From: Nitratireductor alexandrii
Lineage (GTDB): Bacteria; Pseudomonadota; Alphaproteobacteria; Rhizobiales; Rhizobiaceae
Reading direction: 5' to 3'
Assembly (NCBI RefSeq): GCF_004000215.1
Contig: NZ_RBVY01000005.1
Span: 62,001 to 126,000 of the forward strand
DNA: 64,000 nucleotides
A program made the position numbers and the translations under genes. Numbering within the stretch: position 1 is the first letter of the stretch; every line of letters begins with the position of its first letter. Below, piece by piece: positions 1 through 64,000 of this stretch. The notes under the pieces are model-generated. The model saw only the letters and a program-made list of their open reading frames with translations, was not told the DNA's origin and did no database searches.

Positions 1-629
1 AGCGAGAGCGTGTTGCGCAAGATCCCCTTCTTCATGCGCGCGCCCTGCATGGGATAGATCGCCACAAGCGCCGCGCCGCCCATCTCCACCGTCTGGGCCC
101 GCGCTAGCTTTTCCGTCCACTGGTTCGAGATCGTGTTGATGACGGAGGAATTGCCCTTTTCGTCGGCGATCACCATCGGCGTGGCCGCGACCCCGTGCAT
201 GGTGAAGCTCACCATCTGCAGTTCGGGAAAGGCGCGTCCCATGCCGTCGCCGTCGATCAGCGGCAGCCCGGTCGCGGCGGCGACCGCGAACGGAATGGTC
301 GAGTTTAGCCCGCCCGCCTCGATGCAGATCAGCGCGTCGGCCTTGCGCCCGAGAAAGGTCTCGAGCTGGGCCAGCGCCTCACGCGCCTCGTCGCCGCGCG
401 GCAGTTTTTCCACCATCACCGTCGGCGCGCCCATCATCGCCACCGGCACGCACAAGGCGTCGTCGGCAACCTCCTCGGCATCGATCACACGCACCGGACC
501 GTATTGTTCGATCGCCGCGCGCGCCATCAGCTTGCCGATATGCGGGTCGCCGCCGCCGCCGGTTCCCAAAAACGCGCCACCCAGCGCGATCGGCTCCATA
601 TCGTCGGCCGAAACCGTGAATGTCGTCAT
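1..629 (-). CDS. DUF917 family protein, N-terminal part (cut by window edge)
   Basis: The first 209 residues of a protein whose C-terminal part lies beyond the left edge. It starts at an ATG that overlaps the stop of the neighbouring DUF917 gene (ATGA, 626-629), so the two are translationally coupled. A glycine-rich LGTGGGGDP stretch lies at residues 21-29, and a DGDGMGRAFPE block follows; both recur in the neighbour, so the pair are paralogues. DUF917 proteins sit beside hydantoinase-type genes; as I recall, Pfam now names the family after an S-methyl-thiohydantoin desulfurase. The context (HyuA, peptide-type ABC transporter) suggests catabolism of a hydantoin-like or cyclic amide compound. 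The exact substrate cannot be read from sequence. Confidence 0.85.
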   Translation of the reverse strand, partial: MTTFTVSADDMEPIALGGAFLGTGGGGDPHIGKLMARAAIEQYGPVRVIDAEEVADDALCVPVAMMGAPTVMVEKLPRGDEAREALAQLETFLGRKADALICIEAGGLNSTIPFAVAAATGLPLIDGDGMGRAFPELQMVSFTMHGVAATPMVIADEKGNSSVINTISNQWTEKLARAQTVEMGGAALVAIYPMQGARMKKGILRNTLS

Positions 630-1771
630 GTGGCGCTCCCTTGTGTCGGCTCGTCCGCTTGCATCGGCCGGTAGGCGATATCGTCGAAGCCGAAGCCCTT
701 CGGGCCGACGACCTCCAGCGCCTCGGGCGTGCGCAGCAGCGGGTGGCAGGGCAAGGCCACCACCGCGACCCGCTGGCCGTAGCGCAGCATCTCGGTGGTG
801 ATGGCGTTGCCGGTGTCGATATCGAGAATGATGATCAGGTCGGGCACGGCGATCTCGACCACGCCGTCGCGCTTGAACACCAAATTCTCGTTCTGGATCA
901 GCACCGCGGCCGTCTGGTCGTTACAGCCGTCGAAGCCTTCGATGATCGCCTCGCCGGTGACGAAGCCGCCCTTCAAGTGCCGCTTGAGATCCTTGATCTT
1001 GCCGGTGAAGCAGACCCGTCCGCTCTCCATCTCGCAGATCGCCGCGATCGGGTCGGCGTGGCGCTGACGCGCCTCGATCACCGCGCGGCCGAGCGCCACC
1101 GCCTTGGTATAGGAATCGGGGATGGAGAACTGCTTGACGAAGGCGCCGCTCATCGGCGCGCTGGCCAGCGTCGAAGCCCCGCCCTGCGAAATCACGCAGG
1201 CGCGCGCCATGCGCTCGTGCCATTTCTCCGAAATCGCATGGTCGAAGATGACGACGTTGCCGTGCGGGTCGCACATCACCGACGGCGTGGAACGGTGGCC
1301 GTAAATCGAATAGGTCGTCATCTGCATTTCGGGAAAGGCGCGCCCCATGCCGTCGCCGTCGACCACCGGCAGCCCGGCCAGCGAGGCGGTGATCAGCGGC
1401 TCCATCGCGTTCTGGCCGCCGATTTCCTCGCAGGCGATCGCGTCGGCCTTGAAACCGAGGCGCTCCTCCAGCGCACGCACGCAGCGCAGCCCCTCGCGAC
1501 CTTCCTTGATGCGCTCGAACGAAATCAGCGGCGCGCCGATGCCGCCCAGCGACACCACCTTGGCGTCGTCGGGCAGATCCTCCATCTTGATCACGCTGAG
1601 CGTGTGGCCGGCGCGCAATGCCTGGCGCGCCCTGAGTTTGCCGATATAGGGATTGCCGCCGCCGCCGGTGCCCAGGATCGCCGAGCCGATCTCCAGCGCC
1701 TCGATGTCGGCTTCCGTCAACGTCCAGAGTTTGTCAGGCCGGGAGAGCATCGCCGCCTCCCATCTCGCCAA
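626..1771 (-). CDS. DUF917 family protein
   Basis: A 381-residue, apparently full-length member of the DUF917 family. The glycine-rich ILGTGGGGNP stretch is near residues 32-41 and the conserved VDGDGMGRAFPE block near residue 135. The end of the protein carries the usual beta-rich half (ILDIDTGNAITTEML). The start used overlaps the upstream hydantoinase gene by 38 bases; an internal ATG seven codons in (1750) would reduce that to 17. It is the second-to-last visible gene of the operon ABC permeases - ABC ATPase - HyuA - DUF917 - DUF917. It probably works with the hydantoinase on one ring-containing substrate; this is inferred from gene order, not from catalytic residues. Confidence 0.88.
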   Translation of the reverse strand: MARWEAAMLSRPDKLWTLTEADIEALEIGSAILGTGGGGNPYIGKLRARQALRAGHTLSVIKMEDLPDDAKVVSLGGIGAPLISFERIKEGREGLRCVRALEERLGFKADAIACEEIGGQNAMEPLITASLAGLPVVDGDGMGRAFPEMQMTTYSIYGHRSTPSVMCDPHGNVVIFDHAISEKWHERMARACVISQGGASTLASAPMSGAFVKQFSIPDSYTKAVALGRAVIEARQRHADPIAAICEMESGRVCFTGKIKDLKRHLKGGFVTGEAIIEGFDGCNDQTAAVLIQNENLVFKRDGVVEIAVPDLIIILDIDTGNAITTEMLRYGQRVAVVALPCHPLLRTPEALEVVGPKGFGFDDIAYRPMQADEPTQGSAT

Positions 1772-3302
1772 CCACCTTGACGTGGATGCGCGTCGCGTTG
1801 CCCGGCAGATAGGCCAAGGGCACGTCCTCGCGCTCGATGACCTCGATCGTGGCGGCGTCGGCGCCGGCCCCGATCGCCTTTTCGGTGGCCTCCTCCTCCG
1901 CCTGTTTCAGGCAGCTTTCCCGCGTCAGCCCGTTTTCCAGCGAATAGATGCGGTCGACCTCGCCGCTGATCTGCGCGATCGCGGCGCCGACGGCGTTGGC
2001 GACGGCGAAATGGTCAGGCCGCAGAACTTCGAGATCGCCGAGCCGGTTCGGCATCAGGATCGAGCCGCCGCCGACCGCGATCACCGGCAGCGGTTCGGGC
2101 GAGATCCGGCTGCGCTCCACCGCCGCCTCCAGCATCGCCGTCATGGCGACGCGGGCGCCTTGTGCGAGGTCGGCATCGACCGAAGCGATCCTGGACTTGT
2201 CGCCGATATCGGCCTCGCCGAGGGCTACCGCGATGTCGGTCGCCGTCAGCGTGTCGCCGCCGAACACCAGCGCCTCGCGGGTCAGGCGGTAGCCGACCGA
2301 TTGCGGCCCCACCGTCACCGCTCCGTCGGGGCCGCGCCGCACCAGCGACCCGCCGCCCAGGCCGATCGAAAACACGTCCGGCATGCGGAAATTGGTGCGC
2401 ACGCCGCCAATGTCGACCACGGTCGCCGCCTGGCGGGGAAAGCCGAGCTGCAGCGCACCGACATCGGTGGTCGTGCCGCCGATATCGACGACAATGCCGT
2501 TCTTGATGCCGGTCAAAAACGCCGCGCCGCGCATCGAATTGGTCGGTCCGGACGCGAAGGTCAGCACCGGGAAGCGCTTGACCATCGCCGCATCCATCAG
2601 CGTGCCGTCATTCTGGGTGATGAAGAACGGACAGTGCAGACCGGTCGACTTCAGCGCCCCGGCGAAGGCGTCGACCGTCCGCGCGCTGAGCGCGAGCAGG
2701 CTGGCGTTCATGATCGCCGCGCTTTCGCGCTCCAGGAGCCCGATGCGACCGATATCCGACGACAGAACCACCTGCAGGTCGGGGCATTTCTTCAAAAGCC
2801 GATCCCTGGCGTCGAGTTCCATCTGCCGGTTGATCGGGCTGAAGACCGAGCTGATCGAGGCCGTGCTGATCTTCTTGGCCAGAATGTCGTCGGCGATGCG
2901 GTCGATCTCCTCGCCGTCGAGCGGTGCGATCTCGCGCCCGTCGAACTCGTAGCCGCCGCGCACCAGATAGCCGAGGTCGCCCGCCGCCTCGCGCAGATCC
3001 TGCGGCCAGTCGACCATCGGCGGCAGGCAGGCGGTCGCCGGCAGGCCGAGCCGGATCGCGGCGACCGGGCTGATATGCTTGCGTTCGATGACGGCATTGG
3101 TGAAGTGAGTGGTGCCGATCATCACATTGGCGATCTTGGCGCGATCGACGCCGGCCTTCGACAGCACGTTTTCCAGCGCTTCGAGCACGCCGGAGGTCAC
3201 GTCCTCCGTGGTCGCCGCCTTCACGCCGGCAAGCACCTCGCGGTCATGCATGACCACGGCGTCGGTATTGGTTCCGCCTACATCGATCCCCAGACGATAC
3301 AC
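1734..3302 (-). CDS. Hydantoinase/oxoprolinase family protein (HyuA-type)
   Basis: A 522-residue protein with the two nucleotide-binding signatures of the actin-like hydantoinase A / 5-oxoprolinase family: GIDVGGTNTDAVV at residues 5-17, and VVDIGGTTTDVG in the middle. Members couple ATP hydrolysis to opening hydantoin or oxoproline rings. At about 520 residues it matches the shorter HyuA form usually found next to DUF917 genes, not the long stand-alone form. Translation starts at GTG (3302), with AAGGAG about eight bases upstream; an out-of-frame ATG nearby is not used. It lies 33 bases after the ABC ATPase gene and overlaps the next DUF917 gene, so it belongs to the same operon. Confidence 0.9.
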   Translation of the reverse strand: MYRLGIDVGGTNTDAVVMHDREVLAGVKAATTEDVTSGVLEALENVLSKAGVDRAKIANVMIGTTHFTNAVIERKHISPVAAIRLGLPATACLPPMVDWPQDLREAAGDLGYLVRGGYEFDGREIAPLDGEEIDRIADDILAKKISTASISSVFSPINRQMELDARDRLLKKCPDLQVVLSSDIGRIGLLERESAAIMNASLLALSARTVDAFAGALKSTGLHCPFFITQNDGTLMDAAMVKRFPVLTFASGPTNSMRGAAFLTGIKNGIVVDIGGTTTDVGALQLGFPRQAATVVDIGGVRTNFRMPDVFSIGLGGGSLVRRGPDGAVTVGPQSVGYRLTREALVFGGDTLTATDIAVALGEADIGDKSRIASVDADLAQGARVAMTAMLEAAVERSRISPEPLPVIAVGGGSILMPNRLGDLEVLRPDHFAVANAVGAAIAQISGEVDRIYSLENGLTRESCLKQAEEEATEKAIGAGADAATIEVIEREDVPLAYLPGNATRIHVKVVGEMGGGDALPA

Positions 3303-3335
3303 CGCATTTCTCCTTTCCTGGTTTGCCGGCGGCGC

Positions 3336-5015
3336 TCAGGCGACCGCATCGACAAGAAACCGCTTTCTCTCCTCCGCCGAGACGGAGGGTTTCATTTGTT
3401 CTTCCTCGTCGCCCATGACCGGGACGGCCGCGATCAGCGCGCGCGTATAGGCATGGGCCGGCTCGGCGAAGACCGCCTTCGGCTCGCCCTCCTCAACCAA
3501 TTCGCCGCGCAGCATAACCGCGATGCGGCTGCAGAAATTGCGCATCAAAGACAGGTCGTGCGAGATGAACAGATAGGTCAGGCCCAGCTCGTCGCGCAGG
3601 CGTTGCAGAAGCGCGATGACGTTTTTCTGCACCGACACGTCGAGCGCCGAGGTCGGCTCGTCGAGCACGATGATCTTGGGATTGGCCGCGAGCGCCCGCG
3701 CGATCGCCACGCGCTGTTTCTGGCCGCCGGACAATTCGTGCGGATATTTCGACACATAGTGCGCCGGCAGGTCGACATGGCGCAGCAATTCGGCGATCCG
3801 CGCGTCGAAACGCGCCCGCTCGAGGCCGGCGAAGGTGAGCGGCACCGACAGCGTCTGCCCGACGGTGCGCTTCGGATTCAGCGACGTGCCGGGGTTCTGG
3901 TAGACGATCTGGGTCAGGTGGCGGAAGGCGTCGCTGCGCCCCGTCCCGGCCATCGTCGCGCCGTCGACGGTGATGGCGCCGGCGCTGGGCGCGATCAGGC
4001 CCATGATCATGCGCGCGACCGTGGTCTTGCCGGAGCCGGATTCGCCGGCCAGCCCGAAAATTTCGCCCTTGCGGATCGCCAGATCGACGTCCTTGACGGC
4101 GACGTGCTCGCTGCCGCGGCCGATCAGGCGCCGCTCGGAGAACGTCTTCGACACGCCCTCGAGCGCGATGATCGTCTCGCCCTCGACGGCAGGCTGGTCG
4201 ACCACTTTGGGCCCGTAGAGCGGCGGGATCGCGTCGACGAGCTCGCGCGTATAGGCCTCGCGCGGGCTGGTGAAGAGTTGGCGCAGAGGCCCGTGCTCGA
4301 CGATTTCGCCATGGCGCATGACATAGATGTCGTCCGCCATCTGCCGCACGACGCCGAGATTATGGGTGATCATCAACAACGACAGGCCGTTTTCGGCGAC
4401 CAGCCGGTTGATCAGCTTCATGATCTCGTCCTGGGTGGTGACGTCGAGCGCGGTGCCCGGCTCGTCGGCGATCAGCAGCTTGGGCTGGTGCAACAGCGCC
4501 AGCGCGATCAGCACGCGCTGGCGCATGCCGCCCGACAATTGTGCCGGATAGGCCGAGAACACGCGCTCGGGATCGGAAAGCTGAACCTTGCGCAACACCT
4601 CGTAGATGCGTTTCTGGCGCTCCGCCGGGCTGGATCGTTCGCCCAGGCGCATATCGGCGAAGCGCATCACGTCGTCGAGATGGCGTCCGATGCGGAAGAC
4701 CGGATTGAAGGAGGAGAGCGGGTCCTGCATGATCACCGAAAAGGCCGTGCCTTTCATGCGGTCGCGCTCGGCTTCGGCAAGCTGCAGCACGTCGCGGCCC
4801 TCGAACAGGATCGAACCGCCTTCCACATGCGCGTTGCCCGGCAGCGTGCCGAGGATCGACTTGGCCGTCACCGACTTGCCGGACCCGGTCTCGCCGATCA
4901 GCGCGACCCGCCCGCCCTCGGGGATCGACAGCGAGACGTTCTTGAGAACGTGGGCGCGGTAACCGTAGGTGCGGAAGGCGACGTCGAGATCGCGGATGTC
5001 GAGAAGAGTGTCCAT
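3336..5015 (-). CDS. ABC transporter, fused double ATPase (DppD-DppF type)
   Basis: A 559-residue protein of two complete ABC ATPase domains in tandem, as in fused oligopeptide/nickel-type importers. Domain 1 has Walker A GETGSGKS near residue 40, signature LSGGMRQR and Walker B LLIADEPGTALD. Domain 2 has GESGSGKT, LSGGQKQR and IIVLDEPTSALD. The start chosen is ATG 5015, two bases after the stop of the upstream permease; the open frame extends further upstream but that part reads across the permease gene. It powers the inner-membrane permeases encoded just upstream. The substrate is unknown; the HyuA and DUF917 genes that follow suggest a hydantoin-like or modified amino-acid compound. Confidence 0.92.
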   Translation of the reverse strand: MDTLLDIRDLDVAFRTYGYRAHVLKNVSLSIPEGGRVALIGETGSGKSVTAKSILGTLPGNAHVEGGSILFEGRDVLQLAEAERDRMKGTAFSVIMQDPLSSFNPVFRIGRHLDDVMRFADMRLGERSSPAERQKRIYEVLRKVQLSDPERVFSAYPAQLSGGMRQRVLIALALLHQPKLLIADEPGTALDVTTQDEIMKLINRLVAENGLSLLMITHNLGVVRQMADDIYVMRHGEIVEHGPLRQLFTSPREAYTRELVDAIPPLYGPKVVDQPAVEGETIIALEGVSKTFSERRLIGRGSEHVAVKDVDLAIRKGEIFGLAGESGSGKTTVARMIMGLIAPSAGAITVDGATMAGTGRSDAFRHLTQIVYQNPGTSLNPKRTVGQTLSVPLTFAGLERARFDARIAELLRHVDLPAHYVSKYPHELSGGQKQRVAIARALAANPKIIVLDEPTSALDVSVQKNVIALLQRLRDELGLTYLFISHDLSLMRNFCSRIAVMLRGELVEEGEPKAVFAEPAHAYTRALIAAVPVMGDEEEQMKPSVSAEERKRFLVDAVA

Positions 5016-5017
5016 CC

Positions 5018-5893
5018 TCACGCCTCCACGTCGAACATGTCGCGCAGCCCGTCGCCGAGCAGATTGAAGCCGAGCGTGGCGTAGAAAATGGCGAAACCCG
5101 GCGCCAGCACCTCCCACCACATTTCCGGCAGGAACTGCCGCCCGTCGGCGACCATCGAGCCGAGATCGGGCGTCGGCGGCTTCACGCCGAGCCCGAGGAA
5201 GGACAAGGTCGCGCCGAACAGGATGACGAAGGCGGCGTCCAGCGTCGTCTTGACCGAGATCACCGAGATGCAGTTGGGCAGGATCTCGCGCGTCAAGATG
5301 TGCCAGTGGCTGGCGCCGGCGAGCCGGGCCGCCTCGATGAAATCCTCCGCCGCGATCGATTTCGACACCCGGTAGACGAGCCGCGCGTGCCAGGTCCACC
5401 ACAACAGCGTGATCGCCAGCATGGCGTTGACCAGGTTGGGCTCCAAAACGTTGCCGATCGCCAGCGCCATGACCAGCGGTGGGATCGCCAGCATGACATT
5501 GGTGAAGCCGGTGATGATGCGTTCGGTCAGGCCGCTGAAATAGCCGGCGGCCAGCCCCAGCGCCGCCCCGACCGGCACCGCCACGCCGAGCACGCCGACG
5601 ACCAGCAGCAGCGACACCCGGAAGCCGAACACGACCCGGCTCAAGATGTCGCGTCCGACCTTGTCGGTGCCCAGCAGATGGGCCAGGTCCGGTGCGGAAT
5701 GACGATTGCGGAAATCGACCACCGCACCGACATGGTCCGGATAGGGCGCGATCAGCGGCGCGAAGATCGCGGCCAGGATGACGGTCGCCACCATGACCGC
5801 GCCGATCACCGCCGCCGGATTGCGGGTGAAGCGGTACCAGGCCATATAGCGGGTCGACAGCGCCTCGGGCTGCGGCATCGCGGGAACCGTCAT
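5018..5893 (-). CDS. ABC transporter permease (DppC type)
   Basis: A 291-residue inner-membrane permease of the peptide/nickel importer family. It has an N-terminal segment typical of DppC (NPAAVIGAVMVATVILAAIF), then the cluster of membrane helices, and the cytoplasmic loop EAARLAGASHWHILTREILPN that couples to the ATPase. The motif LGTDKVGRDILSRVVFG is characteristic of DppC/OppC proteins. Its start ATG overlaps the stop of the DppB-type gene by one base, and it ends two bases before the double ATPase, so the three are coupled. Confidence 0.93.
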   Translation of the reverse strand: MTVPAMPQPEALSTRYMAWYRFTRNPAAVIGAVMVATVILAAIFAPLIAPYPDHVGAVVDFRNRHSAPDLAHLLGTDKVGRDILSRVVFGFRVSLLLVVGVLGVAVPVGAALGLAAGYFSGLTERIITGFTNVMLAIPPLVMALAIGNVLEPNLVNAMLAITLLWWTWHARLVYRVSKSIAAEDFIEAARLAGASHWHILTREILPNCISVISVKTTLDAAFVILFGATLSFLGLGVKPPTPDLGSMVADGRQFLPEMWWEVLAPGFAIFYATLGFNLLGDGLRDMFDVEA

Positions 5894-6921
5894 CAGCGCG
5901 CCTCCTTGAAACGCAGGCGCGGGTCGATCATCAGCAACACCACGTCGATGATCAGGTTGGCGACGATGAAAAAGAACCCGGACACCAGCACCACGGCCAT
6001 GACCGCGTTGAGGTCCTTTTGCAGGATCGCCTCCAGCCCGTAGGAGGCGAACCCGCCCCAGGAGAACACCAGTTCCACGACGAAGGCGTTGCCGATCAGC
6101 GAGGCGAATTCCAGCCCCATGATGGTCAGCGGCGCGATCGAGGACAGTTTCAGCAAATAGCGGAAGATGATCACCCGGTCGGGCACGCCGAAGGATTTCA
6201 GCGTCAGCACATGGTCGCGGCGCTGGTGCTCGATCATCGCCGAGCGGGTGATGCGGGTGACCTGCCCGATACCGGCCATCGCCAGTGCCAGCGCCGGAAA
6301 AGCCAGATGCTGCAGCGCGCTGACGAAGACGTCGAAGCGGCCATGCGCAATGGAATCGATCAACAGCAGTCCGGTCGGCCCCTGCGGCACGGTCAGCGTG
6401 TAGTCGATGCGCCCCAGGATCGGCCAGCCGGGAAAGAAGTTCGCCGCCGCGAGCTGCAGAAGGATGGCGAACAGGAAGCTCGGCATCGTCACGCCGATGA
6501 TCGAGAAGAAACGGCCGGTATTGTCGATCCAGCTGTTGCGGTAGCGCGCGGTGACGACGCCCAGCGGCACCGATATCACGATCATCAGGAACACCGTCAC
6601 CAGCACGAGTTCCAGCGTCGCCGGCAGGAGTTCGAGGATTTCGGTCGCCACCGGCTTGCCGGAGATCAGCGAGCGGCCGAAATCGCCGCGCAGGGCACCG
6701 CCGACATAATTCACGAACTGGATCAGGACCGGATCGTCGAGCCCCATTTCCAGGCGCATCGCGTCGACCTGCTCCTGGGTGGCGCTGGGGCCGAGCGCGA
6801 TGCGGGCCGGATCGCCCGGCACGACCCGCGCCAGCACGAAGATCATCAGCGACAGGACCAGCATGACGCCGGCGAAACCAAGCAGCCGCCGCAGCATGAC
6901 ATCGAGCAAATTGGTGTGCAT
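5893..6921 (-). CDS. ABC transporter permease (DppB type)
   Basis: A 342-residue inner-membrane permease. It has the DppB-family N-terminal helix (LLGFAGVMLVLSLMIFVLAR) followed by the signature GDPARIALGPSATQEQVDAM, and a membrane domain with the coupling loop LKSFGVPDRVIIFRYLL. It is the first gene of the operon, preceded by an AGGCCC-type leader and by an AT-rich stretch with direct repeats. Dipeptide-type systems normally include a periplasmic binding protein; none is encoded between here and the left edge, so it may lie beyond it or elsewhere. Confidence 0.93.
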   Translation of the reverse strand: MHTNLLDVMLRRLLGFAGVMLVLSLMIFVLARVVPGDPARIALGPSATQEQVDAMRLEMGLDDPVLIQFVNYVGGALRGDFGRSLISGKPVATEILELLPATLELVLVTVFLMIVISVPLGVVTARYRNSWIDNTGRFFSIIGVTMPSFLFAILLQLAAANFFPGWPILGRIDYTLTVPQGPTGLLLIDSIAHGRFDVFVSALQHLAFPALALAMAGIGQVTRITRSAMIEHQRRDHVLTLKSFGVPDRVIIFRYLLKLSSIAPLTIMGLEFASLIGNAFVVELVFSWGGFASYGLEAILQKDLNAVMAVVLVSGFFFIVANLIIDVVLLMIDPRLRFKEAR

Positions 6922-7017
6922 GGGCCTCCGGTTCCGCCTCGTGGCGGCATTGGCTGCCGCGCTGTCATTGCCGGAAGTCTGTCGCGATCACCACGCGTCG
7001 ATCAAGAGCAAGACCGG

Positions 7018-7047
7018 ATAGGTTTTGACAGAATAGGTATAGGTTTT
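7018..7047. promoter_or_regulatory. Direct repeat ATAGGTTTT upstream of the permease operon
   Basis: Two exact copies of ATAGGTTTT lie at 7018-7026 and 7039-7047, 21 bases apart start to start (two helical turns), with an extra ATAGGTAT between them. They sit in an AT-rich stretch between the LuxR-type gene and the ABC operon. Same-phase direct repeats are typical of activators such as MalT, so this is a plausible binding site for the adjacent LuxR-type regulator. This is inference from spacing and position only. Confidence 0.4.
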
Positions 7048-7073
7048 TAGGAAGTTTGGTCGATTTTAACCGG

Positions 7074-9068
7074 TCACGCGACCCAGCCGAGCGCCTTGGC
7101 GGTCGCGATCGCCTCGGCCCGGCGCCGGCAACCGATCTTGCGATAGATGTTGGACAGGTGGAATTTCACCGTCACTTCCGACAGGCCGAGCTGGCGGGCG
7201 ACGAACTTGTTGGTGCCGCCCTCCACCACCAGCAGAAGCACCTTCATTTCCTTGCGCGTCAGCCCCGCCCGCTGCGGCCCGTCCGAGGCCGGCATGTCGA
7301 GCGCCTTGAGCCGGCGCACGGCCTGGCGGACATCGTTGGACACCAGTACGAAGGAGCCGATGCGCTTGTCGTCGAGAAGCGTCGGAACCAGATGCGGCTC
7401 TTCGGCCAGCGGCATGATCGTACCGAGCCGCGCGCACGCTTCCAGCGCCTTCAGCATGTCCGACCGGGCCGTGCTGATGTCGCGGTGACGCCGCGCCAGA
7501 TGCGCCGACCACACGCGCAGCGTCACGCGCTGGCGGTCGGTAAGGTGGTCGTTGGTCAACAGGGCGCCGATCTGGTCGCGCAGCACCGGTCGGGTCGGCA
7601 CCTCCCAGATCAGGTGGCGCAACCACGCCATCACCAGCGCGATTTCCTGCGGATCGACGAGCCGGATGAGATTTTCGACCGCCCCCTCGACCCAGGTACG
7701 GTTTGCCCGCGACTGCACGGCGGTCAGAAGGTCGGCGGCCTCCTGCCAGCGATTGCCGTTTTGCAGGATGGCGACCTCGCGCAGGGTGATGACGAGCCGG
7801 AACCGGTTCGAGCGCCATTCCTGCACGCGCCATTTGTCGAGGAACGCGCGCGCCGCCGCGCTCGACACGTGCCGGCTCAGCGCCTGGCCGCCGTAATTGA
7901 TCGCCAGTTCGGCAACGGTCGGCCAGATCTCGCCATAGGCGAAGCGGTCGAACTCGTCGTTGAGAAAGCGCACCAGGGTGCGCACGTCGCCCTGCTCGTA
8001 GCGGATGACCGCCCTGACCAGCCCGAGCAGGCGCGCATCTGACGGCGTGTCGAACGGCACCCGCGCCAGCGTCTGCTCGGCATGGCGGGCATGGCCGTCG
8101 GCGGCGGTGAGCGCGCCGCGCAGCAGGCACAGGATCGCCTGGTAGAGATCGACATAAAAGCCGAGCAGATGGGCCTGCGCCTGCCGATAGTGGTGGCGCG
8201 CGCGCCGGGCGATCTCGTCGGCCGTCTCATATTCGCGCCGGCGCACCGCGACTTCCAGCATGGCGTTGTAGAAGCTGCCGCGCTGCAGATGATCGTCGAG
8301 CGCCACCTCGCCGAGCGCGTCGAACACCCGCGCCCGCGTCGTGTCGGTGATGGCGACGTCCTCGTACATGGCCATCAGGAAGCGAAACAGCCTGAAATCG
8401 AGCGGAAAACGGTCGCGGCCGTCCAGAACCACGTTGAGATTTTGCGCCTCGGGGCCGAAGCGGCGATTGATCAAATGCCGCGCGCGGCTGACATTGCCCG
8501 ATTTGAGCGCATGCATGGTGTAGGCGAACACAAGCACGTTCTCGTTCTCGCGCCAGGCTTGAGGAAATCCGTCCAAGACCTCAAGACATGCGTCCAGCCC
8601 GTGGAAATGCATGAAGAATTCCCGGCCGCCGGCATGGAACAGTCGCAGCGCCTCGTCGAAATCACCCTTTTTCTGCGCGGTCAGGATCGCGGCCACGGTG
8701 CCGTCGGCGCGCGCCAGCGGCCTGTCTGCCTGCCGGTCCCTGTCCGCCTGCTCCGGGGCCAGCGCGGCGCGGAACGCCGCGGCGAGCGCGACACTGCGAA
8801 AGGCCAGCCGGCCGCTGCCCGGCTCGACCGCCACCAGGGCGGGAAAGCGGTCGCACAACTCCACCAGCCTACCCGCATCGATCCCATCGGCGACCAGACC
8901 CTCCGGCGCGCGGGCCAGCGCCTCGAGCACCATCCGCAACGGATCGGGCAGCAATCCGAGCAGTTCGGCCGCGAGCACCGCGCCGGCCTCGTCGGCCGGT
9001 CCGGGGCCGACAGCATCGGCACCCGGCGGCGTCACGGCTGGTTGATGCGTCTCATCCTGCGCGTCCAT
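7074..9068 (-). CDS. LuxR-family transcriptional regulator (MalT-like, without ATPase domain)
   Basis: A 664-residue protein ending in a LuxR/GerE helix-turn-helix (LTRKEMKVLLLVVEGGTNKF ... LSEVTVKFHLSNIYRK, residues about 600-655). The middle is alpha-helical and resembles the tetratricopeptide-like sensor region of MalT proteins. The N-terminus (LLPDPLRMVLEALARAPEGL ...) resembles the winged-helix region that follows the ATPase in MalT, but no Walker A or B motif is present. The protein therefore looks like a MalT relative that has lost its nucleotide-binding module. It lies directly upstream of, and in the same direction as, the peptide-type ABC/HyuA/DUF917 operon and is its likely regulator. 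Confidence 0.85.
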   Translation of the reverse strand: MDAQDETHQPAVTPPGADAVGPGPADEAGAVLAAELLGLLPDPLRMVLEALARAPEGLVADGIDAGRLVELCDRFPALVAVEPGSGRLAFRSVALAAAFRAALAPEQADRDRQADRPLARADGTVAAILTAQKKGDFDEALRLFHAGGREFFMHFHGLDACLEVLDGFPQAWRENENVLVFAYTMHALKSGNVSRARHLINRRFGPEAQNLNVVLDGRDRFPLDFRLFRFLMAMYEDVAITDTTRARVFDALGEVALDDHLQRGSFYNAMLEVAVRRREYETADEIARRARHHYRQAQAHLLGFYVDLYQAILCLLRGALTAADGHARHAEQTLARVPFDTPSDARLLGLVRAVIRYEQGDVRTLVRFLNDEFDRFAYGEIWPTVAELAINYGGQALSRHVSSAAARAFLDKWRVQEWRSNRFRLVITLREVAILQNGNRWQEAADLLTAVQSRANRTWVEGAVENLIRLVDPQEIALVMAWLRHLIWEVPTRPVLRDQIGALLTNDHLTDRQRVTLRVWSAHLARRHRDISTARSDMLKALEACARLGTIMPLAEEPHLVPTLLDDKRIGSFVLVSNDVRQAVRRLKALDMPASDGPQRAGLTRKEMKVLLLVVEGGTNKFVARQLGLSEVTVKFHLSNIYRKIGCRRRAEAIATAKALGWVA

Positions 9069-9152
9069 GCGCTTATTTGCCCCGAAAGCGTCTCGCCCGG
9101 GACAATGCCGTATTTTCGGCGCCGGTCAAATGCCGGCGTGCGGCCTACACGC

Positions 9153-9848
9153 TCAGCGCGCGATCTCGGCGATGCCGCCATGGGCCGCCGACCAGGCAAG
9201 CGGCGCCTTCAGAAAGCTCTCGACTTCGCCGAGCACATCTGGCGGGAACCGGCCCTCGTCCTTGCACACTTTCAAGACATCCCACCACGTCGCCAGATAA
9301 TGCAGCCGCATCCCGGCCGCCTTCAGCCGCTCCGGCGCGTCGGGAAAAATATCGTAATAAAACACCGCGAACGTATCGGTGACGCGCGCGCCCGCCGCAT
9401 TCAGCGCCTCGGCGAACTTGATCTTGCTGCCGCCATCCGTCGTCAGGTCCTCGACCAGAAGGATACGCCTGCCCTCGACCGGCGCCCCCTCGATCTGCGC
9501 GTCGCGGCCGAACCCCTTGGGTTTCTTGCGCACGTAGTGCATCGGCAGGCCGAGCGAGTCCGACAGCCAGGCCGCGAACGGAATGCCGGCCGTCTCGCCG
9601 CCGACCACGCCGTCGAACTGCTCGAAGCCGACATCGCGCAGGATCACCGACGCCGCGAAATCCGTCAGCGCGGCGCGAATGCGCGGATAGGAGATCAGCT
9701 TGCGGCAGTCGATATAGACCGGGCTCGCCAGCCCCGACGTGAACGTATAGGGCTCGTCGGCGCGGAAATGAACGGCCTCGATCTCGAGCAACATCCGCGC
9801 CACCGTGGTCGAGATCACCGCGCGGTCGGGAAACGTGTTGGAAAACAT
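9153..9848 (-). CDS. pyrE: Orotate phosphoribosyltransferase
   Basis: A 231-residue PyrE, joining orotate to PRPP to give orotidine 5'-phosphate in pyrimidine synthesis. The PRPP-binding motif appears as [16 protein letters not shown] near residues 127-142, and the family motifs [18 protein letters not shown] and [12 protein letters not shown] are intact. Length and motifs fit the alphaproteobacterial form. It follows pyrC with a 45-base gap on the same strand, so the two probably form one transcript for consecutive pyrimidine steps (dihydroorotate dehydrogenase acts between them and is not here). Confidence 0.95.
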
Positions 9849-9893
9849 GGAGGCGTCCTTGGGCTGGTGGCGGTTCGTGCGACCGGTCGGGGC

Positions 9894-10943
9894 CTAGACG
9901 GCCTCGTCGGCCACGAACCAGTGAATCGGAAACATCGGGTCGAACACCGTCACCGGGCCCGCGCCCGTCTCGATGCGCGGCGGCAAGGCGATCGGGTCGG
10001 CGGCGCGTTTCAAAACCATGCGCTCCTCGTTCGCCGGCAAGCCGTAAAACGCCGGGCCGTTGAGCGAGGCGAAGGCCTCGAGCCGGTCGAGCGCCTCGTC
10101 CTCCTCGAACACATGCGCCAGGCACGCCATGGTGTTGATGGCCGAAAAGATGCCGGCGCAGCCGCAGGCCGTTTGCTTCGACGCATCGGTGTGGGGGGCG
10201 GAATCGGTTCCCAGGAAAAACCGCCCGTCGCCCGAGGTCGCCGCCGCGCGCAGCGCCAGCCGGTGGGTTTCGCGCTTGGCGACCGGAAGGCAGTAATAAT
10301 GCGGGCGGATGCCGCCGGCCAGGATCGCGTTGCGGTTGATGATCAGGTGATGGGTGGTGATCGTGGCCGCAAGCCCGTCCGGATTGGCCAGCACGTAGTC
10401 GACGCCGTTCTTGGTCGTCACATGCTCCATCACCACCCGCAGGCCCGGCACGCGCCGGCGCAGCGGCTCCAGCACGCGGTCGATGAACACCGCCTCTCGG
10501 TCGAAAATGTCGACATCGGCGTCGGTCACCTCGCCGTGAATGCAAAGCGGCATGCCGATCTCCGCCATCCGTTCCAGCACCGGCACGACCTTGTCGATAT
10601 CGCGCACGCCGCTTTGCGAATTGGTCGTCGCCCCGGCGGGATAAAGCTTGACCGCGCGCACCACGCCGTCGGCGAAGCCGCGCGCGACATCGTCGGCGTC
10701 GGTCGCCTCGGTCAGATAAAGCGTCATCAGCGGCTGGAACGTCGATCCCGGCGACAGCGCCATCTCGATGCGATTGCGATAGGCCGCGGCGTCGGCCGTG
10801 GTCACCACGGGCGGCACCAGGTTCGGCATGATGATCGCGCGCGAAAAATGCGCCGCCGTATAGGGCAGCACACCGGCCAGCATCGCGCCGTCGCGCAGAT
10901 GCAGGTGCCAATCGTCGGGTCTGGTGATGGTGAGACTGTCCAA
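9894..10943 (-). CDS. pyrC: Dihydroorotase (class II)
   Basis: A zinc amidohydrolase that cyclises carbamoyl aspartate to dihydroorotate. The N-terminal [15 protein letters not shown] holds the metal-binding HxH, and later come [10 protein letters not shown] (the usual carboxylated lysine is in [10 protein letters not shown] or its equivalent LKLYPAG), [13 protein letters not shown] and LGTDSAPH. I chose the TTG at 10943 ([11 protein letters not shown], 349 residues) because family proteins start about there. An ATG at 11036 would add 31 residues of arginine-rich sequence that does not look like the family. The start is therefore the weak point; the identity is not. Confidence 0.93.
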
Positions 10944-11146
10944 GCCGTGTGTCCGATCCTTGCGGTGCTCCGCTTTCCCGGCGGGCCGCGCGACCACGCA
11001 GCCGGCCGGTTCGAAGCGATAGCAGCCCAATGCCACGAAGCCGCCCCCGAAAAAACCGGCAAATACCCGAAATCCGCAACTTTGTGCCCGTCAGGCCCGC
11101 CGACACCGCGCGCTCCGGCGCCCGGACGGTTCCGGCCACGCACCGC

Positions 11147-12088
11147 TCAAAGCGCGAGGGTCCAGTTCTGGCCGACCAGATCCTGGCCGAAGGAATGGTG
11201 GTTTTCCTCCTCGACCAGCACGAAACCCGCCGCCTCGTAGATGCGCCTAGCGCTGTCGAGCACGTCGTTGGTCCACAAGGTCAGCGCCTGATAGTTCTTG
11301 GCGCGCGCGAAACGGATCACCTCCTCGACCAGCCGTCGGCCGATGCCCAGCCCGCGCGCCGAGGGCTCGACGTAAAGCAGCCGCAGCCTGGCGGTCGTGT
11401 CCGACGCTTTCATGCAAAAGATCGAACCGACCACCGCGCCGTGCCGCTCGGCAACCCAGGCGCGCTCCCGGGCCGGGTCGAACGTGTCCACGAAAGCCGA
11501 GACAATGCCGGCGATCAGCCCCTCGAACCGTTGGTCCAGGCCGTAATCGTCGTGATAGAGGCGGGCCTGGCGATGGATGATAAAGCCGAGGTCGCCCGGT
11601 TCGGGCGCCCGAAGCAGATAGGGCGCGGCGGCGTCCTCGTCCGGTCCGAGCACGGCGCGCACCGTGCGCATCGCTTCGACCAGCCGCCGCCGTTCGCTTT
11701 CGACAAACCGGCTGAGCAGCTTCGACACTTCGGCATCGGCGCCGCTTTCGAGCGGCGCGAACTCTTCCCGCCCCCGGCCCGTCAGCGCCAGCACGGACTG
11801 TCGCTGGTCGGTGTCGGATTTTTGCCGGACCAGCAAGCCGCGATCCTCGAGCTTTCTGAGGCAGCGGCTCAAATAGCCGGCATCGATTTCCAGGGCGCGC
11901 GCCAGAAGGCTCGCCGTCAGACCGTCGCGATGCGCCAGCTCGTAGAGAATGCGCGCCTCGGTCAGCGAAAAGGTCGAGTCCAGCAGCCCCTCGCTAAGCG
12001 CTCCGATTTGGCGCGTATAAAAGCGGTTGAAGGCACGCACGGCCGCGATCTGCGCGGATGCGACATCCTCTTGCTCTTGCTCGATCAT
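11147..12088 (-). CDS. MarR-family regulator fused to GNAT acetyltransferase
   Basis: A 313-residue fusion. Residues about 10-145 form a MarR winged helix (LTEARILYELAHRDGLTASL ... DAGYLSRCLRKLEDRGLL). Residues about 160-313 form a GNAT acetyltransferase with the acetyl-CoA loop VEPSARGLGIGRRLVEEVI. Such two-domain proteins are widespread, but their acetyl acceptor is mostly unknown. It is transcribed away from an alpha/beta hydrolase gene, and the intergenic region carries MarR-style inverted repeats, so autoregulation and control of the hydrolase are likely (inferred). Confidence 0.9.
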   Translation of the reverse strand: MIEQEQEDVASAQIAAVRAFNRFYTRQIGALSEGLLDSTFSLTEARILYELAHRDGLTASLLARALEIDAGYLSRCLRKLEDRGLLVRQKSDTDQRQSVLALTGRGREEFAPLESGADAEVSKLLSRFVESERRRLVEAMRTVRAVLGPDEDAAAPYLLRAPEPGDLGFIIHRQARLYHDDYGLDQRFEGLIAGIVSAFVDTFDPARERAWVAERHGAVVGSIFCMKASDTTARLRLLYVEPSARGLGIGRRLVEEVIRFARAKNYQALTLWTNDVLDSARRIYEAAGFVLVEEENHHSFGQDLVGQNWTLAL

Positions 12089-12101
12089 GGCTGCCCCTTA
12101 T

Positions 12102-12141
12102 TTGATGCTAAAATCAATAAAGTAATTGCCAAAGTCAATTA
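12102..12141. promoter_or_regulatory. Inverted repeats between marR-gnat and the hydrolase (MarR operator candidate)
   Basis: Two AT-rich inverted repeats in GC-rich surroundings: TTGAT-N6-ATCAA at 12102-12117, and TAATTG-N7-CAATTA at 12123-12141. They start 14 bases upstream of the regulator's start codon. MarR proteins usually bind AT-rich palindromes of this size beside their own genes. Confidence 0.5.
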
Positions 12142-12215
12142 TTTGATTTTTGACACGGCGCCTCTACCGTGCGGCTGCATCCGCCGGACGGCGGAACCGG
12201 CCACGGAAGGACATC

Positions 12216-13106
12216 ATGACCCCGGATGAGCTCAAGCGCCTGATTGGCCTGCCGCGCGCGCGGCGCGCACCCGACGTCTCGGTGGTCGAGCGGTCCGAGG
12301 CGAGCGACCATATCGTCGAGCGCCTGGCATTCGACTTTGGTGACGGCCGGCCGGTGCGCGGGCTGCTGACGCGCCCGGCAGGCGCCGGCGGGCCGCACCC
12401 GGCAGTGCTTTACTGCCATGCTCACGGCAACAAATACGCGATCGGCGCCTCGGAACTTCTCGTCGGCCGGCCGAGTCTCATCGGTCCCTATGGGCCGCTT
12501 ATGGCCAAAGCGGGCTTCGTGGCCCTGTCGCTCGACATGCCGACCTTCGGCGAGCGGGCCGACGAGACCGAAAACGCCCTCGCCAAGGCCTTGCTGTGGC
12601 GCGGCGCCACGCTGATAGGGTTGATGCTTGCCGACCTGCTCGCCGGCTTCGATCACCTGGCCGCGCGCCCCGACGTCGACGCGACCCGCATCGCCACGTT
12701 CGGCCTGTCTATGGGCGCGACCCACGCCTATTTTCTGGCCGCCATCGAGCCGCGCGTGGCACGCGCGGCGCACCTATGCGCCTATGCCGACCTCGAAAGC
12801 CTGGTCGAGACCGGCGCCCACGACCTGCACGGTCACTACATGACGGTACCCGGCCTGCTTGCCGCCACCTCGACCGGGCGCATCGCCGGCATGGTCGCCC
12901 CGCGCCCGCAACTGATCTGCACCGGCGACCATGATCCGCTCACCCCGCCCGACGCCGTCGACACCGCCTACCGGCAGACACGCGCCGCCTATCGCGCCGC
13001 CGGCGCGGCCGGCGCGCTCGTGCGCCTGTCGCAGCCCGAGACCGGACATGAGGAAACCCCGCAAATGCGCCGCGCAGTGCTCGATTTCCTCTCCGCCATG
13101 CGCTGA
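12216..13106 (+). CDS. Alpha/beta hydrolase (dienelactone hydrolase / acetyl xylan esterase-like)
   Basis: A 296-residue serine hydrolase. The start at 12216 is favoured over an in-frame ATG at 12150 because GGAAGGA precedes it at good distance. The nucleophile is in FGLSMGAT (GxSxG-like, near residue 165), the acid is probably the aspartate of CTGDHDPLTP, and the histidine is in ETGHEET near the C-terminus. The oxyanion region CHAHGNKYAIG is of the type seen in dienelactone-hydrolase-like and AXE1-like enzymes. No signal peptide is seen, so it is probably cytoplasmic. Substrate unknown; the divergent MarR-GNAT gene probably controls it. Confidence 0.85.
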   Translation: MTPDELKRLIGLPRARRAPDVSVVERSEASDHIVERLAFDFGDGRPVRGLLTRPAGAGGPHPAVLYCHAHGNKYAIGASELLVGRPSLIGPYGPLMAKAGFVALSLDMPTFGERADETENALAKALLWRGATLIGLMLADLLAGFDHLAARPDVDATRIATFGLSMGATHAYFLAAIEPRVARAAHLCAYADLESLVETGAHDLHGHYMTVPGLLAATSTGRIAGMVAPRPQLICTGDHDPLTPPDAVDTAYRQTRAAYRAAGAAGALVRLSQPETGHEETPQMRRAVLDFLSAMR

Positions 13107-13120
13107 GGGGCGCGCCCGCC

Positions 13121-16100
13121 CTACTCGGCCGGCGCGGCGATCTGCGGCTGCTCGGGCTCCGGCGCCAGTTCGCGCCGGGTGATCAGGGTGTAGAACATCG
13201 GCACGACGAACAGCGTGAACAGCGTGCCGACCAGGATGCCGGAAAAGATCACCAGCCCCATGGAATAGCGCGCCGCAGCACCCGCACCCTGCGCCGTGAT
13301 CAGCGGCACGACGCCCAGCGCCATCGCCGCCGTGGTCATCAGGATCGGCCTGAGGCGCACCTTTGCCGAGGCGATGATCGCCGCGAACCGATCGAGCCCG
13401 TGCTCGTGGCGCTGCTGATTGGCGAACTCGACCAGCAGGATTCCGTGCTTGGTGATCAGGCCGATCAGCGTGATCAGCCCGACCTGGGTGTAGATGTTGA
13501 GCGTACCCAGGCCGAGATTGAGCGGCACGATTGCGCCGAAGATCGACAGGGGCACCGACATCATGATGATGAACGGATCGCGGAAACTCTCGAACTGCGC
13601 CGCAAGCACCAGATAGATGACGATCAGGGCGAGACCGAAGGCAAGCAGGATCGTGTTGCCCTGCTCGGCCTCGAGCCGCGACTGGCCCGAATAGTCGATG
13701 AAGAACCCGTTCGGCATCAGGCCCTCCGCGATCTCGACGATCGTCGACAGCCCGTCGCCCGTGGTGACGCCCGGCAAAGGCAGGGCCGAGATCGTGGCCG
13801 AGTTCAACTGGTTGAACTGCTCGATCGCCGAGGGAGCGGCATTGGTGTCGATCGACACGACCGCCGACAGGGGCACCATCTCGCCGGTGGCGCTGCGCAC
13901 GAAGAATTCGCCGATGCGATGCGGATTGTCGCGATAGTCCTGCGGCACCTGGGTGATGATGTCGTAGCTGTTGGATTCACGGTCGAACTGGGCCACGGCC
14001 CCGCCACCGACCAGCAGGCTGAGCGTGGTGCCGATATCGCGGATCGGCAGGTTGAGCGCGGCTGCCCTGTCGCGGTCGATGGTTACGGTGACCTGCGGCG
14101 CGTCGAAGGCGAGTGAGTTCTGCACCACGATGAAGCGTCCGCTCGCCTCGGCCTCGCGCTTGATCTGCTCGGCGACCTCGAACACCTGGCTCGATTCGCC
14201 GGTCGCCCGGATGACGACGGAGATCGGCAGACCGCCGCCCGAACCCGGCAGCGAGGGCGGTGCGAACACCAGGGCTTGCACGCCGGCGATTTCCGACAGT
14301 CTCGCGGTGATGTCGGCCTGGATTTCCGCTTGCGACCGCTCGCGCTCGGCCCAGTCCTTGAACGACCAGACCGCGATGGCGCTGTTGGTCTGCCCGCCCA
14401 GGCCGACGATGGAGAAATTGGCGTCCAGCTCCGGCAGGTCCTTGGTCAGTTCCCGCATCTGCTCGGTGTAAAGCTTGGTATAGTTGGTGGTCGCGTAGCG
14501 CGGCGCGTTGACGAGCGCGAACAGCGCGCCCGAATCCTCTTCCGGCGCCAGCTCGCTGGACGTCTTGGTAAACAGATAGCCGGTCAGGCCGAGCAGCACC
14601 GCCACGATCATGAAGGTGACGGCCCGGTAGTTCAGCGAACCGGCCACGAGCCGCTCGTAGACATTGGCCACTCGCTCGAACGTGCCGTCGACGATGCGCT
14701 GGAAACGGCTGTGATTGCCGGCCTTGAGCAGGCGCGCCGACATCATCGGCGTGATCGTCAGCGCGACGATGCCCGAAATGATGACAGCACCGGCGAGCGT
14801 GAACGCGAATTCGCGAAACAGCGAGCCGGTCAGGCCGCCGGTAAAGCCGAGCGGAGCGAACACGGCGGCAAGCGTGATCGTCATTGCCACGACCGGGCCG
14901 GTGATCTCGCGCATGCCGCGATAGGCCGCCTGAATCGGGCTCATGCCCTCCTCGATGTGGCGGTGGATGTTTTCCACCACCACGATCGCGTCGTCGACCA
15001 CCAGGCCGATCGCCAGCACCATCGCAAGCAGCGACAGGAGGTTGATCGAATAGCCCAGCACCAAGAGCAGAAAACACACGCCGATCAGCGACAGCGGGAT
15101 GGTCACGATCGGCATCAGCACCGAGCGGAACGAGCCGAGGAAGAGCAGGATCACCAGGATGACGATCACCACCGCTTCGGCGATCGTCTTGAAAACCTCC
15201 TCGATCGAGGCGCTGATCGTCTCGGTGGCGTCATAGACCATGGTCGCCGTCATGCCCTCGGGCAGGCTCGCCTGGATTGCGGGCAGTTCCTTGAGCACGG
15301 CCGCCGACGTGTCGAGCGGATTGGCCGACGGGGTCGGGAAGATACCGACGAAGGTGCCCGGCTTGCCGTTGAAGCTCACCACCGTGTCGGTGCTTTCGGC
15401 CGCCAGTTCCACGTGCGCCACCTCGCCCAGCCGAACGACGTCGTCGCCCGACGCCCTCAGGGGCAATGCGGCGAACGCCTCCGGCGTCTGCAGTGTCGAT
15501 TTCAGCGTGATCGAATGGGCGACATACTCGTTCTCGACCTTGCCGGGCGCCGACAGGAAGTTCGAGGCGTTGATGGCGTTGAGCATTTCGGCCGCGGTGA
15601 TACCGCGCGCGGCGAGCCGCACCGGATCGACCCAGACCCGCATCGAATACTCCGCCGCCCCCAGGATCTGCGCCTCGGCCACGCCCTCGACCGTCGACAG
15701 GCGCGGCCGGATGACCCGGTCGAGATATTCGGTCAGCTGTTCGGCGGACATGTTGGGGTTCTGCATCGCCAGATACATGATCGCGAATTGCTGGCCCGTG
15801 CCCTTGACGATGGTCGGATCGCGCGCATCCGTCGGCAGGTTGCCGCGCACCTCCTGCACCTTCGACATCACCTCCGTCAGCGCGACGTCGGGGTCCGCGC
15901 CCAATTCCATCTGCACCGTCACCACGCTCGCCGACGGCCGGCTTTGCGAGGTGACGTAGTCGACATTCTCCGTCGTCGACACGGCCGCGGCGATCGGCGC
16001 GGTGATGAAGCCCTGGATCAGTTCGGCGCTGGCGCCGGGATAGATGGTGGTAACGGTGATCACCGTCTCCTCGACCTGCGGATATTGCCGCACGGTGAGG

Positions 16101-16192
16101 TTCATCATGCCCTGGAAGCCGAGCAGCAGGATCAGGAAGCCGACCACCGTCGACAGGACGGGGCGGCGAATGAAGATGTCGGAAAAATTCAT
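13121..16192 (-). CDS. RND-family efflux transporter, inner-membrane pump (HAE1)
   Basis: A 1023-residue RND pump that exports hydrophobic compounds using the proton gradient. It starts with the typical NFSDIFIRRPVLSTVVGFL helix, has two large periplasmic loops, and carries the paired aspartates of the proton relay in GLVVDDAIVVVEN. FTLAGAVIISGIVALTITPMMSARLL is another conserved helix. The ATG overlaps the adaptor gene's stop (ATGA, 16189-16192). No outer-membrane TolC-type gene lies nearby, so it presumably uses one encoded elsewhere. Confidence 0.95.
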   Translation of the reverse strand: MNFSDIFIRRPVLSTVVGFLILLLGFQGMMNLTVRQYPQVEETVITVTTIYPGASAELIQGFITAPIAAAVSTTENVDYVTSQSRPSASVVTVQMELGADPDVALTEVMSKVQEVRGNLPTDARDPTIVKGTGQQFAIMYLAMQNPNMSAEQLTEYLDRVIRPRLSTVEGVAEAQILGAAEYSMRVWVDPVRLAARGITAAEMLNAINASNFLSAPGKVENEYVAHSITLKSTLQTPEAFAALPLRASGDDVVRLGEVAHVELAAESTDTVVSFNGKPGTFVGIFPTPSANPLDTSAAVLKELPAIQASLPEGMTATMVYDATETISASIEEVFKTIAEAVVIVILVILLFLGSFRSVLMPIVTIPLSLIGVCFLLLVLGYSINLLSLLAMVLAIGLVVDDAIVVVENIHRHIEEGMSPIQAAYRGMREITGPVVAMTITLAAVFAPLGFTGGLTGSLFREFAFTLAGAVIISGIVALTITPMMSARLLKAGNHSRFQRIVDGTFERVANVYERLVAGSLNYRAVTFMIVAVLLGLTGYLFTKTSSELAPEEDSGALFALVNAPRYATTNYTKLYTEQMRELTKDLPELDANFSIVGLGGQTNSAIAVWSFKDWAERERSQAEIQADITARLSEIAGVQALVFAPPSLPGSGGGLPISVVIRATGESSQVFEVAEQIKREAEASGRFIVVQNSLAFDAPQVTVTIDRDRAAALNLPIRDIGTTLSLLVGGGAVAQFDRESNSYDIITQVPQDYRDNPHRIGEFFVRSATGEMVPLSAVVSIDTNAAPSAIEQFNQLNSATISALPLPGVTTGDGLSTIVEIAEGLMPNGFFIDYSGQSRLEAEQGNTILLAFGLALIVIYLVLAAQFESFRDPFIIMMSVPLSIFGAIVPLNLGLGTLNIYTQVGLITLIGLITKHGILLVEFANQQRHEHGLDRFAAIIASAKVRLRPILMTTAAMALGVVPLITAQGAGAAARYSMGLVIFSGILVGTLFTLFVVPMFYTLITRRELAPEPEQPQIAAPAE

Positions 16193-17340
16193 TGCGCGGC
16201 CGCCTCCCCGGAGCGGGCCGCCGCCGGCTCGACGCTGTTGTCGACCGCGACCGGGCCGTTATTGGTCAGCCGGTTCTGTCCGGCGGTGACGACCTCGTCG
16301 CCCGCCGATACGCCCGAGACGATCTCGATCACGCCGCCGGCCCGGCGCCCGGTCTTGACGAAGACCTGCCGCGCGATCAGGGCCGGCCCGTCATCGGCGC
16401 CATCGCCGTCGGAAGCCTCGGCCGCATCCTCGGCCGGCGCGACCACGAACAGATAGTCGCCGTAAAGGCTGGTGATGAGCGCCGTCTGCGGCACCACCAG
16501 AACGTCGCCCTCGGCCGGCAGTTCCACCCGCACCTGGACGAACTGGCCGGGGCTCAGCCGCCCGCCGGCGTCGGTGATTTCGGCGCGCAGCGCGACCAGC
16601 CGCGTCTGCGGGTCGACGCGCGGCTCGATGCCGGTGACTTTTCCGGAAAAGTCGAGACTGTCCTCGGACAGGCCGTAGCGGACGGGCAGGCCGATCTCCA
16701 AAAGCGGCAGATTCTGCTCCGGCACGCTGAAATCGGCGCGCAACGTGTCCAGGTCCTGCAGCGTCGCCACCGTGTTGCCGGGCGCGATATATTGGCCCTT
16801 TTCCACCCGCGGAATGCCGATCGTGCCCGAAAACGGCGCCATGAGCTCCTTCTGGGCAAGCACGGCCTCGAGCTTGGCGACCTGCGAGGCCGAGGCCGTC
16901 GCCGCCGCCTGCGCGCTTTCCACCGCCGTCTCCGACCCCACGCCGCGCTTCAACAATTCCTGCGCGCGCGTCAAAACCTGTTTGTCGAGCTGCGCCTTGG
17001 CGCGCGCGGCTTCCAGGTCGGCGCGCTGCACATTGTTGTCGAGCACGACCAGGGTCTGTCCCTCTTCGACGCGATCGTTGGCCTCGAACCGGACATCCTG
17101 GACGATGCCCGTCGTCTCGACCGTCAGATCGACGCCGCGCGCTGCCCCGACCGTGCCGATCGCCTGGATCCGCGGCGTCCAGGTCAGCGATTCGACCTTT
17201 GCCGTCGACACCGTCACCGCCGGCCGCGGCCGATTGGCGAAGAACTGGCTGATCGCCTGGTCCCTGAACATGTTGAAACCGACGAGACCGCCCGCAACCA
17301 GCGCGACGAGAACCAGGGCGATAAGGAAGCGTTTGACCAT
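16189..17340 (-). CDS. RND efflux periplasmic adaptor (membrane fusion protein)
   Basis: A 383-residue adaptor linking the RND pump to an outer-membrane channel. It has an N-terminal membrane anchor (FLIALVLVALVAGGLVGFNMF), a biotinyl-lipoyl-like half (ETTGIVQDVRFEANDRVEEGQTLVVLD), an alanine-rich alpha-hairpin (residues about 105-165) and the other lipoyl half (MAPFSGTIGIPRVEKGQYI). The start at 17340 was chosen because it begins just before the anchor; the open frame upstream reads through the regulatory region. It forms an operon with the pump. Confidence 0.93.
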   Translation of the reverse strand: MVKRFLIALVLVALVAGGLVGFNMFRDQAISQFFANRPRPAVTVSTAKVESLTWTPRIQAIGTVGAARGVDLTVETTGIVQDVRFEANDRVEEGQTLVVLDNNVQRADLEAARAKAQLDKQVLTRAQELLKRGVGSETAVESAQAAATASASQVAKLEAVLAQKELMAPFSGTIGIPRVEKGQYIAPGNTVATLQDLDTLRADFSVPEQNLPLLEIGLPVRYGLSEDSLDFSGKVTGIEPRVDPQTRLVALRAEITDAGGRLSPGQFVQVRVELPAEGDVLVVPQTALITSLYGDYLFVVAPAEDAAEASDGDGADDGPALIARQVFVKTGRRAGGVIEIVSGVSAGDEVVTAGQNRLTNNGPVAVDNSVEPAAARSGEAAAQ

Positions 17341-17441
17341 GCGGGGCGGGCTCCGGCAGTTAGGGTCTGGGTATGCTACTCGCTGACGAGACATCCGGCG
17401 AGGGCAAAGCCGTTTCGGGCGCTTGCGCGTCGGAGCGCTTA

Positions 17442-17465
17442 ACTGTACCGTCTGGTCGGTAAAGT
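17442..17465. promoter_or_regulatory. 24-bp palindrome between tetR and the RND operon (TetR operator candidate)
   Basis: The pattern is ACT-N-TACCG-N6-CGGTA-N-AGT, with every specified base paired between arms. It ends nine bases before the tetR start and lies about 100 bases upstream of the adaptor gene. The size and position fit an operator bound by a TetR-type repressor controlling both itself and the pump. Confidence 0.6.
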
Positions 17466-17473
17466 CAACAGCG

Positions 17474-18043
17474 ATGGGTACGGTTTCGATGGCGCCAAGA
17501 CGCCCTTCCTCGCGTGCGAAAATACTGAAGGCGGCCGCCGATGTCGCCCGCGAGGCCGGCATCGGCCATTTCTCGCTCGACGCGGTCGCCGCGCGCGCCG
17601 GCCTGTCGAAGGGCGGCTTGCTCTACAATTTCCCCTCCAAGTCGAAATTGCTGGAAGCGCTGGTCGAGGAGCATTTGATCGAGGTCGAGGCCGAATTGAG
17701 CGACCACGCCGCGCGCCGCGCCGGCAGCCCCAATGCGCTCGCGACCGCGTTTCTGGCCCTCGCCCGCGATCAGGATCGCCCGCAGGATCAACCGCCGTCC
17801 GGCCTACTGGCCGCCCTGGCGGAAGATCCGGGTTTCCTCGAGCCGGTGCTGCGCTTCCACCGTCACACGCTCACGCGCATGACCGCCACGGCAAGCGATC
17901 CGCATATGGTGCTGGTCGCCTTCCTGGCCGTCGAAGGGCTGCGGCTGACGCGCCTGCTCGGCCTCGACGTGCTCGACGCCTCGGAGCGCGCCAGCGCCTA
18001 CGCCAAGCTCGAATCGCTGCTGGCTGCCACCACGCCGGCCTGA
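17474..18043 (+). CDS. TetR/AcrR-family transcriptional regulator
   Basis: About 189 residues. The N-terminal helix-turn-helix is clear: ILKAAADVAREAGIGHFSLD, then AARAGLSKGGLLYNFPSKSKLLEALV. The C-terminal ligand domain is generic. Possible starts are ATG 17474 or ATG 17489 (MAPRRPS), with no strong Shine-Dalgarno site to decide; an earlier in-frame start would run through the palindrome. It is divergent from the RND pump operon and is its probable repressor. Confidence 0.88.
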   Translation: MGTVSMAPRRPSSRAKILKAAADVAREAGIGHFSLDAVAARAGLSKGGLLYNFPSKSKLLEALVEEHLIEVEAELSDHAARRAGSPNALATAFLALARDQDRPQDQPPSGLLAALAEDPGFLEPVLRFHRHTLTRMTATASDPHMVLVAFLAVEGLRLTRLLGLDVLDASERASAYAKLESLLAATTPA

Positions 18044-18167
18044 CATCCGCGCCAGGCTTTGCGGTTTTTCGATGGGTTCGGCGCGGCCGCCAGGGTCGGC
18101 CGCCGCCCGCCCCGGGGCGATCCCGGCAGAGAGCCGACCATGCCCCGGACGCGCCGGGAAAGCCGCC

Positions 18168-19340
18168 TCAAAGCGTCGTCCAGGCGCCGTCCCGCTGCGA
18201 AGATTTCACACAGGCCTCCACGAAGGCGACGCCTTCCACCCCGTCCTCCACGCTCGGATAGAGGACGGCGCCATCGACCGAGCCGCCCGCACCCCGCGCG
18301 GCGCGGATCGCCCGGGCCGCCTCGGCATAGATATTGGCAAACCCTTCGAGATAGCCTTCTGGATGCCCCGGCGGCACGCGCGAAAGCCGTCCCGCCGCCT
18401 CGCCCGCGCCCGCGCCGTTGCGCGTGATCAGCCGCTTCGGCGCGCCGAACGGCGTGAACCACAAATGGTTCGGGTGCTCCTGCTCCCACTCCAGCCCGCC
18501 TTTGGTGCCGTAGACCCGCAGCTTCAGCGCGTTCTCGTTGCCGGGCGCGACCTGGCTCACCCACAGCATGCCTTTCGCCCCGCCCTTGAAGCGCAGCATC
18601 ACATGCGCGTTGTCGTCGAGCGGCCGGCCGTCGACGAACGCCGTCAGATCGGCGGCCAGGCTGTCGAGGTCGAGCCCGGTCACGAAGCGGGCAAGATTGA
18701 AGGCATGCGTCCCGATATCGCCGGTCGCGCCGCCGACGCCCGAGCGCGCGGGGTCGGTGCGCCACGAGGCCTGTTTCTGGCCGGTGCCCTCCAGCTTCTC
18801 GGTCAGCCAGTCCTGCGGATATTCGACCTGGACCACGCGCAGGTCGCCAAGTTCGCCCCCGGCCACCATCGCGCGCGCCTGCCGCACCATCGGGTAACCG
18901 GTATAATTATGCGTCAGCACGAACACTTTGCCGGTTTGCTTCACCAGCGCGGCAAGTTTTTTCGCGTCCTCGAGATTGGCGGTCATCGGCTTGTCGCAGA
19001 TGACGTGAATGCCCGCCTCCAGAAACACCTTGGCGGCCGGATAGTGCATGTGGTTGGGGGTGACGATCGCCACCGCCTCGATGCCGTCGGCCCGCGCCGC
19101 CTCCGCCTTCGCCATCTCCTCGAAAGAGCCGTAGCCGCGTTCGGGATCGATCCCGAGCTCGGCCGCCGAGGCGCGCGCGCGCTCGGGATCGGAGGAGAGC
19201 GCGCCCGCCACCAGCGCGAACTCGCCGTCGAGCCGGCCTGCGATGCGGTGCACCGCGCCGATGAAGGCGCCCTGCCCGCCGCCGACCATGCCGTAGCGGA
19301 TCGGTCCGTCGCCCGCCTGTGCCTTTGATGCGCCGACCAT
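18168..19340 (-). CDS. Gfo/Idh/MocA-family oxidoreductase
   Basis: A 390-residue NAD(P)-dependent sugar or polyol dehydrogenase. The Rossmann motif is YGMVGGGQGAFIG near residues 15-27; the family's EKP-type lysine appears as VICDKPMT, and the substrate-side block GGATGDIGTHAFNLARFV is intact. Start 19340 is preceded by GGAGGG. It follows a TIM-barrel isomerase gene by 11 bases. Gfo/Idh/MocA enzymes paired with such isomerases often act through 3-keto sugars or inositols, but the substrate here is unknown. Confidence 0.92.
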   Translation of the reverse strand: MVGASKAQAGDGPIRYGMVGGGQGAFIGAVHRIAGRLDGEFALVAGALSSDPERARASAAELGIDPERGYGSFEEMAKAEAARADGIEAVAIVTPNHMHYPAAKVFLEAGIHVICDKPMTANLEDAKKLAALVKQTGKVFVLTHNYTGYPMVRQARAMVAGGELGDLRVVQVEYPQDWLTEKLEGTGQKQASWRTDPARSGVGGATGDIGTHAFNLARFVTGLDLDSLAADLTAFVDGRPLDDNAHVMLRFKGGAKGMLWVSQVAPGNENALKLRVYGTKGGLEWEQEHPNHLWFTPFGAPKRLITRNGAGAGEAAGRLSRVPPGHPEGYLEGFANIYAEAARAIRAARGAGGSVDGAVLYPSVEDGVEGVAFVEACVKSSQRDGAWTTL

Positions 19341-19351
19341 GACGGCCCTCC

Positions 19352-20410
19352 CTATTCGATCCCCATCATCTTCTTCAGCGCCGCCTCGTCGACCTCGCCG
19401 CCGGCGAAATCGTCGAAGGCCCGCTCGGTCACCCGGATGATGTGCTGCTCGATGAACGGCGCCCCCTCGGCCGCCCCGTCCTCGGGATGCTTCAGGCAGC
19501 ACTCCCATTCCAGCACCGCCCAGGAGGCGTAATCATATTGCGCAAGCTTGGAGAAGATGCCGGCGAAATCGACCTGGCCGTCGCCCAGCGAACGGAACCG
19601 CCCGGCCCGCTCGACCCAGCCCTGATAACCCGAATAGACACCCTGGCGCCCGGTCGGATTGAACTCGGCATCCTTCACGTGGAAGGCCCTGATATGCTCG
19701 TGATAGATGTCGATGAAGGCGAGATAGTCGAGCTGCTGCAGCAGGAAATGCGACGGATCGTAGTTGATGGCGCAGCGCTTGTGGCCGCCGACCGCGTCCA
19801 AAAACATCTCGAAGGTCGCGCCGTCGAACACGTCCTCGCCCGGATGGATCTCGTAGCCGAGATAAACGCCGTTTTCTTCGTAGGCGTCGAGGATCGGTTT
19901 CCAGCGCCGGCCGAGTTCCGCGAACGCCTCTTCGATCAGCCCGGCCGGGCGTTGCGGCCAGGGATAGAGATAGGGAAAGGCGAGCGCGCCGGTAAACGAC
20001 ACCGACACGTCTAGACCGAGATTGCGCGAGGCCTTGGCCGCCATCGTCACCTGGTCGGCGGCCCATTTCTGGCGCGCTTTAGGGTTGTTGTGCACGTCGG
20101 CCGGCGCGAACGCGTCGAACGCGCTGTCATAGGCTGGATGCACGGCGACGAGCTGGCCCTGCAAATGCGTCGAAAGCTCCGTCACCTCGACGCCGGCTTC
20201 CGCGCAGACGCCCTTGACCTCGTCGCAATAATCCTTCGAGCTTGCCGCCTTCTTGAGATCGAACAGACGTCCGTCCCAGGTCGGGATCTGAACGCCTTTG
20301 TAGCCAAGGCCGGCGGCCCATTTGGCGATCGCCGGCAGCGAATTGAACGGCGCGTCGTCGCCGGCGAACTGCGCGAGAAAAATCGCCGGGCCCTTCATTG
20401 TCGTCGGCAT
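19352..20410 (-). CDS. TIM-barrel sugar phosphate isomerase/epimerase family protein
   Basis: A 352-residue xylose-isomerase-like TIM barrel. Likely metal ligands appear in the usual order: glutamate in GYEIHPGED, aspartate and histidine in NYDPSHF, histidine in AFHVKDAE, and glutamate in VLEWECC. The start at 20410 has GGAGGAG just upstream. It is the first gene of a two-gene unit with the Gfo/Idh/MocA oxidoreductase. The promoter region contains a TGGT-N3-ACCA palindrome, so it is probably controlled by the nearby FCD-GntR protein. Confidence 0.9.
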   Translation of the reverse strand: MPTTMKGPAIFLAQFAGDDAPFNSLPAIAKWAAGLGYKGVQIPTWDGRLFDLKKAASSKDYCDEVKGVCAEAGVEVTELSTHLQGQLVAVHPAYDSAFDAFAPADVHNNPKARQKWAADQVTMAAKASRNLGLDVSVSFTGALAFPYLYPWPQRPAGLIEEAFAELGRRWKPILDAYEENGVYLGYEIHPGEDVFDGATFEMFLDAVGGHKRCAINYDPSHFLLQQLDYLAFIDIYHEHIRAFHVKDAEFNPTGRQGVYSGYQGWVERAGRFRSLGDGQVDFAGIFSKLAQYDYASWAVLEWECCLKHPEDGAAEGAPFIEQHIIRVTERAFDDFAGGEVDEAALKKMMGIE

Positions 20411-20591
20411 GGTCTCCTCCCTCTTGGGCTTGCCTGGTCGGCGTGGTCGTACCGGGACCGCACCCGAAGCGGGCAGCATCGCCATGCTCCCCGCACCGTT
20501 TGGCGCGCCCTCCTCCCGGGGGGAGCAAGTGTCCAGTCGCGCCGTGTCCGGGAGACCCGCGATCGCGACTGGACATTACCCCGCTCGCATT

Positions 20592-20606
20592 TTTGGTATT
20601 ACCAAA
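20592..20606. promoter_or_regulatory. Operator-like palindrome TTTGGTATTACCAAA (copy A)
   Basis: Perfect 7-base arms around one base. It belongs to a set of four WYTGGT-N3-ACCARW sites in this locus. The form matches operators of FadR/FCD-subfamily GntR regulators, and an FCD-GntR gene lies at 22986-23720. Confidence 0.65.
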
Positions 20607-20771
20607 TTTTCCGTCAGGGTCAAGCCATGCGCCACAAGGCGATTTTGCGCCACAAGGCGCATAATCTTTTTTTTAATCCATGTTTTTCATAGATTTAGAC
20701 CAAAAATCAGACTCACTGCCGCACATGCTTGCGACCGGTTTGGAAATCCGCTAGAAAAACACCAACGCCAG

Positions 20772-20786
20772 ACTGGTCCAACCAGT
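20772..20786. promoter_or_regulatory. Operator-like palindrome ACTGGTCCAACCAGT (copy B)
   Basis: Perfect 6-base arms around three bases, 83 bases upstream of the plus-strand isomerase start. It is the same motif as copies A, C and D. Confidence 0.65.
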
Positions 20787-20868
20787 TTGCCAGTCAGGCC
20801 GTTTCGAGGGAGGAGAGCGTGCGCCCGTGGCGGCGGCGCTCGCAAGCGATTTTGGAGAAGGACGGACC

Positions 20869-21756
20869 ATGCACCTTTCGACGCACAACTGGATGCGCGC
20901 CGAGCCGCTCGAGCGCACGCTCGCCCGGATCAAGAAGTTCGGCTACGAATCGATCGAGATTTCCGGTGAACCCACCCAGTACGACACCAAGGAGACGCGC
21001 GCCCTGCTCAAGGAGCATGGCATCCGCTGCTGGGGCGCGGTGACGCTGACGCTCGGCGAACGCAATCTCGCCGCCAAGGACCCCGCCCAGCGCGCCGCCT
21101 CGGTCGACTACGTCAAGAGCGTGATCACCATGGTCAACGAGCTTGAGGGCGAAATGATCACCCTGGTGCCCTGCACCGTCGGCAAGGTGGTCCCCGACGC
21201 CACGGAGGAAGAGGAGTGGCAATGGGTGGTCGAATCGACCAAGGAGTGTTTCGAACATGCGCAGAAGAAGGGGGTTCGCGTCGCCGTCGAGCCGCTGAAC
21301 CGGTTCGAGACCTATCTGTTCAACCGCTGCGCCCAGGCCTTGGCGCTCGCCGACGCGGTCAGCCCCGAATGCGGGGTCTGCCTCGACGCCTTCCATCTCA
21401 ACATCGAGGAAGCCGACATCTATGACGCGATCAGGCTTGCCGGCGACCGGCTGTTCGACTTCCACGTCGCCGACAACAACCGTTTCGCGGCCGGGCTCGG
21501 CCATCTCGACTGGGCCAAGATCGTCGCCACGCTGAAGGAGATCGGCTATGACGGCGCACTGACCAACGAGTTCGTTGCGCCCGTCGACCGGACGCCGGCG
21601 GCGATCTATCCCGACATGGTCGACCGCAATCCGAGCGACATCCCGCCCGAACAGCTCAAATTCATCCAGGATCACGGATCGAGCGTGCTGACGGAGGCAT
21701 TTTATGCCGACCAGATGCGCATCACGGCGGAAACCATCCTGCCCCTGATCCGCTAG
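20869..21756 (+). CDS. TIM-barrel sugar isomerase/epimerase family protein
   Basis: A 295-residue xylose-isomerase-like TIM barrel, closest in look to ketose 3-epimerase or hydroxypyruvate-isomerase-type proteins. Metal-ligand candidates are the glutamate of AVEPLNRFET, the aspartate and histidine of CLDAFHLN, the histidine of DFHVADNNR, and the glutamate of LTNEFV. The start at 20869 (MHLSTHNW) is preceded by GGAGAAGGA. It begins an apparent transcript that continues with the enolase-superfamily dehydratase, the GntR regulator and a 2-hydroxyacid dehydrogenase. Confidence 0.9.
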   Translation: MHLSTHNWMRAEPLERTLARIKKFGYESIEISGEPTQYDTKETRALLKEHGIRCWGAVTLTLGERNLAAKDPAQRAASVDYVKSVITMVNELEGEMITLVPCTVGKVVPDATEEEEWQWVVESTKECFEHAQKKGVRVAVEPLNRFETYLFNRCAQALALADAVSPECGVCLDAFHLNIEEADIYDAIRLAGDRLFDFHVADNNRFAAGLGHLDWAKIVATLKEIGYDGALTNEFVAPVDRTPAAIYPDMVDRNPSDIPPEQLKFIQDHGSSVLTEAFYADQMRITAETILPLIR

Positions 21757-21813
21757 GATCGGGACGGATTCGGCCGTTCCCGCCGCGACTGCGGGAACGG
21801 CACGGGGAACAAG

Positions 21814-22980
21814 ATGCGTATAGCGCGTATTGAAGCTTGGTGGGTGCGCGTTCCCATCGAAAGGAAAAACCAGCATCGAAGCGATTTCGGACAGATCGCG
21901 ACATTCGATGCCGCCATCGTTCGGGTGGAAACCGAGTGCGGGATCGTCGGCTGGGGCGAAGGCAAGAACGCCGCCGGCAGCGCCGGCGAATATGCCGCCC
22001 TGGTCCATTTGATCAACCGCGAGGTCGCGCCGGCGCTGATCGGCCGCGACCCGCGCGAGCCGGGCGTGATCTGGGAAACGCTGTATAACGGCGTGCGTCA
22101 CCAGACCGCCGCGCGCGCCGGCCACGCCATGCCGCAACTGGCCCGGCGCGGCCACACGCTGGCCGCCATCAGCGCCATCGACATCGCGCTGTGGGACATT
22201 TTGGGCAAGCATCTGGGCGCGCCGGTTTGGCGGCTTCTGGGCGGACGCAAGGCCGACAGGCTGCCCGCCTATGCATCGGGCGGCTGGGCCGGCGTCGACA
22301 CGATCGGCGAGCAGCTTTCGTCCTATATCGAAAAAGGCGGATTCCGCGCGGTAAAGATGCGCGTCGGCGCGATCGACGGCCCGCCGCACGTCTCGGCCGC
22401 GCGCGTGCGCGCCGCACGTGAAGCGCTTGGCCCCGGCGTCGACATCATGGTCGACGCGCACGGCACCTTCAATGTCGGCGACGCCAAGCGTTTCGCCGCC
22501 CTGGTCGCGGATCAGGACGTCGCCTGGTTCGAGGAACCGGTGATCGCCGACGACAAGCCCGGCATGGCCGAGATACGCGCGGCCTGCTCGATCCCGATCG
22601 CCGCCGGCGAGAGCGAGGCGACGCGGTTCGCCTTTCGCGATCTCGCGGTCCTGCGCGCCGCGGACATCTTCCAGCCCGATCTCGGCTTTTGCGGCGGCAT
22701 CAGCGAGGGATGGAAGATCGCCGCGATCGCCTCCAGCTTCAATTTGCGTCTCGCCCCGCATCTGTGGGCCGGCGCACCGTGCTTCTTCGCCGGCCTGCAT
22801 CTATGTGCCGCATCCCCGGCAAGCTTCATCATCGAATATTCGCTTGGCGCCAATCCGATGATACACGACCTCGTCGAGGAGACGATTTCCGTGCAAGACG
22901 GCATGATCGATGTTCCGGACCGACCCGGTCTCGGTTTTACCATCTCGGAGGACTATGTGAGAAAATACGCGGTGGACTGA
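21814..22980 (+). CDS. Enolase-superfamily sugar-acid dehydratase or racemase (mandelate racemase family)
   Basis: A 388-residue member of the mandelate racemase / muconate lactonising group. The KxR motif on strand 2 is K181-M-R183; metal ligands are D214 (VDAHGTF), E240 (WFEEPV) and E266 (AAGESE). D289 (FQPDLG) and H316 (LAPHLW) form the second acid-base pair typical of sugar-acid dehydratases. Those enzymes remove water from an aldonate to give a 2-keto-3-deoxy acid. The exact sugar acid cannot be told. A 2-keto-3-deoxygluconate kinase gene (kdgK) occurs at 51718, though far away. Confidence 0.9.
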   Translation: MRIARIEAWWVRVPIERKNQHRSDFGQIATFDAAIVRVETECGIVGWGEGKNAAGSAGEYAALVHLINREVAPALIGRDPREPGVIWETLYNGVRHQTAARAGHAMPQLARRGHTLAAISAIDIALWDILGKHLGAPVWRLLGGRKADRLPAYASGGWAGVDTIGEQLSSYIEKGGFRAVKMRVGAIDGPPHVSAARVRAAREALGPGVDIMVDAHGTFNVGDAKRFAALVADQDVAWFEEPVIADDKPGMAEIRAACSIPIAAGESEATRFAFRDLAVLRAADIFQPDLGFCGGISEGWKIAAIASSFNLRLAPHLWAGAPCFFAGLHLCAASPASFIIEYSLGANPMIHDLVEETISVQDGMIDVPDRPGLGFTISEDYVRKYAVD

Positions 22981-22985
22981 ATGGA

Positions 22986-23720
22986 ATGACTGAAAAAAGC
23001 CTGCTCGCCGACCTGGCCGCCTACCTGTTTGCCCATACCGACAAGCAGAGCGCGCGCACGCCCTCCGAGCGTGAGCTCGCCGAGCACTTTTGCGTCAGCC
23101 GCGGCCAGATCCGCGAGGCGCTCGCCATTCTCGAAGCCATGCAGATCGTGGAGCGGCGCGCCAAATCCGGCATCTACCTGACCCAGAGCCGGGCGAGCGT
23201 GGAAGCGCTGGCGCTGTTTGCGCGCGCCGGGCTGCCGCTCGACCCGGTGCAGATCTACGAGGCGGTGGAACTGCGCAAGATCCACGAGATCAAGGCCTCC
23301 GAACTCGCCTGCGAGCGTGCCACGGAAGAAAACTATCAGGCGCTGCGCGCCGTGCTCGACCGCTCCGAAAAGCGGCTGGCGGCGGGCGAATCGCTCAACA
23401 AGGAAGATCGCGACTTCCATCTCGAGATCGTCCGCGCGACCAAGAACAGCGTGTTTTACCGTGTGTGCAGCGTCTATTACGTGATGGGCGAAGCCAGGCT
23501 GCCGGTCTATTTCAGCGATCCCGAGCGGGGCCGGAAATCCCATGCCGAGCATCTGCAGATCTTCGATGCGCTGGTGCGCCGCGACGGCAATCTGGCCCAG
23601 GCGCTGATGAGCGCGCATCTTCAGGGCGCGGAAAGCTACTGGAAGGGCTTGATCGAGCGCGGCACGACGGTGGACGGTTCGGGACCGGCCAACCCCGATC
23701 CGCAGCTTGAGAATGTCTGA
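22986..23720 (+). CDS. GntR-family regulator, FCD subfamily
   Basis: A 244-residue regulator. The winged helix is near residues 12-75 (RTPSERELAEHFCVSRGQIR ... LEAMQIVERRAKSGIYL). The C-terminal FCD domain carries the metal or ligand residues in DRDFHLEIVRATKN and HAEHLQIFDAL. It starts five bases after the dehydratase stop and overlaps the next gene by eight bases, so it is in the operon it probably controls. Four TGGT-N3-ACCA palindromes around the locus are its likely targets. Confidence 0.92.
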   Translation: MTEKSLLADLAAYLFAHTDKQSARTPSERELAEHFCVSRGQIREALAILEAMQIVERRAKSGIYLTQSRASVEALALFARAGLPLDPVQIYEAVELRKIHEIKASELACERATEENYQALRAVLDRSEKRLAAGESLNKEDRDFHLEIVRATKNSVFYRVCSVYYVMGEARLPVYFSDPERGRKSHAEHLQIFDALVRRDGNLAQALMSAHLQGAESYWKGLIERGTTVDGSGPANPDPQLENV

Positions 23721-24702
23721 CAAAACCCCGCTCGTCCTGTCCACCCACCCGCTTCACCCGCAGGCCGAGGCCAAGCTGGAGGGGCAGGCCCGGCTGGCGG
23801 TCGCCTCCGCGCTCGACGCCGAGACGCTCGTCCGCGAGGCCGAGGCGGCCGAAATCGTCATCGTGCGCACGCCGCTGCCGGCGCACCTGTTCGAACGGGC
23901 AACCAGGCTGCGCGCGGCGGTGCGCCACGGTGCCGGGCTCGACATGATCCCGGTCGAGGCGGCGACGGCCGCCGGCGTACTGGTCGCCAACGTGCCGGGC
24001 GTCAACGCCCGCACCGTGGCCGAACATGTGCTGTTTGCCGCCATGGCGCTGTTGCGCCGCTTCCGCCTGGTCGACCGCGACCTGCGCACCAAGGGCTGGC
24101 TCGCCGGTCGCGCCCATGCCGTTGTCACCAACGAGCTTTCCGGCCGCACGATCGGCATTGTCGGCATGGGCAATATCGGCCGCACCGTCGGCGAGATCGC
24201 CACCCGGGGCTTCGGCCTCGACGTGATCGCCAACAGCCGCAATCCGCGCTCCGTTCCCGACACCATTCCCTATCGCGAAATCGACGCGCTGGTGGCCGAA
24301 AGCGATATTGTGGTGCTGTGCTGTCCGCTGACGGACGAAACGCGCGGGCTGATCGACGCCCGGCGCCTTGCGCGCATGAAGCGCGAGACCATCCTCGTCA
24401 ACGTCGCGCGCGGACCGGTGATCGACGAGGCCGCGCTGGTGGAGGCGCTGCGAAACGACCGGATCGGCGGTGCGGCGCTCGACGTCTTCGACACCCAGCC
24501 CCTGCCCGCCGACCATCCGCTCCTGGCGCTCGACAACGTGGTGCTGACGCCGCACATGGCCGGCATCACCGAGGAAAGCATGGCCCGCATGGGCCTTGGC
24601 GCGGTGGAGGAGAGCCTGCGCATCCTGGCCGGCGAGCTGCCGGTCAATTTCTGCAACCCGGACGCCGAGCCGCGCTACCGGGCCCGCTTTCCGCGCGCGT
24701 GA
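23713..24702 (+). CDS. D-2-hydroxyacid dehydrogenase family protein
   Basis: A 329-residue NAD-dependent dehydrogenase. The nucleotide fold is GIVGMGNIGRTVG (near residue 153), the catalytic arginine is in VNVARGPVID and the histidine in LTPHMAG. The glutamate that normally completes the triad (consensus DVFxxEP) is replaced by glutamine in DVFDTQPLP, so catalysis may differ from the textbook scheme. ATG 23713 overlaps the GntR gene; an in-frame TTG two codons earlier is less likely. It probably oxidises or reduces a hydroxy acid made by this pathway. Confidence 0.9.
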   Translation: MSDKTPLVLSTHPLHPQAEAKLEGQARLAVASALDAETLVREAEAAEIVIVRTPLPAHLFERATRLRAAVRHGAGLDMIPVEAATAAGVLVANVPGVNARTVAEHVLFAAMALLRRFRLVDRDLRTKGWLAGRAHAVVTNELSGRTIGIVGMGNIGRTVGEIATRGFGLDVIANSRNPRSVPDTIPYREIDALVAESDIVVLCCPLTDETRGLIDARRLARMKRETILVNVARGPVIDEAALVEALRNDRIGGAALDVFDTQPLPADHPLLALDNVVLTPHMAGITEESMARMGLGAVEESLRILAGELPVNFCNPDAEPRYRARFPRA

Positions 24703-24763
24703 GACGCACCTTTTCGCCGGCCGCTGGCAACGAGCTCCGCAGCCCGCCGCGGCGCGCGAAGTC

Positions 24764-25843
24764 CTACGAGGCGTGGCGCAGGCTGAGACCGGAGACCCGG
24801 TCGAAGAAGTGGACTTTCTCGGGGTCCCAGGCAAACCGCACCTGCTCGTCATAGGCGACCTTGGTCTGGGCCGAGACCGTCGCCCTGAGCACCGACGCGC
24901 CGGCATGCAGGGTCAGGATCTTTTCCACGCCATGATCCTCGATGTCGTGGATCGTGGCTTGGCCCGGCGCATCGGCGTCGAGCCGCACATCCTCGGGGCG
25001 AATGCCGAAGGTCAGGTCGCGGCCGGCGACCGAGCCGTTGAGCGTGCCGGCGAGCGGCAGCGTCTGGCCGGCCCGCGACAGCGCCGCGCCGCCATCCTCC
25101 ACCTTGCCGTCGAGCAGGTTCATCGGCGGCGAGCCGACCGCGCGGGCGACGAACGTGTTGCGCGGGCGGGAATAGATTTCCTGCGGCGTGCCGATCTGGA
25201 CCAGGCGTCCCTCGTTGAGCACGCCGATCTTGTCGCCCATCGACATCGCCTCGACCTGGTCATGGGTGACGAACAGGAAGGTCGCGCCGAGATTCATCTG
25301 CAGGTTCTTCAACTGCGTGCGCAGCGCCTCGCGCAGCTTGGCGTCGAGCGCCGACAGCGGTTCGTCCATCAAGAAAACGCGCGGCTCGCGCACGATGGCG
25401 CGCCCGATCGACACGCGCTGCATCTCGCCGCCGGACAGGCGGTCCGTCTTGCGCTCGAGCAGGTGTTCGATCCGCAAAACCTTGGCGACTCGGGCCACTT
25501 TTTCGTCGATTTCGGCGCGCGGCGTGGCGCGAATCTTCGATTTCAGCGGAAATTCGAGATTTTCGCGCACGGTATAGCGCGGATAAAGCGAATATTGCTG
25601 CAAAACCAGCGCGACATCGCGCTCGGCCGGGCCCCAATCGTTCACCCGTTCGCCGTCGATGAGCACCTCACCCGTCGTCGGCGCCTCCAGGCCGGCGATC
25701 ACGCGCAGCGTGGTCGTCTTGCCGGCACCGGTTTCGCCGAGCAGCACGAAAAATTCGCCGTCGGCGATCTCCACGTCGAGATTCTTCAGCGCCGTGTGGC
25801 TACCGAATTTCTTGCTGATGTTCTTGAGCTGGATATGGGCCAT
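24764..25843 (-). CDS. Sugar ABC transporter ATPase 2 (UgpC/MalK type)
   Basis: A 359-residue ATPase: Walker A GETGAGKTTT near residue 37, Q-loop LVLQQYSLYP, signature LSGGEMQR, Walker B VFLMDEPLSALD. A C-terminal TOBE-type domain follows (FGIRPEDVRLDADAPGQATI). The start at 25843 (MAHIQLKN) is the family's usual one. It is the last gene of the importer operon. Together with the next ATPase it probably forms a heterodimer, as in the rhizobial GlpST system. Confidence 0.93.
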   Translation of the reverse strand: MAHIQLKNISKKFGSHTALKNLDVEIADGEFFVLLGETGAGKTTTLRVIAGLEAPTTGEVLIDGERVNDWGPAERDVALVLQQYSLYPRYTVRENLEFPLKSKIRATPRAEIDEKVARVAKVLRIEHLLERKTDRLSGGEMQRVSIGRAIVREPRVFLMDEPLSALDAKLREALRTQLKNLQMNLGATFLFVTHDQVEAMSMGDKIGVLNEGRLVQIGTPQEIYSRPRNTFVARAVGSPPMNLLDGKVEDGGAALSRAGQTLPLAGTLNGSVAGRDLTFGIRPEDVRLDADAPGQATIHDIEDHGVEKILTLHAGASVLRATVSAQTKVAYDEQVRFAWDPEKVHFFDRVSGLSLRHAS

Positions 25844-25907
25844 GCGTGTTATCCGTCCTGGCGTGCGGCGGCGCTGGCGGGCGCGGCGGAAAGGCGGCGG
25901 CGCGCCC

Positions 25908-27017
25908 TCACAGCTGCACGCCCAGCGAGTTGCCCGAGGCGGCGTCGAAGAAATGCGCCTGGGCCGGGTCGATACGGGCAAAGACCTGCCGGCCCGGGCC
26001 GCCGACGAAGCCGCTGCGGGTGCGGGCGCGCAAATAGTCGTCGCCGACTTGGAGATCGACGATGTCGTGCGATCCCAACGGCTCGATCAGATGCGCCTCC
26101 AGCGGCAGGTAGCCGTCGCGCGGCTCGAGCGAAACGTCGATCCCCTCCGGCCGGATGCCCAGCTTGAGGCCGTCCGCGCCGGCCCGCGCCGATTGAAGAT
26201 GCGACAACAGCGTGCCGGGAAAGGCGAAACCCTTTTGCGACCCCGGCGGCACCACTTCCGCACCGCCATCGGCGTCCGCAACCCGGATGTCGGTGACGTT
26301 CATCACCGGGCTGCCGACGAATTGCGCGACGAACAGGTTGGCCGGCCGGGAATAGACCTCCTGCGGGCTGCCGACCTGCTGCAGAATGCCCTCGTGCATG
26401 ATCACGATCCGGTCGGCGAGCGCCATCGCCTCGATCTGGTCGTGGGTGACGTAGATGGTGGTCGAGCCCTGCTCCAGGTGCAGCCGCTTGATCTCGGCGC
26501 GCATCTCCTCGCGCAGCTTGGCGTCGAGCGCGCCGATCGGTTCGTCCATCAGGATCGCCTTCGGCCGGCGCACCAGCGCGCGCCCGATCGCCACGCGCTG
26601 CATGTCGCCGCCCGACAGCGCCGAGGGCCGTTTCGACAGCAGTTCGGTGATGCGCAGCACCTTGGCCACGCTTTGGACCTCGCGCTCGATCCCGGCGCGG
26701 TCATGGCCCATCGCCCGCAGCGGAAAGGCGATGTTTTCGAACACCGTCATATGCGGATAGAGCGAGAACGACTGGAACACGAAGGCGATGTCGCGATGCG
26801 CCGCCTTGATGTCCTGCACGACCTTGCCGTCGATCAGGATATCGCCCTCGTCGATCGTTTCCAGCCCGGCGATGGCGCGCAGCGTCGTCGTCTTGCCGCA
26901 ACCCGACTGGCCCAGAAGCACGATGAATTCGCCGCTCTCGATGTCGAGGTTCAAGTCCTTGATGACCTGCACCTCGCCAAAGAATTTCTGCACCCCGCGA
27001 AGTTCGATCTGGGTCAT
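25908..27017 (-). CDS. Sugar ABC transporter ATPase 1 (UgpC/MalK type)
   Basis: A 369-residue ATPase with Walker A GQSGCGKTTT, Q-loop FVFQSFSLYPHM, signature LSGGDMQR, Walker B AILMDEPIGALD and a C-terminal TOBE-type domain (LGIRPEGIDV). Its ATG overlaps the stop of the 81-residue membrane protein (ATGA, 27014-27017). It differs clearly in sequence from the other ATPase of the operon, so this is not a homodimeric MalK arrangement. Confidence 0.93.
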   Translation of the reverse strand: MTQIELRGVQKFFGEVQVIKDLNLDIESGEFIVLLGQSGCGKTTTLRAIAGLETIDEGDILIDGKVVQDIKAAHRDIAFVFQSFSLYPHMTVFENIAFPLRAMGHDRAGIEREVQSVAKVLRITELLSKRPSALSGGDMQRVAIGRALVRRPKAILMDEPIGALDAKLREEMRAEIKRLHLEQGSTTIYVTHDQIEAMALADRIVIMHEGILQQVGSPQEVYSRPANLFVAQFVGSPVMNVTDIRVADADGGAEVVPPGSQKGFAFPGTLLSHLQSARAGADGLKLGIRPEGIDVSLEPRDGYLPLEAHLIEPLGSHDIVDLQVGDDYLRARTRSGFVGGPGRQVFARIDPAQAHFFDAASGNSLGVQL

Positions 27018-27259
27018 GCCTTGCCCTCGCGATGGTCGGAAACATCGAATACCCGCTCGGCATCCGCCTCCTCGGCGTCCGCCTCGCCGGGGCCGATATG
27101 GGTCGTGATGATGAAGCCGATCAGCCCGACGATGATGATGGTCAGCCCGTAGCGGTGTAGAAACAGGCTCCAGGGCTGGCACAAGGCCACCATGCCCAGG
27201 ATCATCACCGTCTGCGAGGCCGGCTGCAAAAATTTCTGGTTGATCTCGCGAAATCTCAT
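27014..27259 (-). CDS. Small membrane protein of sugar ABC operon (81 residues)
   Basis: An 81-residue protein with two hydrophobic segments, roughly residues 17-33 and 39-54, and an acidic tail (GEADAEEADAERVFDVSD). Its start overlaps the permease stop (ATGA, 27256-27259) and its stop overlaps the first ATPase start (ATGA), so it is tightly coupled on both sides and very likely real. A small membrane protein (DUF2160 type) occurs at a comparable place in rhizobial glycerol-type ABC operons; whether this one belongs to that family could not be tested. Its role in the transporter is unknown. Confidence 0.8.
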   Translation of the reverse strand: MRFREINQKFLQPASQTVMILGMVALCQPWSLFLHRYGLTIIIVGLIGFIITTHIGPGEADAEEADAERVFDVSDHREGKA

Positions 27260-28215
27260 TTGCGGATCGCTCCGAAGGACATGCCGCGCAGCAGGTGATT
27301 GCGAAGCAGGAAGGTAAAGATGGCGACCGGCAGCAGGAACAGCACCGTGCCGGCCGCGATCACGGTCCAGTCCGGCAGGCCCGAGCCGATCTGGCTGGGG
27401 ATGAAGGGGGGTGCGGTCTGCGCCCGGCGATTGGTCATGATCAGCGCGAAGGCGTATTCGTTCCAGGCGATGATGAAACAGAACACCGCCGTGGCCGCGA
27501 TGCCGGTGGCCGCCTCCGGCAGCACCACCTTGAAGAAGGCCTGCAGCCGCGTATAGCCGTCGACCAGCGCCGCCTCCTCGTATTCGCGTGGGATCTCGTC
27601 GATGAACCCTTTCATCAGCCAGACCGAAAACGACATATTGAAGGCGGTATAGAGGATGATCAGCCCGACATGGGTGTCGGTCAGCCCGAACACCCGGTAC
27701 ATCAGGAACATCGGAATCGCGACGACCACCGGCGGCAGCATGCGCGTCGACAGGATGAAGAACAGCCAGTCCTGTTCGCCCGCCACCTTGAAGCGGGAAA
27801 ACCCGTATGCCGTCAGCGTGCCCATGCCGACCGCAAGCACGGTGGAGGACACGGCGATAATCAGCGAATTCATGAAGCGGTCCGGATAGGCCGACCAGCG
27901 CACCTCGCCGGTTCCCGAGCGCACCACCTTTTCGCCGCCGTCGAACACCAGTTGCTCCCACCAGGGGGCCGCGGCGTATTGCTCCTCGCTCGGCGCCTCG
28001 CGCAGTTGCGAGCGCCGCAGGAAGAGTTTCACGAACGGCGACACTTCCGGCTCGAACATCACCGTGGGCGGCACGGTGGTGGCCAGGTTGCGCGGCTTGA
28101 ACGCCGTCGCCGTGATCCAGTAGATCGGGGCCAGGAAGATCAGCGTCACCAGAAGGACGCTGACGATCGCCAGGCGATTGAGCGTGCGTTCGGCCGGGGT
28201 GCGGACTGCAGCCAT
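27256..28215 (-). CDS. Sugar ABC transporter permease 2 (MalG type, CUT1)
   Basis: A 319-residue inner-membrane permease with an N-terminal helix (LAIVSVLLVTLIFLAPIYWI) and a periplasmic insert at residues about 50-105 that is longer than in simple MalG proteins. The EAA coupling loop EEAALVDGYTRLQAFFKVVLP lies near residue 215. It begins one base after permease 1 ends and is the partner membrane subunit of the importer. Confidence 0.94.
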   Translation of the reverse strand: MAAVRTPAERTLNRLAIVSVLLVTLIFLAPIYWITATAFKPRNLATTVPPTVMFEPEVSPFVKLFLRRSQLREAPSEEQYAAAPWWEQLVFDGGEKVVRSGTGEVRWSAYPDRFMNSLIIAVSSTVLAVGMGTLTAYGFSRFKVAGEQDWLFFILSTRMLPPVVVAIPMFLMYRVFGLTDTHVGLIILYTAFNMSFSVWLMKGFIDEIPREYEEAALVDGYTRLQAFFKVVLPEAATGIAATAVFCFIIAWNEYAFALIMTNRRAQTAPPFIPSQIGSGLPDWTVIAAGTVLFLLPVAIFTFLLRNHLLRGMSFGAIRK

Positions 28216-28216
28216 T

Positions 28217-29122
28217 CTAGCGCTCCTTCACCTTGTTCAGATATTTGACGTAGATATTGGTGATCGCCACCACCACGATCAGCATGATGTAGGCGAGCGC
28301 GCAGGAGCGCCCCGTCTGCCATTCCTGGAACGCCATCTTGTAGAGCCGGATCGACAGCACCTCCGTCGTCGGCTGGCTGGTCAGGATGTAGGCGAGGTCG
28401 AAGGTCTTGAACGCTTCCATGGTGCGAAAGATGATCGCGATCATCAGGATCGGCGCCACCAGCGGCAGGGTGATGCGAAAGAAGGTGTAGAGCGACCCGG
28501 CCCGGTCGATCGCCGCCGCCTCGTAAAGATGCTTCGGCACCGCCGACAGCCCGGCCAGCGACAACAGCATGACGAAGGGCGACCACATCCAGATATCGGT
28601 AATCGCCACGGCATAGAGCGCCATGTCGGGATTGGCGAGCCACTCGAACGTGCCGAGCCCGAGCGCGTAGTTGATGATGCCGAAGGACGGGTCGTAAAGC
28701 AGCTTCCAGAACAGGCCGACCACCGCCATCGACAGCATCATCGGCAAAAGCAGCAGCGTGGTGATCAGGCCCTTATAGGGGATGTCGCGGTTGAGCAGCA
28801 GCGCCACGCCGAAGCCGACGACCACCTGGCCGGCGACCGAGACGATGACGTATTTGGCGGTGATGACGAAATTGTTCCAGATGAACGGGTCGTTCAACAG
28901 CTCGCGATAATTCTGCAGGCCGATGAAATTGGCCGGCGCATTGGTCGAGGCGCGGAAATCGGTGAAGGAATAATAGAGCGAATACAGCAGCGGAAAGATG
29001 TTGAAGACGATCAGGAACAGGATCGTCGGAATGATGAACAGATTGCGGATCGAAAGATCGCTCAGCCCGCGCTTGGCCGCATGCGATTGCGGGTCCAGCC
29101 TGGTTATGACGTCGGTCGTCAA
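28217..29122 (-). CDS. Sugar ABC transporter permease 1 (MalF type, CUT1)
   Basis: A 301-residue inner-membrane permease with six likely helices and the coupling loop EAAAIDRAGSLYTFFRITLP. Translation apparently starts at TTG 29122, supported by GGGAGGAG six to seven bases upstream; no in-frame ATG is close. It follows the binding-protein gene after a 219-base gap containing a strong hairpin. Confidence 0.93.
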   Translation of the reverse strand: MTTDVITRLDPQSHAAKRGLSDLSIRNLFIIPTILFLIVFNIFPLLYSLYYSFTDFRASTNAPANFIGLQNYRELLNDPFIWNNFVITAKYVIVSVAGQVVVGFGVALLLNRDIPYKGLITTLLLLPMMLSMAVVGLFWKLLYDPSFGIINYALGLGTFEWLANPDMALYAVAITDIWMWSPFVMLLSLAGLSAVPKHLYEAAAIDRAGSLYTFFRITLPLVAPILMIAIIFRTMEAFKTFDLAYILTSQPTTEVLSIRLYKMAFQEWQTGRSCALAYIMLIVVVAITNIYVKYLNKVKER

Positions 29123-29306
29123 GACGCTCCTCCCCTGAGAGCTTGATCACAGCGGGCCGGCGCGGTCGCCGGCGAAACAGGACGTTTCGCCGCGATCTAC
29201 GGTCTGGCCCCATTGACCGTGAAACGATTGCCTTCATGGCGTCCGTTTGCGAGGCACGCCCGGTCGCACCGGACCCCGCGATCCTCGAAAGCGGACCTTG
29301 ATGGGC

Positions 29307-29334
29307 GGCGGAAGGGGCCAAGGCCCCTTCCGCC
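29307..29334. terminator. Strong hairpin between binding-protein and permease genes
   Basis: A perfect 13-base inverted repeat (GGCGGAAGGGGCC / GGCCCCTTCCGCC, centre AA) eight bases downstream of the binding-protein stop. No uridine run follows on the minus strand, so it is more likely an mRNA-stabilising or attenuating hairpin than a full terminator. Such a structure would make binding protein more abundant than permeases. Confidence 0.75.
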
Positions 29335-29341
29335 TTGTCGG

Positions 29342-30652
29342 CTATTGGAGCCGGTCGTATTTCTTGAAGGTCTCGGTCCAGTCCACCGCCAGCGCGTCGA
29401 GCGCTTCCTTGGCGGTGCCTTCGCCGCCAACGATATAGGGGTAGATGCGCTGGTTGATCTGCTGCAGCAGCTCGGCGAATTCCGGCACCGCCCAGAAGTC
29501 CTTCACCTTGAACATCGTCTGGTAGAAGGCCTCGTTATAGGGCGTGGCGTTGCGGAACTCCTCCGATTCCAGCGTCTTGGCGTGGCAGGTATAGCCACCC
29601 AGTTCCGCCCAGCGCTTCTGCACGTCGTCACGGATGAACCACTCCAGGAACTTCATCGCCTCTTCCTTGTTCTGGGAATAGGACACGATGGAGATCCCCT
29701 GCCCGCCAAGCGCGGCGAACTGGTCGCCGTCCGGCCCGGCCGGATTGGCGAAGAAGCCGGTATTCTTGGCGTGCGGATTGGTAGCCTCGTTCAGCAGCGC
29801 CGGGAAGAAGGCGAAATAGTTCATGCTCATCGCCGCCAGACCCTCGGTGATGGCCTGGTTGTTTTCCACGAAGAAGGTCTTCGCCCAGCCCGGAGGCGTG
29901 AACTGGTAGAGCTCCTTGTAGGCTTCCAGCGCGGCGACGGCCTTGTCGGAATTGATGTAGCCTTCAACCTCGTAGGTCTCGTAATTGCCGAGTTCCCCGC
30001 CGAAGCTGAAGATGGCGTTTTCCACGCCCATCACCAGTGCGTCGTAGGAATTGTCGGTATAGATCGCCACGCCGTAGCGCTTTTCGTCGGGGCGATGGAA
30101 GAACTCGGCGATGTCGCGAAGCTGCTTCCAGTCCTTCGGCGGCGCGAGATCGTAGCCGTATTTGGCCTTGAACGCCTCCATCTCCTTGGGATCCTCGAAC
30201 CAGTCCGTACGATAGGACCAGCCGACAGCGTCGCCTTCGAGCGGGATCGCCCAGTATTTGCCGCTGTTGCCGGGATATTCGGCATAATACTTCACCGTCG
30301 CCGGGGCCATCACCTCGCCGAGATTGTGCTCTTTGAAGAAGTCGGTCAGGTCGACATAGTGGCCGCCGGTCGAGCCCGCGCCGAGCCATTGTGAATCGCC
30401 CACGACCAGATCGTAGGCATCGCCGCGCGCATTGAACTCGGTGAAGGCCTTGGTCTGGAAGTCAGACCATGGCGTCGTCTCGACCGTGACCCGAACGCCG
30501 GTCTCGGCCTCGTATTCGTTGACCAGTTCCTGCAGATAGTTGGCCGGATCCCACTCCGCCCAGAATATGGTCAGTTCCTGCGCCAGTGCCGACGTGCCGC
30601 TGGCAAGCGTCAGGCCTATACCGGCGACAATGCCGGCGATTTTTCTTCGCAT
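29342..30652 (-). CDS. Sugar ABC transporter periplasmic substrate-binding protein
   Basis: A 436-residue extracellular solute-binding protein of family 1. It has a signal peptide (MRRKIAGIVAGIGLTLASGT, cleavage after SALAQ) and then a mature part beginning ELTIFWAEWDPANYLQELV. Aromatic residues typical of sugar pockets are frequent (WAIPLEGDAVGWSY, GGYTCHAK). The start has GGAGGAG upstream. It is the first gene of the importer operon, with operator-like palindromes 167 and 337 bases upstream. The ligand is unknown. Confidence 0.93.
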   Translation of the reverse strand: MRRKIAGIVAGIGLTLASGTSALAQELTIFWAEWDPANYLQELVNEYEAETGVRVTVETTPWSDFQTKAFTEFNARGDAYDLVVGDSQWLGAGSTGGHYVDLTDFFKEHNLGEVMAPATVKYYAEYPGNSGKYWAIPLEGDAVGWSYRTDWFEDPKEMEAFKAKYGYDLAPPKDWKQLRDIAEFFHRPDEKRYGVAIYTDNSYDALVMGVENAIFSFGGELGNYETYEVEGYINSDKAVAALEAYKELYQFTPPGWAKTFFVENNQAITEGLAAMSMNYFAFFPALLNEATNPHAKNTGFFANPAGPDGDQFAALGGQGISIVSYSQNKEEAMKFLEWFIRDDVQKRWAELGGYTCHAKTLESEEFRNATPYNEAFYQTMFKVKDFWAVPEFAELLQQINQRIYPYIVGGEGTAKEALDALAVDWTETFKKYDRLQ

Positions 30653-31002
30653 GATCTTGCTCCTCCCTGTTGCGCCGTCTCAAGCGTCGCTGCCGTCGCA
30701 GACCCATTGCGTCATGCCCGGCTGCGGCGTCGCCCTTTGCCGGCAACCTCCACATGCCGGCATAGTCGCCAACGATCCGCCAGCAGCCAAAGCGCTGCGG
30801 CGGGCGTTGCTCCTTAAAACTGGTAGTACCAATTGACGGGGGCGGTCAAGCTTCTTTTTCCCCTTTTCGGCACGGCTCTAAACCGTTTTGAAAATCAGCG
30901 CCTTATAACGCCTCTATACTGGCCATTCATCACAGTGTTGCCGCTGCTTCCCGCTGCAACGCGGACCGAAACGCCGAAAACACCCGTCTTTGGTAAGACC
31001 AG
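30653..31002. other. Promoter region of the sugar ABC operon (350 bases)
   Basis: No convincing gene is seen. It contains palindrome copy C (30819-30833) and copy D (30989-31003, overlapping the last base of the neighbouring tetR gene). The segment at 30860-30960 is relatively AT-rich and is the likely promoter area for the minus-strand operon. Confidence 0.7.
30819..30833. promoter_or_regulatory. Operator-like palindrome ACTGGTAGTACCAAT (copy C)
   Basis: The core TGGTA-G-TACCA is a perfect palindrome. Same WYTGGT-N3-ACCARW pattern as copies A and B near the isomerase genes, here upstream of the binding-protein gene. Confidence 0.65.
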
Positions 31003-31003
31003 T
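30989..31003. promoter_or_regulatory. Operator-like palindrome TTTGGTAAGACCAGT (copy D)
   Basis: The core is TGGT-AAG-ACCA, 170 bases upstream of copy C, allowing looping or cooperative binding. It overlaps the end of the tetR gene. Confidence 0.55.
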
Positions 31004-31662
31004 TATGCCAAGTCAGTCGACTCCGCCGCCTTTATGTCGCCCGCTGTCGCCGCGCGCAGCAGCGCCTCGGCCGTCCAGGCCACGATACGGGCCGTCTCGT
31101 CGGCGTCGCAGCCCCAGATATCCTTGAGCACCACGAAGGCCTCGACGCCGAAAACCAGCGACAGCGCCTTGGCGAGGCGGTCGAACTCGGCTTCGGGCAG
31201 TGCGCCCGCCAGCGGGCTCAGCGCGTCGCGCAGCAAGGCAACCCTGTGGCCGCGGCGAAAACGGGTCTCGTCGTCCGGCTGGCCGGCCTGCGACGGCTCG
31301 CGCTGGTCGAGCGCGAGTTTCAGCGCGGCCCGGAACGTGGCCTCGAACTCGTCCATGCGCGGCCATGACGACGCAAACAGGTCGCGGACGCGCTCGACGG
31401 GATCGCTCGCCTCGCAACGCCAGTCGAGGATCGGACCGAGCGCCCGGTCGACCACCGTGCCGACCAGGGCGGCCTGGCTGGGAAAATACCGATAGGCGGT
31501 GGCGCGCGAAACTTCCGCCTCCTCCGCCACCTCGGCGACGGAGGGCACGATGCCGGCCTGCATCATCCGCACCGCGGTTTCGATCATCAGCCGCCGCGTC
31601 CTCGCCCGCGGACCTTTTTCCGGTTCGGCGGCAGGATTCGCGGCTTGATTTGAGATATTCAT
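31003..31662 (-). CDS. TetR-family transcriptional regulator
   Basis: A 219-residue regulator with a helix-turn-helix near residues 25-70 ([26 protein letters not shown]), in the less common form lacking the first-helix TRERIL pattern. The C-terminal half is generic. It is divergent from the Tm-1-like gene, with only 76 bases between starts, so it most likely controls that unit. A short inverted repeat ACGA-TAC-TCGT at 31669-31679 could be part of its site, but the match is weak. Confidence 0.88.
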
Positions 31663-31738
31663 GTCACTACGATACTCGTGTCTCAGAATTTAGGCAACCG
31701 GCACGTCATCCGTGCGCAACGATCACGGCCAAACAGTC

Positions 31739-32962
31739 ATGAAGCGGGTTTACGTCGTCGGCACGGCCGACACCAAGGGTGCCGAACTGGCCTATCTCGC
31801 CGCGCGGATCGCGGACTGCGGTGCGGCCGTGACCGTGGTGGATATCGGAACCGGCGCCGCGGCCGATGGATCGGCCTTCGCAGGCGCCGATTTCGTGCCT
31901 GCCTCCGAGGTGGCCGCCCATGGCGGCGGCGCGACGCGGCAGGCGCTGGCCGCGGCGGACCGCGGCAGTGCCGTTGCCGCCATGACGGACGCGTTTTGCG
32001 CCTTCGTGACCACCCGCACCGACATGGCCGGCATGATCGGCATCGGCGGCGGCGGCGGCACGGTGATGGTGACGGCGGGCATGCGCGCGCTGCCGATCGG
32101 CCTGCCCAAGCTCATGGTCTCCACGCTGGCCTCGGGCGACGTGGCGCCCTATGTCGACGTGTCCGACATCATCATGATGCCGTCGATCACCGACATGGCC
32201 GGCCTCAACCGCATCAGCCGCGTCATCCTCGACAACGCCGCCAGGGCGATTGCCGCGATGGCCACGCAGCCGGCAGCACCCGCGGACGACCGGCCCGCCG
32301 TCGGGCTGACCATGTTCGGCGTTACCACCGCCTGTGTGACCGCCGTCGTCGAGGCGCTGAAATCGACACACGATTGCCTGGTCTTCCATGCCACCGGCAC
32401 CGGCGGGCGCACGATGGAAACGCTTGCCGCCTCCGGCATGCTGGAAGGCATGCTCGACGTCACCACCACGGAGATCTGCGACCTGTTGGTCGGCGGGGTG
32501 CTGCCGGCCCGCGACGACCGGCTCGACGTGGTGGCGAAAACCGGACTGCCTTATGTCGGCTCGCTCGGCGCGCTCGACATGGTCAATTTCTGGGCGCCCG
32601 ACACCGTGCCGGCCGCGTTCGAAGGCCGCACCTTCTACGAACACAACCCCAACGTCACGCTGATGCGCACCACAAAGGACGAATGCCGGCGCATCGGCGC
32701 CTGGATCGGCGACAAGCTCAATGCCTGTCGGGGCCCTGTCCGCATCCTGATCCCGGAAAAGGGCGTCTCCGCGCTCGACATCGAGGGCGGCCCGTTCTTC
32801 GATCCGAACGCCGACGCGGTTTTGTTCGACACGCTCGAAGACACCGTCGAATGGACGCAGGACCGCCGGCTGCAGCGCCTGCCGCTGCATATCAACGACC
32901 CCGCCTTCGCCGCCGCGCTCGCCGAGGCCTATCGCGAAATCACCGCCAAGAAGGGCAAATGA
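31739..32962 (+). CDS. Tm-1-like ATP-binding domain protein (UPF0261)
   Basis: A 407-residue protein of the UPF0261 / Tm-1-like family, named for the tomato virus-resistance protein Tm-1. Characteristic stretches are [18 protein letters not shown] at the start, [10 protein letters not shown], the [20 protein letters not shown] block and the C-terminal [10 protein letters not shown]. Bacterial function is not established. ATG 31739 is chosen over an in-frame GTG at 31712. Its stop overlaps the next gene (ATGATG at 32959), and the two families are recurrent neighbours, suggesting a two-protein system. Confidence 0.9.
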
Positions 32963-33798
32963 TGCCAGCCATTCCCCGCCGCCAGATTCTTCAACGCCTG
33001 CACGACATGGTCGACCGCCGCATTCCCATCGTCGGCGGCGGCGCCGGCACCGGCCTGTCGGCCAAGGGCGAGGAGGACGGCGGCATCGACCTGATCATCA
33101 TCTATAATTCCGGCCGCTACCGCATGGCCGGGCGCGGCTCGGCGGCCGGGCTGCTCGCCTACGGCAACGCCAACGAGATCGTCAAGGAGATGGCGGTCGA
33201 GGTGCTGCCGGTGGTCAAGAAGACCCCGGTTCTGGCCGGCGTCAACGGCACCGATCCTTTCGTGCTGATGCCGCAGTTTCTGGCCGAACTGCGCGCGATG
33301 GGCTTTTCCGGAGTGCAGAATTTCCCCACTGTCGGCCTGTTCGACGGCGTCATGCGGCAGAGTTTCGAGGAAACCGGCATGGGGTACGGGCTTGAGGTCG
33401 ACATGATCGCCCAGGCGGCCGCGCTCGACCTCCTGACCACGCCCTACGTGTTCAATCCCGACGAGGCCGACGCCATGACCAGAGCCGGCGCCGACATCAT
33501 CGTTGCTCATATGGGCGTGACCACCGGCGGCTCGATCGGCGCGACCTCGGCCAAGTCGCTCGACGCCTGCGTGGCCGAGATCGACGCCATCGCCGCGGCC
33601 GCGCGCGCCGTGCGCGACGACGTCATCGTGCTGTGCCACGGCGGCCCGATCGCCATGCCGGACGACGCCCAGTACGTGCTCGGCAAAACCCAGTTCTGTC
33701 ACGGGTTCTACGGTGCCAGTTCGATGGAGCGGCTGCCGGTGGAAACCGCGCTGGCCGAGCAGACGCGCCGGTTCAAGGCAATCGCGTTCGACCGCTGA
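32959..33798 (+). CDS. Phosphoenolpyruvate hydrolase-like TIM-barrel protein
   Basis: A 279-residue TIM barrel of the PEP-hydrolase-like family. Motifs include [20 protein letters not shown], the block [39 protein letters not shown] and the histidine of HMGVTTGG. In plant Tm-1 the same two domains are fused in one protein, and here they are separate overlapping genes. The enzymatic substrate is unknown; a phosphorylated or enol-type carboxylate is a guess from the family name only. Confidence 0.88.
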
Positions 33799-33821
33799 GG
33801 CGGCACGCCGGGAGGAAGACG

Positions 33822-34271
33822 ATGATCAAGGTCCGCACCTCAACCGTCATCGACGCGCCGATCGACGCCGTCTGGGCGCTGGCGTCCGATTTCAACGGCC
33901 TGCCCGCCTGGCACCCGGCCGCCGCCGAGAGCCATATCGAAGAGGGCAAGGCCAACAACGAAATCGGCTGCGTGCGCAATTTCGCCCTCAAGGACGGCTC
34001 CGGACGCGTGCGCGAAACGCTGCTCGCCGCCTCCTCGGTCGACCACACGATCACCTACGACATGGTGGGCGGCCCCCTGCCCTTTGTCGACTATGTCTCC
34101 GTGCTCCGCTTCGAACCGGTGACCGACGGCGATCGCACCTTTGCCGTGTGGACGGCCGAGTTCCGCGCGGGCGACGGCCAGACGGACAAATGGGGTCCCT
34201 TCGTGCGCGACGACGTGTTTCTCGGCGGCCTCAAGGCGCTCGAACGGGCGGTGAAGGCGCGGCAGGGCTGA
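33822..34271 (+). CDS. SRPBCC-family protein (START-like)
   Basis: A 149-residue protein of the SRPBCC / polyketide cyclase-like fold, with the N-terminal strand IDAPIDAVWALASDFNGLPAWHP and the C-terminal helix VFLGGLKALERAVKA. These proteins bind hydrophobic ligands in a cavity. GGAGGAA precedes the start. It follows the PEP-hydrolase-like gene by 23 bases and is probably co-transcribed with it. Confidence 0.85.
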   Translation: MIKVRTSTVIDAPIDAVWALASDFNGLPAWHPAAAESHIEEGKANNEIGCVRNFALKDGSGRVRETLLAASSVDHTITYDMVGGPLPFVDYVSVLRFEPVTDGDRTFAVWTAEFRAGDGQTDKWGPFVRDDVFLGGLKALERAVKARQG

Positions 34272-34339
34272 CACCGGCTGCGCCGGCACAATACTGGACA
34301 TAAAAATTCAGGTATTTTCGGCTTTGGCCTAGCGTCCGA

Positions 34340-34356
34340 TTTGGAATCCTTCTAAA
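34340..34356. promoter_or_regulatory. Irr-type ICE box upstream of rirA
   Basis: TTTGGAATCCTTCTAAA matches the Irr box consensus (TTTAGAA-N3-TTCTAAA) at all but one specified base. It ends 48 bases before the rirA start. Irr control of rirA has been reported in Agrobacterium, which makes the site plausible. Confidence 0.65.
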
Positions 34357-34404
34357 CAAGACGGTACAAGCCGTGTGTCAGCGGCTTTGCCGAAGAGGAC
34401 GACC

Positions 34405-34866
34405 ATGAGGCTAACCCGTCAGACCAACTACGCCGTGCGCATCCTGATGTATTGCGCGGCCAATGACGGCCAGCTCAGCCGCATCCCCGAGATCGCCGCC
34501 GCCTATTCGGTGTCGGAACTGTTTCTGTTCAAGATCCTGCAGCCGCTGGTCGAACACAAGCTCGTCACCACGGTGCGGGGCCGCAAGGGCGGCGTCAAGC
34601 TCGCCAGGCCGGCCGAGGAGATCACCTTGTTCGACGTCGTGCGCGTCACCGAGGAAAGCTTCGCCATGGCCGAGTGTTTCGAAAACGACACGGCCGACTG
34701 TCCGCTGATCGAGTCCTGCGCCCTCAACAGCGCCCTGCGCGAGGCGCTCGGCGCGTTTTTCGAGGTTCTGGGCCGTCACAGCATCGCCGACCTGGTCAAT
34801 GACAGCCCCGCCATGCAGGTGCGGCTCGGCATCGCCCTGCCCGAGCCCCGCGCCGCCGTCAACTGA
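34405..34866 (+). CDS. rirA: Iron-responsive Rrf2-family regulator RirA
   Basis: A 153-residue Rrf2 protein that matches rhizobial RirA along its length: MRLTRQTNYAVRILMYCAAN, SELFLFKILQPL, FDVVRVTEESFAMAECFE. The cysteines that hold the iron-sulfur cluster are C91, C99 and C105. RirA represses iron-uptake genes when iron is plentiful by binding IRO boxes. The placement beside hmu genes and a candidate IRO box at 39200 fits. It converges with hmuV. Confidence 0.93.
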   Translation: MRLTRQTNYAVRILMYCAANDGQLSRIPEIAAAYSVSELFLFKILQPLVEHKLVTTVRGRKGGVKLARPAEEITLFDVVRVTEESFAMAECFENDTADCPLIESCALNSALREALGAFFEVLGRHSIADLVNDSPAMQVRLGIALPEPRAAVN

Positions 34867-34911
34867 CCGACCTTCGCCTGCGCTGACCGAAAACGGGTCG
34901 ACGCGCCCGGC

Positions 34912-34935
34912 CGGCCGGTAAGGCGCGACCGGCCG
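34912..34935. terminator. Hairpin between convergent rirA and hmuV
   Basis: An 8-base stem, CGGCCGGT / ACCGGCCG, around an 8-base loop in the 93-base gap between the two convergent genes. It has no clear uridine run, but could end both transcripts. Confidence 0.4.
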
Positions 34936-34959
34936 CACCGGCACCAAGCCGAAAAGCAG

Positions 34960-35751
34960 TCACAGCGAGGCGGCGTGCGGCAGGATGTAAGGCTGCCCGG
35001 CCTGCGGCGGCACGCCGACCCGCAAGGCGCATTCGAACACGCGCGACATCAAGCCGTCGCTCAGCACCTCCTGCGGCGTGCCCGTTGCCGCGACGCGCCC
35101 GCGATGCATGACGACGATCCGGTCGGCGAACATCGCGGCCAGGTTGAGGTCGTGCAGGATGGCGATCACCCCGCCGCCGCGTGTCGCAAAATCGCGCGCG
35201 ATGCGCATGATGACGAGCTGGTGCTTGATGTCGAGGCTGGACACCGGCTCGTCGAGAAACAGAAAGCGCGGCCGCCCCTCCAGCACCGGCGCCCAGACCT
35301 GGCACAACACACGCGCGAGCTGGACGCGCTGCTGCTCGCCGCCCGAAAGCTCCTGGTAAAAACGGCCGGCGAACCCGTCGAGGTCGACCCTGGCCAGCGC
35401 CCGTTCCGGCAGGCGCTGCGCCTCGCCGGCGAGCGCGCCGGATCGGCCGCCCGACAGTCCCAGCCCCACCACCTCGCGCACGGTGAAGGGAAACGACAGC
35501 GCCGTCGCCTGCGGCAGCACGGCCCGCATGCCGGCGAGCTGGTGGGGTTTCAGCCCGGCCAGGTCGACCCCGTTGATGGCGATCTCGCCCTCATAGGCAA
35601 GATCGGCCGACAGCGCCCGCAACAAGGTGGTCTTGCCCGATCCGTTCGGACCGACGATCGCCACCAGCGTGCCCGCCGGGGCCTCGAGATCGGCGCCGGA
35701 AACGATTCGCTTGCGGCCGATCGAAACCGAAACTTTGCGTGCCTTGATCAT
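34960..35751 (-). CDS. hmuV: Hemin ABC transporter ATPase HmuV
   Basis: A 263-residue ATPase of the siderophore/heme type: Walker A VGPNGSGKTTLLRAL, signature ELSGGEQQRVQLARVL, Walker B FLFLDEPVSSLDIKHQ, switch histidine in ILHDLN. It is the last gene of hmuPSTUV, 25 bases after hmuU. It energises heme passage from periplasm to cytoplasm. Confidence 0.95.
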   Translation of the reverse strand: MIKARKVSVSIGRKRIVSGADLEAPAGTLVAIVGPNGSGKTTLLRALSADLAYEGEIAINGVDLAGLKPHQLAGMRAVLPQATALSFPFTVREVVGLGLSGGRSGALAGEAQRLPERALARVDLDGFAGRFYQELSGGEQQRVQLARVLCQVWAPVLEGRPRFLFLDEPVSSLDIKHQLVIMRIARDFATRGGGVIAILHDLNLAAMFADRIVVMHRGRVAATGTPQEVLSDGLMSRVFECALRVGVPPQAGQPYILPHAASL

Positions 35752-35776
35752 CGCCCACCGTCCATGGATTTGCGTT

Positions 35777-36886
35777 TTACAGGTCGAGGAGCCCGCGCCG
35801 GCGCAACAGGATCCACAAAAAGAACGGCGCGCCGACGGCCGCCGTCACGATCCCGATCGGCAGTTCGGCCGGCGCGACGATGGTGCGGCTGACGGCGTCG
35901 GCCACAAGCAGCAGGCTCGCGCCCAACAGTGCGGAGGCCGGCAGCAGGTAGCGATTGTCCGGCCCGATCAGAAGCCTGAGCAGATGCGGCACCACGATGC
36001 CGACGAAACCGATCCCGCCGGAAACGGCGACAGACGCGCCCACCGCGGCGGCCACGCCGACGATCGAGACGTTTTTCAGCCGCTGCACGGGCACGCCCAG
36101 ATGATGGGCCGTCGCTTCGCCGAGCGCCAATGCGTTGAGCCCGCGCGCGACGAAGGGCGTGGCGGCCAGCGCCAGCACGATCACCGGGCCGGCTGCGGCG
36201 ATCTTGGCCCAGGTCGCCCCGGCGAGCGATCCCAGGGTCCAGAAGGTGAGATCGCGCAATTGCCGGTCGTCGGCCATGAAGATCAGCACGCCGGTAAACG
36301 CCATCGCCAGGGCGCCGAGCGCGATGCCCGCCAACAGCATGGTCGCGACCGAGGTCCGGCCGCTGCGCGTCGAGATGCGGTAGAGCGACAACGTCACCAC
36401 CAGCCCGCCGGCAAACGCGGCCGCCGGCAGCGCGTAGAGGCCGAACACCGCCACCAGCGGCGCCAGCGCCGAGCCCCCCAGAACGATCACCGACACCGCG
36501 CCCAGGCTCGCCCCGGCGGACACGCCGACCAGGCCCGGATCGGCCAGCGGGTTGCGGAACAGGCCCTGCATCACCGCGCCCGAGACGGCGAGCGCGGCCC
36601 CGATCAAAAGCCCCAGGATCGTGCGCGGTAGGCGAATGTCGTAAACGATCACCTGGTCGCGCAGCGACATTGTGGCCTCGCCGCCGCCGGCGCGCGCGAC
36701 AAGATCGGCGGCCACGCCCCAGATCGAGGCATCCGAGGCGCCATAACCCAGGCTGGCGACCACGGTCGCGGCCAGGAGAACGCTCAGCACGCCAAGCGCA
36801 AGCCGCGCGCGCGACGAACGGTCGCCCGCGCCGTGTTCTTCCTGCACGCCCGCAGGCATGGCAGCGGTCGGCTGAGACATCGCCAT
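35777..36886 (-). CDS. hmuU: Hemin ABC transporter permease HmuU
   Basis: About 369 residues, a FecCD/BtuC-type permease with many helices. Diagnostic stretches are RLPRTILGLLIGAALAVSGAVMQGLFRNPLADPGLVGVSAGA and GGIGFVGIVVPHLLRLLIGPDNRYLLPAS. The start may be ATG 36886 or ATG 36880; the longer open frame upstream reads across hmuT. It lies four bases after hmuT. Confidence 0.94.
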   Translation of the reverse strand: MAMSQPTAAMPAGVQEEHGAGDRSSRARLALGVLSVLLAATVVASLGYGASDASIWGVAADLVARAGGGEATMSLRDQVIVYDIRLPRTILGLLIGAALAVSGAVMQGLFRNPLADPGLVGVSAGASLGAVSVIVLGGSALAPLVAVFGLYALPAAAFAGGLVVTLSLYRISTRSGRTSVATMLLAGIALGALAMAFTGVLIFMADDRQLRDLTFWTLGSLAGATWAKIAAAGPVIVLALAATPFVARGLNALALGEATAHHLGVPVQRLKNVSIVGVAAAVGASVAVSGGIGFVGIVVPHLLRLLIGPDNRYLLPASALLGASLLLVADAVSRTIVAPAELPIGIVTAAVGAPFFLWILLRRRGLLDL

Positions 36887-36890
36887 CCCG

Positions 36891-37814
36891 TCAGTCGGAG
36901 ACACGGTCGCCGTAAAGGCGCTGGGCCAGATCGCGCGCGGCCGCGGCGGTGCGCGGTCCGAAGCCGAGCAGATAAAGCCCGTCCATGCGCACAATCTGCC
37001 GGTTGCTCCCCGCCGGCGTCTGGGCGATCGCCGGATGCGCGAACAGCTCCTGCTCCGAAATCTCGAGATCGTCGCCGCGCGCCATCATCAAGACGACATC
37101 GGGCTGCGCCTCGATCACAGCCTCGTCGGTCAATTGCTTGTAGCCCTCGAAGCCCGAGACCGCGTTTTCGGCACCGGCGAGCGCGACGATGCCGCTTGCG
37201 GCCGTATCGGCGCCGGCGGCGAGGATCTTGCCGCCCTGCAGGCTGAGCACGAACAGCACCCGCCTGCGCGGCGCGATGTCGGCGGTCAATTGCCGTGCGG
37301 ATTCCAGTTCGCCGCCCACTTTGTCGGCCAAGGCCGCGGCCTTGTCCTCGACGCCGAGCGCCGCGCCGATGCTGCGGATTTTGGCCAAAATCCCCTCGCC
37401 GTCGAAACGCTCGGGCACCATCACCATCGGCACACGCGCTTTTTCGAGCACCTCGATCGCCTCGGGGGGGCCGCTGCCCTCAAGGGCCAGGATCGCGTCG
37501 GGATCGACCGACAGCACCCCTTCGGGCGACAGGCGCCGCATATAACCGACATCGGGAAGGCTGGTGGCCGCCGGCGGATATTGCCCGGTCGAATCGCGCG
37601 CCACCAGCCGGCCCTGCTCGCCGAGCTCGTAAATGATTTCCGTGACCGAACCGCCGATCGACACCAGCCGCTCGGCCCCGGCCAGCGCGGCGGTTTCGGA
37701 AGCCTGCGCCCGCCCGCCGGGCGGCGGCGCGACCAGCGGGGCCAGGGTCAGCGCGGCGGTCAGCAGGCAGGCGCCGGCACGCAACAGGCTGCGGCGCGAA
37801 ATCCGGATTGTCAT
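36891..37814 (-). CDS. hmuT: Hemin-binding periplasmic protein HmuT
   Basis: A 307-residue binding protein of the TroA/FhuD class. The N-terminus RISRRSLLRAGACLLTAALT is a signal peptide with a twin-arginine look. The tyrosine that binds heme iron in ShuT/PhuT proteins corresponds to Y91 in PDVGYMRRLSPEGVL. Other conserved parts are RLVSIGGSVTEIIYELG and VLFVLSLQGGKILAAG. Start 37814 is chosen ten bases after hmuS; an earlier ATG adds a proline-rich stretch before the signal. Confidence 0.93.
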   Translation of the reverse strand: MTIRISRRSLLRAGACLLTAALTLAPLVAPPPGGRAQASETAALAGAERLVSIGGSVTEIIYELGEQGRLVARDSTGQYPPAATSLPDVGYMRRLSPEGVLSVDPDAILALEGSGPPEAIEVLEKARVPMVMVPERFDGEGILAKIRSIGAALGVEDKAAALADKVGGELESARQLTADIAPRRRVLFVLSLQGGKILAAGADTAASGIVALAGAENAVSGFEGYKQLTDEAVIEAQPDVVLMMARGDDLEISEQELFAHPAIAQTPAGSNRQIVRMDGLYLLGFGPRTAAAARDLAQRLYGDRVSD

Positions 37815-37824
37815 GGGCTTCTCC

Positions 37825-38904
37825 TCACGCGGCGGTGGACTGGGCATGGACGGGAAGCCCGGCGACCAGCGAGCGCCATTCGCCGCGCTCCTCGGTCCCT
37901 TCCTCGCGCTGGCCGAAAAACTGGATGATCAGGCTTCCCGCGGCGTCATAGGCCTCGATCGAGGTGACGTGACCGTCCTTGGTCGGCTTTTTCACCGCCC
38001 AAACATCGCAGATGCGGTCGGTGCGCAAATGCAGATGAAAGCCCGGGTCCATGACGTTGAGCCACGGTCCCATCGGCTTCAGCGTCCGGATCGGCCCGGA
38101 ATGGATCTGGATGCAGCCGCGACTGCCGACGAAACACATGATCGGCAGCGCGGTGCGCGCCGCCTCGTGCATCATCGCCGCCACGGCCTCATTGCCGAGC
38201 CGACAGGCGAAGTCCCGACCGACCAGTTCGACGGCGCGCCGGCGGGTCAGCTTCATGTCGCGCAGAATGCCGACGAATTGATGCACGTCGCGCATGTCCG
38301 CCCAGCGCGTGCGCAGCGCATCCGTATCGACCGGATCGGAAGCCGGCTCGGCTGCACCGGCGGCGGGCTGCGGCTCGACCGCGACCGTGTCGCTCTGATC
38401 GGCGGACGAAAGGGTCGCAACCAACGCCTCGTAGGCGTTGACGTCGGAGGCCGCACGCAGATGGATCTTGTGCACGGCGTCGCCGTGAGCGTCGAAGAAT
38501 TGCAGGCTGCGCCGCACCTCGGATCCGTCGCGCTTTTCGACTGCGAAACCGTGGACGAAATGGCGCGGAAACAGCCGCAGATCGATCTCCTTGCCCAAGA
38601 GCATAGCCGCATGCTTGCCGGGCACCGGCTTGTCGTAGGGACCGATCTTTTCGTGCACCGCGCTTTGGTTGCGCGTCAGCGCCATAACCTCGCCGAGCGC
38701 GCCGAGACCGGCCAGAAGCCTGTCGAGATCGGCATCGATACGGCGTGCGCCGTGGCCGCAATGGGCCGCGATCAGTTCGGCTTCGGTGATCGCCAACTGC
38801 TCGGCCAGATCGCGCTCGCGCAGCTTGGGGTTGTCGATCCGCATCCGCCGGATATCGGCCGGGGCCGTTTTCGTGCCGTCGTTCATCGTCGTGCTGGAGT
38901 TCAT
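37825..38904 (-). CDS. hmuS: Hemin-degrading/heme-carrier factor HmuS
   Basis: A 359-residue protein with the duplicated HemS/ChuX architecture: the first half ends near residue 170 (FFDAHGDAVHKIHLR), and the second has MRDVHQFVGILRDM and FFDxx-like equivalents (MDPGFHLHLRTDRICDVWAVKKPT). HmuS receives heme from the importer and helps release or degrade it in the cytoplasm. It lies nine bases after hmuP. Confidence 0.93.
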   Translation of the reverse strand: MNSSTTMNDGTKTAPADIRRMRIDNPKLRERDLAEQLAITEAELIAAHCGHGARRIDADLDRLLAGLGALGEVMALTRNQSAVHEKIGPYDKPVPGKHAAMLLGKEIDLRLFPRHFVHGFAVEKRDGSEVRRSLQFFDAHGDAVHKIHLRAASDVNAYEALVATLSSADQSDTVAVEPQPAAGAAEPASDPVDTDALRTRWADMRDVHQFVGILRDMKLTRRRAVELVGRDFACRLGNEAVAAMMHEAARTALPIMCFVGSRGCIQIHSGPIRTLKPMGPWLNVMDPGFHLHLRTDRICDVWAVKKPTKDGHVTSIEAYDAAGSLIIQFFGQREEGTEERGEWRSLVAGLPVHAQSTAA

Positions 38905-38913
38905 GGCCCGCCC

Positions 38914-39126
38914 CTATTTGTTGAGAATGAGTTTGCCCTGGCGGGTGATCTTCAACCGGTAGAGGGCGTCGCCGTGTTCGATGGCGATTTCCTGCGCGCC
39001 GCCGAACAGAGCCTCGCTGGTGACGATGCGCGGGTGCGGTTTTTGCCTGCCGGTGTCGGGCCCCGATCGAAGGGCGGCGCGGGGCCCGTGCCCGGGTGGA
39101 TCGATATCTGCGCGATCGGTGTTCAC
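38914..39126 (-). CDS. hmuP: Hemin uptake protein HmuP/HemP
   Basis: A 70-residue protein whose C-terminal half carries the HemP signature: RIVTSEALFGGAQEIAIEHG, then YRLKITRQGKLILNK. In Bradyrhizobium HmuP is a co-activator of the heme receptor gene. Translation starts at a GTG (39126). It is the first gene of the hmu operon and faces the TonB-receptor gene, with an IRO box between them. Confidence 0.9.
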   Translation of the reverse strand: MNTDRADIDPPGHGPRAALRSGPDTGRQKPHPRIVTSEALFGGAQEIAIEHGDALYRLKITRQGKLILNK

Positions 39127-39199
39127 GTCACAAAGCCTCCATGCGCGCCGGGCTTGCCGAAGAGCTGGCTGGGCGTCGTGAAACGGTCGATTGATTTCT

Positions 39200-39214
39200 T
39201 GACACCTTTAGTCA
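39200..39214. promoter_or_regulatory. IRO box (RirA operator candidate) between hmuP and the receptor gene
   Basis: TGACACCTTTAGTCA fits the rhizobial iron-responsive operator TGA-N9-TCA exactly. It lies 74 bases upstream of hmuP and 122 bases upstream of the receptor start, so it could control both directions. RirA is encoded in the same window. Confidence 0.65.
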
Positions 39215-39335
39215 GGTTAATTACGAAGCGCAATACCGGAGTTTGAAATTCAGGTTTAAAACCCGGCAAGAACAATCACATGCGAGCAAGCCCCGGCCAG
39301 CCAGCATCTCAGCCTATGGAATCAGGAGTTGGGCG

Positions 39336-41492
39336 ATGGGGCTCGTGTCTCGTAACGTAGTTTGTCTTTTGGGGAGTGCCGCCATCGTCGCGATCGCGAC
39401 GGCCGGCGCCACGCATGCGCAGGATGGCGCGCAAACCAACGACGCCGACAAGAAAGGCCGTGTGACGCTGCTGCAGCGTCTCGTGCTCGGCGCCGGCGTC
39501 GAAAAAGTCGCCATCGACACGCCGCAATCCGTCAGTGTCGTCGAACAGGAAGACATCGACCAGGAGCAGGCGGCGACCGTCGGCGATGTCCTGAAGCGCA
39601 TCCCCGGCGTCAACACGTCCGGCTCCGATCGCGCGTTCGGCCAGACCTTCAACATTCGCGGGATCGGCGCGCCCGAATCGGCCGGCGAGGAGGGCCGCAT
39701 CATCGTCACCGTCGATGGCGCGACCAAATTCTACGAACAGTACCGCATGGGCGGGTTCTTCTCGGATCCCGAGCTCTACAAGAAGGTCGAGGTGCTGCGC
39801 GGACCGGCCTCCTCGACGCTCTACGGCTCGGGCGCGCTTGGCGGCGTGATCAATTTCGTCACCAAGGACGCCTCCGACTTCATCGCCGACGGCGATACCG
39901 GCGCGCTGCGCCTGAAGGGCGGTTTCAATTCCAACCGCAATGGCTGGCTCGGCTCGGTGGTGTTTGCCCAGCGCATGAGCCCCGATGCTGAATTTCTGCT
40001 GTCGGGCAATTTCCGCCGCGCCGATCCCTATATAACCGGCAACGGCACCGAAATCCGCAGCTCCGACTTTTCCGCCTGGTCGGGTCTTGCCAAGGGCACG
40101 TTCAATGTCGGCGAGGAAGGCCGGCTTAGGCTCTCCTACCAGCAATGGGATTCGGATGCCGACGATCAGGATTATGCCCAGGTCGGCACCGAATCGCTGT
40201 TCGGCACGGTCGATCGCCATGTCGTCGACCGCACCGGTGTCGTCTCCTACGAAAACCCGTTCAGCGACAATGACTGGCTCGATGTGAAGGTTTCGGCCTC
40301 CTATTCCGACACCAGGGTCGACCAGACCGACGCGACCGGCAACCCGAGATTCGGGCTGACCTGCGCAACCAGCCTTTTGTTCTGCGACACCGAATACGGC
40401 TACCGGACCTGGCAGTTCAATGTGCAAAACACCAGCGAGTGGCGCGGCGAGAACTGGGAAAACTTTTTGACCTATGGCTGGCAGACCGCCTACCAGGTCC
40501 GCACCGCCGAGCCGATCACGCTGGCCGGCACGCCGGGCGGCATCAACTTCCATCCCGAGGGCACCGACCTGAAGACGGGCGTGTTCGTGCAGAACGAATT
40601 CGTCTGGGACGAGCGGCTGACGATCATTCCCGGCCTGCGTCTGGACTGGCACCGTCTGTCGCCGGGCACGAGCACCGGGCTGACCGCCTCCGACACCGAC
40701 ACCGCGGTCTCGCCCAAGATCGCCGCCCATTACCGCTTCAACGACCATGTCGCCGTATTCGGCTCGATCGCCCATACCGAACGTTTCGCCACGCTCGACG
40801 AGGTGTTTTCCACCGGCGGCTCGCGCAATTCCTTCCTGCCAAGCCTCGACCTGAACAAGGAAGCCTCCAACAATTACGAGATCGGCTTTGCCCTGTCGGG
40901 GTACGACATCTTCCAGCCGGGCGATGGCGTGCAGTTGAAGACGACCGGCTTCTACAACGACATCTCCGATCTGATCAGCCTCAACCCGGCGCTGCGGCCG
41001 GGGCCGAACGCCCTGCCCGGCTACGTCAATATCGACAAGGCGCGCATCTACGGTTTCGAGGTCGAGCTCGCCTACGAATCGGACTTCGTGTTCGCCAACG
41101 CCGGCTATTCGCACGTCGTCGGCAAGGACCGCACGACCGGCGCCTATCTGACAACGGTCGCCCCGCACGAGCTGGCCTTCACGCTCGGCGGCAAGCTGCC
41201 GCAGCACGATCTCAGGTTCGGCTGGAAGGCGCGCGTGGTCGCCGCGCCGCAGGACCCCGCCCTGCGCGCCTCGCAGGCGACCTGGACCGGCACCTCGACA
41301 CGCTTTGCCGACAGCTTCGACGTGCACGACGTTTTCGTGAGCTGGACGCCCCAGGACGGCCAATTCGCCGGCTGGGAAGCCCAGTTCGGTGTCGACAATC
41401 TTTTCGACACCGAGTTTAAGGAGTTTCTGCACAACGACGCAGCCAAGGGCCGCACATTCAAACTTTCCCTCAGCAAGCAGTTCGGATGGTGA
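39336..41492 (+). CDS. TonB-dependent outer-membrane receptor (heme-type)
   Basis: A 718-residue receptor: signal peptide (VVCLLGSAAIVAIATAGATHA), plug domain (TPQSVSVVEQEDIDQEQAATVGDVLKRIPGV ... GPASSTLYGSGALGGVINFVTK) and a beta-barrel ending in KLSLSKQFGW with the terminal aromatic. AGGAG precedes ATG 39336; an in-frame TTG at 39243 would add a non-signal extension. Position suggests the heme receptor HmuR. However, the FRAP box of heme receptors reads ERFA here and the NPNL box SLDL, so the ligand could differ. Confidence 0.9.
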   Translation: MGLVSRNVVCLLGSAAIVAIATAGATHAQDGAQTNDADKKGRVTLLQRLVLGAGVEKVAIDTPQSVSVVEQEDIDQEQAATVGDVLKRIPGVNTSGSDRAFGQTFNIRGIGAPESAGEEGRIIVTVDGATKFYEQYRMGGFFSDPELYKKVEVLRGPASSTLYGSGALGGVINFVTKDASDFIADGDTGALRLKGGFNSNRNGWLGSVVFAQRMSPDAEFLLSGNFRRADPYITGNGTEIRSSDFSAWSGLAKGTFNVGEEGRLRLSYQQWDSDADDQDYAQVGTESLFGTVDRHVVDRTGVVSYENPFSDNDWLDVKVSASYSDTRVDQTDATGNPRFGLTCATSLLFCDTEYGYRTWQFNVQNTSEWRGENWENFLTYGWQTAYQVRTAEPITLAGTPGGINFHPEGTDLKTGVFVQNEFVWDERLTIIPGLRLDWHRLSPGTSTGLTASDTDTAVSPKIAAHYRFNDHVAVFGSIAHTERFATLDEVFSTGGSRNSFLPSLDLNKEASNNYEIGFALSGYDIFQPGDGVQLKTTGFYNDISDLISLNPALRPGPNALPGYVNIDKARIYGFEVELAYESDFVFANAGYSHVVGKDRTTGAYLTTVAPHELAFTLGGKLPQHDLRFGWKARVVAAPQDPALRASQATWTGTSTRFADSFDVHDVFVSWTPQDGQFAGWEAQFGVDNLFDTEFKEFLHNDAAKGRTFKLSLSKQFGW

Positions 41493-41494
41493 CG

Positions 41495-41944
41495 ATGAGA
41501 AGATGGGTGACGACCGCAAGCCGTATTCTGACCGCGATCCTTGCGCTGTCGCCCGTCGCGGGCGGCCCGGCCCTCGCTCAAACGAGCGCGCCGGGCCCCT
41601 CGCTCGCACTCGAGCTCAACGCGATCGAGCCTGGCGACGGCGGCTGCCGTTTCACCTTCGTGATCGCCAACCGGCTCGGCGCCGCCCTCGACAAGGCGGC
41701 GTTCGAGATCGTGCTGTTCGACAAGGACGGGCTGGTCGACCGGCTGGTGACACTCGACTTCAAGGCCCTGCCGCAAGGCAAGACCAAGGTCAGGCAGTTC
41801 GACCTGCCCGGCGTCGACTGCGAAGGCATCGGCCGCGTCCTCGTCAACGATGCCACCCAGTGTGACGGCGCCGGGCTCGACGCGACCGCCTGCCTTCGGA
41901 CCCTCGAACCGGCGACCAGGACCGAGGTCGAATTCGGAGTGTGA
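41495..41944 (+). CDS. Exported hypothetical protein in the tonB operon
   Basis: About 149 residues with a clear signal peptide (MRRWVTTASRILTAILALSP ... ALAQ). The mature part contains three to four cysteines (GGCRF, DCEG, QCDG, ACL) and a beta-rich look. It sits between the receptor and exbB with almost no gap; an alternative ATG at 41486 overlaps the receptor stop. Function unknown; a periplasmic role in receptor or TonB function is inferred only from position. Confidence 0.75.
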   Translation: MRRWVTTASRILTAILALSPVAGGPALAQTSAPGPSLALELNAIEPGDGGCRFTFVIANRLGAALDKAAFEIVLFDKDGLVDRLVTLDFKALPQGKTKVRQFDLPGVDCEGIGRVLVNDATQCDGAGLDATACLRTLEPATRTEVEFGV

Positions 41945-41948
41945 TGCG

Positions 41949-42662
41949 ATGAGACCCGACATTTTCAATGACGTGCGCGCCTTTCTCGAGCTCGGCGGCC
42001 CGGTTGTCGCCATTCTGCTCGTCCTGTCGGTGTTCGCGCTGGCGCTGATCCTGATCAAGCTTGCCCAGTTCTGGCGCGAGCGGGTCGGGTCCGGCGCAAA
42101 GGCCAATCGCGCCCTTTATCTGTGGGTTCACGGCAGCGTCGGCGACGCCCGCCAGATGGCCGAGGCGGATCCTTCGCCGGTTGGCGGCGCCCTGGCGACC
42201 GCGATGCGGCTTTCGGCCAACCGCGCCGCCTCCAAGGCGGTGATCGAGGACGAGATCGGCCGCGTGGCGGTGACACGGCTGCACGCGTTGCAGCGCGGAT
42301 TGCGCGCGCTCGACGCCATCGCCCAGATCGCGCCGCTGCTCGGCCTGTTCGGCACGGTGCTGGGCATGATCGAGGCCTTCCGGCAGTTGCAGGGCGCCGG
42401 CAGCGCCGTCGACCCCTCTCTCCTGGCCGGCGGCATCTGGGTCGCGCTCTTGACCACCGCCGCCGGGCTTGCCGTGGCGATGCCGGTTTCGCTGGTGCTG
42501 ACCTGGTTCGAGACCCGGATCGAAAACGAGCGCGTGGCGATCGAGACCGTCACCACCGCCTTCCTGTCGCAGCAGGCGCTCGGCGCGACCGGCGCGCGAC
42601 TGGACCAGGATACGCCCGAAGCCGCCCAGCCGGCCGCAATGGGACAAAGCCATGCGCATTGA
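41949..42662 (+). CDS. exbB: MotA/TolQ/ExbB proton channel family protein
   Basis: A 237-residue inner-membrane protein with three expected helices: residues about 20-42 (VVAILLVLSVFALALILIKL), then the paired helices IAPLLGLFGTVLGMIEAF and LLAGGIWVALLTTAAGLAVAMPVSL. These match ExbB helices 2 and 3. It starts four bases after the preceding stop and overlaps exbD1 by 11 bases. With ExbD it forms the proton-driven motor that energises TonB. Confidence 0.92.
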   Translation: MRPDIFNDVRAFLELGGPVVAILLVLSVFALALILIKLAQFWRERVGSGAKANRALYLWVHGSVGDARQMAEADPSPVGGALATAMRLSANRAASKAVIEDEIGRVAVTRLHALQRGLRALDAIAQIAPLLGLFGTVLGMIEAFRQLQGAGSAVDPSLLAGGIWVALLTTAAGLAVAMPVSLVLTWFETRIENERVAIETVTTAFLSQQALGATGARLDQDTPEAAQPAAMGQSHAH

Positions 42663-43035
42663 GATCGCCCGCCGTCCCCGGCGTCCGGTCTCCGTGACGT
42701 CGCTGATTGACGTCATCTTCCTGCTGCTGCTGTTTTTCATGCTGACCTCCACCTTCGCCAAATTCTCCGAGGTCGAGATCACCGGCGGCCGCGCCGGGGC
42801 AACCGCCGCCGGCGCCCCCCCTGACATCATCGTGCTTCTGTCGGACACGGACTGGCGCGTGAACGGACAGCCTCTCACCGAAGCCGGCGCGCTTGTGGAA
42901 ATCGGTCGCCTGGAACAGGCCGGCGCCAAAACCGCCGTGCTTCTGGTACGCGGCGCGATCACGTCGCAGGCCATGGTCGGCGCCATCGAGGCGATCCGCC
43001 GCGACACCGGCCTGTCGCTTTCCGTGGCCCGCTAA
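42652..43035 (+). CDS. exbD: ExbD/TolR family protein, copy 1 (Asp present)
   Basis: A 127-residue protein with one N-terminal membrane helix, SVTSLIDVIFLLLLFFMLTS, holding the proton-carrying aspartate at residue 20. A periplasmic domain follows with the usual ITSQAMVGAIEAIRR pattern. It overlaps exbB and is followed by a second ExbD gene five bases on. Confidence 0.92.
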   Translation: MRIEIARRPRRPVSVTSLIDVIFLLLLFFMLTSTFAKFSEVEITGGRAGATAAGAPPDIIVLLSDTDWRVNGQPLTEAGALVEIGRLEQAGAKTAVLLVRGAITSQAMVGAIEAIRRDTGLSLSVAR

Positions 43036-43040
43036 CCGCC

Positions 43041-43445
43041 ATGAAGCTGCCGCGCCCACGCCCTCGTCCCCGGCACGAATCGACGATCACCCTGATCAAC
43101 ATCGTCTTTTTGATGCTGATCTTCTTCCTGATCGCCGGCACGCTGACCCCGCCGATGGAGCGGGACGTCGCGCTGATCACCACGTCGCAGTCGGACCGCG
43201 CCGAACCGCCGCGCGCGCTGTTCGTGACCAGCGACGGCGCGCTGCTGGCCGCCGGCATGCCGGTCACCGCAGCCTCCTATGTCGAGCGGCTGCGTGCCGC
43301 CTCCGACGCGGACGAAGCCATGCCGCTCGTCAAGGTCGCGGCCGACCGCGCCCTGCCGGCACGGGAGCTGATCGACATCGTCGCGGCGCTGCGCGACGCC
43401 GGCGCGGGCCGCATCGTCCTCGTGACCGAGCGGGAGACGCCATGA
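43041..43445 (+). CDS. ExbD/TolR family protein, copy 2 (Asp replaced by Asn)
   Basis: A 134-residue ExbD-like protein. Its membrane helix is STITLINIVFLMLIFFLIAG, and asparagine 20 stands exactly where copy 1 has the essential aspartate. The periplasmic half (LPARELIDIVAALRDAGAGRIVLVTE) is otherwise typical. It overlaps tonB by four bases (ATGA). It may form a mixed dimer with copy 1, so that only one proton site is active; this is inference. Confidence 0.9.
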   Translation: MKLPRPRPRPRHESTITLINIVFLMLIFFLIAGTLTPPMERDVALITTSQSDRAEPPRALFVTSDGALLAAGMPVTAASYVERLRAASDADEAMPLVKVAADRALPARELIDIVAALRDAGAGRIVLVTERETP

Positions 43446-44524
43446 GACCCGCCCTAAAATGGTCGATCGCCGTCCTTGCCTCCGGCCTGGTGCATGCCGG
43501 GGCGGCCGCCTATCTGCTCGCCGAGCGGCCAGAGCAAGTGGAAATCGCCGGTTCGGCGGCGACGGAGATCGCGCTTTTGGGTTCGTTCGAGGACGTCTTC
43601 GCAGCCGGCGAGCCGGTGCCCGACAGCGCGATTGTCGAGCCCGTCGACACGCCGGACGAAGCCGTCCAGCCCCGCCCGGCGCCCGAGACGGAAATTCGCG
43701 AAACTCCCGCCGAAGCGGTCGAACCGGTCCAAACGGAGCTCCCGCCGGCCGAAGTCACCGAACCCCTCGCGCCGCAAACGCCGCAGCCCGCGCAGGTGCT
43801 GGTGCCGGCCGACGCGGTCGCACCGGTCGAGCGGCCCGCCGAGGCAGAGCCCGTCGAAGCGACCGCGACCGCGCCCGAGCCGGCGGCGGAGACCGAGCCG
43901 GTCGAGACCGCGCGCGCCCAGATTACCCCGGTTAAGACGGCCGAGGCGCTGGCGCCGGTCGAGGAGATCGTCATTCCAGACGACGTGCCCCTGCCGACCG
44001 CGCGCCCGCAACCGCCAAAAATCCGGCAGGCCATGGTGCGGCCGGAAAAGCCGCGCGCCAGGGAGGCCCCGCGCAAAAAGGCCGAAACCCCGCCCAAACA
44101 GCGCAAGAAAACCCAGGCCGCCGGCCAGGGCGGCCGGGCCGAGCAGAGCACGCGGCGCGGCGAGGCCACCGGCAACGAGCGCGGCCGCGCGGCCGCGCAG
44201 GGCACCGGCAGCCGCAAGCAGGGCGCGGCCGGCAACGCCGCCGTCTCCAACTATCCCGGCAAGGTGGCGCGCAAGCTGCGCCGGGCCCTGCGCGGCGTGT
44301 CGCGCGCCGCCCGGCGCGACGCGCGGCGCGACGTCCATGTCCATTTCGTCGTCACCCGCAACGGCGCTCTCGGCTCGGTGCGCATCACCCAGAGCTCCGG
44401 CTCGGCCACATTGGACAAGGCCGCCCTCGCCTCGGTGCGGCGCGCGGCCCCGTTCCCGCCAATACCGGCCGCCGCCGGCCGCTCGAGCTGGAAATTTTCC
44501 GTGCCGCTCGGCCTGGCACGCTGA
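43442..44524 (+). CDS. tonB: TonB energy-transducing protein
   Basis: A 360-residue TonB family protein. N-terminal anchor: WSIAVLASGLVHAGAAAYLL, with the conserved histidine of the SxxxH motif. A long proline- and glutamate-rich spacer spans residues about 60-200, a basic glycine/arginine-rich stretch follows, and the C-terminal TonB domain (VHVHFVVTRNGALGSVRITQSSGSATLDKAALASVRRAAPFPP) is intact. It overlaps the second exbD. It couples the ExbBD motor to the receptor. Confidence 0.92.
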   Translation: MRPALKWSIAVLASGLVHAGAAAYLLAERPEQVEIAGSAATEIALLGSFEDVFAAGEPVPDSAIVEPVDTPDEAVQPRPAPETEIRETPAEAVEPVQTELPPAEVTEPLAPQTPQPAQVLVPADAVAPVERPAEAEPVEATATAPEPAAETEPVETARAQITPVKTAEALAPVEEIVIPDDVPLPTARPQPPKIRQAMVRPEKPRAREAPRKKAETPPKQRKKTQAAGQGGRAEQSTRRGEATGNERGRAAAQGTGSRKQGAAGNAAVSNYPGKVARKLRRALRGVSRAARRDARRDVHVHFVVTRNGALGSVRITQSSGSATLDKAALASVRRAAPFPPIPAAAGRSSWKFSVPLGLAR

Positions 44525-44547
44525 CGCCCAACCGCGAAAGGACCGTC

Positions 44548-44817
44548 ATGACCGGCATGCTCGCCTTCGACCGCCTCGCGGCCCAGCGCAATGGCGACGG
44601 GCTGGACCCGCGCCTGCGCGCCTTGCTTGAGGACCAGTTCGAACGCCGGCGAGCCGGCATCGTCGATCTCAACAAAACGCGCTCTGCCGATCTTTGCCAG
44701 GCCGGTCCGAACCCGTCCCGCAACCGGCCGGCCCGGCTGCCGCCGGGCGTGGTATCCTTTCCCGAACCGGACACCGGCCGCTGCGCGCGCACGCCAACCC
44801 CCATCTTCAAAGCCTGA
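44548..44817 (+). CDS. Small hypothetical protein of the heme locus
   Basis: An 89-residue reading frame, with GAAAGGA at a good distance from its ATG, lying between tonB and the IsdG-like gene in the same direction. Third positions are GC-rich like the flanking genes. It has no membrane segment and no family I recognise; the N-terminal half looks helical (RLRALLEDQFERRRAGIVDL). It may be a real small protein or a fortuitous frame. Confidence 0.5.
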   Translation: MTGMLAFDRLAAQRNGDGLDPRLRALLEDQFERRRAGIVDLNKTRSADLCQAGPNPSRNRPARLPPGVVSFPEPDTGRCARTPTPIFKA

Positions 44818-44829
44818 AAGGACAGCGCC

Positions 44830-45144
44830 ATGTATATCGCCATGAACCGTTTCAAGGTCAAAGCCGGGTCCGAAGCCGATTTCGAACAAGTCTGGAAAGG
44901 GCGCGAGTCCAGCCTGTCGGAGATGGAAGGCTTCAAATCCTTCCACCTTCTGCGCGGGCCGCACAATGAGGACGAAGGCTATACGCTGTTTGCCTCCCAC
45001 ACGGTCTGGGCCAGCCAGGACGACTTCCTCGCCTGGACCAGATCGCAGCAATTCCGCGACGCCCACAAGAACGCCGGGTCCAACAAGCCGCTTTATCTCG
45101 GCCATCCCCAGTTCGAGGGGTTCTCGGTGGTCGAGGGCGCATAA
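44830..45144 (+). CDS. IsdG-like heme-degrading monooxygenase
   Basis: A 104-residue protein of the antibiotic-biosynthesis-monooxygenase fold. The heme-oxygenase triad of IsdG proteins (Asn, Trp, His) appears as N6, W69 and H79 at the expected spacing. FKSFHLLRG and FLAWTRSQQFRDAHK are typical. Together with the hmu genes this points to release of iron from imported heme, like HmuD/HmuQ of Bradyrhizobium. It starts 12 bases after the small frame upstream. Confidence 0.88.
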   Translation: MYIAMNRFKVKAGSEADFEQVWKGRESSLSEMEGFKSFHLLRGPHNEDEGYTLFASHTVWASQDDFLAWTRSQQFRDAHKNAGSNKPLYLGHPQFEGFSVVEGA

Positions 45145-45147
45145 AGA

Positions 45148-45522
45148 ATGCCGGATCATCCCGACCGGCTCGAGGCGCTTCCGGTCCTGCCTTCGCTCGA
45201 CCTCGACGAGACGCAGCGTTTCTATGGCGGCGAACTCGGCTTCACCGCGACCGTTTACCGGGAACACGACTATCTCATCCTGCGCCGCGACGAGGTCGAG
45301 CTGCATTTCTGGCTGACCGACGACCGCAGCCTGTGTGAGCGAAGCTCGGTCTATATTCGCGGCGGCGCCATCGGGCGCTGGCATGCCGACTATCGCCGCC
45401 GCGGTGTCAAAAACCTGTCGGACCTCGCCGTGCGGGCGTGGAACATGGAAGAGTTTTACATCCACGATCCGCACGGCAATCTGCTGCGTTTCGGCCGCGT
45501 TCCCCAGGCTGCGGCCGACTGA
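45148..45522 (+). CDS. VOC-family (glyoxalase/bleomycin resistance) protein
   Basis: A 124-residue single-module VOC protein with the strand VLPSLDLDETQRFYGGELGF and the C-terminal FYIHDPHGNLLRFGR. Its length and the WHADYRRRGV stretch resemble bleomycin-resistance-type proteins. It starts three bases after the heme monooxygenase and is likely the last gene of the transcript; its role there is unknown. Confidence 0.87.
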   Translation: MPDHPDRLEALPVLPSLDLDETQRFYGGELGFTATVYREHDYLILRRDEVELHFWLTDDRSLCERSSVYIRGGAIGRWHADYRRRGVKNLSDLAVRAWNMEEFYIHDPHGNLLRFGRVPQAAAD

Positions 45523-45570
45523 AGCGTTTCCAGGCGAAGTGGATACCGGTTCGCCGTCGGGAAACGCTTC
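45521..45570. repeat. Rhizobial-type palindromic element, hairpin 1
   Basis: Outer arms GAAGCGTTTCC (45521-45531) and GGAAACGCTTC (45560-45570) are exact complements; an inner stem GGCGAA/TTCGCC (45533-45538, 45550-45555) is nested inside. The loop contains GTGGATACCGG, the kind of core seen in common rhizobial intergenic palindromes. It begins inside the stop codon of the VOC gene. Confidence 0.7.
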
Positions 45571-45585
45571 AAAAACAATAATTTG

Positions 45586-45622
45586 GAGCCGATCTGCGAT
45601 TCCGTGAAAAGCAGATCGGCTC
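45586..45622. repeat. Palindromic element, hairpin 2
   Basis: A perfect 12-base stem, GAGCCGATCTGC / GCAGATCGGCTC, with a 13-base loop. It lies 15 bases after hairpin 1, between convergent genes, and could end transcription of both the heme locus and putA. The two hairpins together look like a mosaic repeat. Confidence 0.7.
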
Positions 45623-45648
45623 AAACGCGGACCCGGTTCGCTCCGCGC

Positions 45649-48600
45649 TCACACGGCGGCGAGCAGGCTCGCATTGCCGCCGGCCGCTGTCGTGTCGACG
45701 CACACCGCCCGCTCATGCGCATAGGCCGCCGGATCGATCACCTCCATCAGCACCGGCACGATCGGCCCGGTGCGCTGCGCAAGCTCTGTCCTGACTGCCC
45801 GCAGCGCCTCGTCCGCAGCCGCGAAGGCGACCACGTCGACGGCGATCTCCGACAGCACCGCCGGTGCCACCACGCCGTCGAGCGCGTTGACCGGCAGCCC
45901 CTTGGACAGAAGCGGCTGCAAGGCCTGCGTGGCCCCCGGCGCGACCGCCACGACCGCGTTGCCGGCGGCCAGCGCCTGCACGGTCTGGGCCAGGAGCATG
46001 TCGGGCTCCGGCCCCAGGCACAGCACCCGCCCGCGCGGCGGCAGCATCAAGGTGTTCGCCTCGCCGGTCGGCCCGGGCAGGTCGTAGGGTCCGAGATCGA
46101 GGCTGGCGGCGGCCGCCACCGCTTCGGCGCCCTTGCCGCGCAGATGCTTTCTCAGGATGGCGATGCGGTCGCCGCGTCCGGCCCAGCCATGCTTCACCGG
46201 ATCGACGAAATGTTCCGCGATCATGGTGGCGTTGACCGGCTCGCCCACCGCCGGCGCCGGACGGTCTGCGCCGGTCTTGCGGAAACGGCCCAGATAATGC
46301 GGCCCGCCCGCCTTCGGCCCGGTGCCCGACAATCCCTCGCCACCGAACGGCTGCGCGCCGACGACGGCGCCGATCTGGTTGCGGTTGACATAGAGATTGC
46401 CGGCATGCACGCCGTCGACGAAACGCTGCACGCGCTCCTCGATGCGCGTATGCAGGCCGAAGGTCAGCCCGTAGCCCTTCAGGTTGACCGCCGCGATCAC
46501 CCGGTCGATCTCGTCGGCCCCAAAAGTCGCCACGTGCAGCACGGGTCCGAAAATCTCGCGCTCCAATTCGCCGATCCCCGACACGCGCACGATGTGCGGG
46601 GCCACGAACCGGCCCTCGGCTGGCACCGGCAGCTTGAGCGCGACCTTGCCCTTGGCCTCCATCTCGGCGCAATAGGCGCTGATCGTCGTCTGCGCCTCGT
46701 CGTCGATCACCGGACCGACATCGCAGGCGATGTCGCGCGGATCGCCGACCACCAGCGCCTCGGCCGCCCCGCGCAGCATCTCCATCATCTTCTTTTCGAC
46801 GTCCTTTTGCACGTAAAGCACGCGCAGCGCCGAGCAGCGCTGGCCGGCGCTCTGGAACGACGAGGCGAGAATGTCGCGCACAGCCTGTTCGGGCAGAGCG
46901 GTCGAGTCCACCACCATGGCGTTGAGCCCGCCGGTTTCGGCGATCAGCATCGCGTCCGGCGGCGCCGTCTCGGCGAGCTGGCGCTCGATCAGCCGTGCGA
47001 CCTCGGTCGAGCCGGTAAAACAGACCCCCGCGATCTCGGGCCGGGCCACCAGCGGCGCGCCCACCGACGGGCCGTCACCCGGCAAAAGCTGCAGGATTGC
47101 GGCGGGAATGCCGGCCTCGTGCAGGAGCGCCACCGCCCTGGCGGCGATCAGCGGCGTCTGCTCCGCCGGCTTGGCGATCACCGCATTGCCGGTGACGAGC
47201 GCTGCCGCGATCTGGCCGGTGAAGATGGCGAGCGGAAAATTCCACGGCGAGATGCAGGCGATCACCCCGCGCGCCTGGCTGTTGGGCTCCGCCTTCGCCG
47301 CCTCGGCCGCATAATAGCGCAGGAAATCGACCGCCTCGCGCAGTTCCGCCACGCCGTCGGCCAGCGTCTTGCCGGCCTCGCGGTTGCACAGCGCGAAAAA
47401 CTCCGCGGCATTGTCCTCGTAAAGATCGGCGGCTTTGGCAAGCATCGCCGCGCGCGTCGCGACCGGCAGCCTGGTCCAATCCGGCTGCGCGGTGGCCGCG
47501 ACCCGGACCGCGTCCTTGACGATGTCCGCCGTCGCCTCCTCCACCGTGCCGACCGTGTCGTCGGGCCGGGCCGGATTGACGATCGCCCGTTTCGCGCCCG
47601 CGCCGGCGGCCGGCGTGATCGGTTTTGCCGTCCACACAAAACCGGCATCGAACGGCTTACGGGCCGCCTCGATCTCGGCGAATGCGACCGGGTCTGTCAG
47701 GTCCCATCCCCTGGCATTGCGCCGTCCGCCGCCATAAATCTCGGCCGGCATCGGGATTGCCGGATTGTGGGCGCGGCCCTGGCCGGCGATCACGGCGAAC
47801 GGATCGCGCGCAATCTCCTCCGCGCTCACCTCCTCGTCGACGATCTGGTGCACGAACGAGGAATTGGCCCCGTTTTCGAGCAACCGGCGCACGAGATAGG
47901 CCAGAAGGTCGGAATGCGCGCCGACCGGCGCATAGATGCGGCAGCGCGTGCCTTCGCGCTTGCGCACCGCCTCGTGCAGCGCCTCGCCCATGCCGTGCAG
48001 GCGCTGGAACTCGAAGCTGCTTCTGTCGTCGGCGATCGCCAGGATCGCGGCCACGGTGTGGGCGTTGTGGGTGGCGAATTGCGGATAGATGCGGTCGGTC
48101 ATGGCGAGCAGCTTGCGCGCGCAGGCGATGTAGGACACGTCGGTGTTGACCTTGCGGGTGAACACCGGATAGCCGGCAAGCCCAAGCACCTGGGCGCGCT
48201 TGATCTCGGTATCCCAATAGGCGCCCTTGACGAGCCGCACCATGATCCTGCGGTCGAGCTTTTCGGCGAGCGCGTGCAGCCAGTCGATGACGAAGGCCGC
48301 GCGCGGCCCGTAGGCCTGCACGACCACGCCGAACCCATCCCAGCCGGCGAGCTCCGGATCGGCCAGCACCTGTTCGATCACGTCGAGCGACAGGTCGAGC
48401 CGGTCGGCCTCCTCCGCGTCGATATTGAGCCCCATGCGGGCATCGCGCGCGGCATGAGCGAGCGCGCTGAGACGCTCGACCATCACCGGCAGCATGCGTT
48501 CGCGCTGGGCGAATTCGTAACGCGGATGCAGTGCCGAGAGCTTGACCGAAATGCCGGGATTGCGGCGAATATCGTCGCCCGAAGCATGCGCGGCCAGAGC

Positions 48601-49266
48601 CGCGATCGCATCGGCATAGGCGCGATGATACCGCTTGGCGTCGGTTTCCGTACGCGCCGCCTCGCCGAGCATGTCGTAGGAATAGAGATAGGCTTTCTGC
48701 GTGTAGGCGCGGCCGCGCTTGACCGCTTCGGCGATGGTGCGGCCAAGCACGAACTGCTCGCCCATCTCGCGCATCGCCGCCGACACCGCGGTGCGGATCA
48801 CCGGTTCGCCGAGCCGGCGCACCATCCCGCGCAGGGTGCGTTCGATGCCGCCCTCGCCTTCCTCCAGAACCCGTCCGGTCAGCATCAGCGCCCAGGTCGA
48901 GGCGTTGACGAAGATCGAGCTCGATTCGCCCGAATGCGCCGACCAGTCGTGCGGCGCGATCTTGTCGCGGATCAGATCGTCGACGGTCTCGGCGTCGGGC
49001 ACCCTGAGCAGCGCCTCCGCCAGGCACATCAGCGCCACGCCCTCCTTGGTCGAAAGCCCGTATTCGGACAAGAACACTTCCATCATCTGCGGATCGGACG
49101 AACCGCGTACGGCCCGTACCAGATCTGCCGCCCGCGCCGAGATCGCCTCACGCTCGTCGGCCTGCAATCCGGCCAGCGCGACTAGGCGCGCGAGCGCGGC
49201 ATCCTCGTCGGACAGATAATTGGCGCGGATCAGCGCCCGATGCTTTGAAAGTGCGGACATCGTCAT
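45649..49266 (-). CDS. putA: Bifunctional proline dehydrogenase / L-glutamate-5-semialdehyde dehydrogenase
   Basis: A 1205-residue PutA turning proline into glutamate. The FAD-dependent proline dehydrogenase barrel covers about residues 190-480 (SVKLSALHPRYEF, MVRLVKGAYWDTEIKRAQ, RLHGMGEALHE). The aldehyde dehydrogenase covers about 560-1000, with the glutamate in AETGGLNAM and the cysteine in SAGQRCSALR. A degenerate C-terminal domain follows, as in type B PutA. There is no N-terminal ribbon-helix-helix, so it is not its own repressor; the divergent Lrp-type gene fills that role. GAGGAGG precedes ATG 49266; ATG 49260 is an alternative. Confidence 0.96.
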   Translation of the reverse strand: MTMSALSKHRALIRANYLSDEDAALARLVALAGLQADEREAISARAADLVRAVRGSSDPQMMEVFLSEYGLSTKEGVALMCLAEALLRVPDAETVDDLIRDKIAPHDWSAHSGESSSIFVNASTWALMLTGRVLEEGEGGIERTLRGMVRRLGEPVIRTAVSAAMREMGEQFVLGRTIAEAVKRGRAYTQKAYLYSYDMLGEAARTETDAKRYHRAYADAIAALAAHASGDDIRRNPGISVKLSALHPRYEFAQRERMLPVMVERLSALAHAARDARMGLNIDAEEADRLDLSLDVIEQVLADPELAGWDGFGVVVQAYGPRAAFVIDWLHALAEKLDRRIMVRLVKGAYWDTEIKRAQVLGLAGYPVFTRKVNTDVSYIACARKLLAMTDRIYPQFATHNAHTVAAILAIADDRSSFEFQRLHGMGEALHEAVRKREGTRCRIYAPVGAHSDLLAYLVRRLLENGANSSFVHQIVDEEVSAEEIARDPFAVIAGQGRAHNPAIPMPAEIYGGGRRNARGWDLTDPVAFAEIEAARKPFDAGFVWTAKPITPAAGAGAKRAIVNPARPDDTVGTVEEATADIVKDAVRVAATAQPDWTRLPVATRAAMLAKAADLYEDNAAEFFALCNREAGKTLADGVAELREAVDFLRYYAAEAAKAEPNSQARGVIACISPWNFPLAIFTGQIAAALVTGNAVIAKPAEQTPLIAARAVALLHEAGIPAAILQLLPGDGPSVGAPLVARPEIAGVCFTGSTEVARLIERQLAETAPPDAMLIAETGGLNAMVVDSTALPEQAVRDILASSFQSAGQRCSALRVLYVQKDVEKKMMEMLRGAAEALVVGDPRDIACDVGPVIDDEAQTTISAYCAEMEAKGKVALKLPVPAEGRFVAPHIVRVSGIGELEREIFGPVLHVATFGADEIDRVIAAVNLKGYGLTFGLHTRIEERVQRFVDGVHAGNLYVNRNQIGAVVGAQPFGGEGLSGTGPKAGGPHYLGRFRKTGADRPAPAVGEPVNATMIAEHFVDPVKHGWAGRGDRIAILRKHLRGKGAEAVAAAASLDLGPYDLPGPTGEANTLMLPPRGRVLCLGPEPDMLLAQTVQALAAGNAVVAVAPGATQALQPLLSKGLPVNALDGVVAPAVLSEIAVDVVAFAAADEALRAVRTELAQRTGPIVPVLMEVIDPAAYAHERAVCVDTTAAGGNASLLAAV

Positions 49267-49438
49267 GGACCTCCTCTCGTCACAATAGGCTTGCCTGCAG
49301 CGGAGCGGTCAAGCCGGGCCATCGGTGACGGTCATACCATTGAACCGGGCCTGGCAACGCCTGAATTTCTGGTCATTTCAGATCGAACGAGCTATTTCTT
49401 CATATCAATATAATTCGATAAGACGGCAAGAGTAGACC

Positions 49439-49888
49439 ATGACAGATCGTTTGGACCGCATCGACCGCAACATCGTCGCGGCGCTGGCGCGCCAGGGCCG
49501 GCTGTCCATGGCCGAACTCGCCGCCAAGGTCGGCCTGTCCAAGACGCCGGTGCAGGCGCGGGTCCGGCGGCTGGAGGCCGACGGTTACATTCGCGGCTAC
49601 GCGGCGATCGTCGATCGCGAACGCATGGGCGAAGGCCACATCGCCTTCGTCCAGGTCAAGCTCTCCGACACCCGTTCGGCCGCGCTCGACGCCTTCAACC
49701 GCGCCGTACTCGGCGTGCCCGAGATCGAGCAGTGCCACATGATCGCGGCGAGCTTCGACTATCTGCTGAAGGTGCGTACCAGGGACATCGCCGCCTATCG
49801 CCGCGTGCTCGGCGAAAAGATCTCCGCCCTGCCCCATGTGGCACAGACCTCGACCTATGTGGCGATGGAAACCGTCAAGGACCGCTGA
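49439..49888 (+). CDS. putR: Lrp/AsnC-family regulator (PutR)
   Basis: A 149-residue Lrp/AsnC protein: helix-turn-helix DRIDRNIVAALARQGRLSMA ... KVGLSKTPVQARVRRLEADGYI, then a RAM ligand domain (GVPEIEQCHMIAASFDYLLKV). It is divergent from putA, exactly the arrangement of the proline-activated PutR in Agrobacterium and Rhodobacter. The 172-base gap contains an AT-rich stretch (49388-49420), but no clean Lrp palindrome was found. Confidence 0.92.
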   Translation: MTDRLDRIDRNIVAALARQGRLSMAELAAKVGLSKTPVQARVRRLEADGYIRGYAAIVDRERMGEGHIAFVQVKLSDTRSAALDAFNRAVLGVPEIEQCHMIAASFDYLLKVRTRDIAAYRRVLGEKISALPHVAQTSTYVAMETVKDR

Positions 49889-49911
49889 CGGAGACGTTCA
49901 AAACCGAAGGC

Positions 49912-51117
49912 CTAGTTCAGCGTCTTCAGAAACGCCACCAGCGCCGCCTTGCCGCGCTCGGTCAGCCGCACCGGCCGCAGCTCGCTTGTGCCGGCCGGCG
50001 ATGTCGGCGCGTTCGCATAGTGCTCGACCACCGCCTCCAGTGTTGCGATCTGCCCGGCATGCATGTAGGGCGCGCGCAGCGCCACGCCCCGCAGCGACGG
50101 CGTCTTGAACGCCCGTTCCAGCTCGGGACCGTCGCGCAGCATGAAACGCAGCTCCGCACAGTCGCCTTCGGCTGCGTCGCTGAAATCGCCCTGGCAGTTG
50201 AACGGGTCGGCCAGAAGCCGCGCAATCGCACCCGCGCGCTCGCGGCCTGCCGGCGCCTGCGGATCGTCGGCAACGCCGGTATTGTGGAAATGGTCGTCGG
50301 TGAAGCGCGGTCCGTTGTGGCATTCCAGACAGTTGGCGCTGCCGACGAACAGTCGGAGCCCTTCCCGTTCGAGATCGCTGAAGGCGGCATCGCCTTCGGG
50401 CGGCTCGCCGCGCGCGAGCGCGGCCGCATAGCGGTCGAAGCGCGTCTTGACCGGCGGGATCGTGCGTTCGAAGGCCGCGATCGCCTTGCCGACATTGGCG
50501 AAAGCGCCGTTGACGGCCCGTCGCGCCGTCTCGTCCAGCCCGGCCCAGGCCGCCCGCTCTGCCGCGGTGCCGAACGGGCCGGCCGCGGCCGGCAGAACCG
50601 CAAGCGCCGGCAGCGGCCCGAACGCCGCCTCGTAGCCGGCGCGATGATGGCGCGCGACCAACCGGACGACGCCGGTGCGCGTCAGCCCGTGCTCGAGCGG
50701 GTTTTCCAGCGGCTCGAGCGCCTGGCTCCACAGCGAATCCTTGCGCCCGTCCCAGAAGAAGAACAGGTTCCACGCCAAGCCGGCGAGCGGCATGGTGCGG
50801 CGCGGGCCGGTGCCGAGCGCCTGGGCGCGCGGCAGGTCGTCCTGGAACTGACGCTGCGGATCGTGGCAGGTGGCGCAGGCGACGGCGCCGTTGGCGCTCA
50901 GCCGCGTGTCGAAAAACAGCGCCTCGCCGAGGGCGGCCGAGCCCGGATCGTCGGCCACCTTGTTGGAAACGGATGGCGGCACCGCGCCGAGGGCGGCCAG
51001 CGACAGCGAGGCGACGGCCTCGCGCTCGGCCAGGGTCAGCCCGCCCTCGCCGCAGCCGCCGAGCAGCACCGGCGCGGCGGCGACAAGGACGCGGGCAAGT
51101 GTGTTCAGGCTGACCAT
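49912..51117 (-). CDS. Cytochrome c peroxidase / MauG-family di-heme lipoprotein
   Basis: A 401-residue di-heme protein. The N-terminus is a lipoprotein signal with lipobox LLGGC (C22). Heme sites are CATCH at residues 81-85 and CLECH at 263-267. The stretch RRTMPLAGLAWNLFFFWDGRKDSL is typical of MauG/CcpA proteins, and MHAG near residue 355 supplies a likely distal methionine. It probably reduces peroxide or oxidises a protein partner in the periplasm. It follows the YtkA-like gene by ten bases. Confidence 0.92.
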   Translation of the reverse strand: MVSLNTLARVLVAAAPVLLGGCGEGGLTLAEREAVASLSLAALGAVPPSVSNKVADDPGSAALGEALFFDTRLSANGAVACATCHDPQRQFQDDLPRAQALGTGPRRTMPLAGLAWNLFFFWDGRKDSLWSQALEPLENPLEHGLTRTGVVRLVARHHRAGYEAAFGPLPALAVLPAAAGPFGTAAERAAWAGLDETARRAVNGAFANVGKAIAAFERTIPPVKTRFDRYAAALARGEPPEGDAAFSDLEREGLRLFVGSANCLECHNGPRFTDDHFHNTGVADDPQAPAGRERAGAIARLLADPFNCQGDFSDAAEGDCAELRFMLRDGPELERAFKTPSLRGVALRAPYMHAGQIATLEAVVEHYANAPTSPAGTSELRPVRLTERGKAALVAFLKTLN

Positions 51118-51127
51118 GGTCTCGCGG

Positions 51128-51559
51128 TCACAGTCTTATGTTGAAGCGGACCGTATCCTCGCCGGGTTCGGCCCGGACGGTGAAATCCAGCACCCACCAG
51201 CCGCCCATGTTGAACCGCACCCCGTGGATCCGGTAGCGCCCATCGCCGAGATAGGCGGTCATCTCAGGGCTGGTCGGCAGGCCGTGGCCGTGATCGGGCA
51301 TGCCGCCGCCGACCTCGATCTGCGCGTCCTCGACAGGCGTTCCGTCCGGCACGGTCAGCGTCAACACCCAGCCATGCAGCTCGCCGGTCTCGACGGGTTC
51401 GGCCTCGGGCGCGATCGCGACGACGTAAAGGCCGTTCACGGTCGGTTTCGAACGCGCCAGATCGAGCGTCTCCGAGCCCGTCCCGCCGGGATCGTAGAAA
51501 TAGATCACGCCGAGGGCCAGCACGGCCGCGGCAACGAGGGCGACAAGGAATCTGCTCAT
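51128..51559 (-). CDS. YtkA/FixH-like membrane-anchored protein
   Basis: A 143-residue protein with an N-terminal membrane anchor (FLVALVAAAVLALGVIYFY) and an immunoglobulin-like periplasmic domain. The domain contains VEDAQIEVGGGMPDHGHGLPTSPEM, the YtkA-like signature, where histidines and methionines could bind a metal such as copper. AAGGAG precedes ATG 51559. It is the first gene of a two-gene unit with the di-heme peroxidase, so it may supply or protect metal for a periplasmic redox process (inferred). Confidence 0.8.
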   Translation of the reverse strand: MSRFLVALVAAAVLALGVIYFYDPGGTGSETLDLARSKPTVNGLYVVAIAPEAEPVETGELHGWVLTLTVPDGTPVEDAQIEVGGGMPDHGHGLPTSPEMTAYLGDGRYRIHGVRFNMGGWWVLDFTVRAEPGEDTVRFNIRL

Positions 51560-51717
51560 GTCTCCTTTTCGAACCAAATCGCCCCGAACACAACCGCTGC
51601 GCGGCGTCCGGGCGGCGGCAGTACGCACCACCGCACTCTCGCAACGACCCAATCCGACAATCGACAGCAGAGCGTCGACCCGTGTAGGAGCAAGGTCCAG
51701 GATCGGAGAAAGACGGA

Positions 51718-52647
51718 ATGCGGGCAGGACATATCGCGGCGGTTGGGGAATGCATGCTGGAACTCGCCGGCGCCGAGGACGGATTGTGGCGCATGGGCCA
51801 TGCCGGCGACACGTTCAACACGCTGTGGGCGCTCCGCGCGCTGACCGACACCGCGCAGGCATGTGACTACGTGTCGGCCTTCGGCGACGATCCGTTCTCG
51901 GCCGCCCAGATCGCCTTCATGCGCGAAAACGGCATCGGCGTCGCCGCGAGCCCGAAAATCGCCGGTGCCCGCCCCGGCCTTTACGCCATCACGCTCGATG
52001 GCGCGGAACGTTCCTTTACCTACTGGCGCTCCGACGCCGCCGCCCGCCGGCTCGCGGACGACGCAGGCCCGTTGACGAAAAGCCTTCAAAACCGGATGCT
52101 TATCTATTTTTCCGGAATCACTTTGGCAATTCTCGAGGCGCCCGCCCGCCGGCGACTGTTCGACGCGCTCGCCACAGCGCGCGCCGCCGGCGCGACGGTT
52201 GCCTTCGATCCCAATTACCGGCCGCGCCTGTGGCCGTCGGCCGCCGCCGCCAAGGCCGCGATCGGCGAGGCGCTGGCGCTCACCGACATCGCCCTGCCGA
52301 CCTTTCCCGACGAAAACGCGCTGTTCGCCGACCCAAAGCCGCAGGCGACCGCCGACCGGCTGGCCAAGGCCGGCATCGCCGAGATCGTCGTCAAGGACGG
52401 CGCCGATCCCGCGCTGGTTGTCTGCAATGGCCGCGCCGAACCGATTGCCGCCGTCGCGGTGGAAAACCCGGTCGACACCACCGGCGCCGGCGATTCCTTC
52501 AATGGCGGCTATCTGGCCGCGCGGCTTTCCGGCCATCCGCCGCACGCGGCGGCGCGGCGCGCCCACCAGGTCGCGGCGGCCGTGGTCCAGGTGCGCGGCG
52601 CGCTGGCGCCGTTTTCGATCCTGCGGGCGGCGTTCGAGCCTATCTGA
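51718..52647 (+). CDS. kdgK: 2-keto-3-deoxygluconate kinase
   Basis: A 309-residue PfkB-family kinase that phosphorylates KDG at C6 for aldolase cleavage. It matches KdgK throughout: AVGECMLELAG, YWRSDAAARRLA, YFSGITLAILE, VAFDPNYRPRLW and the catalytic-base region DTTGAGDSFNGGY. GGAGAAAG precedes the ATG. The 3' end overlaps galM by eight bases in a convergent arrangement. Because C6 carries a sulfonate in the sulfosugar analogue, this enzyme would not fit a sulfo-Entner-Doudoroff route; it more likely serves ordinary sugar acids. Confidence 0.94.
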   Translation: MRAGHIAAVGECMLELAGAEDGLWRMGHAGDTFNTLWALRALTDTAQACDYVSAFGDDPFSAAQIAFMRENGIGVAASPKIAGARPGLYAITLDGAERSFTYWRSDAAARRLADDAGPLTKSLQNRMLIYFSGITLAILEAPARRRLFDALATARAAGATVAFDPNYRPRLWPSAAAAKAAIGEALALTDIALPTFPDENALFADPKPQATADRLAKAGIAEIVVKDGADPALVVCNGRAEPIAAVAVENPVDTTGAGDSFNGGYLAARLSGHPPHAAARRAHQVAAAVVQVRGALAPFSILRAAFEPI

Positions 52648-53656
52648 AACGGTATTCCGTCACCTGGCGGTAGCGGTCGCCGGGCCACAGCACGGCCTGC
52701 GGAAAATAGGGCCGGTTCGGCGAGTCCGGCCAGACCTGCGGTTCGAGGCAGAAACCGGCATGCGCACGGTAGCGGCGCCCGCCGAGCCCTGCGGCCTGCG
52801 GCGCGAGCTTGTGGCCGGCGTAAAACTGGATGCCGGGCTCGGTGGTCCACACCTCCATCTCCACGCCCGAATGCGCGCTCTGCACCCAGGCCGCCTGGCG
52901 CAGGGGTCCGCGCGCGGCCGCCAGGCAGAAATTGTGGTCGTAGGCGAGTTGAGCGTTGTGTTCGTCGGCATGGCGGATCGGCCGCGGCAGCAAAAAGTCG
53001 AACGCCGTGCCTTCCACCGGCGCCACCACCCCGGTCGGGATCATCTCCGCGTCGACCGGCAGATAGGCCGAGGCCGCGATCATCGCCCGATGATCCAGAA
53101 TATCGCCGCTGCCGCCATCGTCGAGGTTGAAATAGGAGTGATGGGCGAGATTGCACAGCGTCGGCGCGTCGGCGGTCGCGCTCAGTTCCACCGACAGCGT
53201 GCCTGGAAGCTTCAGCCGGTAGGTGCACGACAATTCGAGGTCGCCCGGAAACCCCATCGTGCCGTCGGTGTCCTTGAGCGACAGCGCGACGAAATCCGCG
53301 CCGTGGGCGGCGAGTTGCCAGACCCGCTTGCCGATCCCCGCCGACCCGCCGTGCAGCGTGTGCTTGCCCAGAAAATTGCGGTCGGTCTCGAAGCGCTGGC
53401 CTTCGATGGTGAAATGTCCGTCGCGGATGCGGTTGGCGTAGCGTCCGGCGATCGCGCCGAAATAGGGCGAGTGCGCCGGATAATCGGCAAAATTTTCGAA
53501 GCCCAGCACCAGCGGCGCGTCATGGCCCGACAAACGCAGATCCTGGACGACGGCGCCCCATGTCAGGATGTTGGCCCGCAGGCCGCCGCCGGAAATGGCG
53601 AGACGGTGCACCGCCTCGCCCGCCTCGGTCGTGCCGAACATTTCCGGGCCTGCCAT
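52640..53656 (-). CDS. galM: Aldose 1-epimerase (mutarotase)
   Basis: A 338-residue galactose-mutarotase-type enzyme interconverting sugar anomers. The catalytic histidine is in LAHHSYFNLDD and the glutamate in TTEPGIQFYAG; GRYANRIRDGHF and LHGG are conserved. It lies 66 bases downstream of the GabD-family gene and is probably the last gene of that transcript. In sulfoquinovose clusters an enzyme of this family acts as the sugar's mutarotase, which is one reading of its position here. Confidence 0.92.
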   Translation of the reverse strand: MAGPEMFGTTEAGEAVHRLAISGGGLRANILTWGAVVQDLRLSGHDAPLVLGFENFADYPAHSPYFGAIAGRYANRIRDGHFTIEGQRFETDRNFLGKHTLHGGSAGIGKRVWQLAAHGADFVALSLKDTDGTMGFPGDLELSCTYRLKLPGTLSVELSATADAPTLCNLAHHSYFNLDDGGSGDILDHRAMIAASAYLPVDAEMIPTGVVAPVEGTAFDFLLPRPIRHADEHNAQLAYDHNFCLAAARGPLRQAAWVQSAHSGVEMEVWTTEPGIQFYAGHKLAPQAAGLGGRRYRAHAGFCLEPQVWPDSPNRPYFPQAVLWPGDRYRQVTEYRFR

Positions 53657-53722
53657 GTCCAGCTCCGTCGATGGCCGTCTTCGGTGGATCGCCGGCCCCG
53701 CGGGGCCGGCGGCTGCGTAGCA

Positions 53723-55180
53723 TCAAAGGCCGAGGCCGCCGATGCAGACATATTTGGTGTCGAGATAGTCATCGATGCCCTGATGGCCGCCCTCGCGCCC
53801 GAGGCCGGACTCCTTCACCCCGCCGAACGGCACCTCGACCGTGGTGATCAGGCCCTCATTGACGCCGACCATGCCGTATTTCAGCGCCTCGGTGACCCGG
53901 AAGGCGCGGCCGAGATCGCCGGAATAGAAATAGCAGGCCAGGCCGAATTCGGTGTCGTTGGCCATGGCGACCGCCTCGTCCTCGGTCTCGAAGCGAAACA
54001 CCGGCGCGACCGGACCGAAAATCTCCTCCTTCATCACCCGCATGGCCGCGGTGGCGCCGGAGATCACCGTCGGCTCGAAGAACGAGCCGCCGAGATCGTG
54101 GCGCTTGCCGCCGGTGACGACCGTGCCGCCCTTCGCGGTCGCGTCAGCGATCAGCTCCTCGACCTTCTCGACCGCCTTCACGTCGATCAGCGGTCCCTGC
54201 TGGGTACCGTCGTCGAGCCCGGCGCCGACCTTCAGCTTCTGCGAGGCGGCGGCGAGCTTTTCGACGAAGGCATCATAGACGCCGGCCTGGACGAAAAACC
54301 GGTTGGTGCACACGCAGGTCTGGCCGGAATTGCGGTATTTGGCCACCATCGCGCCTTCGACGGCGCGGTCGATATCGGCATCGTCGAAAACCAGGAACGG
54401 CGCGTTGCCGCCGAGTTCCATCGACACCTTCTTCACCGTCGAGGCCGATTTCTCGATCAGCATCTTGCCGATCTCGGTCGAGCCGGTGAAGGTGATCTTG
54501 CGCACCAGCGGATTGGAGCACAATTCGTCGCCGATCTCGCTCGCCGAACCGGTGACGATGTTGACGACTCCCTTCGGGAACCCCGCCTCCTCGCACAGCG
54601 CGCCCCAGGCAAGTCCCGAATAGGGCGTCTGCGAGGCAGGCTTGACCACCGCCGTGCAGCCGGCGGCAAGCGCCGGGCCGATCTTGCGGGCCAGCATCGA
54701 GGAGGGAAAATTCCACGGCGTGATCGCCGCGACCACCCCGACCGGCTCCTTGGTGACCAGCAGACGACGGTCCGCCCACGGGCTCGGCACCACGTCGCCA
54801 TAGGTGCGCCGCCCCTCCTCCGCGAACCACAGAATATAGGCGGCCGAGATCGCCACCTCGCCCTTGGCCTCGGCAAGCGACTTGCCCTGCTCCATCGTCA
54901 GGAGCTCGGCCAGAGCATCCTGGTTTTCCAGGATGAGGTCGTGCAGCCGGCGCAGCAATTTGGACCGTTCGTTGGCCGAGGTCTTCTTCCACGGCTGGAA
55001 GGCCTTTTCGGCCGCCTCGATGGCGCGCCGGGTTTCGGCCGTGCCCGATTTCGGCACCGTGCCGATCGTCAGCCCGTTGGCCGGGTTGGTCACGTCCAGC
55101 GTCGCGCCCGAATCGGCCTGAACCCACTCGCCATCGATCAGGTTGGCCTGACGCATGTAGTGGCTGGTCTTCTGCAACAT
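53723..55180 (-). CDS. NAD(P)-dependent aldehyde dehydrogenase (GabD / sulfolactaldehyde dehydrogenase family)
   Basis: A 485-residue aldehyde dehydrogenase that matches succinate-semialdehyde dehydrogenase closely (MRQANLIDGEWVQADSGATL, PWNFPSSMLARKIGPALAAG). The glutamate is in MELGGNAPF and the cysteine in GQTCVCTNR. GGAGG precedes the start. Lying 19 bases after comC, it may oxidise sulfolactaldehyde to sulfolactate, as GabD-like enzymes do in the sulfo-Entner-Doudoroff pathway. Ordinary succinate-semialdehyde oxidation cannot be excluded from sequence. Confidence 0.93.
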   Translation of the reverse strand: MLQKTSHYMRQANLIDGEWVQADSGATLDVTNPANGLTIGTVPKSGTAETRRAIEAAEKAFQPWKKTSANERSKLLRRLHDLILENQDALAELLTMEQGKSLAEAKGEVAISAAYILWFAEEGRRTYGDVVPSPWADRRLLVTKEPVGVVAAITPWNFPSSMLARKIGPALAAGCTAVVKPASQTPYSGLAWGALCEEAGFPKGVVNIVTGSASEIGDELCSNPLVRKITFTGSTEIGKMLIEKSASTVKKVSMELGGNAPFLVFDDADIDRAVEGAMVAKYRNSGQTCVCTNRFFVQAGVYDAFVEKLAAASQKLKVGAGLDDGTQQGPLIDVKAVEKVEELIADATAKGGTVVTGGKRHDLGGSFFEPTVISGATAAMRVMKEEIFGPVAPVFRFETEDEAVAMANDTEFGLACYFYSGDLGRAFRVTEALKYGMVGVNEGLITTVEVPFGGVKESGLGREGGHQGIDDYLDTKYVCIGGLGL

Positions 55181-55199
55181 AAATCGCCTCCGTGCCGCG

Positions 55200-56207
55200 C
55201 TACCTGGCGGCAATGGTTTCAATATCCTGAATAAGCGCCGAATCGAGCGGAATGCCGTCGCGCCGCAAACGGTGTCGGATTTCGTGCCGTCTTTGCCCCG
55301 GCACTCTCGCTCCATCCGTTTCGCCGACAATTTGCGACATTTCGGCAAAGCGGGCAACCGCGTCGACGGTACCGAGGGCTGCTGGATCAATCGCAATCAG
55401 AAGCTGGCCGGTCCCGGGCGGGGCGCCTTCGGCATCGAAGAACGAGGTTTGCTCGTAGGCGAAATTGGCGCCGGTCAGCCCCGCCGCCAGCAGCTCGACC
55501 ATCAAAGCCAGCGCGGTGCCCTTGGCATCGCCGAGCGGCACCATCGTGCCGGCAAGCGCGGCCTCGGCGTCGGTGGTCGGGTTGCCGGCGCTGTCGAGCG
55601 CCCAGCCCTCGGCAATCGGCTCGCCCTTCTGCCGGGCGGCCATGATCTTGCCGCGGGCGACCTTGGACAGCGACACGTCGACCACCACCGGCGCGCCGCC
55701 CTCCACCGGACAGGCAAAGGCGATCGGATCGGTGCCGTAGAGCGCGCGCCGTCCGCCCCAGGGCGCCATCGCCGCCGGCGCGTTGGCAAAAAACAGCGCC
55801 ACCAACCCCCGTTCGGCCAACGCCTCCACCGTCAGTCCGGCCACCCCGGCATGGTGCGAGCGCTTTACGCCGGCAAGTGCCACCCCCTGGGCCGGCGCGA
55901 TCTCGGCGAGCCGGCCGACGGCGAGTTCGAGCGCGGGATAGGCAAAGCCGTGCGCGGCGTCGATCTGGACGGCGCCCGGCCGTGTCAGGGTCGCAGTCGC
56001 GGCGGCGAAGCCGTCGACCTTGCCGGCCCGCGCCTGGGCGGCATAGGCCGGCACCCGGCGCAAGCCATGACCGCCCTGCCCGGCCAGTTCGGCGCCGACC
56101 AGGGCGCGCGCCACCGCCTCGGCATTATTGGCCGCCGTGCGCGAGGCCGTCAGCGCCGCCACGCACAGGCGATGCGCGTCCTCGGCCGACAAAAGACGTT
56201 CGCTCAT
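55200..56207 (-). CDS. comC: (R)-sulfolactate dehydrogenase-like protein (malate/L-lactate dehydrogenase family)
   Basis: A 335-residue NAD(P)-dependent dehydrogenase of the Ldh/malate-ureidoglycolate family: GHGLRRVPAYAAQARAG, VKRSHHAGVAGLTVEALAERG with the catalytic histidine, YGTDPIAFACP. In sulfolactate degraders the ComC member reduces sulfopyruvate to (R)-sulfolactate. The assignment rests mainly on its coupling to slcC (TGATG junction at 56205-56209) and the suyAB genes upstream. Other hydroxyacid substrates are possible on sequence alone. Confidence 0.82.
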   Translation of the reverse strand: MSERLLSAEDAHRLCVAALTASRTAANNAEAVARALVGAELAGQGGHGLRRVPAYAAQARAGKVDGFAAATATLTRPGAVQIDAAHGFAYPALELAVGRLAEIAPAQGVALAGVKRSHHAGVAGLTVEALAERGLVALFFANAPAAMAPWGGRRALYGTDPIAFACPVEGGAPVVVDVSLSKVARGKIMAARQKGEPIAEGWALDSAGNPTTDAEAALAGTMVPLGDAKGTALALMVELLAAGLTGANFAYEQTSFFDAEGAPPGTGQLLIAIDPAALGTVDAVARFAEMSQIVGETDGARVPGQRRHEIRHRLRRDGIPLDSALIQDIETIAAR

Positions 56208-57136
56208 CACCGTGCCCCCAAATGCGCCAGCACCGCGTCGGCGATCACCGCCGAGACGCGGCCGTTCGATTCCACCGTCACCCCGGCAAGGTGCGGCGTC
56301 AGGATCAGATTGGGCAGGTCGACGAATTTCCTTCCGGCTTCCGCCGTCAGCGGCTCGGCCTCGAACACGTCGAGCGCGGCCCCGCCGATCCTCCCCGCAC
56401 GCAAGGCGGCGGCAAGGGCGTCTTCGTCGACGACCCCGCCGCGCGCGGCATTGACGAGGATCGCATCGCGCTTCATGCGCGCGAGCTCGGCCGCGCCGAT
56501 CATATGCCGGGTCGCCGCCGTCAACGGTACGTGCAGACTGACGACATCGGCCGCCGCGAGCAGCGCGTCGAGCGCCATCGGCCGCGTCGTTTCCCAAGCC
56601 GGATCGGCCGCGTCGAGCAGCGGGTCGTGCGCGGCAACGGCCATCCCGAGCGCGCGCGCCCGGGCGGCGACCTCGCGCGCGATCGCGCCGTAGCCGATCA
56701 GGCCGATCGTCCTGCCCGACAATTCGCGTCCGATCAGCGTCTGGCGCGGCCAGGCGCCGGCGGCCACTGCGCCGGTTGCCGCATAGGCGCCGCGCAACAG
56801 CGCCATCGCCGTGGTGATCACATATTCGGCCACCGACAGATCGTTGGCGCCGGTCGCCGGAACCACGGCGATAGCGCGCGCCTCGCAGGCGGCCAGGTCG
56901 ATATTGTCGAGGCCGACGCCGAGCCTGCCGACCATCTCCAGACGCGCCGCCGCCGCCAGCAGCGCGCCGCGCACCTGGGTGCGGTTGCGCACCACGAGCA
57001 CCCGCGCTTCGGCAAGGGCGGCGGCCAGGGCGTCGGGCCGGTCGACGAGCGAGGCATCGTAGAGCGTGTCGTGGCGCTGACCCAGGCGCTCGACGGCGGT
57101 CTCGTCCATGAATTCGGCGATCACGATTTCAGGCAT
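56207..57136 (-). CDS. slcC: (S)-sulfolactate dehydrogenase
   Basis: A 309-residue SerA-family D-2-hydroxyacid dehydrogenase. The N-terminus MPEIVIAEFMDETAVERL and the block GRLGVGLDNIDL ... VVPATGANDLSVAEYVI resemble SlcC as I remember it from Chromohalobacter. The catalytic residues are complete: arginine in NAARGGVVDE, glutamate in DVFEAEPL, histidine in LTPHLAGV. SlcC oxidises (S)-sulfolactate to sulfopyruvate. ATG 57136 is preferred over a TTG two codons earlier. Two repeated boxes lie 131-170 bases upstream. Confidence 0.85.
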   Translation of the reverse strand: MPEIVIAEFMDETAVERLGQRHDTLYDASLVDRPDALAAALAEARVLVVRNRTQVRGALLAAAARLEMVGRLGVGLDNIDLAACEARAIAVVPATGANDLSVAEYVITTAMALLRGAYAATGAVAAGAWPRQTLIGRELSGRTIGLIGYGAIAREVAARARALGMAVAAHDPLLDAADPAWETTRPMALDALLAAADVVSLHVPLTAATRHMIGAAELARMKRDAILVNAARGGVVDEDALAAALRAGRIGGAALDVFEAEPLTAEAGRKFVDLPNLILTPHLAGVTVESNGRVSAVIADAVLAHLGAR

Positions 57137-57266
57137 GGGCAATGCGGCTTCCCGTTTGAACGCCGCCCGGCATCACGCGGGCGGCCGATAATATCAAGTC
57201 GCCGCCGCCGGCCCATAATCGGCACGAGCGGCGGCGAAAGCATGACCCGCGACGGGATCGTCGCGA

Positions 57267-57306
57267 CATTGCGGACAATCGAGCCCGATCCGCATTGCAG
57301 ACAATG
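57267..57306. promoter_or_regulatory. Tandem CATTGC(G/A)GACAAT boxes upstream of slcC
   Basis: Two 13-base near-identical copies at 57267-57279 and 57293-57305, 26 bases apart start to start. The second is inside a palindrome CATTG-N4-CAATG. They lie in a 257-base gap between suyB and slcC that has no convincing gene. They look like binding sites for a dimeric regulator that gives slcC-comC-gabD-galM its own promoter. Confidence 0.5.
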
Positions 57307-57393
57307 GGGCCCGGTCTGCGCGCGCGCTCGAAACGACAATGCGCCGCCAAAGCCGGCGAGTGGATCGCAGACCCGATCTCGCCACTCGAGCGC

Positions 57394-58575
57394 TCAGGCG
57401 CTCCTGTAGAGCTTGGTCATGACGAATTCGCGATGGCCGAGCGCCTCGGCGGCGGTGCTGCGCCCGCTGGCGGTACGCATGATCATGTCGATCAGCGCGT
57501 CGCCCGCATCGTCGATCGTCATTTCCCGGCGCAAGATGCCGGAAACGTCGAGGTCGACATGCTCGCCCATGGTGCGCACGGTGCGCGGATTGGCGGTGAT
57601 CTTGATCACCGGCACGATCGGATTGCCGATCACATTGCCCTGGCCGGTGGGAAAGGTATGCACCACGTAGCCGCCGGCCGCCATCAGCGTCACGCATTCG
57701 GCCGCCGCCGACGAACTGTCCATGAAATAGAGCCCCTTGCCGACGTTGGGCGCTTCGGCCGGCTCCAGGATGTCGATGAATTTCGACGTGCGGCCGATCT
57801 TTTCCAGATTGCCGAGCGCCTTTTCCTCGATCGTCGTCAGCCCGCCCTCAATATTGCCCTTCGTCGGCTGGCTCTCCGACAGATCGTCGGTCTGGTGGGC
57901 GAAGATAACGTCGTCCTGATAGGCCTTCCACATCGCGTACCAGCGTTCGCCGACCTCGGGGCTGACGGCGCGCTGCTTGCAGATATGCTCGGCGCCGGTG
58001 ATCTCGGAGGTCTCGCCGAAACAGCCGTAAATGCCCTCCGGCAGCAGCTTGTCGTACATGTTGCCGACCGTCGGGCACGAGCCGAGCCCGGTGGTGGTGT
58101 CGCTCTCGCCGCATTTGGTGGACACCCAAAGCTCGCCAACCGCGCAGTCCTCGCGCTGCAGCTCGGTGGCGTAGTGGACGAATTCCTTCGCCTTGCGCGA
58201 GGCGTCCATGATCGTCCTCAAATCGCCGTTCTGCTCGATCGAGAACCCGGCCACCGGCTTGCCGGTTTCCGCGATTCCGTCGACGATCTTCTGTGTCCAG
58301 CCCGGCTCGATGCCGATCACGATGCAGGCCGCCACGTTGGGATTGGCGCCGGTGCCGATCATGGTGCGGAAATGCAGGTCCAGGTCGGCGCCGAACTGCA
58401 GCCTGCCATAGGCGTGCGGCAGCGCCAGCGTACCCTTGATGTTGTTGGCCACCGCCTCGCAGGCGGCGTTGGAAATATCGTCCACCGGCAGGATAACGAC
58501 ATGGTTCCTGACTCCGACGCGGCCATTGTCGCGCCGGTAGCCCTTGAAGGTCAGGTTGGAGTATTTCGAGGCCAT
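57394..58575 (-). CDS. suyB: (2R)-sulfolactate sulfo-lyase, beta subunit
   Basis: A 393-residue protein of the UxaA / altronate dehydratase-like family. Its sequence ([78 protein letters not shown]) agrees with my recollection of SuyB. The cysteines of KCGESD and SCPTVG are likely ligands for the iron needed in this family. With SuyA it splits (R)-sulfolactate to pyruvate and sulfite. Split altronate dehydratase is the alternative, but slcC and comC next door favour sulfolactate. Confidence 0.85.
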
Positions 58576-58632
58576 CTTCGCTTTTCCCGTGCCATTTCGT
58601 GCGATGCGGAAAACCCGTTCCCGCGTCGGCGC

Positions 58633-58920
58633 CTACCAGCGCTTGGTCTTCAGATTGTGGACGTGCACATGTCCGCCGCGCGCCACGTCGGCGACGAAGC
58701 GTCCGATATCCTCGCCATATTTGATCGCGGTATCGCCGTCGGCGATGTCGCGAAGCGCCACCTTGTGGCCGATCGGAACGTCGTTTCTGGCCTCGATCTC
58801 GAAGCTGGAATCGTCCTCGGTGACGACGGCCAGCATGCGGGTGCCCGCCGTCAGCCCCTCGACCACGACGACGCCGACATTGTCCTTCCGGTCATGCACG
58901 AGCAGGTGTGGAATGGTCAT
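58633..58920 (-). CDS. suyA: (2R)-sulfolactate sulfo-lyase, alpha subunit
   Basis: A 95-residue SAF-domain protein matching the N-terminal part of UxaA-type dehydratases: VPIGHKVALRDIADGDTAIK, then YGEDIGRFVADVARGGHVHV and a C-terminal HNLKTKRW. It is the small subunit of SuyAB, encoded 57 bases upstream of suyB. It is the first gene of the minus-strand unit, starting 34 bases from a perfect palindrome. Confidence 0.85.
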   Translation of the reverse strand: MTIPHLLVHDRKDNVGVVVVEGLTAGTRMLAVVTEDDSSFEIEARNDVPIGHKVALRDIADGDTAIKYGEDIGRFVADVARGGHVHVHNLKTKRW

Positions 58921-58953
58921 GAAATCCCGTCAGCTCCCATTTGGAATGCTCAA

Positions 58954-58967
58954 GTCTTATATAAGAC
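58954..58967. promoter_or_regulatory. Palindrome GTCTTATATAAGAC between suyA and gntR
   Basis: A perfect 14-base palindrome in the 119-base gap between two divergent starts, with a further AAGATAT half-site-like sequence nearby. It fits an operator of HutC-type GntR regulators, one of which is encoded by the divergent gene. Confidence 0.65.
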
Positions 58968-59039
58968 ATAAGATATAAAATTCTGGCAATGTCAATTCCG
59001 ACCGGCTAGAAAATCGGGGCCCGATGCGGGGATTCGGTC

Positions 59040-59774
59040 ATGAACGAGAACGCGCCAGCCACGACATTCGCCTACAAGCCGCTCTATATGCAGGTGAAGG
59101 ATCAACTCGTCCGGCGCCTGATCGACGGCGAGTGGCAGCCGGGTCAATTGATCCCTTCCGAGATGGAACTGGCGCGCCAGGTCGGCGTCAGCCAGGGCAC
59201 GATCCGCAAGGCGCTCGACGCGATGACGGCCGAGAACCTGCTGATCCGGCGCCAGGGTCGCGGCACCTTCGTCGCCAGCCCGGAGGAAAGCCGCATCCTG
59301 TTCCAGTTCTTCCGGCTGGTGCCGGACGACGGCGAGACCTCGTTTCCGCAATCGCGCATTCTCAGGCGCGACCGGGCCCGCGCCAGCCGGCAAGACGCCC
59401 AGGCGCTCGGCCTGCAGGCCGGCGAAACCGTGTGGCTGATCGAGCGGCTGCGTTCGATCCGCGACAGACCGCTTTTGGTGGAAACGATCCGCCTGCCCGC
59501 CGCCCGGTTTGCCGGTTTCGACGAGATCGCCGGACTGCCCAACAATGTTTACGGGCTCTATTCGCAGCGCTGGGGCGTCACGATCGCCCATGCCAGCGAG
59601 AGACTGAAAGCGGTCGCGGCGCGCGAGCCCGATGCCGGCCGGCTCGGCTGCCTGGCCGGCACACCGCTGCTTGAGATCACGCGAATAGCCTTCGACCTGG
59701 AAAACAAGCCGGTCGAGCTGCGGGTCTCGCGCTGCCTGACCGAAACGGCCCATTACGCCGCCGAACTGCGCTGA
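59040..59774 (+). CDS. GntR-family regulator, HutC subfamily (UTRA domain)
   Basis: A 244-residue regulator. Winged helix: residues about 14-80 (MQVKDQLVRRLIDGEWQPGQ ... IPSEMELARQVGVSQGTIRKALDAMTAENLLIRRQGRGTFV). The UTRA ligand domain follows (PLLVETIRLPAARFAGFDEI, GTPLLEITRIAFDLENKPVE). It is divergent from suyA and is its likely repressor, with sulfolactate or a related acid as the probable ligand (inferred). Confidence 0.92.
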   Translation: MNENAPATTFAYKPLYMQVKDQLVRRLIDGEWQPGQLIPSEMELARQVGVSQGTIRKALDAMTAENLLIRRQGRGTFVASPEESRILFQFFRLVPDDGETSFPQSRILRRDRARASRQDAQALGLQAGETVWLIERLRSIRDRPLLVETIRLPAARFAGFDEIAGLPNNVYGLYSQRWGVTIAHASERLKAVAAREPDAGRLGCLAGTPLLEITRIAFDLENKPVELRVSRCLTETAHYAAELR

Positions 59775-59787
59775 GCCTCGGCCCGCC

Positions 59788-60738
59788 TCAACCGAACACG
59801 GCTTGCAGCACCAGCAGCCACAGCGAGGTCGTGACCGCCGCGCAGCTCGTGGCGATCATCATCGCATTCGTCGAGATCGCCTGGCCGGTGCCGAACTGGA
59901 CGGCGATCAGATAGGCGTTGACGCCGGTCGGCAGCGACGCGGTGATGACGGCGACCTGGGCGGCCAGCGGCGGCAGGCCGAGCGCCAGCGCCAAGGCCAG
60001 GGTCGCCGCCGGCATCACGATGAGCTTGAGCCCGGCAAGGGCGACGCCGGCGCGCAGATTGCCGGCAATGCCGTAGCGGCGCAGGCCGAGGCCGATCGAA
60101 AACAGCGCCAGCGGCCCGGCAATGCCGGCCAGCGCGTCCACGAAGCGCAGGCCGAGGCCGGGCAGTTGCAGGCCAGTGAAGCGGAAGGCGAGCCCGGCCA
60201 GAATGCCGATGATCAGCGGATTGCGCAAAAGCTTGCCGAAAAAATCCGAGACCAGCGCCACCGGGCGCGGCGCGCCGTCGCGGCTGCCGTCGAGAATCGC
60301 GAAGACGACGATCGAGGCCGCCATCATCACCACCAGATGCACCGACACGATCAGCGCCAGGATCTCGAAACCGGCCTGGCCGAACACGCCGAGCACCAGC
60401 GGGATGCCGAGCAGAACTGTGTTGGAGAATGAGGCCGACACGCCGCCGACCACGCCGGCGCGCGCGTCGCGCCCGAACACGCGCGTGGTGACGAACTGGC
60501 CGAGCGCCCAGGCGATCGCCACCGAGGTGAAATAGGTGATCCACAAGGACCAGGACGCCGCGCCGTGAAAATCGGCGCTTTGCATGGTCTTGAACAACAA
60601 AAGCGGCACCGCGACCGAGACTGCGAATTCGGCCAGCGCGTCGCCGGCCTCCGCCTTCAGATAGCCGCTCACGCCGGCGAGATAGCCGAGCGCGATCAGA
60701 CCGAAAATGAACAACACGGCTTCGACTTCGGCAGACAT
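59788..60738 (-). CDS. AEC-family transporter (auxin efflux carrier-like)
   Basis: A 316-residue membrane protein with about ten helices, of the AEC family: GLIALGYLAGVSGYL at the start, SFSNTVLLGIPLVLGVFG, a central polar loop, and NAYLIAVQFGTGQAISTNAMMIA near the end. Bacterial AEC proteins move malonate, malate or similar anions. AGGCGGGG precedes ATG 60738. It converges with the GntR gene. A role in moving sulfolactate, sulfite or another anion of this cluster is possible but unproven. Confidence 0.88.
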   Translation of the reverse strand: MSAEVEAVLFIFGLIALGYLAGVSGYLKAEAGDALAEFAVSVAVPLLLFKTMQSADFHGAASWSLWITYFTSVAIAWALGQFVTTRVFGRDARAGVVGGVSASFSNTVLLGIPLVLGVFGQAGFEILALIVSVHLVVMMAASIVVFAILDGSRDGAPRPVALVSDFFGKLLRNPLIIGILAGLAFRFTGLQLPGLGLRFVDALAGIAGPLALFSIGLGLRRYGIAGNLRAGVALAGLKLIVMPAATLALALALGLPPLAAQVAVITASLPTGVNAYLIAVQFGTGQAISTNAMMIATSCAAVTTSLWLLVLQAVFG

Positions 60739-60798
60739 GCCCCGCCTGATAGGCAAGTCGGCGGCCGCCGGCAAGGCAGGTCGCCCGCCGACCCGGCC

Positions 60799-61890
60799 TC
60801 AAAGCGCGATCGCCGAGCCCGTCCTGGCGCTTTCCTCCGCCGCCTGGCCGATCATCACCGCGCGCATGCCGTCGTCGAGCGTCACCTCGGGCGTTCCGCC
60901 GTGGCGCACCATGTCGAGAAATTTGCGGTGCTGGAAGAAGGTCGAGCCGTGATGGTCGCCCGCCGCCAGGATGGCGGGATCGACATGGATTTCCTCGCGC
61001 ACGGGCTGTTTGGTGGCGCGCGGCGAAACGACCAGTTCCGACAGCCGCTCGCGCCCGTCCGGCGAAAACCGGGCCGGCCCGGGCACGAACGCCTCGATCG
61101 AGGCCAGGTCCCCGGTCGCGGCGATCTGCTCTTGCCAATAGGCACCCTCTGCGAACATGCACAGATCGAGCATGGCGCGCACGCCGTTGTCGAAATCGAC
61201 GACGACGAAGGCGTTGTCGAGAATATCGGCCGGCCGGCCGCCATAGGTTTCTCCGACAAAATTGACGTCCATGGCGCCCGAGGCGTAGACGCGCCTGGCC
61301 TCCGCACCCGCCATAAACCGCATAAGATCGAAGAAATGACAGCATTTTTCGACCAAAGTGCCGCCGGTACGCACGGAAAACCGGTTCCAATCGTCGATTT
61401 TCTGCAGAAACGGAAAGCGATGCTCGCGAATCGCGATCATTTTGAGCCGCCCCGCCTCGCCGGCCCGCACCTTGTCGATCAGCCGCTCGACCGGCGGCAT
61501 GTAGCGATATTCCATCGCCACCCAGGCCGGCGCGGCCGCCTTTTCGGCAAGCCGCAATATCGCCCGGCAATCGTCGAGCGTGGCGCAAAGCGGCTTTTCC
61601 ACCAGCACCGGCTTGCCCGCCGCCAGCACGTCGGCGAGCACCGCGGCATGGGTGTCGTTGGGGCTGGCGATCACCACGCAGTCGAAGCCGCCGGCCGACA
61701 GCAGGTCGCGATGATCCCGGTACTGCGCCAGCCCGGCGCGGCCGCCCGCCGCCGCTTGGGCCAGGCTGTCGACATTCGGATCGGCGAGCGCGGCGATCTC
61801 CGCGCCCTCGAGCAAAGCGATGTTGCGCATATGCTCGCGGCCCATCATGCCCGTGCCGATGACGGCGTAGCGCAGTGTGCCGGCGCGCAT
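60799..61890 (-). CDS. Gfo/Idh/MocA-family oxidoreductase
   Basis: A 363-residue NAD(P)-dependent sugar dehydrogenase-like protein: Rossmann AVIGTGMMGREHMRNIALL, lysine in VLVEKPLCAT, and GGTLVEKCCHFFDLMRFMAG on the substrate side. The start at 61890 (MRAGTLRY) lies one base after the isomerase-like gene's stop, so the two are coupled. It differs from the other Gfo/Idh/MocA gene (18168-19340) in its active-site block. Confidence 0.9.
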   Translation of the reverse strand: MRAGTLRYAVIGTGMMGREHMRNIALLEGAEIAALADPNVDSLAQAAAGGRAGLAQYRDHRDLLSAGGFDCVVIASPNDTHAAVLADVLAAGKPVLVEKPLCATLDDCRAILRLAEKAAAPAWVAMEYRYMPPVERLIDKVRAGEAGRLKMIAIREHRFPFLQKIDDWNRFSVRTGGTLVEKCCHFFDLMRFMAGAEARRVYASGAMDVNFVGETYGGRPADILDNAFVVVDFDNGVRAMLDLCMFAEGAYWQEQIAATGDLASIEAFVPGPARFSPDGRERLSELVVSPRATKQPVREEIHVDPAILAAGDHHGSTFFQHRKFLDMVRHGGTPEVTLDDGMRAVMIGQAAEESARTGSAIAL

Positions 61891-61891
61891 G

Positions 61892-63307
61892 TCAGAGGTC
61901 GAGGACGGGGATGCCGAGGGTTTCGGCGGCGGCTCCAAGAGCATCGCGATGGTCTCCATAGGCGAGCGCGAGGTGATGCTCGAGCGCCGCGCCCATGACG
62001 CGATCGAGCAGTTCTGCCGCCGGCGTGTCGAAGCGCACCACGCCCGACGTGCCGGTAAACGCCATCGGCCGCTTGAGCATCTCGCCGCCGCCGATCACCG
62101 CCACCGTTCGCCCCCGCGCCTGGCTGATTCGCAAAAAGGTGATCCGGCCCGGCTTGAGCGGAAACTGGTAGAGAAGCGGCATCCTGCGGTTGGTGTGGAT
62201 GGTCGCCTGCGGCACGAAGTCCGGATCGGCCATCGACAGCGGCGCCTGGCCGCAATGCCACACAACGCCGCTATTGTCGGCGGCGTCGAGATCGACCAAA
62301 TCGGTCAAGAAGGCAGGCGCGCCGGCGACCCGTTGCAAGAGCAGGCTCGACAAAGCGCCATAGACGTCGGCCTCGCAGGCGCACGGAACGCGCGCCTCGC
62401 CCAGCATCGCCACCGGCCCGCACACCGCCCCGCCATACTCGGTGAAGGTTTCCGGCCAGCAGCGGATCGCAAACGCGTCATAGCCGTTTTCGGCGCGCAA
62501 CCCGTCGAGCGCGACCTTGAGCCGATAGGAGCGGTCGAGCTGGTCCTGATCGACCGCCTCCAGCCCCTCAAGCACCGTTTCGGCCTGGGCCGCGACGCTC
62601 TCGACGGCATTCCTGTCGGCCGCCACGGCACCGGCAAAAAGCCGCTCAAGCTCCAGCGCCTCGACATGCACGCCCGCCAGGGCGGCGATCTTCGCCTCGT
62701 CATAGGCGCAGGTATCGAACCCGTCGGGATGCTTGCCGATCCGGCCGATGCGCGTCCCGCGCAGGCTGAGGGCGGCCTGCCGCCCGCGCGGATCGCCGCC
62801 TGTCGCCGGCCGCACCGGCACCGGCCGCGCGATGCGCTCGCCCGCAAGCAGCGCGACCAGATCGCGGTCGATCTCTGTCGCCTGCGGATCGGCATAGAGA
62901 TAACCGAAGGGACGCTGCGCCAGGCCGAGCGCGTGGGCGGCCAGGTTGAGCCCGCAAAACGCGTTCAGCCTCAGCCGTCCGCCGAGACGCGGCTCCGGCA
63001 CCGCCCAGATCGAAAACGGGCCGGAAAAAGCTTGCGCCGCCTCCGCCACCATGCCGGCATCGGTGAAGGTGACCTGCAGCACGAGCACCTGGTCGGGCTT
63101 GCTCGTCCGCAGTTCCGCGATCGCGGCGCGCGCCGCACCGGCGTCGAGCAGCAGCGACCGGGGGCCCGTCAGCTCGGCGCCGGTGCGCTCGAGCGCGGCC
63201 AGCATCGCCGCCAGTCTTTCTTCGGCGAACGGCACGTCGAAGGTCGGCCGCGCGAAGGGCAGGATCGCGATCTTGCCTTTGCCGGGCGCTTTGGCTTTGC
63301 TTCCCAT
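61892..63307 (-). CDS. L-fucose/L-arabinose isomerase-like protein
   Basis: A 471-residue protein with the two-part look of fucose/arabinose isomerase-like proteins: an N-terminal ILPFARPTFDVPFAEERLAA domain and a C-terminal barrel with FAIRCWPETFTEYGGAVCGP and CACEADVYGALSSLLLQ. The acidic residue of EADVYG is a candidate metal ligand, as in FucI-like enzymes. It is paired with the Gfo/Idh/MocA gene that follows; the sugar is unknown. Confidence 0.82.
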   Translation of the reverse strand: MGSKAKAPGKGKIAILPFARPTFDVPFAEERLAAMLAALERTGAELTGPRSLLLDAGAARAAIAELRTSKPDQVLVLQVTFTDAGMVAEAAQAFSGPFSIWAVPEPRLGGRLRLNAFCGLNLAAHALGLAQRPFGYLYADPQATEIDRDLVALLAGERIARPVPVRPATGGDPRGRQAALSLRGTRIGRIGKHPDGFDTCAYDEAKIAALAGVHVEALELERLFAGAVAADRNAVESVAAQAETVLEGLEAVDQDQLDRSYRLKVALDGLRAENGYDAFAIRCWPETFTEYGGAVCGPVAMLGEARVPCACEADVYGALSSLLLQRVAGAPAFLTDLVDLDAADNSGVVWHCGQAPLSMADPDFVPQATIHTNRRMPLLYQFPLKPGRITFLRISQARGRTVAVIGGGEMLKRPMAFTGTSGVVRFDTPAAELLDRVMGAALEHHLALAYGDHRDALGAAAETLGIPVLDL

Positions 63308-63352
63308 CCCTTATCCCTATATCCAGTGTTCGGCGGTCCGACAGGAAGGCGC

Positions 63353-63907
63353 ATGATCCGGATACTCATCACCCTCGCACTGATTTCCCTCACCTTGCCG
63401 GCCCAGGCGACGGAAGCCGGCTGGGCGCTGCTGCGCGGCGGCGGCCATGTCGTGCTGATGCGCCATGCCTATGCGCTGGGCACGGTCGAGCCGCCCAATT
63501 TCGACATCGAGAAATGCGGCACCCAGCGCAACCTGTCCGAACGCGGCCGCCACCAGGCCCGGCGCATCGGTTCGCTGATCGCCGCGCGCGGCGCGCCAGT
63601 GGAGCGCGTCCTGTCGAGCCGGCTTTGCCGCGCCCTGGAAACGGCGCGCCTCGCCTTCGGCGCCGGCGCGGTGGAAGCCTTCGCCCCGCTCGACCCGCCC
63701 GGCGAGGACGAGACCGCCAACGCCGAAGCCCTGGCCGCGACGATCGAGGCGGTGCATGGATATTCCGGTTCCGGCAACATGGTCATGGTCGCCGACCTTC
63801 CCGCCATCAAGGCGCTGACCGGGCGCAAGACGCGCGAGGGCGAGGCGCTGATCGTCGCGCCCGCCGAGAACGGCCTGGTGGTGCTCGGCCGCATCGTCTT
63901 CAACTGA
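63353..63907 (+). CDS. Histidine phosphatase family protein (exported)
   Basis: A 184-residue phosphoglycerate-mutase-fold phosphatase. It has a signal peptide (MIRILITLALISLTLPAQA) and the catalytic LMRHAYALG near residue 40. The second-shell arginine is in LSSRLCRALETA; GNMVMVADLPAIKALTG replaces the usual GHxxN block, so the second catalytic histidine of the classical motif is not obvious. ACAGGAAGG precedes ATG 63353. Probably periplasmic and unrelated to the neighbouring sugar genes. Confidence 0.85.
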   Translation: MIRILITLALISLTLPAQATEAGWALLRGGGHVVLMRHAYALGTVEPPNFDIEKCGTQRNLSERGRHQARRIGSLIAARGAPVERVLSSRLCRALETARLAFGAGAVEAFAPLDPPGEDETANAEALAATIEAVHGYSGSGNMVMVADLPAIKALTGRKTREGEALIVAPAENGLVVLGRIVFN

Positions 63908-64000
63908 CGGAAACCGGATCGTCACACCATCTCTCCGTAACCGTTCCGGAAACTGGAATCGGCGGGGCAGAACCGCGCCCCGGCCGCGCCATAGGCCGGA
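63908..64000. other. Right window edge
   Basis: Ninety-three bases after the phosphatase stop. No gene, repeat or regulatory site could be recognised. Confidence 0.5.

Follow-up and report, generated by a model that had tools for sequence, protein, structure and literature searches.

The DNA analysed here is a stretch of 64,000 nucleotides from Nitratireductor alexandrii (the window). On its minus strand, between 52640 and 58920, lie six genes that a sequence-only reading had proposed and that we confirmed as ORFs. In order, these are suyA (58633..58920; 95 aa) and suyB (57394..58575; 393 aa), for the predicted small and large subunits of (R)-sulfolactate sulfo-lyase; slcC (56207..57136) and comC (55200..56207), for a predicted (S)- and a predicted (R)-sulfolactate dehydrogenase; a gabD-like gene for a probable sulfolactaldehyde dehydrogenase (53723..55180); and a galM-like aldose 1-epimerase gene, probably for a sulfoquinovose mutarotase (52640..53656). 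With the comC stop ending at 55200 and the ATG of gabD at 55180, the stated gap of 19 bases between them is correct. On the plus strand, kdgK (51718-52647) converges on this group and overlaps the end of galM by 8 bases.

Divergent from suyA is a GntR/UTRA gene (59040..59774, plus strand; PF00392, PF07702), and between the two lies an operator-like palindrome, TCTTATATAAGA (58955..58966, no strand). The minus strand then carries genes for an AEC-family membrane transporter (59788..60774; PF03547), for SqgA, a GH188 NAD+-dependent sulfoquinovosidase (60799..61890, with the start codon of our choosing; the ORF itself extends to 61959), and for a putative SftI/SqvD-family sulfoquinovose isomerase (61892..63307). 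At the window edge is the 3' end (63922..64000, minus strand) of a LacD/DeoC-type aldolase gene, probably for a sulfofructose-1-phosphate aldolase; the rest lies outside the window, and the whole gene spans about G000:C36:125922-126932 or longer. The plus-strand ORF between the isomerase and aldolase genes (63353..63907), seen as a translation only, is one we take to be histidine-phosphatase-like; it is probably not a pathway member. The earlier statement that the first sulfosugar steps are absent from the window was thus wrong, since sqgA and the isomerase gene are inside it and the aldolase gene starts at its edge.

The suyA product had no Pfam match at E 0.001; NCBIfam gave a single match of 38.5 bits, to the N-terminal portion of galactarate dehydratase. 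Its orthologues adjoin suyB in relatives. SuyB matched PF20629 (271 bits) and PF04295 (115 bits), and is 67% identical to the Cupriavidus pinatubonensis copy that adjoins hpsN and hpsO. In the SuyB tree, the window protein falls in a clade (100/100) with this hps-linked copy and three copies from other hps-linked loci, separate from the altronate and galactarate dehydratases UxaA and GarD and from three paralogues of the same genome. The UxaA/GarD-family enzyme is split here into two subunits, SuyA and SuyB, and clusters with SuyB of sulfonate pathways. Adjoining suyAB are genes for a D-2-hydroxyacid dehydrogenase (SlcC; PF02826/PF00389) and an Ldh_2 protein (ComC; PF02615, 309 bits); against the NCBIfam L-sulfolactate dehydrogenase model NF040650, ComC scored 184 bits where the cut-off is 500. 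Amongst 80 suyB loci of relatives, examined with flanks of at most 10 kb, slcC homologues were found near suyB in 38 and comC homologues in 60. The activities of SlcC and ComC are assigned from family and conserved neighbourhood, and we infer on this basis that the pair would interconvert the sulfolactate enantiomers. The view of suyA-suyB-slcC-comC as a sulfolactate desulfonation module is supported.

The GabD-like protein exceeds the cut-off of the SSADH subfamily TIGR01780 (700 bits against 646). It has the Arg171/Arg289, Cys295/Cys297, Glu261 and Trp-Asn-Phe residues cited for sulfolactaldehyde dehydrogenase of the RlGabD type; these are also in E. coli GabD and so do not discriminate. The protein is closer to E. 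coli GabD (61%) than to the assayed Rhizobium leguminosarum enzyme (57%), and does not group with RlGabD, which pairs with a Pseudohoeflea copy. It belongs to a separate clade (93/97) of ten suy- or sfc-linked GabD copies, seven of which carry the loop NEGLITT[VP]E in place of the NTGIISNEV of E. coli GabD. The window copy is 82% identical to a Sinorhizobium mexicanum copy that lies near suyA in that species' sulfofucose region, alongside members of the SfcF, SfcE and SfcD families. A copy at 65% or above is present in 10 of 11 genomes searched. The Aliihoeflea copy (82%) is unlinked to suyB and the Maritalea copy (65%) lies 1 kb after sqgA; in Hoeflea alexandrii, the front end is present and there is no GabD above 59%. 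No other GabD above 47% was found in the N. alexandrii genome, and a single close copy also occurs in six of the 11 related genomes, which leaves room for a housekeeping role; four of the 11 have more distant copies (55-60%) alongside the clade-type copy. With its own clade and altered substrate loop, the enzyme is a probable sulfolactaldehyde dehydrogenase, as had been suggested.

Turning to the front end, SqgA matches the solved chains 8zn9, 8qc2 and 8qc3 at 373-380 bits, with the next match at 82 bits. The catalytic and sulfonate-binding residues of ArSqgA (PMC10755693), namely K107, Y136, R166, L170, K172, E189, H193 and H321, are all kept (8/8) in the window protein and in eight relatives. 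In the chain letters, position 163, which is Glu in the same paper, reads V, and position 164 reads E; this E is kept in SqgA. The sole NCBIfam match of the isomerase is to sulfoquinovose isomerase NF048012, at 266 bits against a cut-off of 700; it is not a member of that equivalog, and may work like SftI/SqvD. It has a PF02952-type arabinose/fucose isomerase fold, the family to which SqvD is reported to belong (PMC9594981), with TM-scores of about 0.5 that mark a distant fold match; a PDB sequence search gave no match at E 0.1. The kinase is of the PfkB family, its best solved match being the 'sulfofructose kinase' 7ag6 (209 bits; next 162) and its best NCBIfam match ribokinase, under the cut-off (147 of 300 bits). 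Among solved structures within PF01791, the aldolase scored 295 bits to 8tnf (function not stated), 137 to LacD and 63 to YihT, so that YihT is not its closest relative. It passes the NCBIfam tagatose-1,6-diphosphate aldolase subfamily PRK12858 (320 bits; cut-off 184), and its probable role on sulfofructose-1-phosphate is assigned by context only. GalM passes the PRK11055 subfamily (249 bits; cut-off 240) and scores 273 of 398 bits against TIGR02636.

Two genes elsewhere in the genome were considered and rejected. A PF07221 (YihS-family) gene on contig C1 was set aside as another isomerase, the matched stretch weakly resembling mannose isomerase. A GH31 gene on C37 was set aside as another sulfoquinovosidase, with scores to MalA (282 bits) and alpha-xylosidase (226) above that to PRK10426 (146), which we take to be YihQ, and all below cut-off. 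No sulfoquinovose uptake genes were identified, and a PDB search with the ABC binding protein gave just weak general sugar-binding matches.

The front end and the suy genes recur together in relatives. Across the same 80 loci, suyB is linked to the isomerase gene in nine, to sqgA, the aldolase gene and gabD in eight each, and to the kinase gene and galM in 12 each; the AEC transporter is linked at 55% or above in five. All nine isomerase-linked loci have the kinase gene, slcC, comC and gntR, and eight have the aldolase gene and eight sqgA, with galM in six and gabD in only three. This low linkage of gabD and its presence at 65% or above in 10 of 11 genomes weigh against each other. A GH188 protein at 54% or above was found in 10 of 13 genomes searched, including all six with gabD-galM-kdgK; Hoeflea marina has suyAB, gabD (71%) and galM, and no GH188. 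Nitratireductor arenosus CAU 1489 shares the gene order, with SuyB at 98%.

The palindrome stands upstream of suyA and of the kinase gene. A close variant lies before an operon for a putative SoeABC-like sulfite oxidase, 34 kb past the kinase gene. Over 1.51 Mb, there were 57 sites for the palindrome pattern versus one for the reversed pattern. It stands before suyA in all nine isomerase-linked loci and in only two of 31 hps-type (DHPS) loci; in this genome and in those of three relatives it also precedes soeA-like genes. The genome has a fourth palindrome, which looks unrelated: it is upstream of the ABC-GH31 operon of the rejected C37 gene, which neighbours hexuronate genes and shows no clear link to sulfonates. 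That operon adjoins a mannonate dehydratase gene and a GntR/FCD gene, and was therefore excluded from the pathway despite its palindrome. The SoeABC-like operon encodes a molybdopterin subunit, then a 4Fe-4S subunit, then a DmsC/NrfD-type anchor, which is the order given for Ruegeria pomeroyi (PMC4334477). The best NCBIfam match of the SoeA-like protein is thiosulfate reductase PhsA, far under cut-off (178 of 694 bits); the operon's products are predicted to be able to oxidise sulfite to sulfate. The GntR/UTRA protein probably binds the palindrome at the suy, kinase and SoeABC-like operons.

We are fairly confident in reading the locus as a hybrid sulfo-EMP cluster of extended type, with which a single cell is predicted to degrade sulfoquinovosides as far as sulfite. 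SqgA would free sulfoquinovose from a sulfoquinovoside, GalM would speed anomer exchange, and the isomerase would convert sulfoquinovose to sulfofructose. The YihV-type kinase would then form sulfofructose-1-phosphate, which the LacD-type aldolase would split into DHAP and (S)-sulfolactaldehyde. Oxidation by the GabD-like enzyme would give (S)-sulfolactate, to be converted by SlcC and ComC via sulfopyruvate to (R)-sulfolactate, from which SuyAB would release pyruvate and sulfite; the SoeABC-like operon would take sulfite on to sulfate. The GntR/UTRA regulator would act at the palindromes before the suy operon, the kinase-aldolase-isomerase-sqgA genes and the SoeABC-like operon. The genes, their order and families, the SqgA residues, the linkage and the palindrome are read from the sequence, whilst the substrates of all the route enzymes, the pairing of regulator with operator and the oxidation of sulfite are what we infer. 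The sequence-only reading had already pictured one organism carrying a sulfosugar to sulfite. That idea is supported, the front-end genes for SqgA, isomerase, aldolase and kinase adjoining the suy operon, as are its desulfonation module, its role for GabD and its placing of kdgK outside the pathway; what falls is its absence of first steps. The refuting condition it had named, SuyB falling with altronate or galactarate dehydratases, was put to the SuyB tree and did not come true.

The sugar could instead be another sulfohexose such as sulfofucose, a fucose-isomerase-type enzyme giving sulfotagatose and the kinase and a tagatose-type LacD aldolase giving the same sulfolactaldehyde. The isomerase fold, the passing of the tagatose-1,6-diphosphate aldolase cut-off and the Sfc-family neighbours of the S. 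mexicanum GabD orthologue all fit this. However, SqgA keeps E189, reported to bind the sulfoquinovose C4 hydroxyl, together with the whole sulfonate site, and the best solved match of the kinase is a sulfofructose kinase. The sulfofucose dehydratase SfcF was rejected for this genome: a search with the SfcF-type protein of S. mexicanum gave at best 42% identity, across residues 16-312 of the 388 in the query. We think a sulfofucose substrate unlikely. Slightly less probable again is that the suy operon alone handles sulfonates, using imported sulfolactate, with the upstream operon, GabD and GalM doing unrelated sugar work and GabD being a housekeeping succinate-semialdehyde dehydrogenase. Of the 80 suyB loci, 71 have no linked isomerase gene, gabD is linked in three of nine isomerase loci, and the only close GabD of the genome passes the SSADH cut-off; against this, the two operons share the palindrome, their linkage recurs in several genera, the GH188 active site is intact, and the GabD clade and loop are distinct, with the extra distant copies in four genomes.

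SuyAB could also be an altronate- or galactarate-type dehydratase in a sugar-acid pathway that feeds kdgK, given that the only NCBIfam name for SuyB is galactarate dehydratase and that kdgK adjoins the locus. The SuyB tree speaks against this, and among the best 24 plasmid matches of SuyB, identity drops from 60.0% to 38.4% with none between. The kdgK gene is convergent and its product nearest to KDG kinases. Six loci hold it at 60% or above, and in five of these it is followed by the same di-haem peroxidase (mauG-like) gene, the sixth locus ending there. It thus looks like chromosomal background, and was rejected as a pathway gene. On the tree, we rejected the dehydratase reading, which is very improbable.

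Several known systems resemble this one in part. A similar gene set, described from bioinformatics only, was noted in 2024 in the GH188-Y160 cluster of Actinobacteria bacterium IMCC26103 (PMC11465081). That cluster is actinobacterial, has Tyr at the Leu170 position, where the window SqgA has Leu, and uses ABC transporters; in the portion of that report consulted, ComC, a mutarotase, a shared operator and a sulfite oxidase link are not described. The sulfofucolytic-SuyAB tandem of Paracoccus wurundjeri (PMC12421959, 2025) shares the SlcC, ComC and SuyAB back end and one-cell degradation to sulfite, but has an ED-type front end on sulfofucose where ours is sulfo-EMP-like, and its sulfolactaldehyde dehydrogenase step was reported missing; in the present cluster, the gene after comC is GabD-like. 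The extended sulfo-TAL clusters of Thermotogae and Chloroflexi (PMC9594981) are alike in joining sulfoglycolysis to SuyAB and in an SqvD-type isomerase, but use a transaldolase in place of kinase and aldolase. Arthrobacter sulfo-EMP with SlaB and SqgA (PMC10755693; PMC12890257) is alike in GH188, the YihV-type kinase and SLA oxidised to sulfolactate, but excretes sulfolactate and has a YihS-type isomerase and YihT-type aldolase. The hpsNOP-suyAB pathway of C. pinatubonensis and alphaproteobacterial loci shares the SuyAB back end, but its front end is for DHPS and the operator is before suyA in just the two loci noted above. Given the 2024 actinobacterial gene set, the present cluster would add variant features and is apparently not the first of its type.

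In the usual account, the plant sulfosugar sulfoquinovose is turned over by cross-feeding: one bacterium excretes a C3-sulfonate and another desulfonates it. We give about even chances to a broader proposal, in which one GntR-type operator runs the whole sulfoquinovoside-to-sulfate programme in Hyphomicrobiales (SqgA, hybrid sulfo-EMP, desulfonation and the SoeABC-like operon), the operator and SuyAB back end take swappable front ends for sulfoquinovose or sulfofucose, and the suy-linked GabDs make up a new group of sulfolactaldehyde dehydrogenases, filling the missing sulfofucose step. Through its S. mexicanum member, this clade is a concrete candidate for the sulfolactaldehyde dehydrogenase reported missing in the Paracoccus sulfofucose pathway. 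The operator offers a sequence handle to find further sulfonate genes, and the single-cell route could be examined in pure culture in named strains of Nitratireductor, Aquibium, Aliihoeflea and Hoeflea.

The six genes named in the sequence-only reading (suyA, suyB, slcC, comC, gabD and galM) were all found at 52640-58920 on the minus strand, as it had placed them, with the described gap of 19 bases between comC and gabD. The genome is 4.87 Mb in size, the window being positions 62001-126000 of contig C36. Of the named relatives among the matches listed, Nitratireductor arenosus has the closest SuyB (98%) and shows the same gene order. Between suyB and slcC, ~257 bases (57137-57393) have no evident gene, and a short stretch there seems to repeat. 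A gene for a MauG-like di-haem peroxidase (49912-51117, minus strand) comes after kdgK, beside the suy cluster, at the loci of five relatives.

The sequence-only reading named, as a result that would refute it, a grouping of SuyB with dehydratases of altronate or galactarate. A tree of 21 proteins, with a tool warning about long branches beyond the SuyB clade, placed the window SuyB apart from both, in a clade of 14 rows with 100/100 support. Annotated GarD, annotated UxaA and three other family members of the N. alexandrii genome fell outside this clade. It does include the Cupriavidus pinatubonensis HN-2 copy, which adjoins annotated hpsN and hpsO, and three copies from hps-linked loci; in JMP134, another strain of that species, desulfonation by SuyAB is described, in the text available to us, as following HpsO, HpsP and HpsN (PMC9594981). 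SuyB identity falls from 60.0% to 38.4% among the best 24 plasmid rows.

Genes for a possible front end lie upstream. The Gfo/Idh/MocA gene at 60799-61890 (sqgA) matched the solved chains 8zn9, 8qc2 and 8qc3 at 373-380 bits, the next chain scoring 82; 8QC2 is given as GH188 in the accessible part of PMC11465081. Chain 8qc3 is probably ArSqgA, because eight residues in the available text of PMC10755693 line up with it at a single offset. The window SqgA and eight relatives retain all of these residues; for the paper's Glu163, the chain letters read V at 163 and E at 164, and it is that E which is kept. The isomerase gene directly upstream of sqgA (61892-63307) had one NCBIfam match, to the sulfoquinovose isomerase SftI, at 266 bits vs a cut-off of 700, and the isomerases of two relatives had the same single match. 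An AlphaFold model from nine sequences (pLDDT 83, pTM 0.86) was matched by Foldseek to arabinose isomerases at E 1.8e-20 and to fucose isomerase 1fui at 5.6e-16, albeit distantly on this predicted fold (TM-scores ~0.5, large rmsd); SqvD is assigned to the arabinose/fucose isomerase family in the part of PMC9594981 seen.

Only the 3' part of the aldolase gene falls within the window, at its edge; the kinase gene is a short way outside (C36:126965-127861). For the kinase, the best solved match was 7ag6, a 'sulfofructose kinase' that we take to be YihV (209 bits; next 162), and the best NCBIfam match, under its cut-off, was ribokinase. The aldolase is LacD-type, closer in PDB chain comparison to 8tnf and LacD than to YihT, and above the NCBIfam cut-off for the tagatose-1,6-diphosphate aldolase subfamily; its homologue in Aliihoeflea (L028) matched PF01791. 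Its substrate would be assigned from gene position alone. Between the isomerase and aldolase genes is a plus-strand ORF (63353-63907) with a signal-peptide-like start, presumably histidine-phosphatase-like; in Aliihoeflea the two genes touch.

Linkage was counted at the best 80 suyB loci of at least 540 confirmed relatives, with flanks of up to 10 kb, so that all counts are lower bounds. Of these 80 loci, at least 9 had the isomerase gene, 8 sqgA, 8 the aldolase gene and 12 the kinase gene; at least 8 had gabD (at least 65% identity), 12 galM and 6 kdgK; and at least 31 had hpsN and 2 sfcF. At the nine isomerase-linked loci, kinase, slcC, comC and gntR were present in 9/9, aldolase and sqgA in 8/9, galM in 6/9 and gabD in 3/9. 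Of 13 genomes searched, 10 encode a GH188 protein with at least 54% identity, including all six with gabD-galM-kdgK. The other three (N. soli, Sinorhizobium sp. 6-70 and Hoeflea marina) gave partial weak matches at best (E 2e-18 to 3e-21 and 3e-17), such as general Gfo/Idh/MocA proteins give. Since Hoeflea marina has gabD and galM but only a weak GH188 match, this argues against a strict link.

Ten GabD copies linked to suy or sulfofucose genes formed one clade, its support (93/97) falling short of the tool's double threshold on bootstrap. The clade was separate from 3jz4, 4v6h, 3ek1 and 8c54, the assayed R. leguminosarum enzyme RlGabD; 3jz4 we take to be E. coli GabD, and the source organisms of the other three are likewise assumed. 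Chain 8c54 matches the residue numbers in the available part of PMC10599462 without offset, and the sulfolactaldehyde dehydrogenase residues cited there are kept; E. coli GabD has them too. The pocket-mouth loop reads NEGLITT[VP]E in 7/10 clade members, vs NTGIISNEV in E. coli and NTGMIANEM in RlGabD. Window-type copies at 65% or more were present in 10 of 11 genomes searched, Hoeflea alexandrii having no GabD above 59%; more distant copies (55-60%) occurred in 4/11, and a single close copy only in 6/11. The Aliihoeflea copy (82%) is not linked to suyB; the Maritalea copy (65%) follows sqgA at a distance of 1 kb. In Pseudohoeflea (L043), the gene adjoining comC (13195-14733, minus strand) encodes an aldehyde dehydrogenase 71% identical to RlGabD, so this neighbourhood hosts a relative of the assayed sulfolactaldehyde dehydrogenase. 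MR_MLE-family and gluconolactonase-family genes lie nearby; the set may be a further front end joined to this back end.

The palindrome TCTTATATAAGA (58955-58966) lies in the gap that separates suyA from the divergent GntR/UTRA gene and was absent from 100 shuffles of the window; an identical 12-mer lies 52 bases upstream of the kinase ATG (L005:17914). Genome-wide, the 15-mer form, allowing up to two mismatches, had four occurrences, against none for the reversed control. The third site, GTCTTGTATAAGAC, is 20 bases upstream of a molybdopterin oxidoreductase gene start, followed by genes for a 4Fe-4S protein and a DmsC-type anchor (L133:3162-7730, contig C36), the order reported for soeABC of Ruegeria pomeroyi in the accessible part of PMC4334477. 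The best NCBIfam match of the SoeA-like protein was PhsA, far under cut-off; in N. arenosus and in two Aquibium genomes, the orthologue likewise has a similar site in front of it. The fourth, TATCTTATATAAGAT, is upstream of an ABC-GH31 operon (L134:4818-15372, contig C37) that adjoins hexuronate genes (fructuronate-reductase-like and mannonate dehydratase) and a GntR/FCD gene; this site may be unrelated. Twelve related genomes held 19 sites vs 2 for the control: 10 upstream of suyA, 3 of kinase and 3 of soeA-like genes, 1 just past galM and 2 further. At the best 80 suyB loci, with up to one mismatch, there were 57 sites vs 1, and a site preceded suyA at 9/9 isomerase-linked, 2/2 sfcF-linked, 2/31 hpsN-linked and 30/38 other loci. 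We infer binding of the GntR protein at these sites. The stretch from a TauE/SafE sulfite exporter gene to suyA in Methylobacterium radiotolerans contains two copies of the palindrome (L008:14128 and 14518), which suggests that the exporter is in the same regulon there.

In S. mexicanum, a GabD orthologue (L007:364-1830, 82% to the window GabD) lies ~13 kb from suyA, with ABC transporter genes and SfcF-, SfcE- and SfcD-family genes between (L007:5667-13796). A second, identical palindrome (L007:12008) separates a divergent transporter operon from aldolase-lactonase genes. The available text of PMC12421959 lists S. mexicanum among relatives having the tandem pathway, and for Paracoccus wurundjeri reports no GabD/SlaB homologue and an inactive tested candidate. 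Judged from sequence, the S. mexicanum orthologue is a candidate sulfolactaldehyde dehydrogenase of the sulfofucose pathway.

As far as the accessible portions of these sources go, sulfolactate is treated mainly as a product for other bacteria (PMC12890257, PMC13372026), with genes for the next steps also present in some degraders (PMC12890257). Extended sulfo-TAL clusters with SuyAB (PMC9594981), an Ensifer strain with both sulfo-ED and DHPS clusters (PMC10599462) and, in a 2024 survey, an actinobacterium with nearly the same gene set, presented there with no experiments (PMC11465081), have been described. A literature search mostly outside subscription journals found no paper on sulfoquinovose and Nitratireductor, nor, by title and abstract start within that scope, work on the alphaproteobacterial arrangement. 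Within that scope, the kind of cluster is known and its alphaproteobacterial arrangement seems new.
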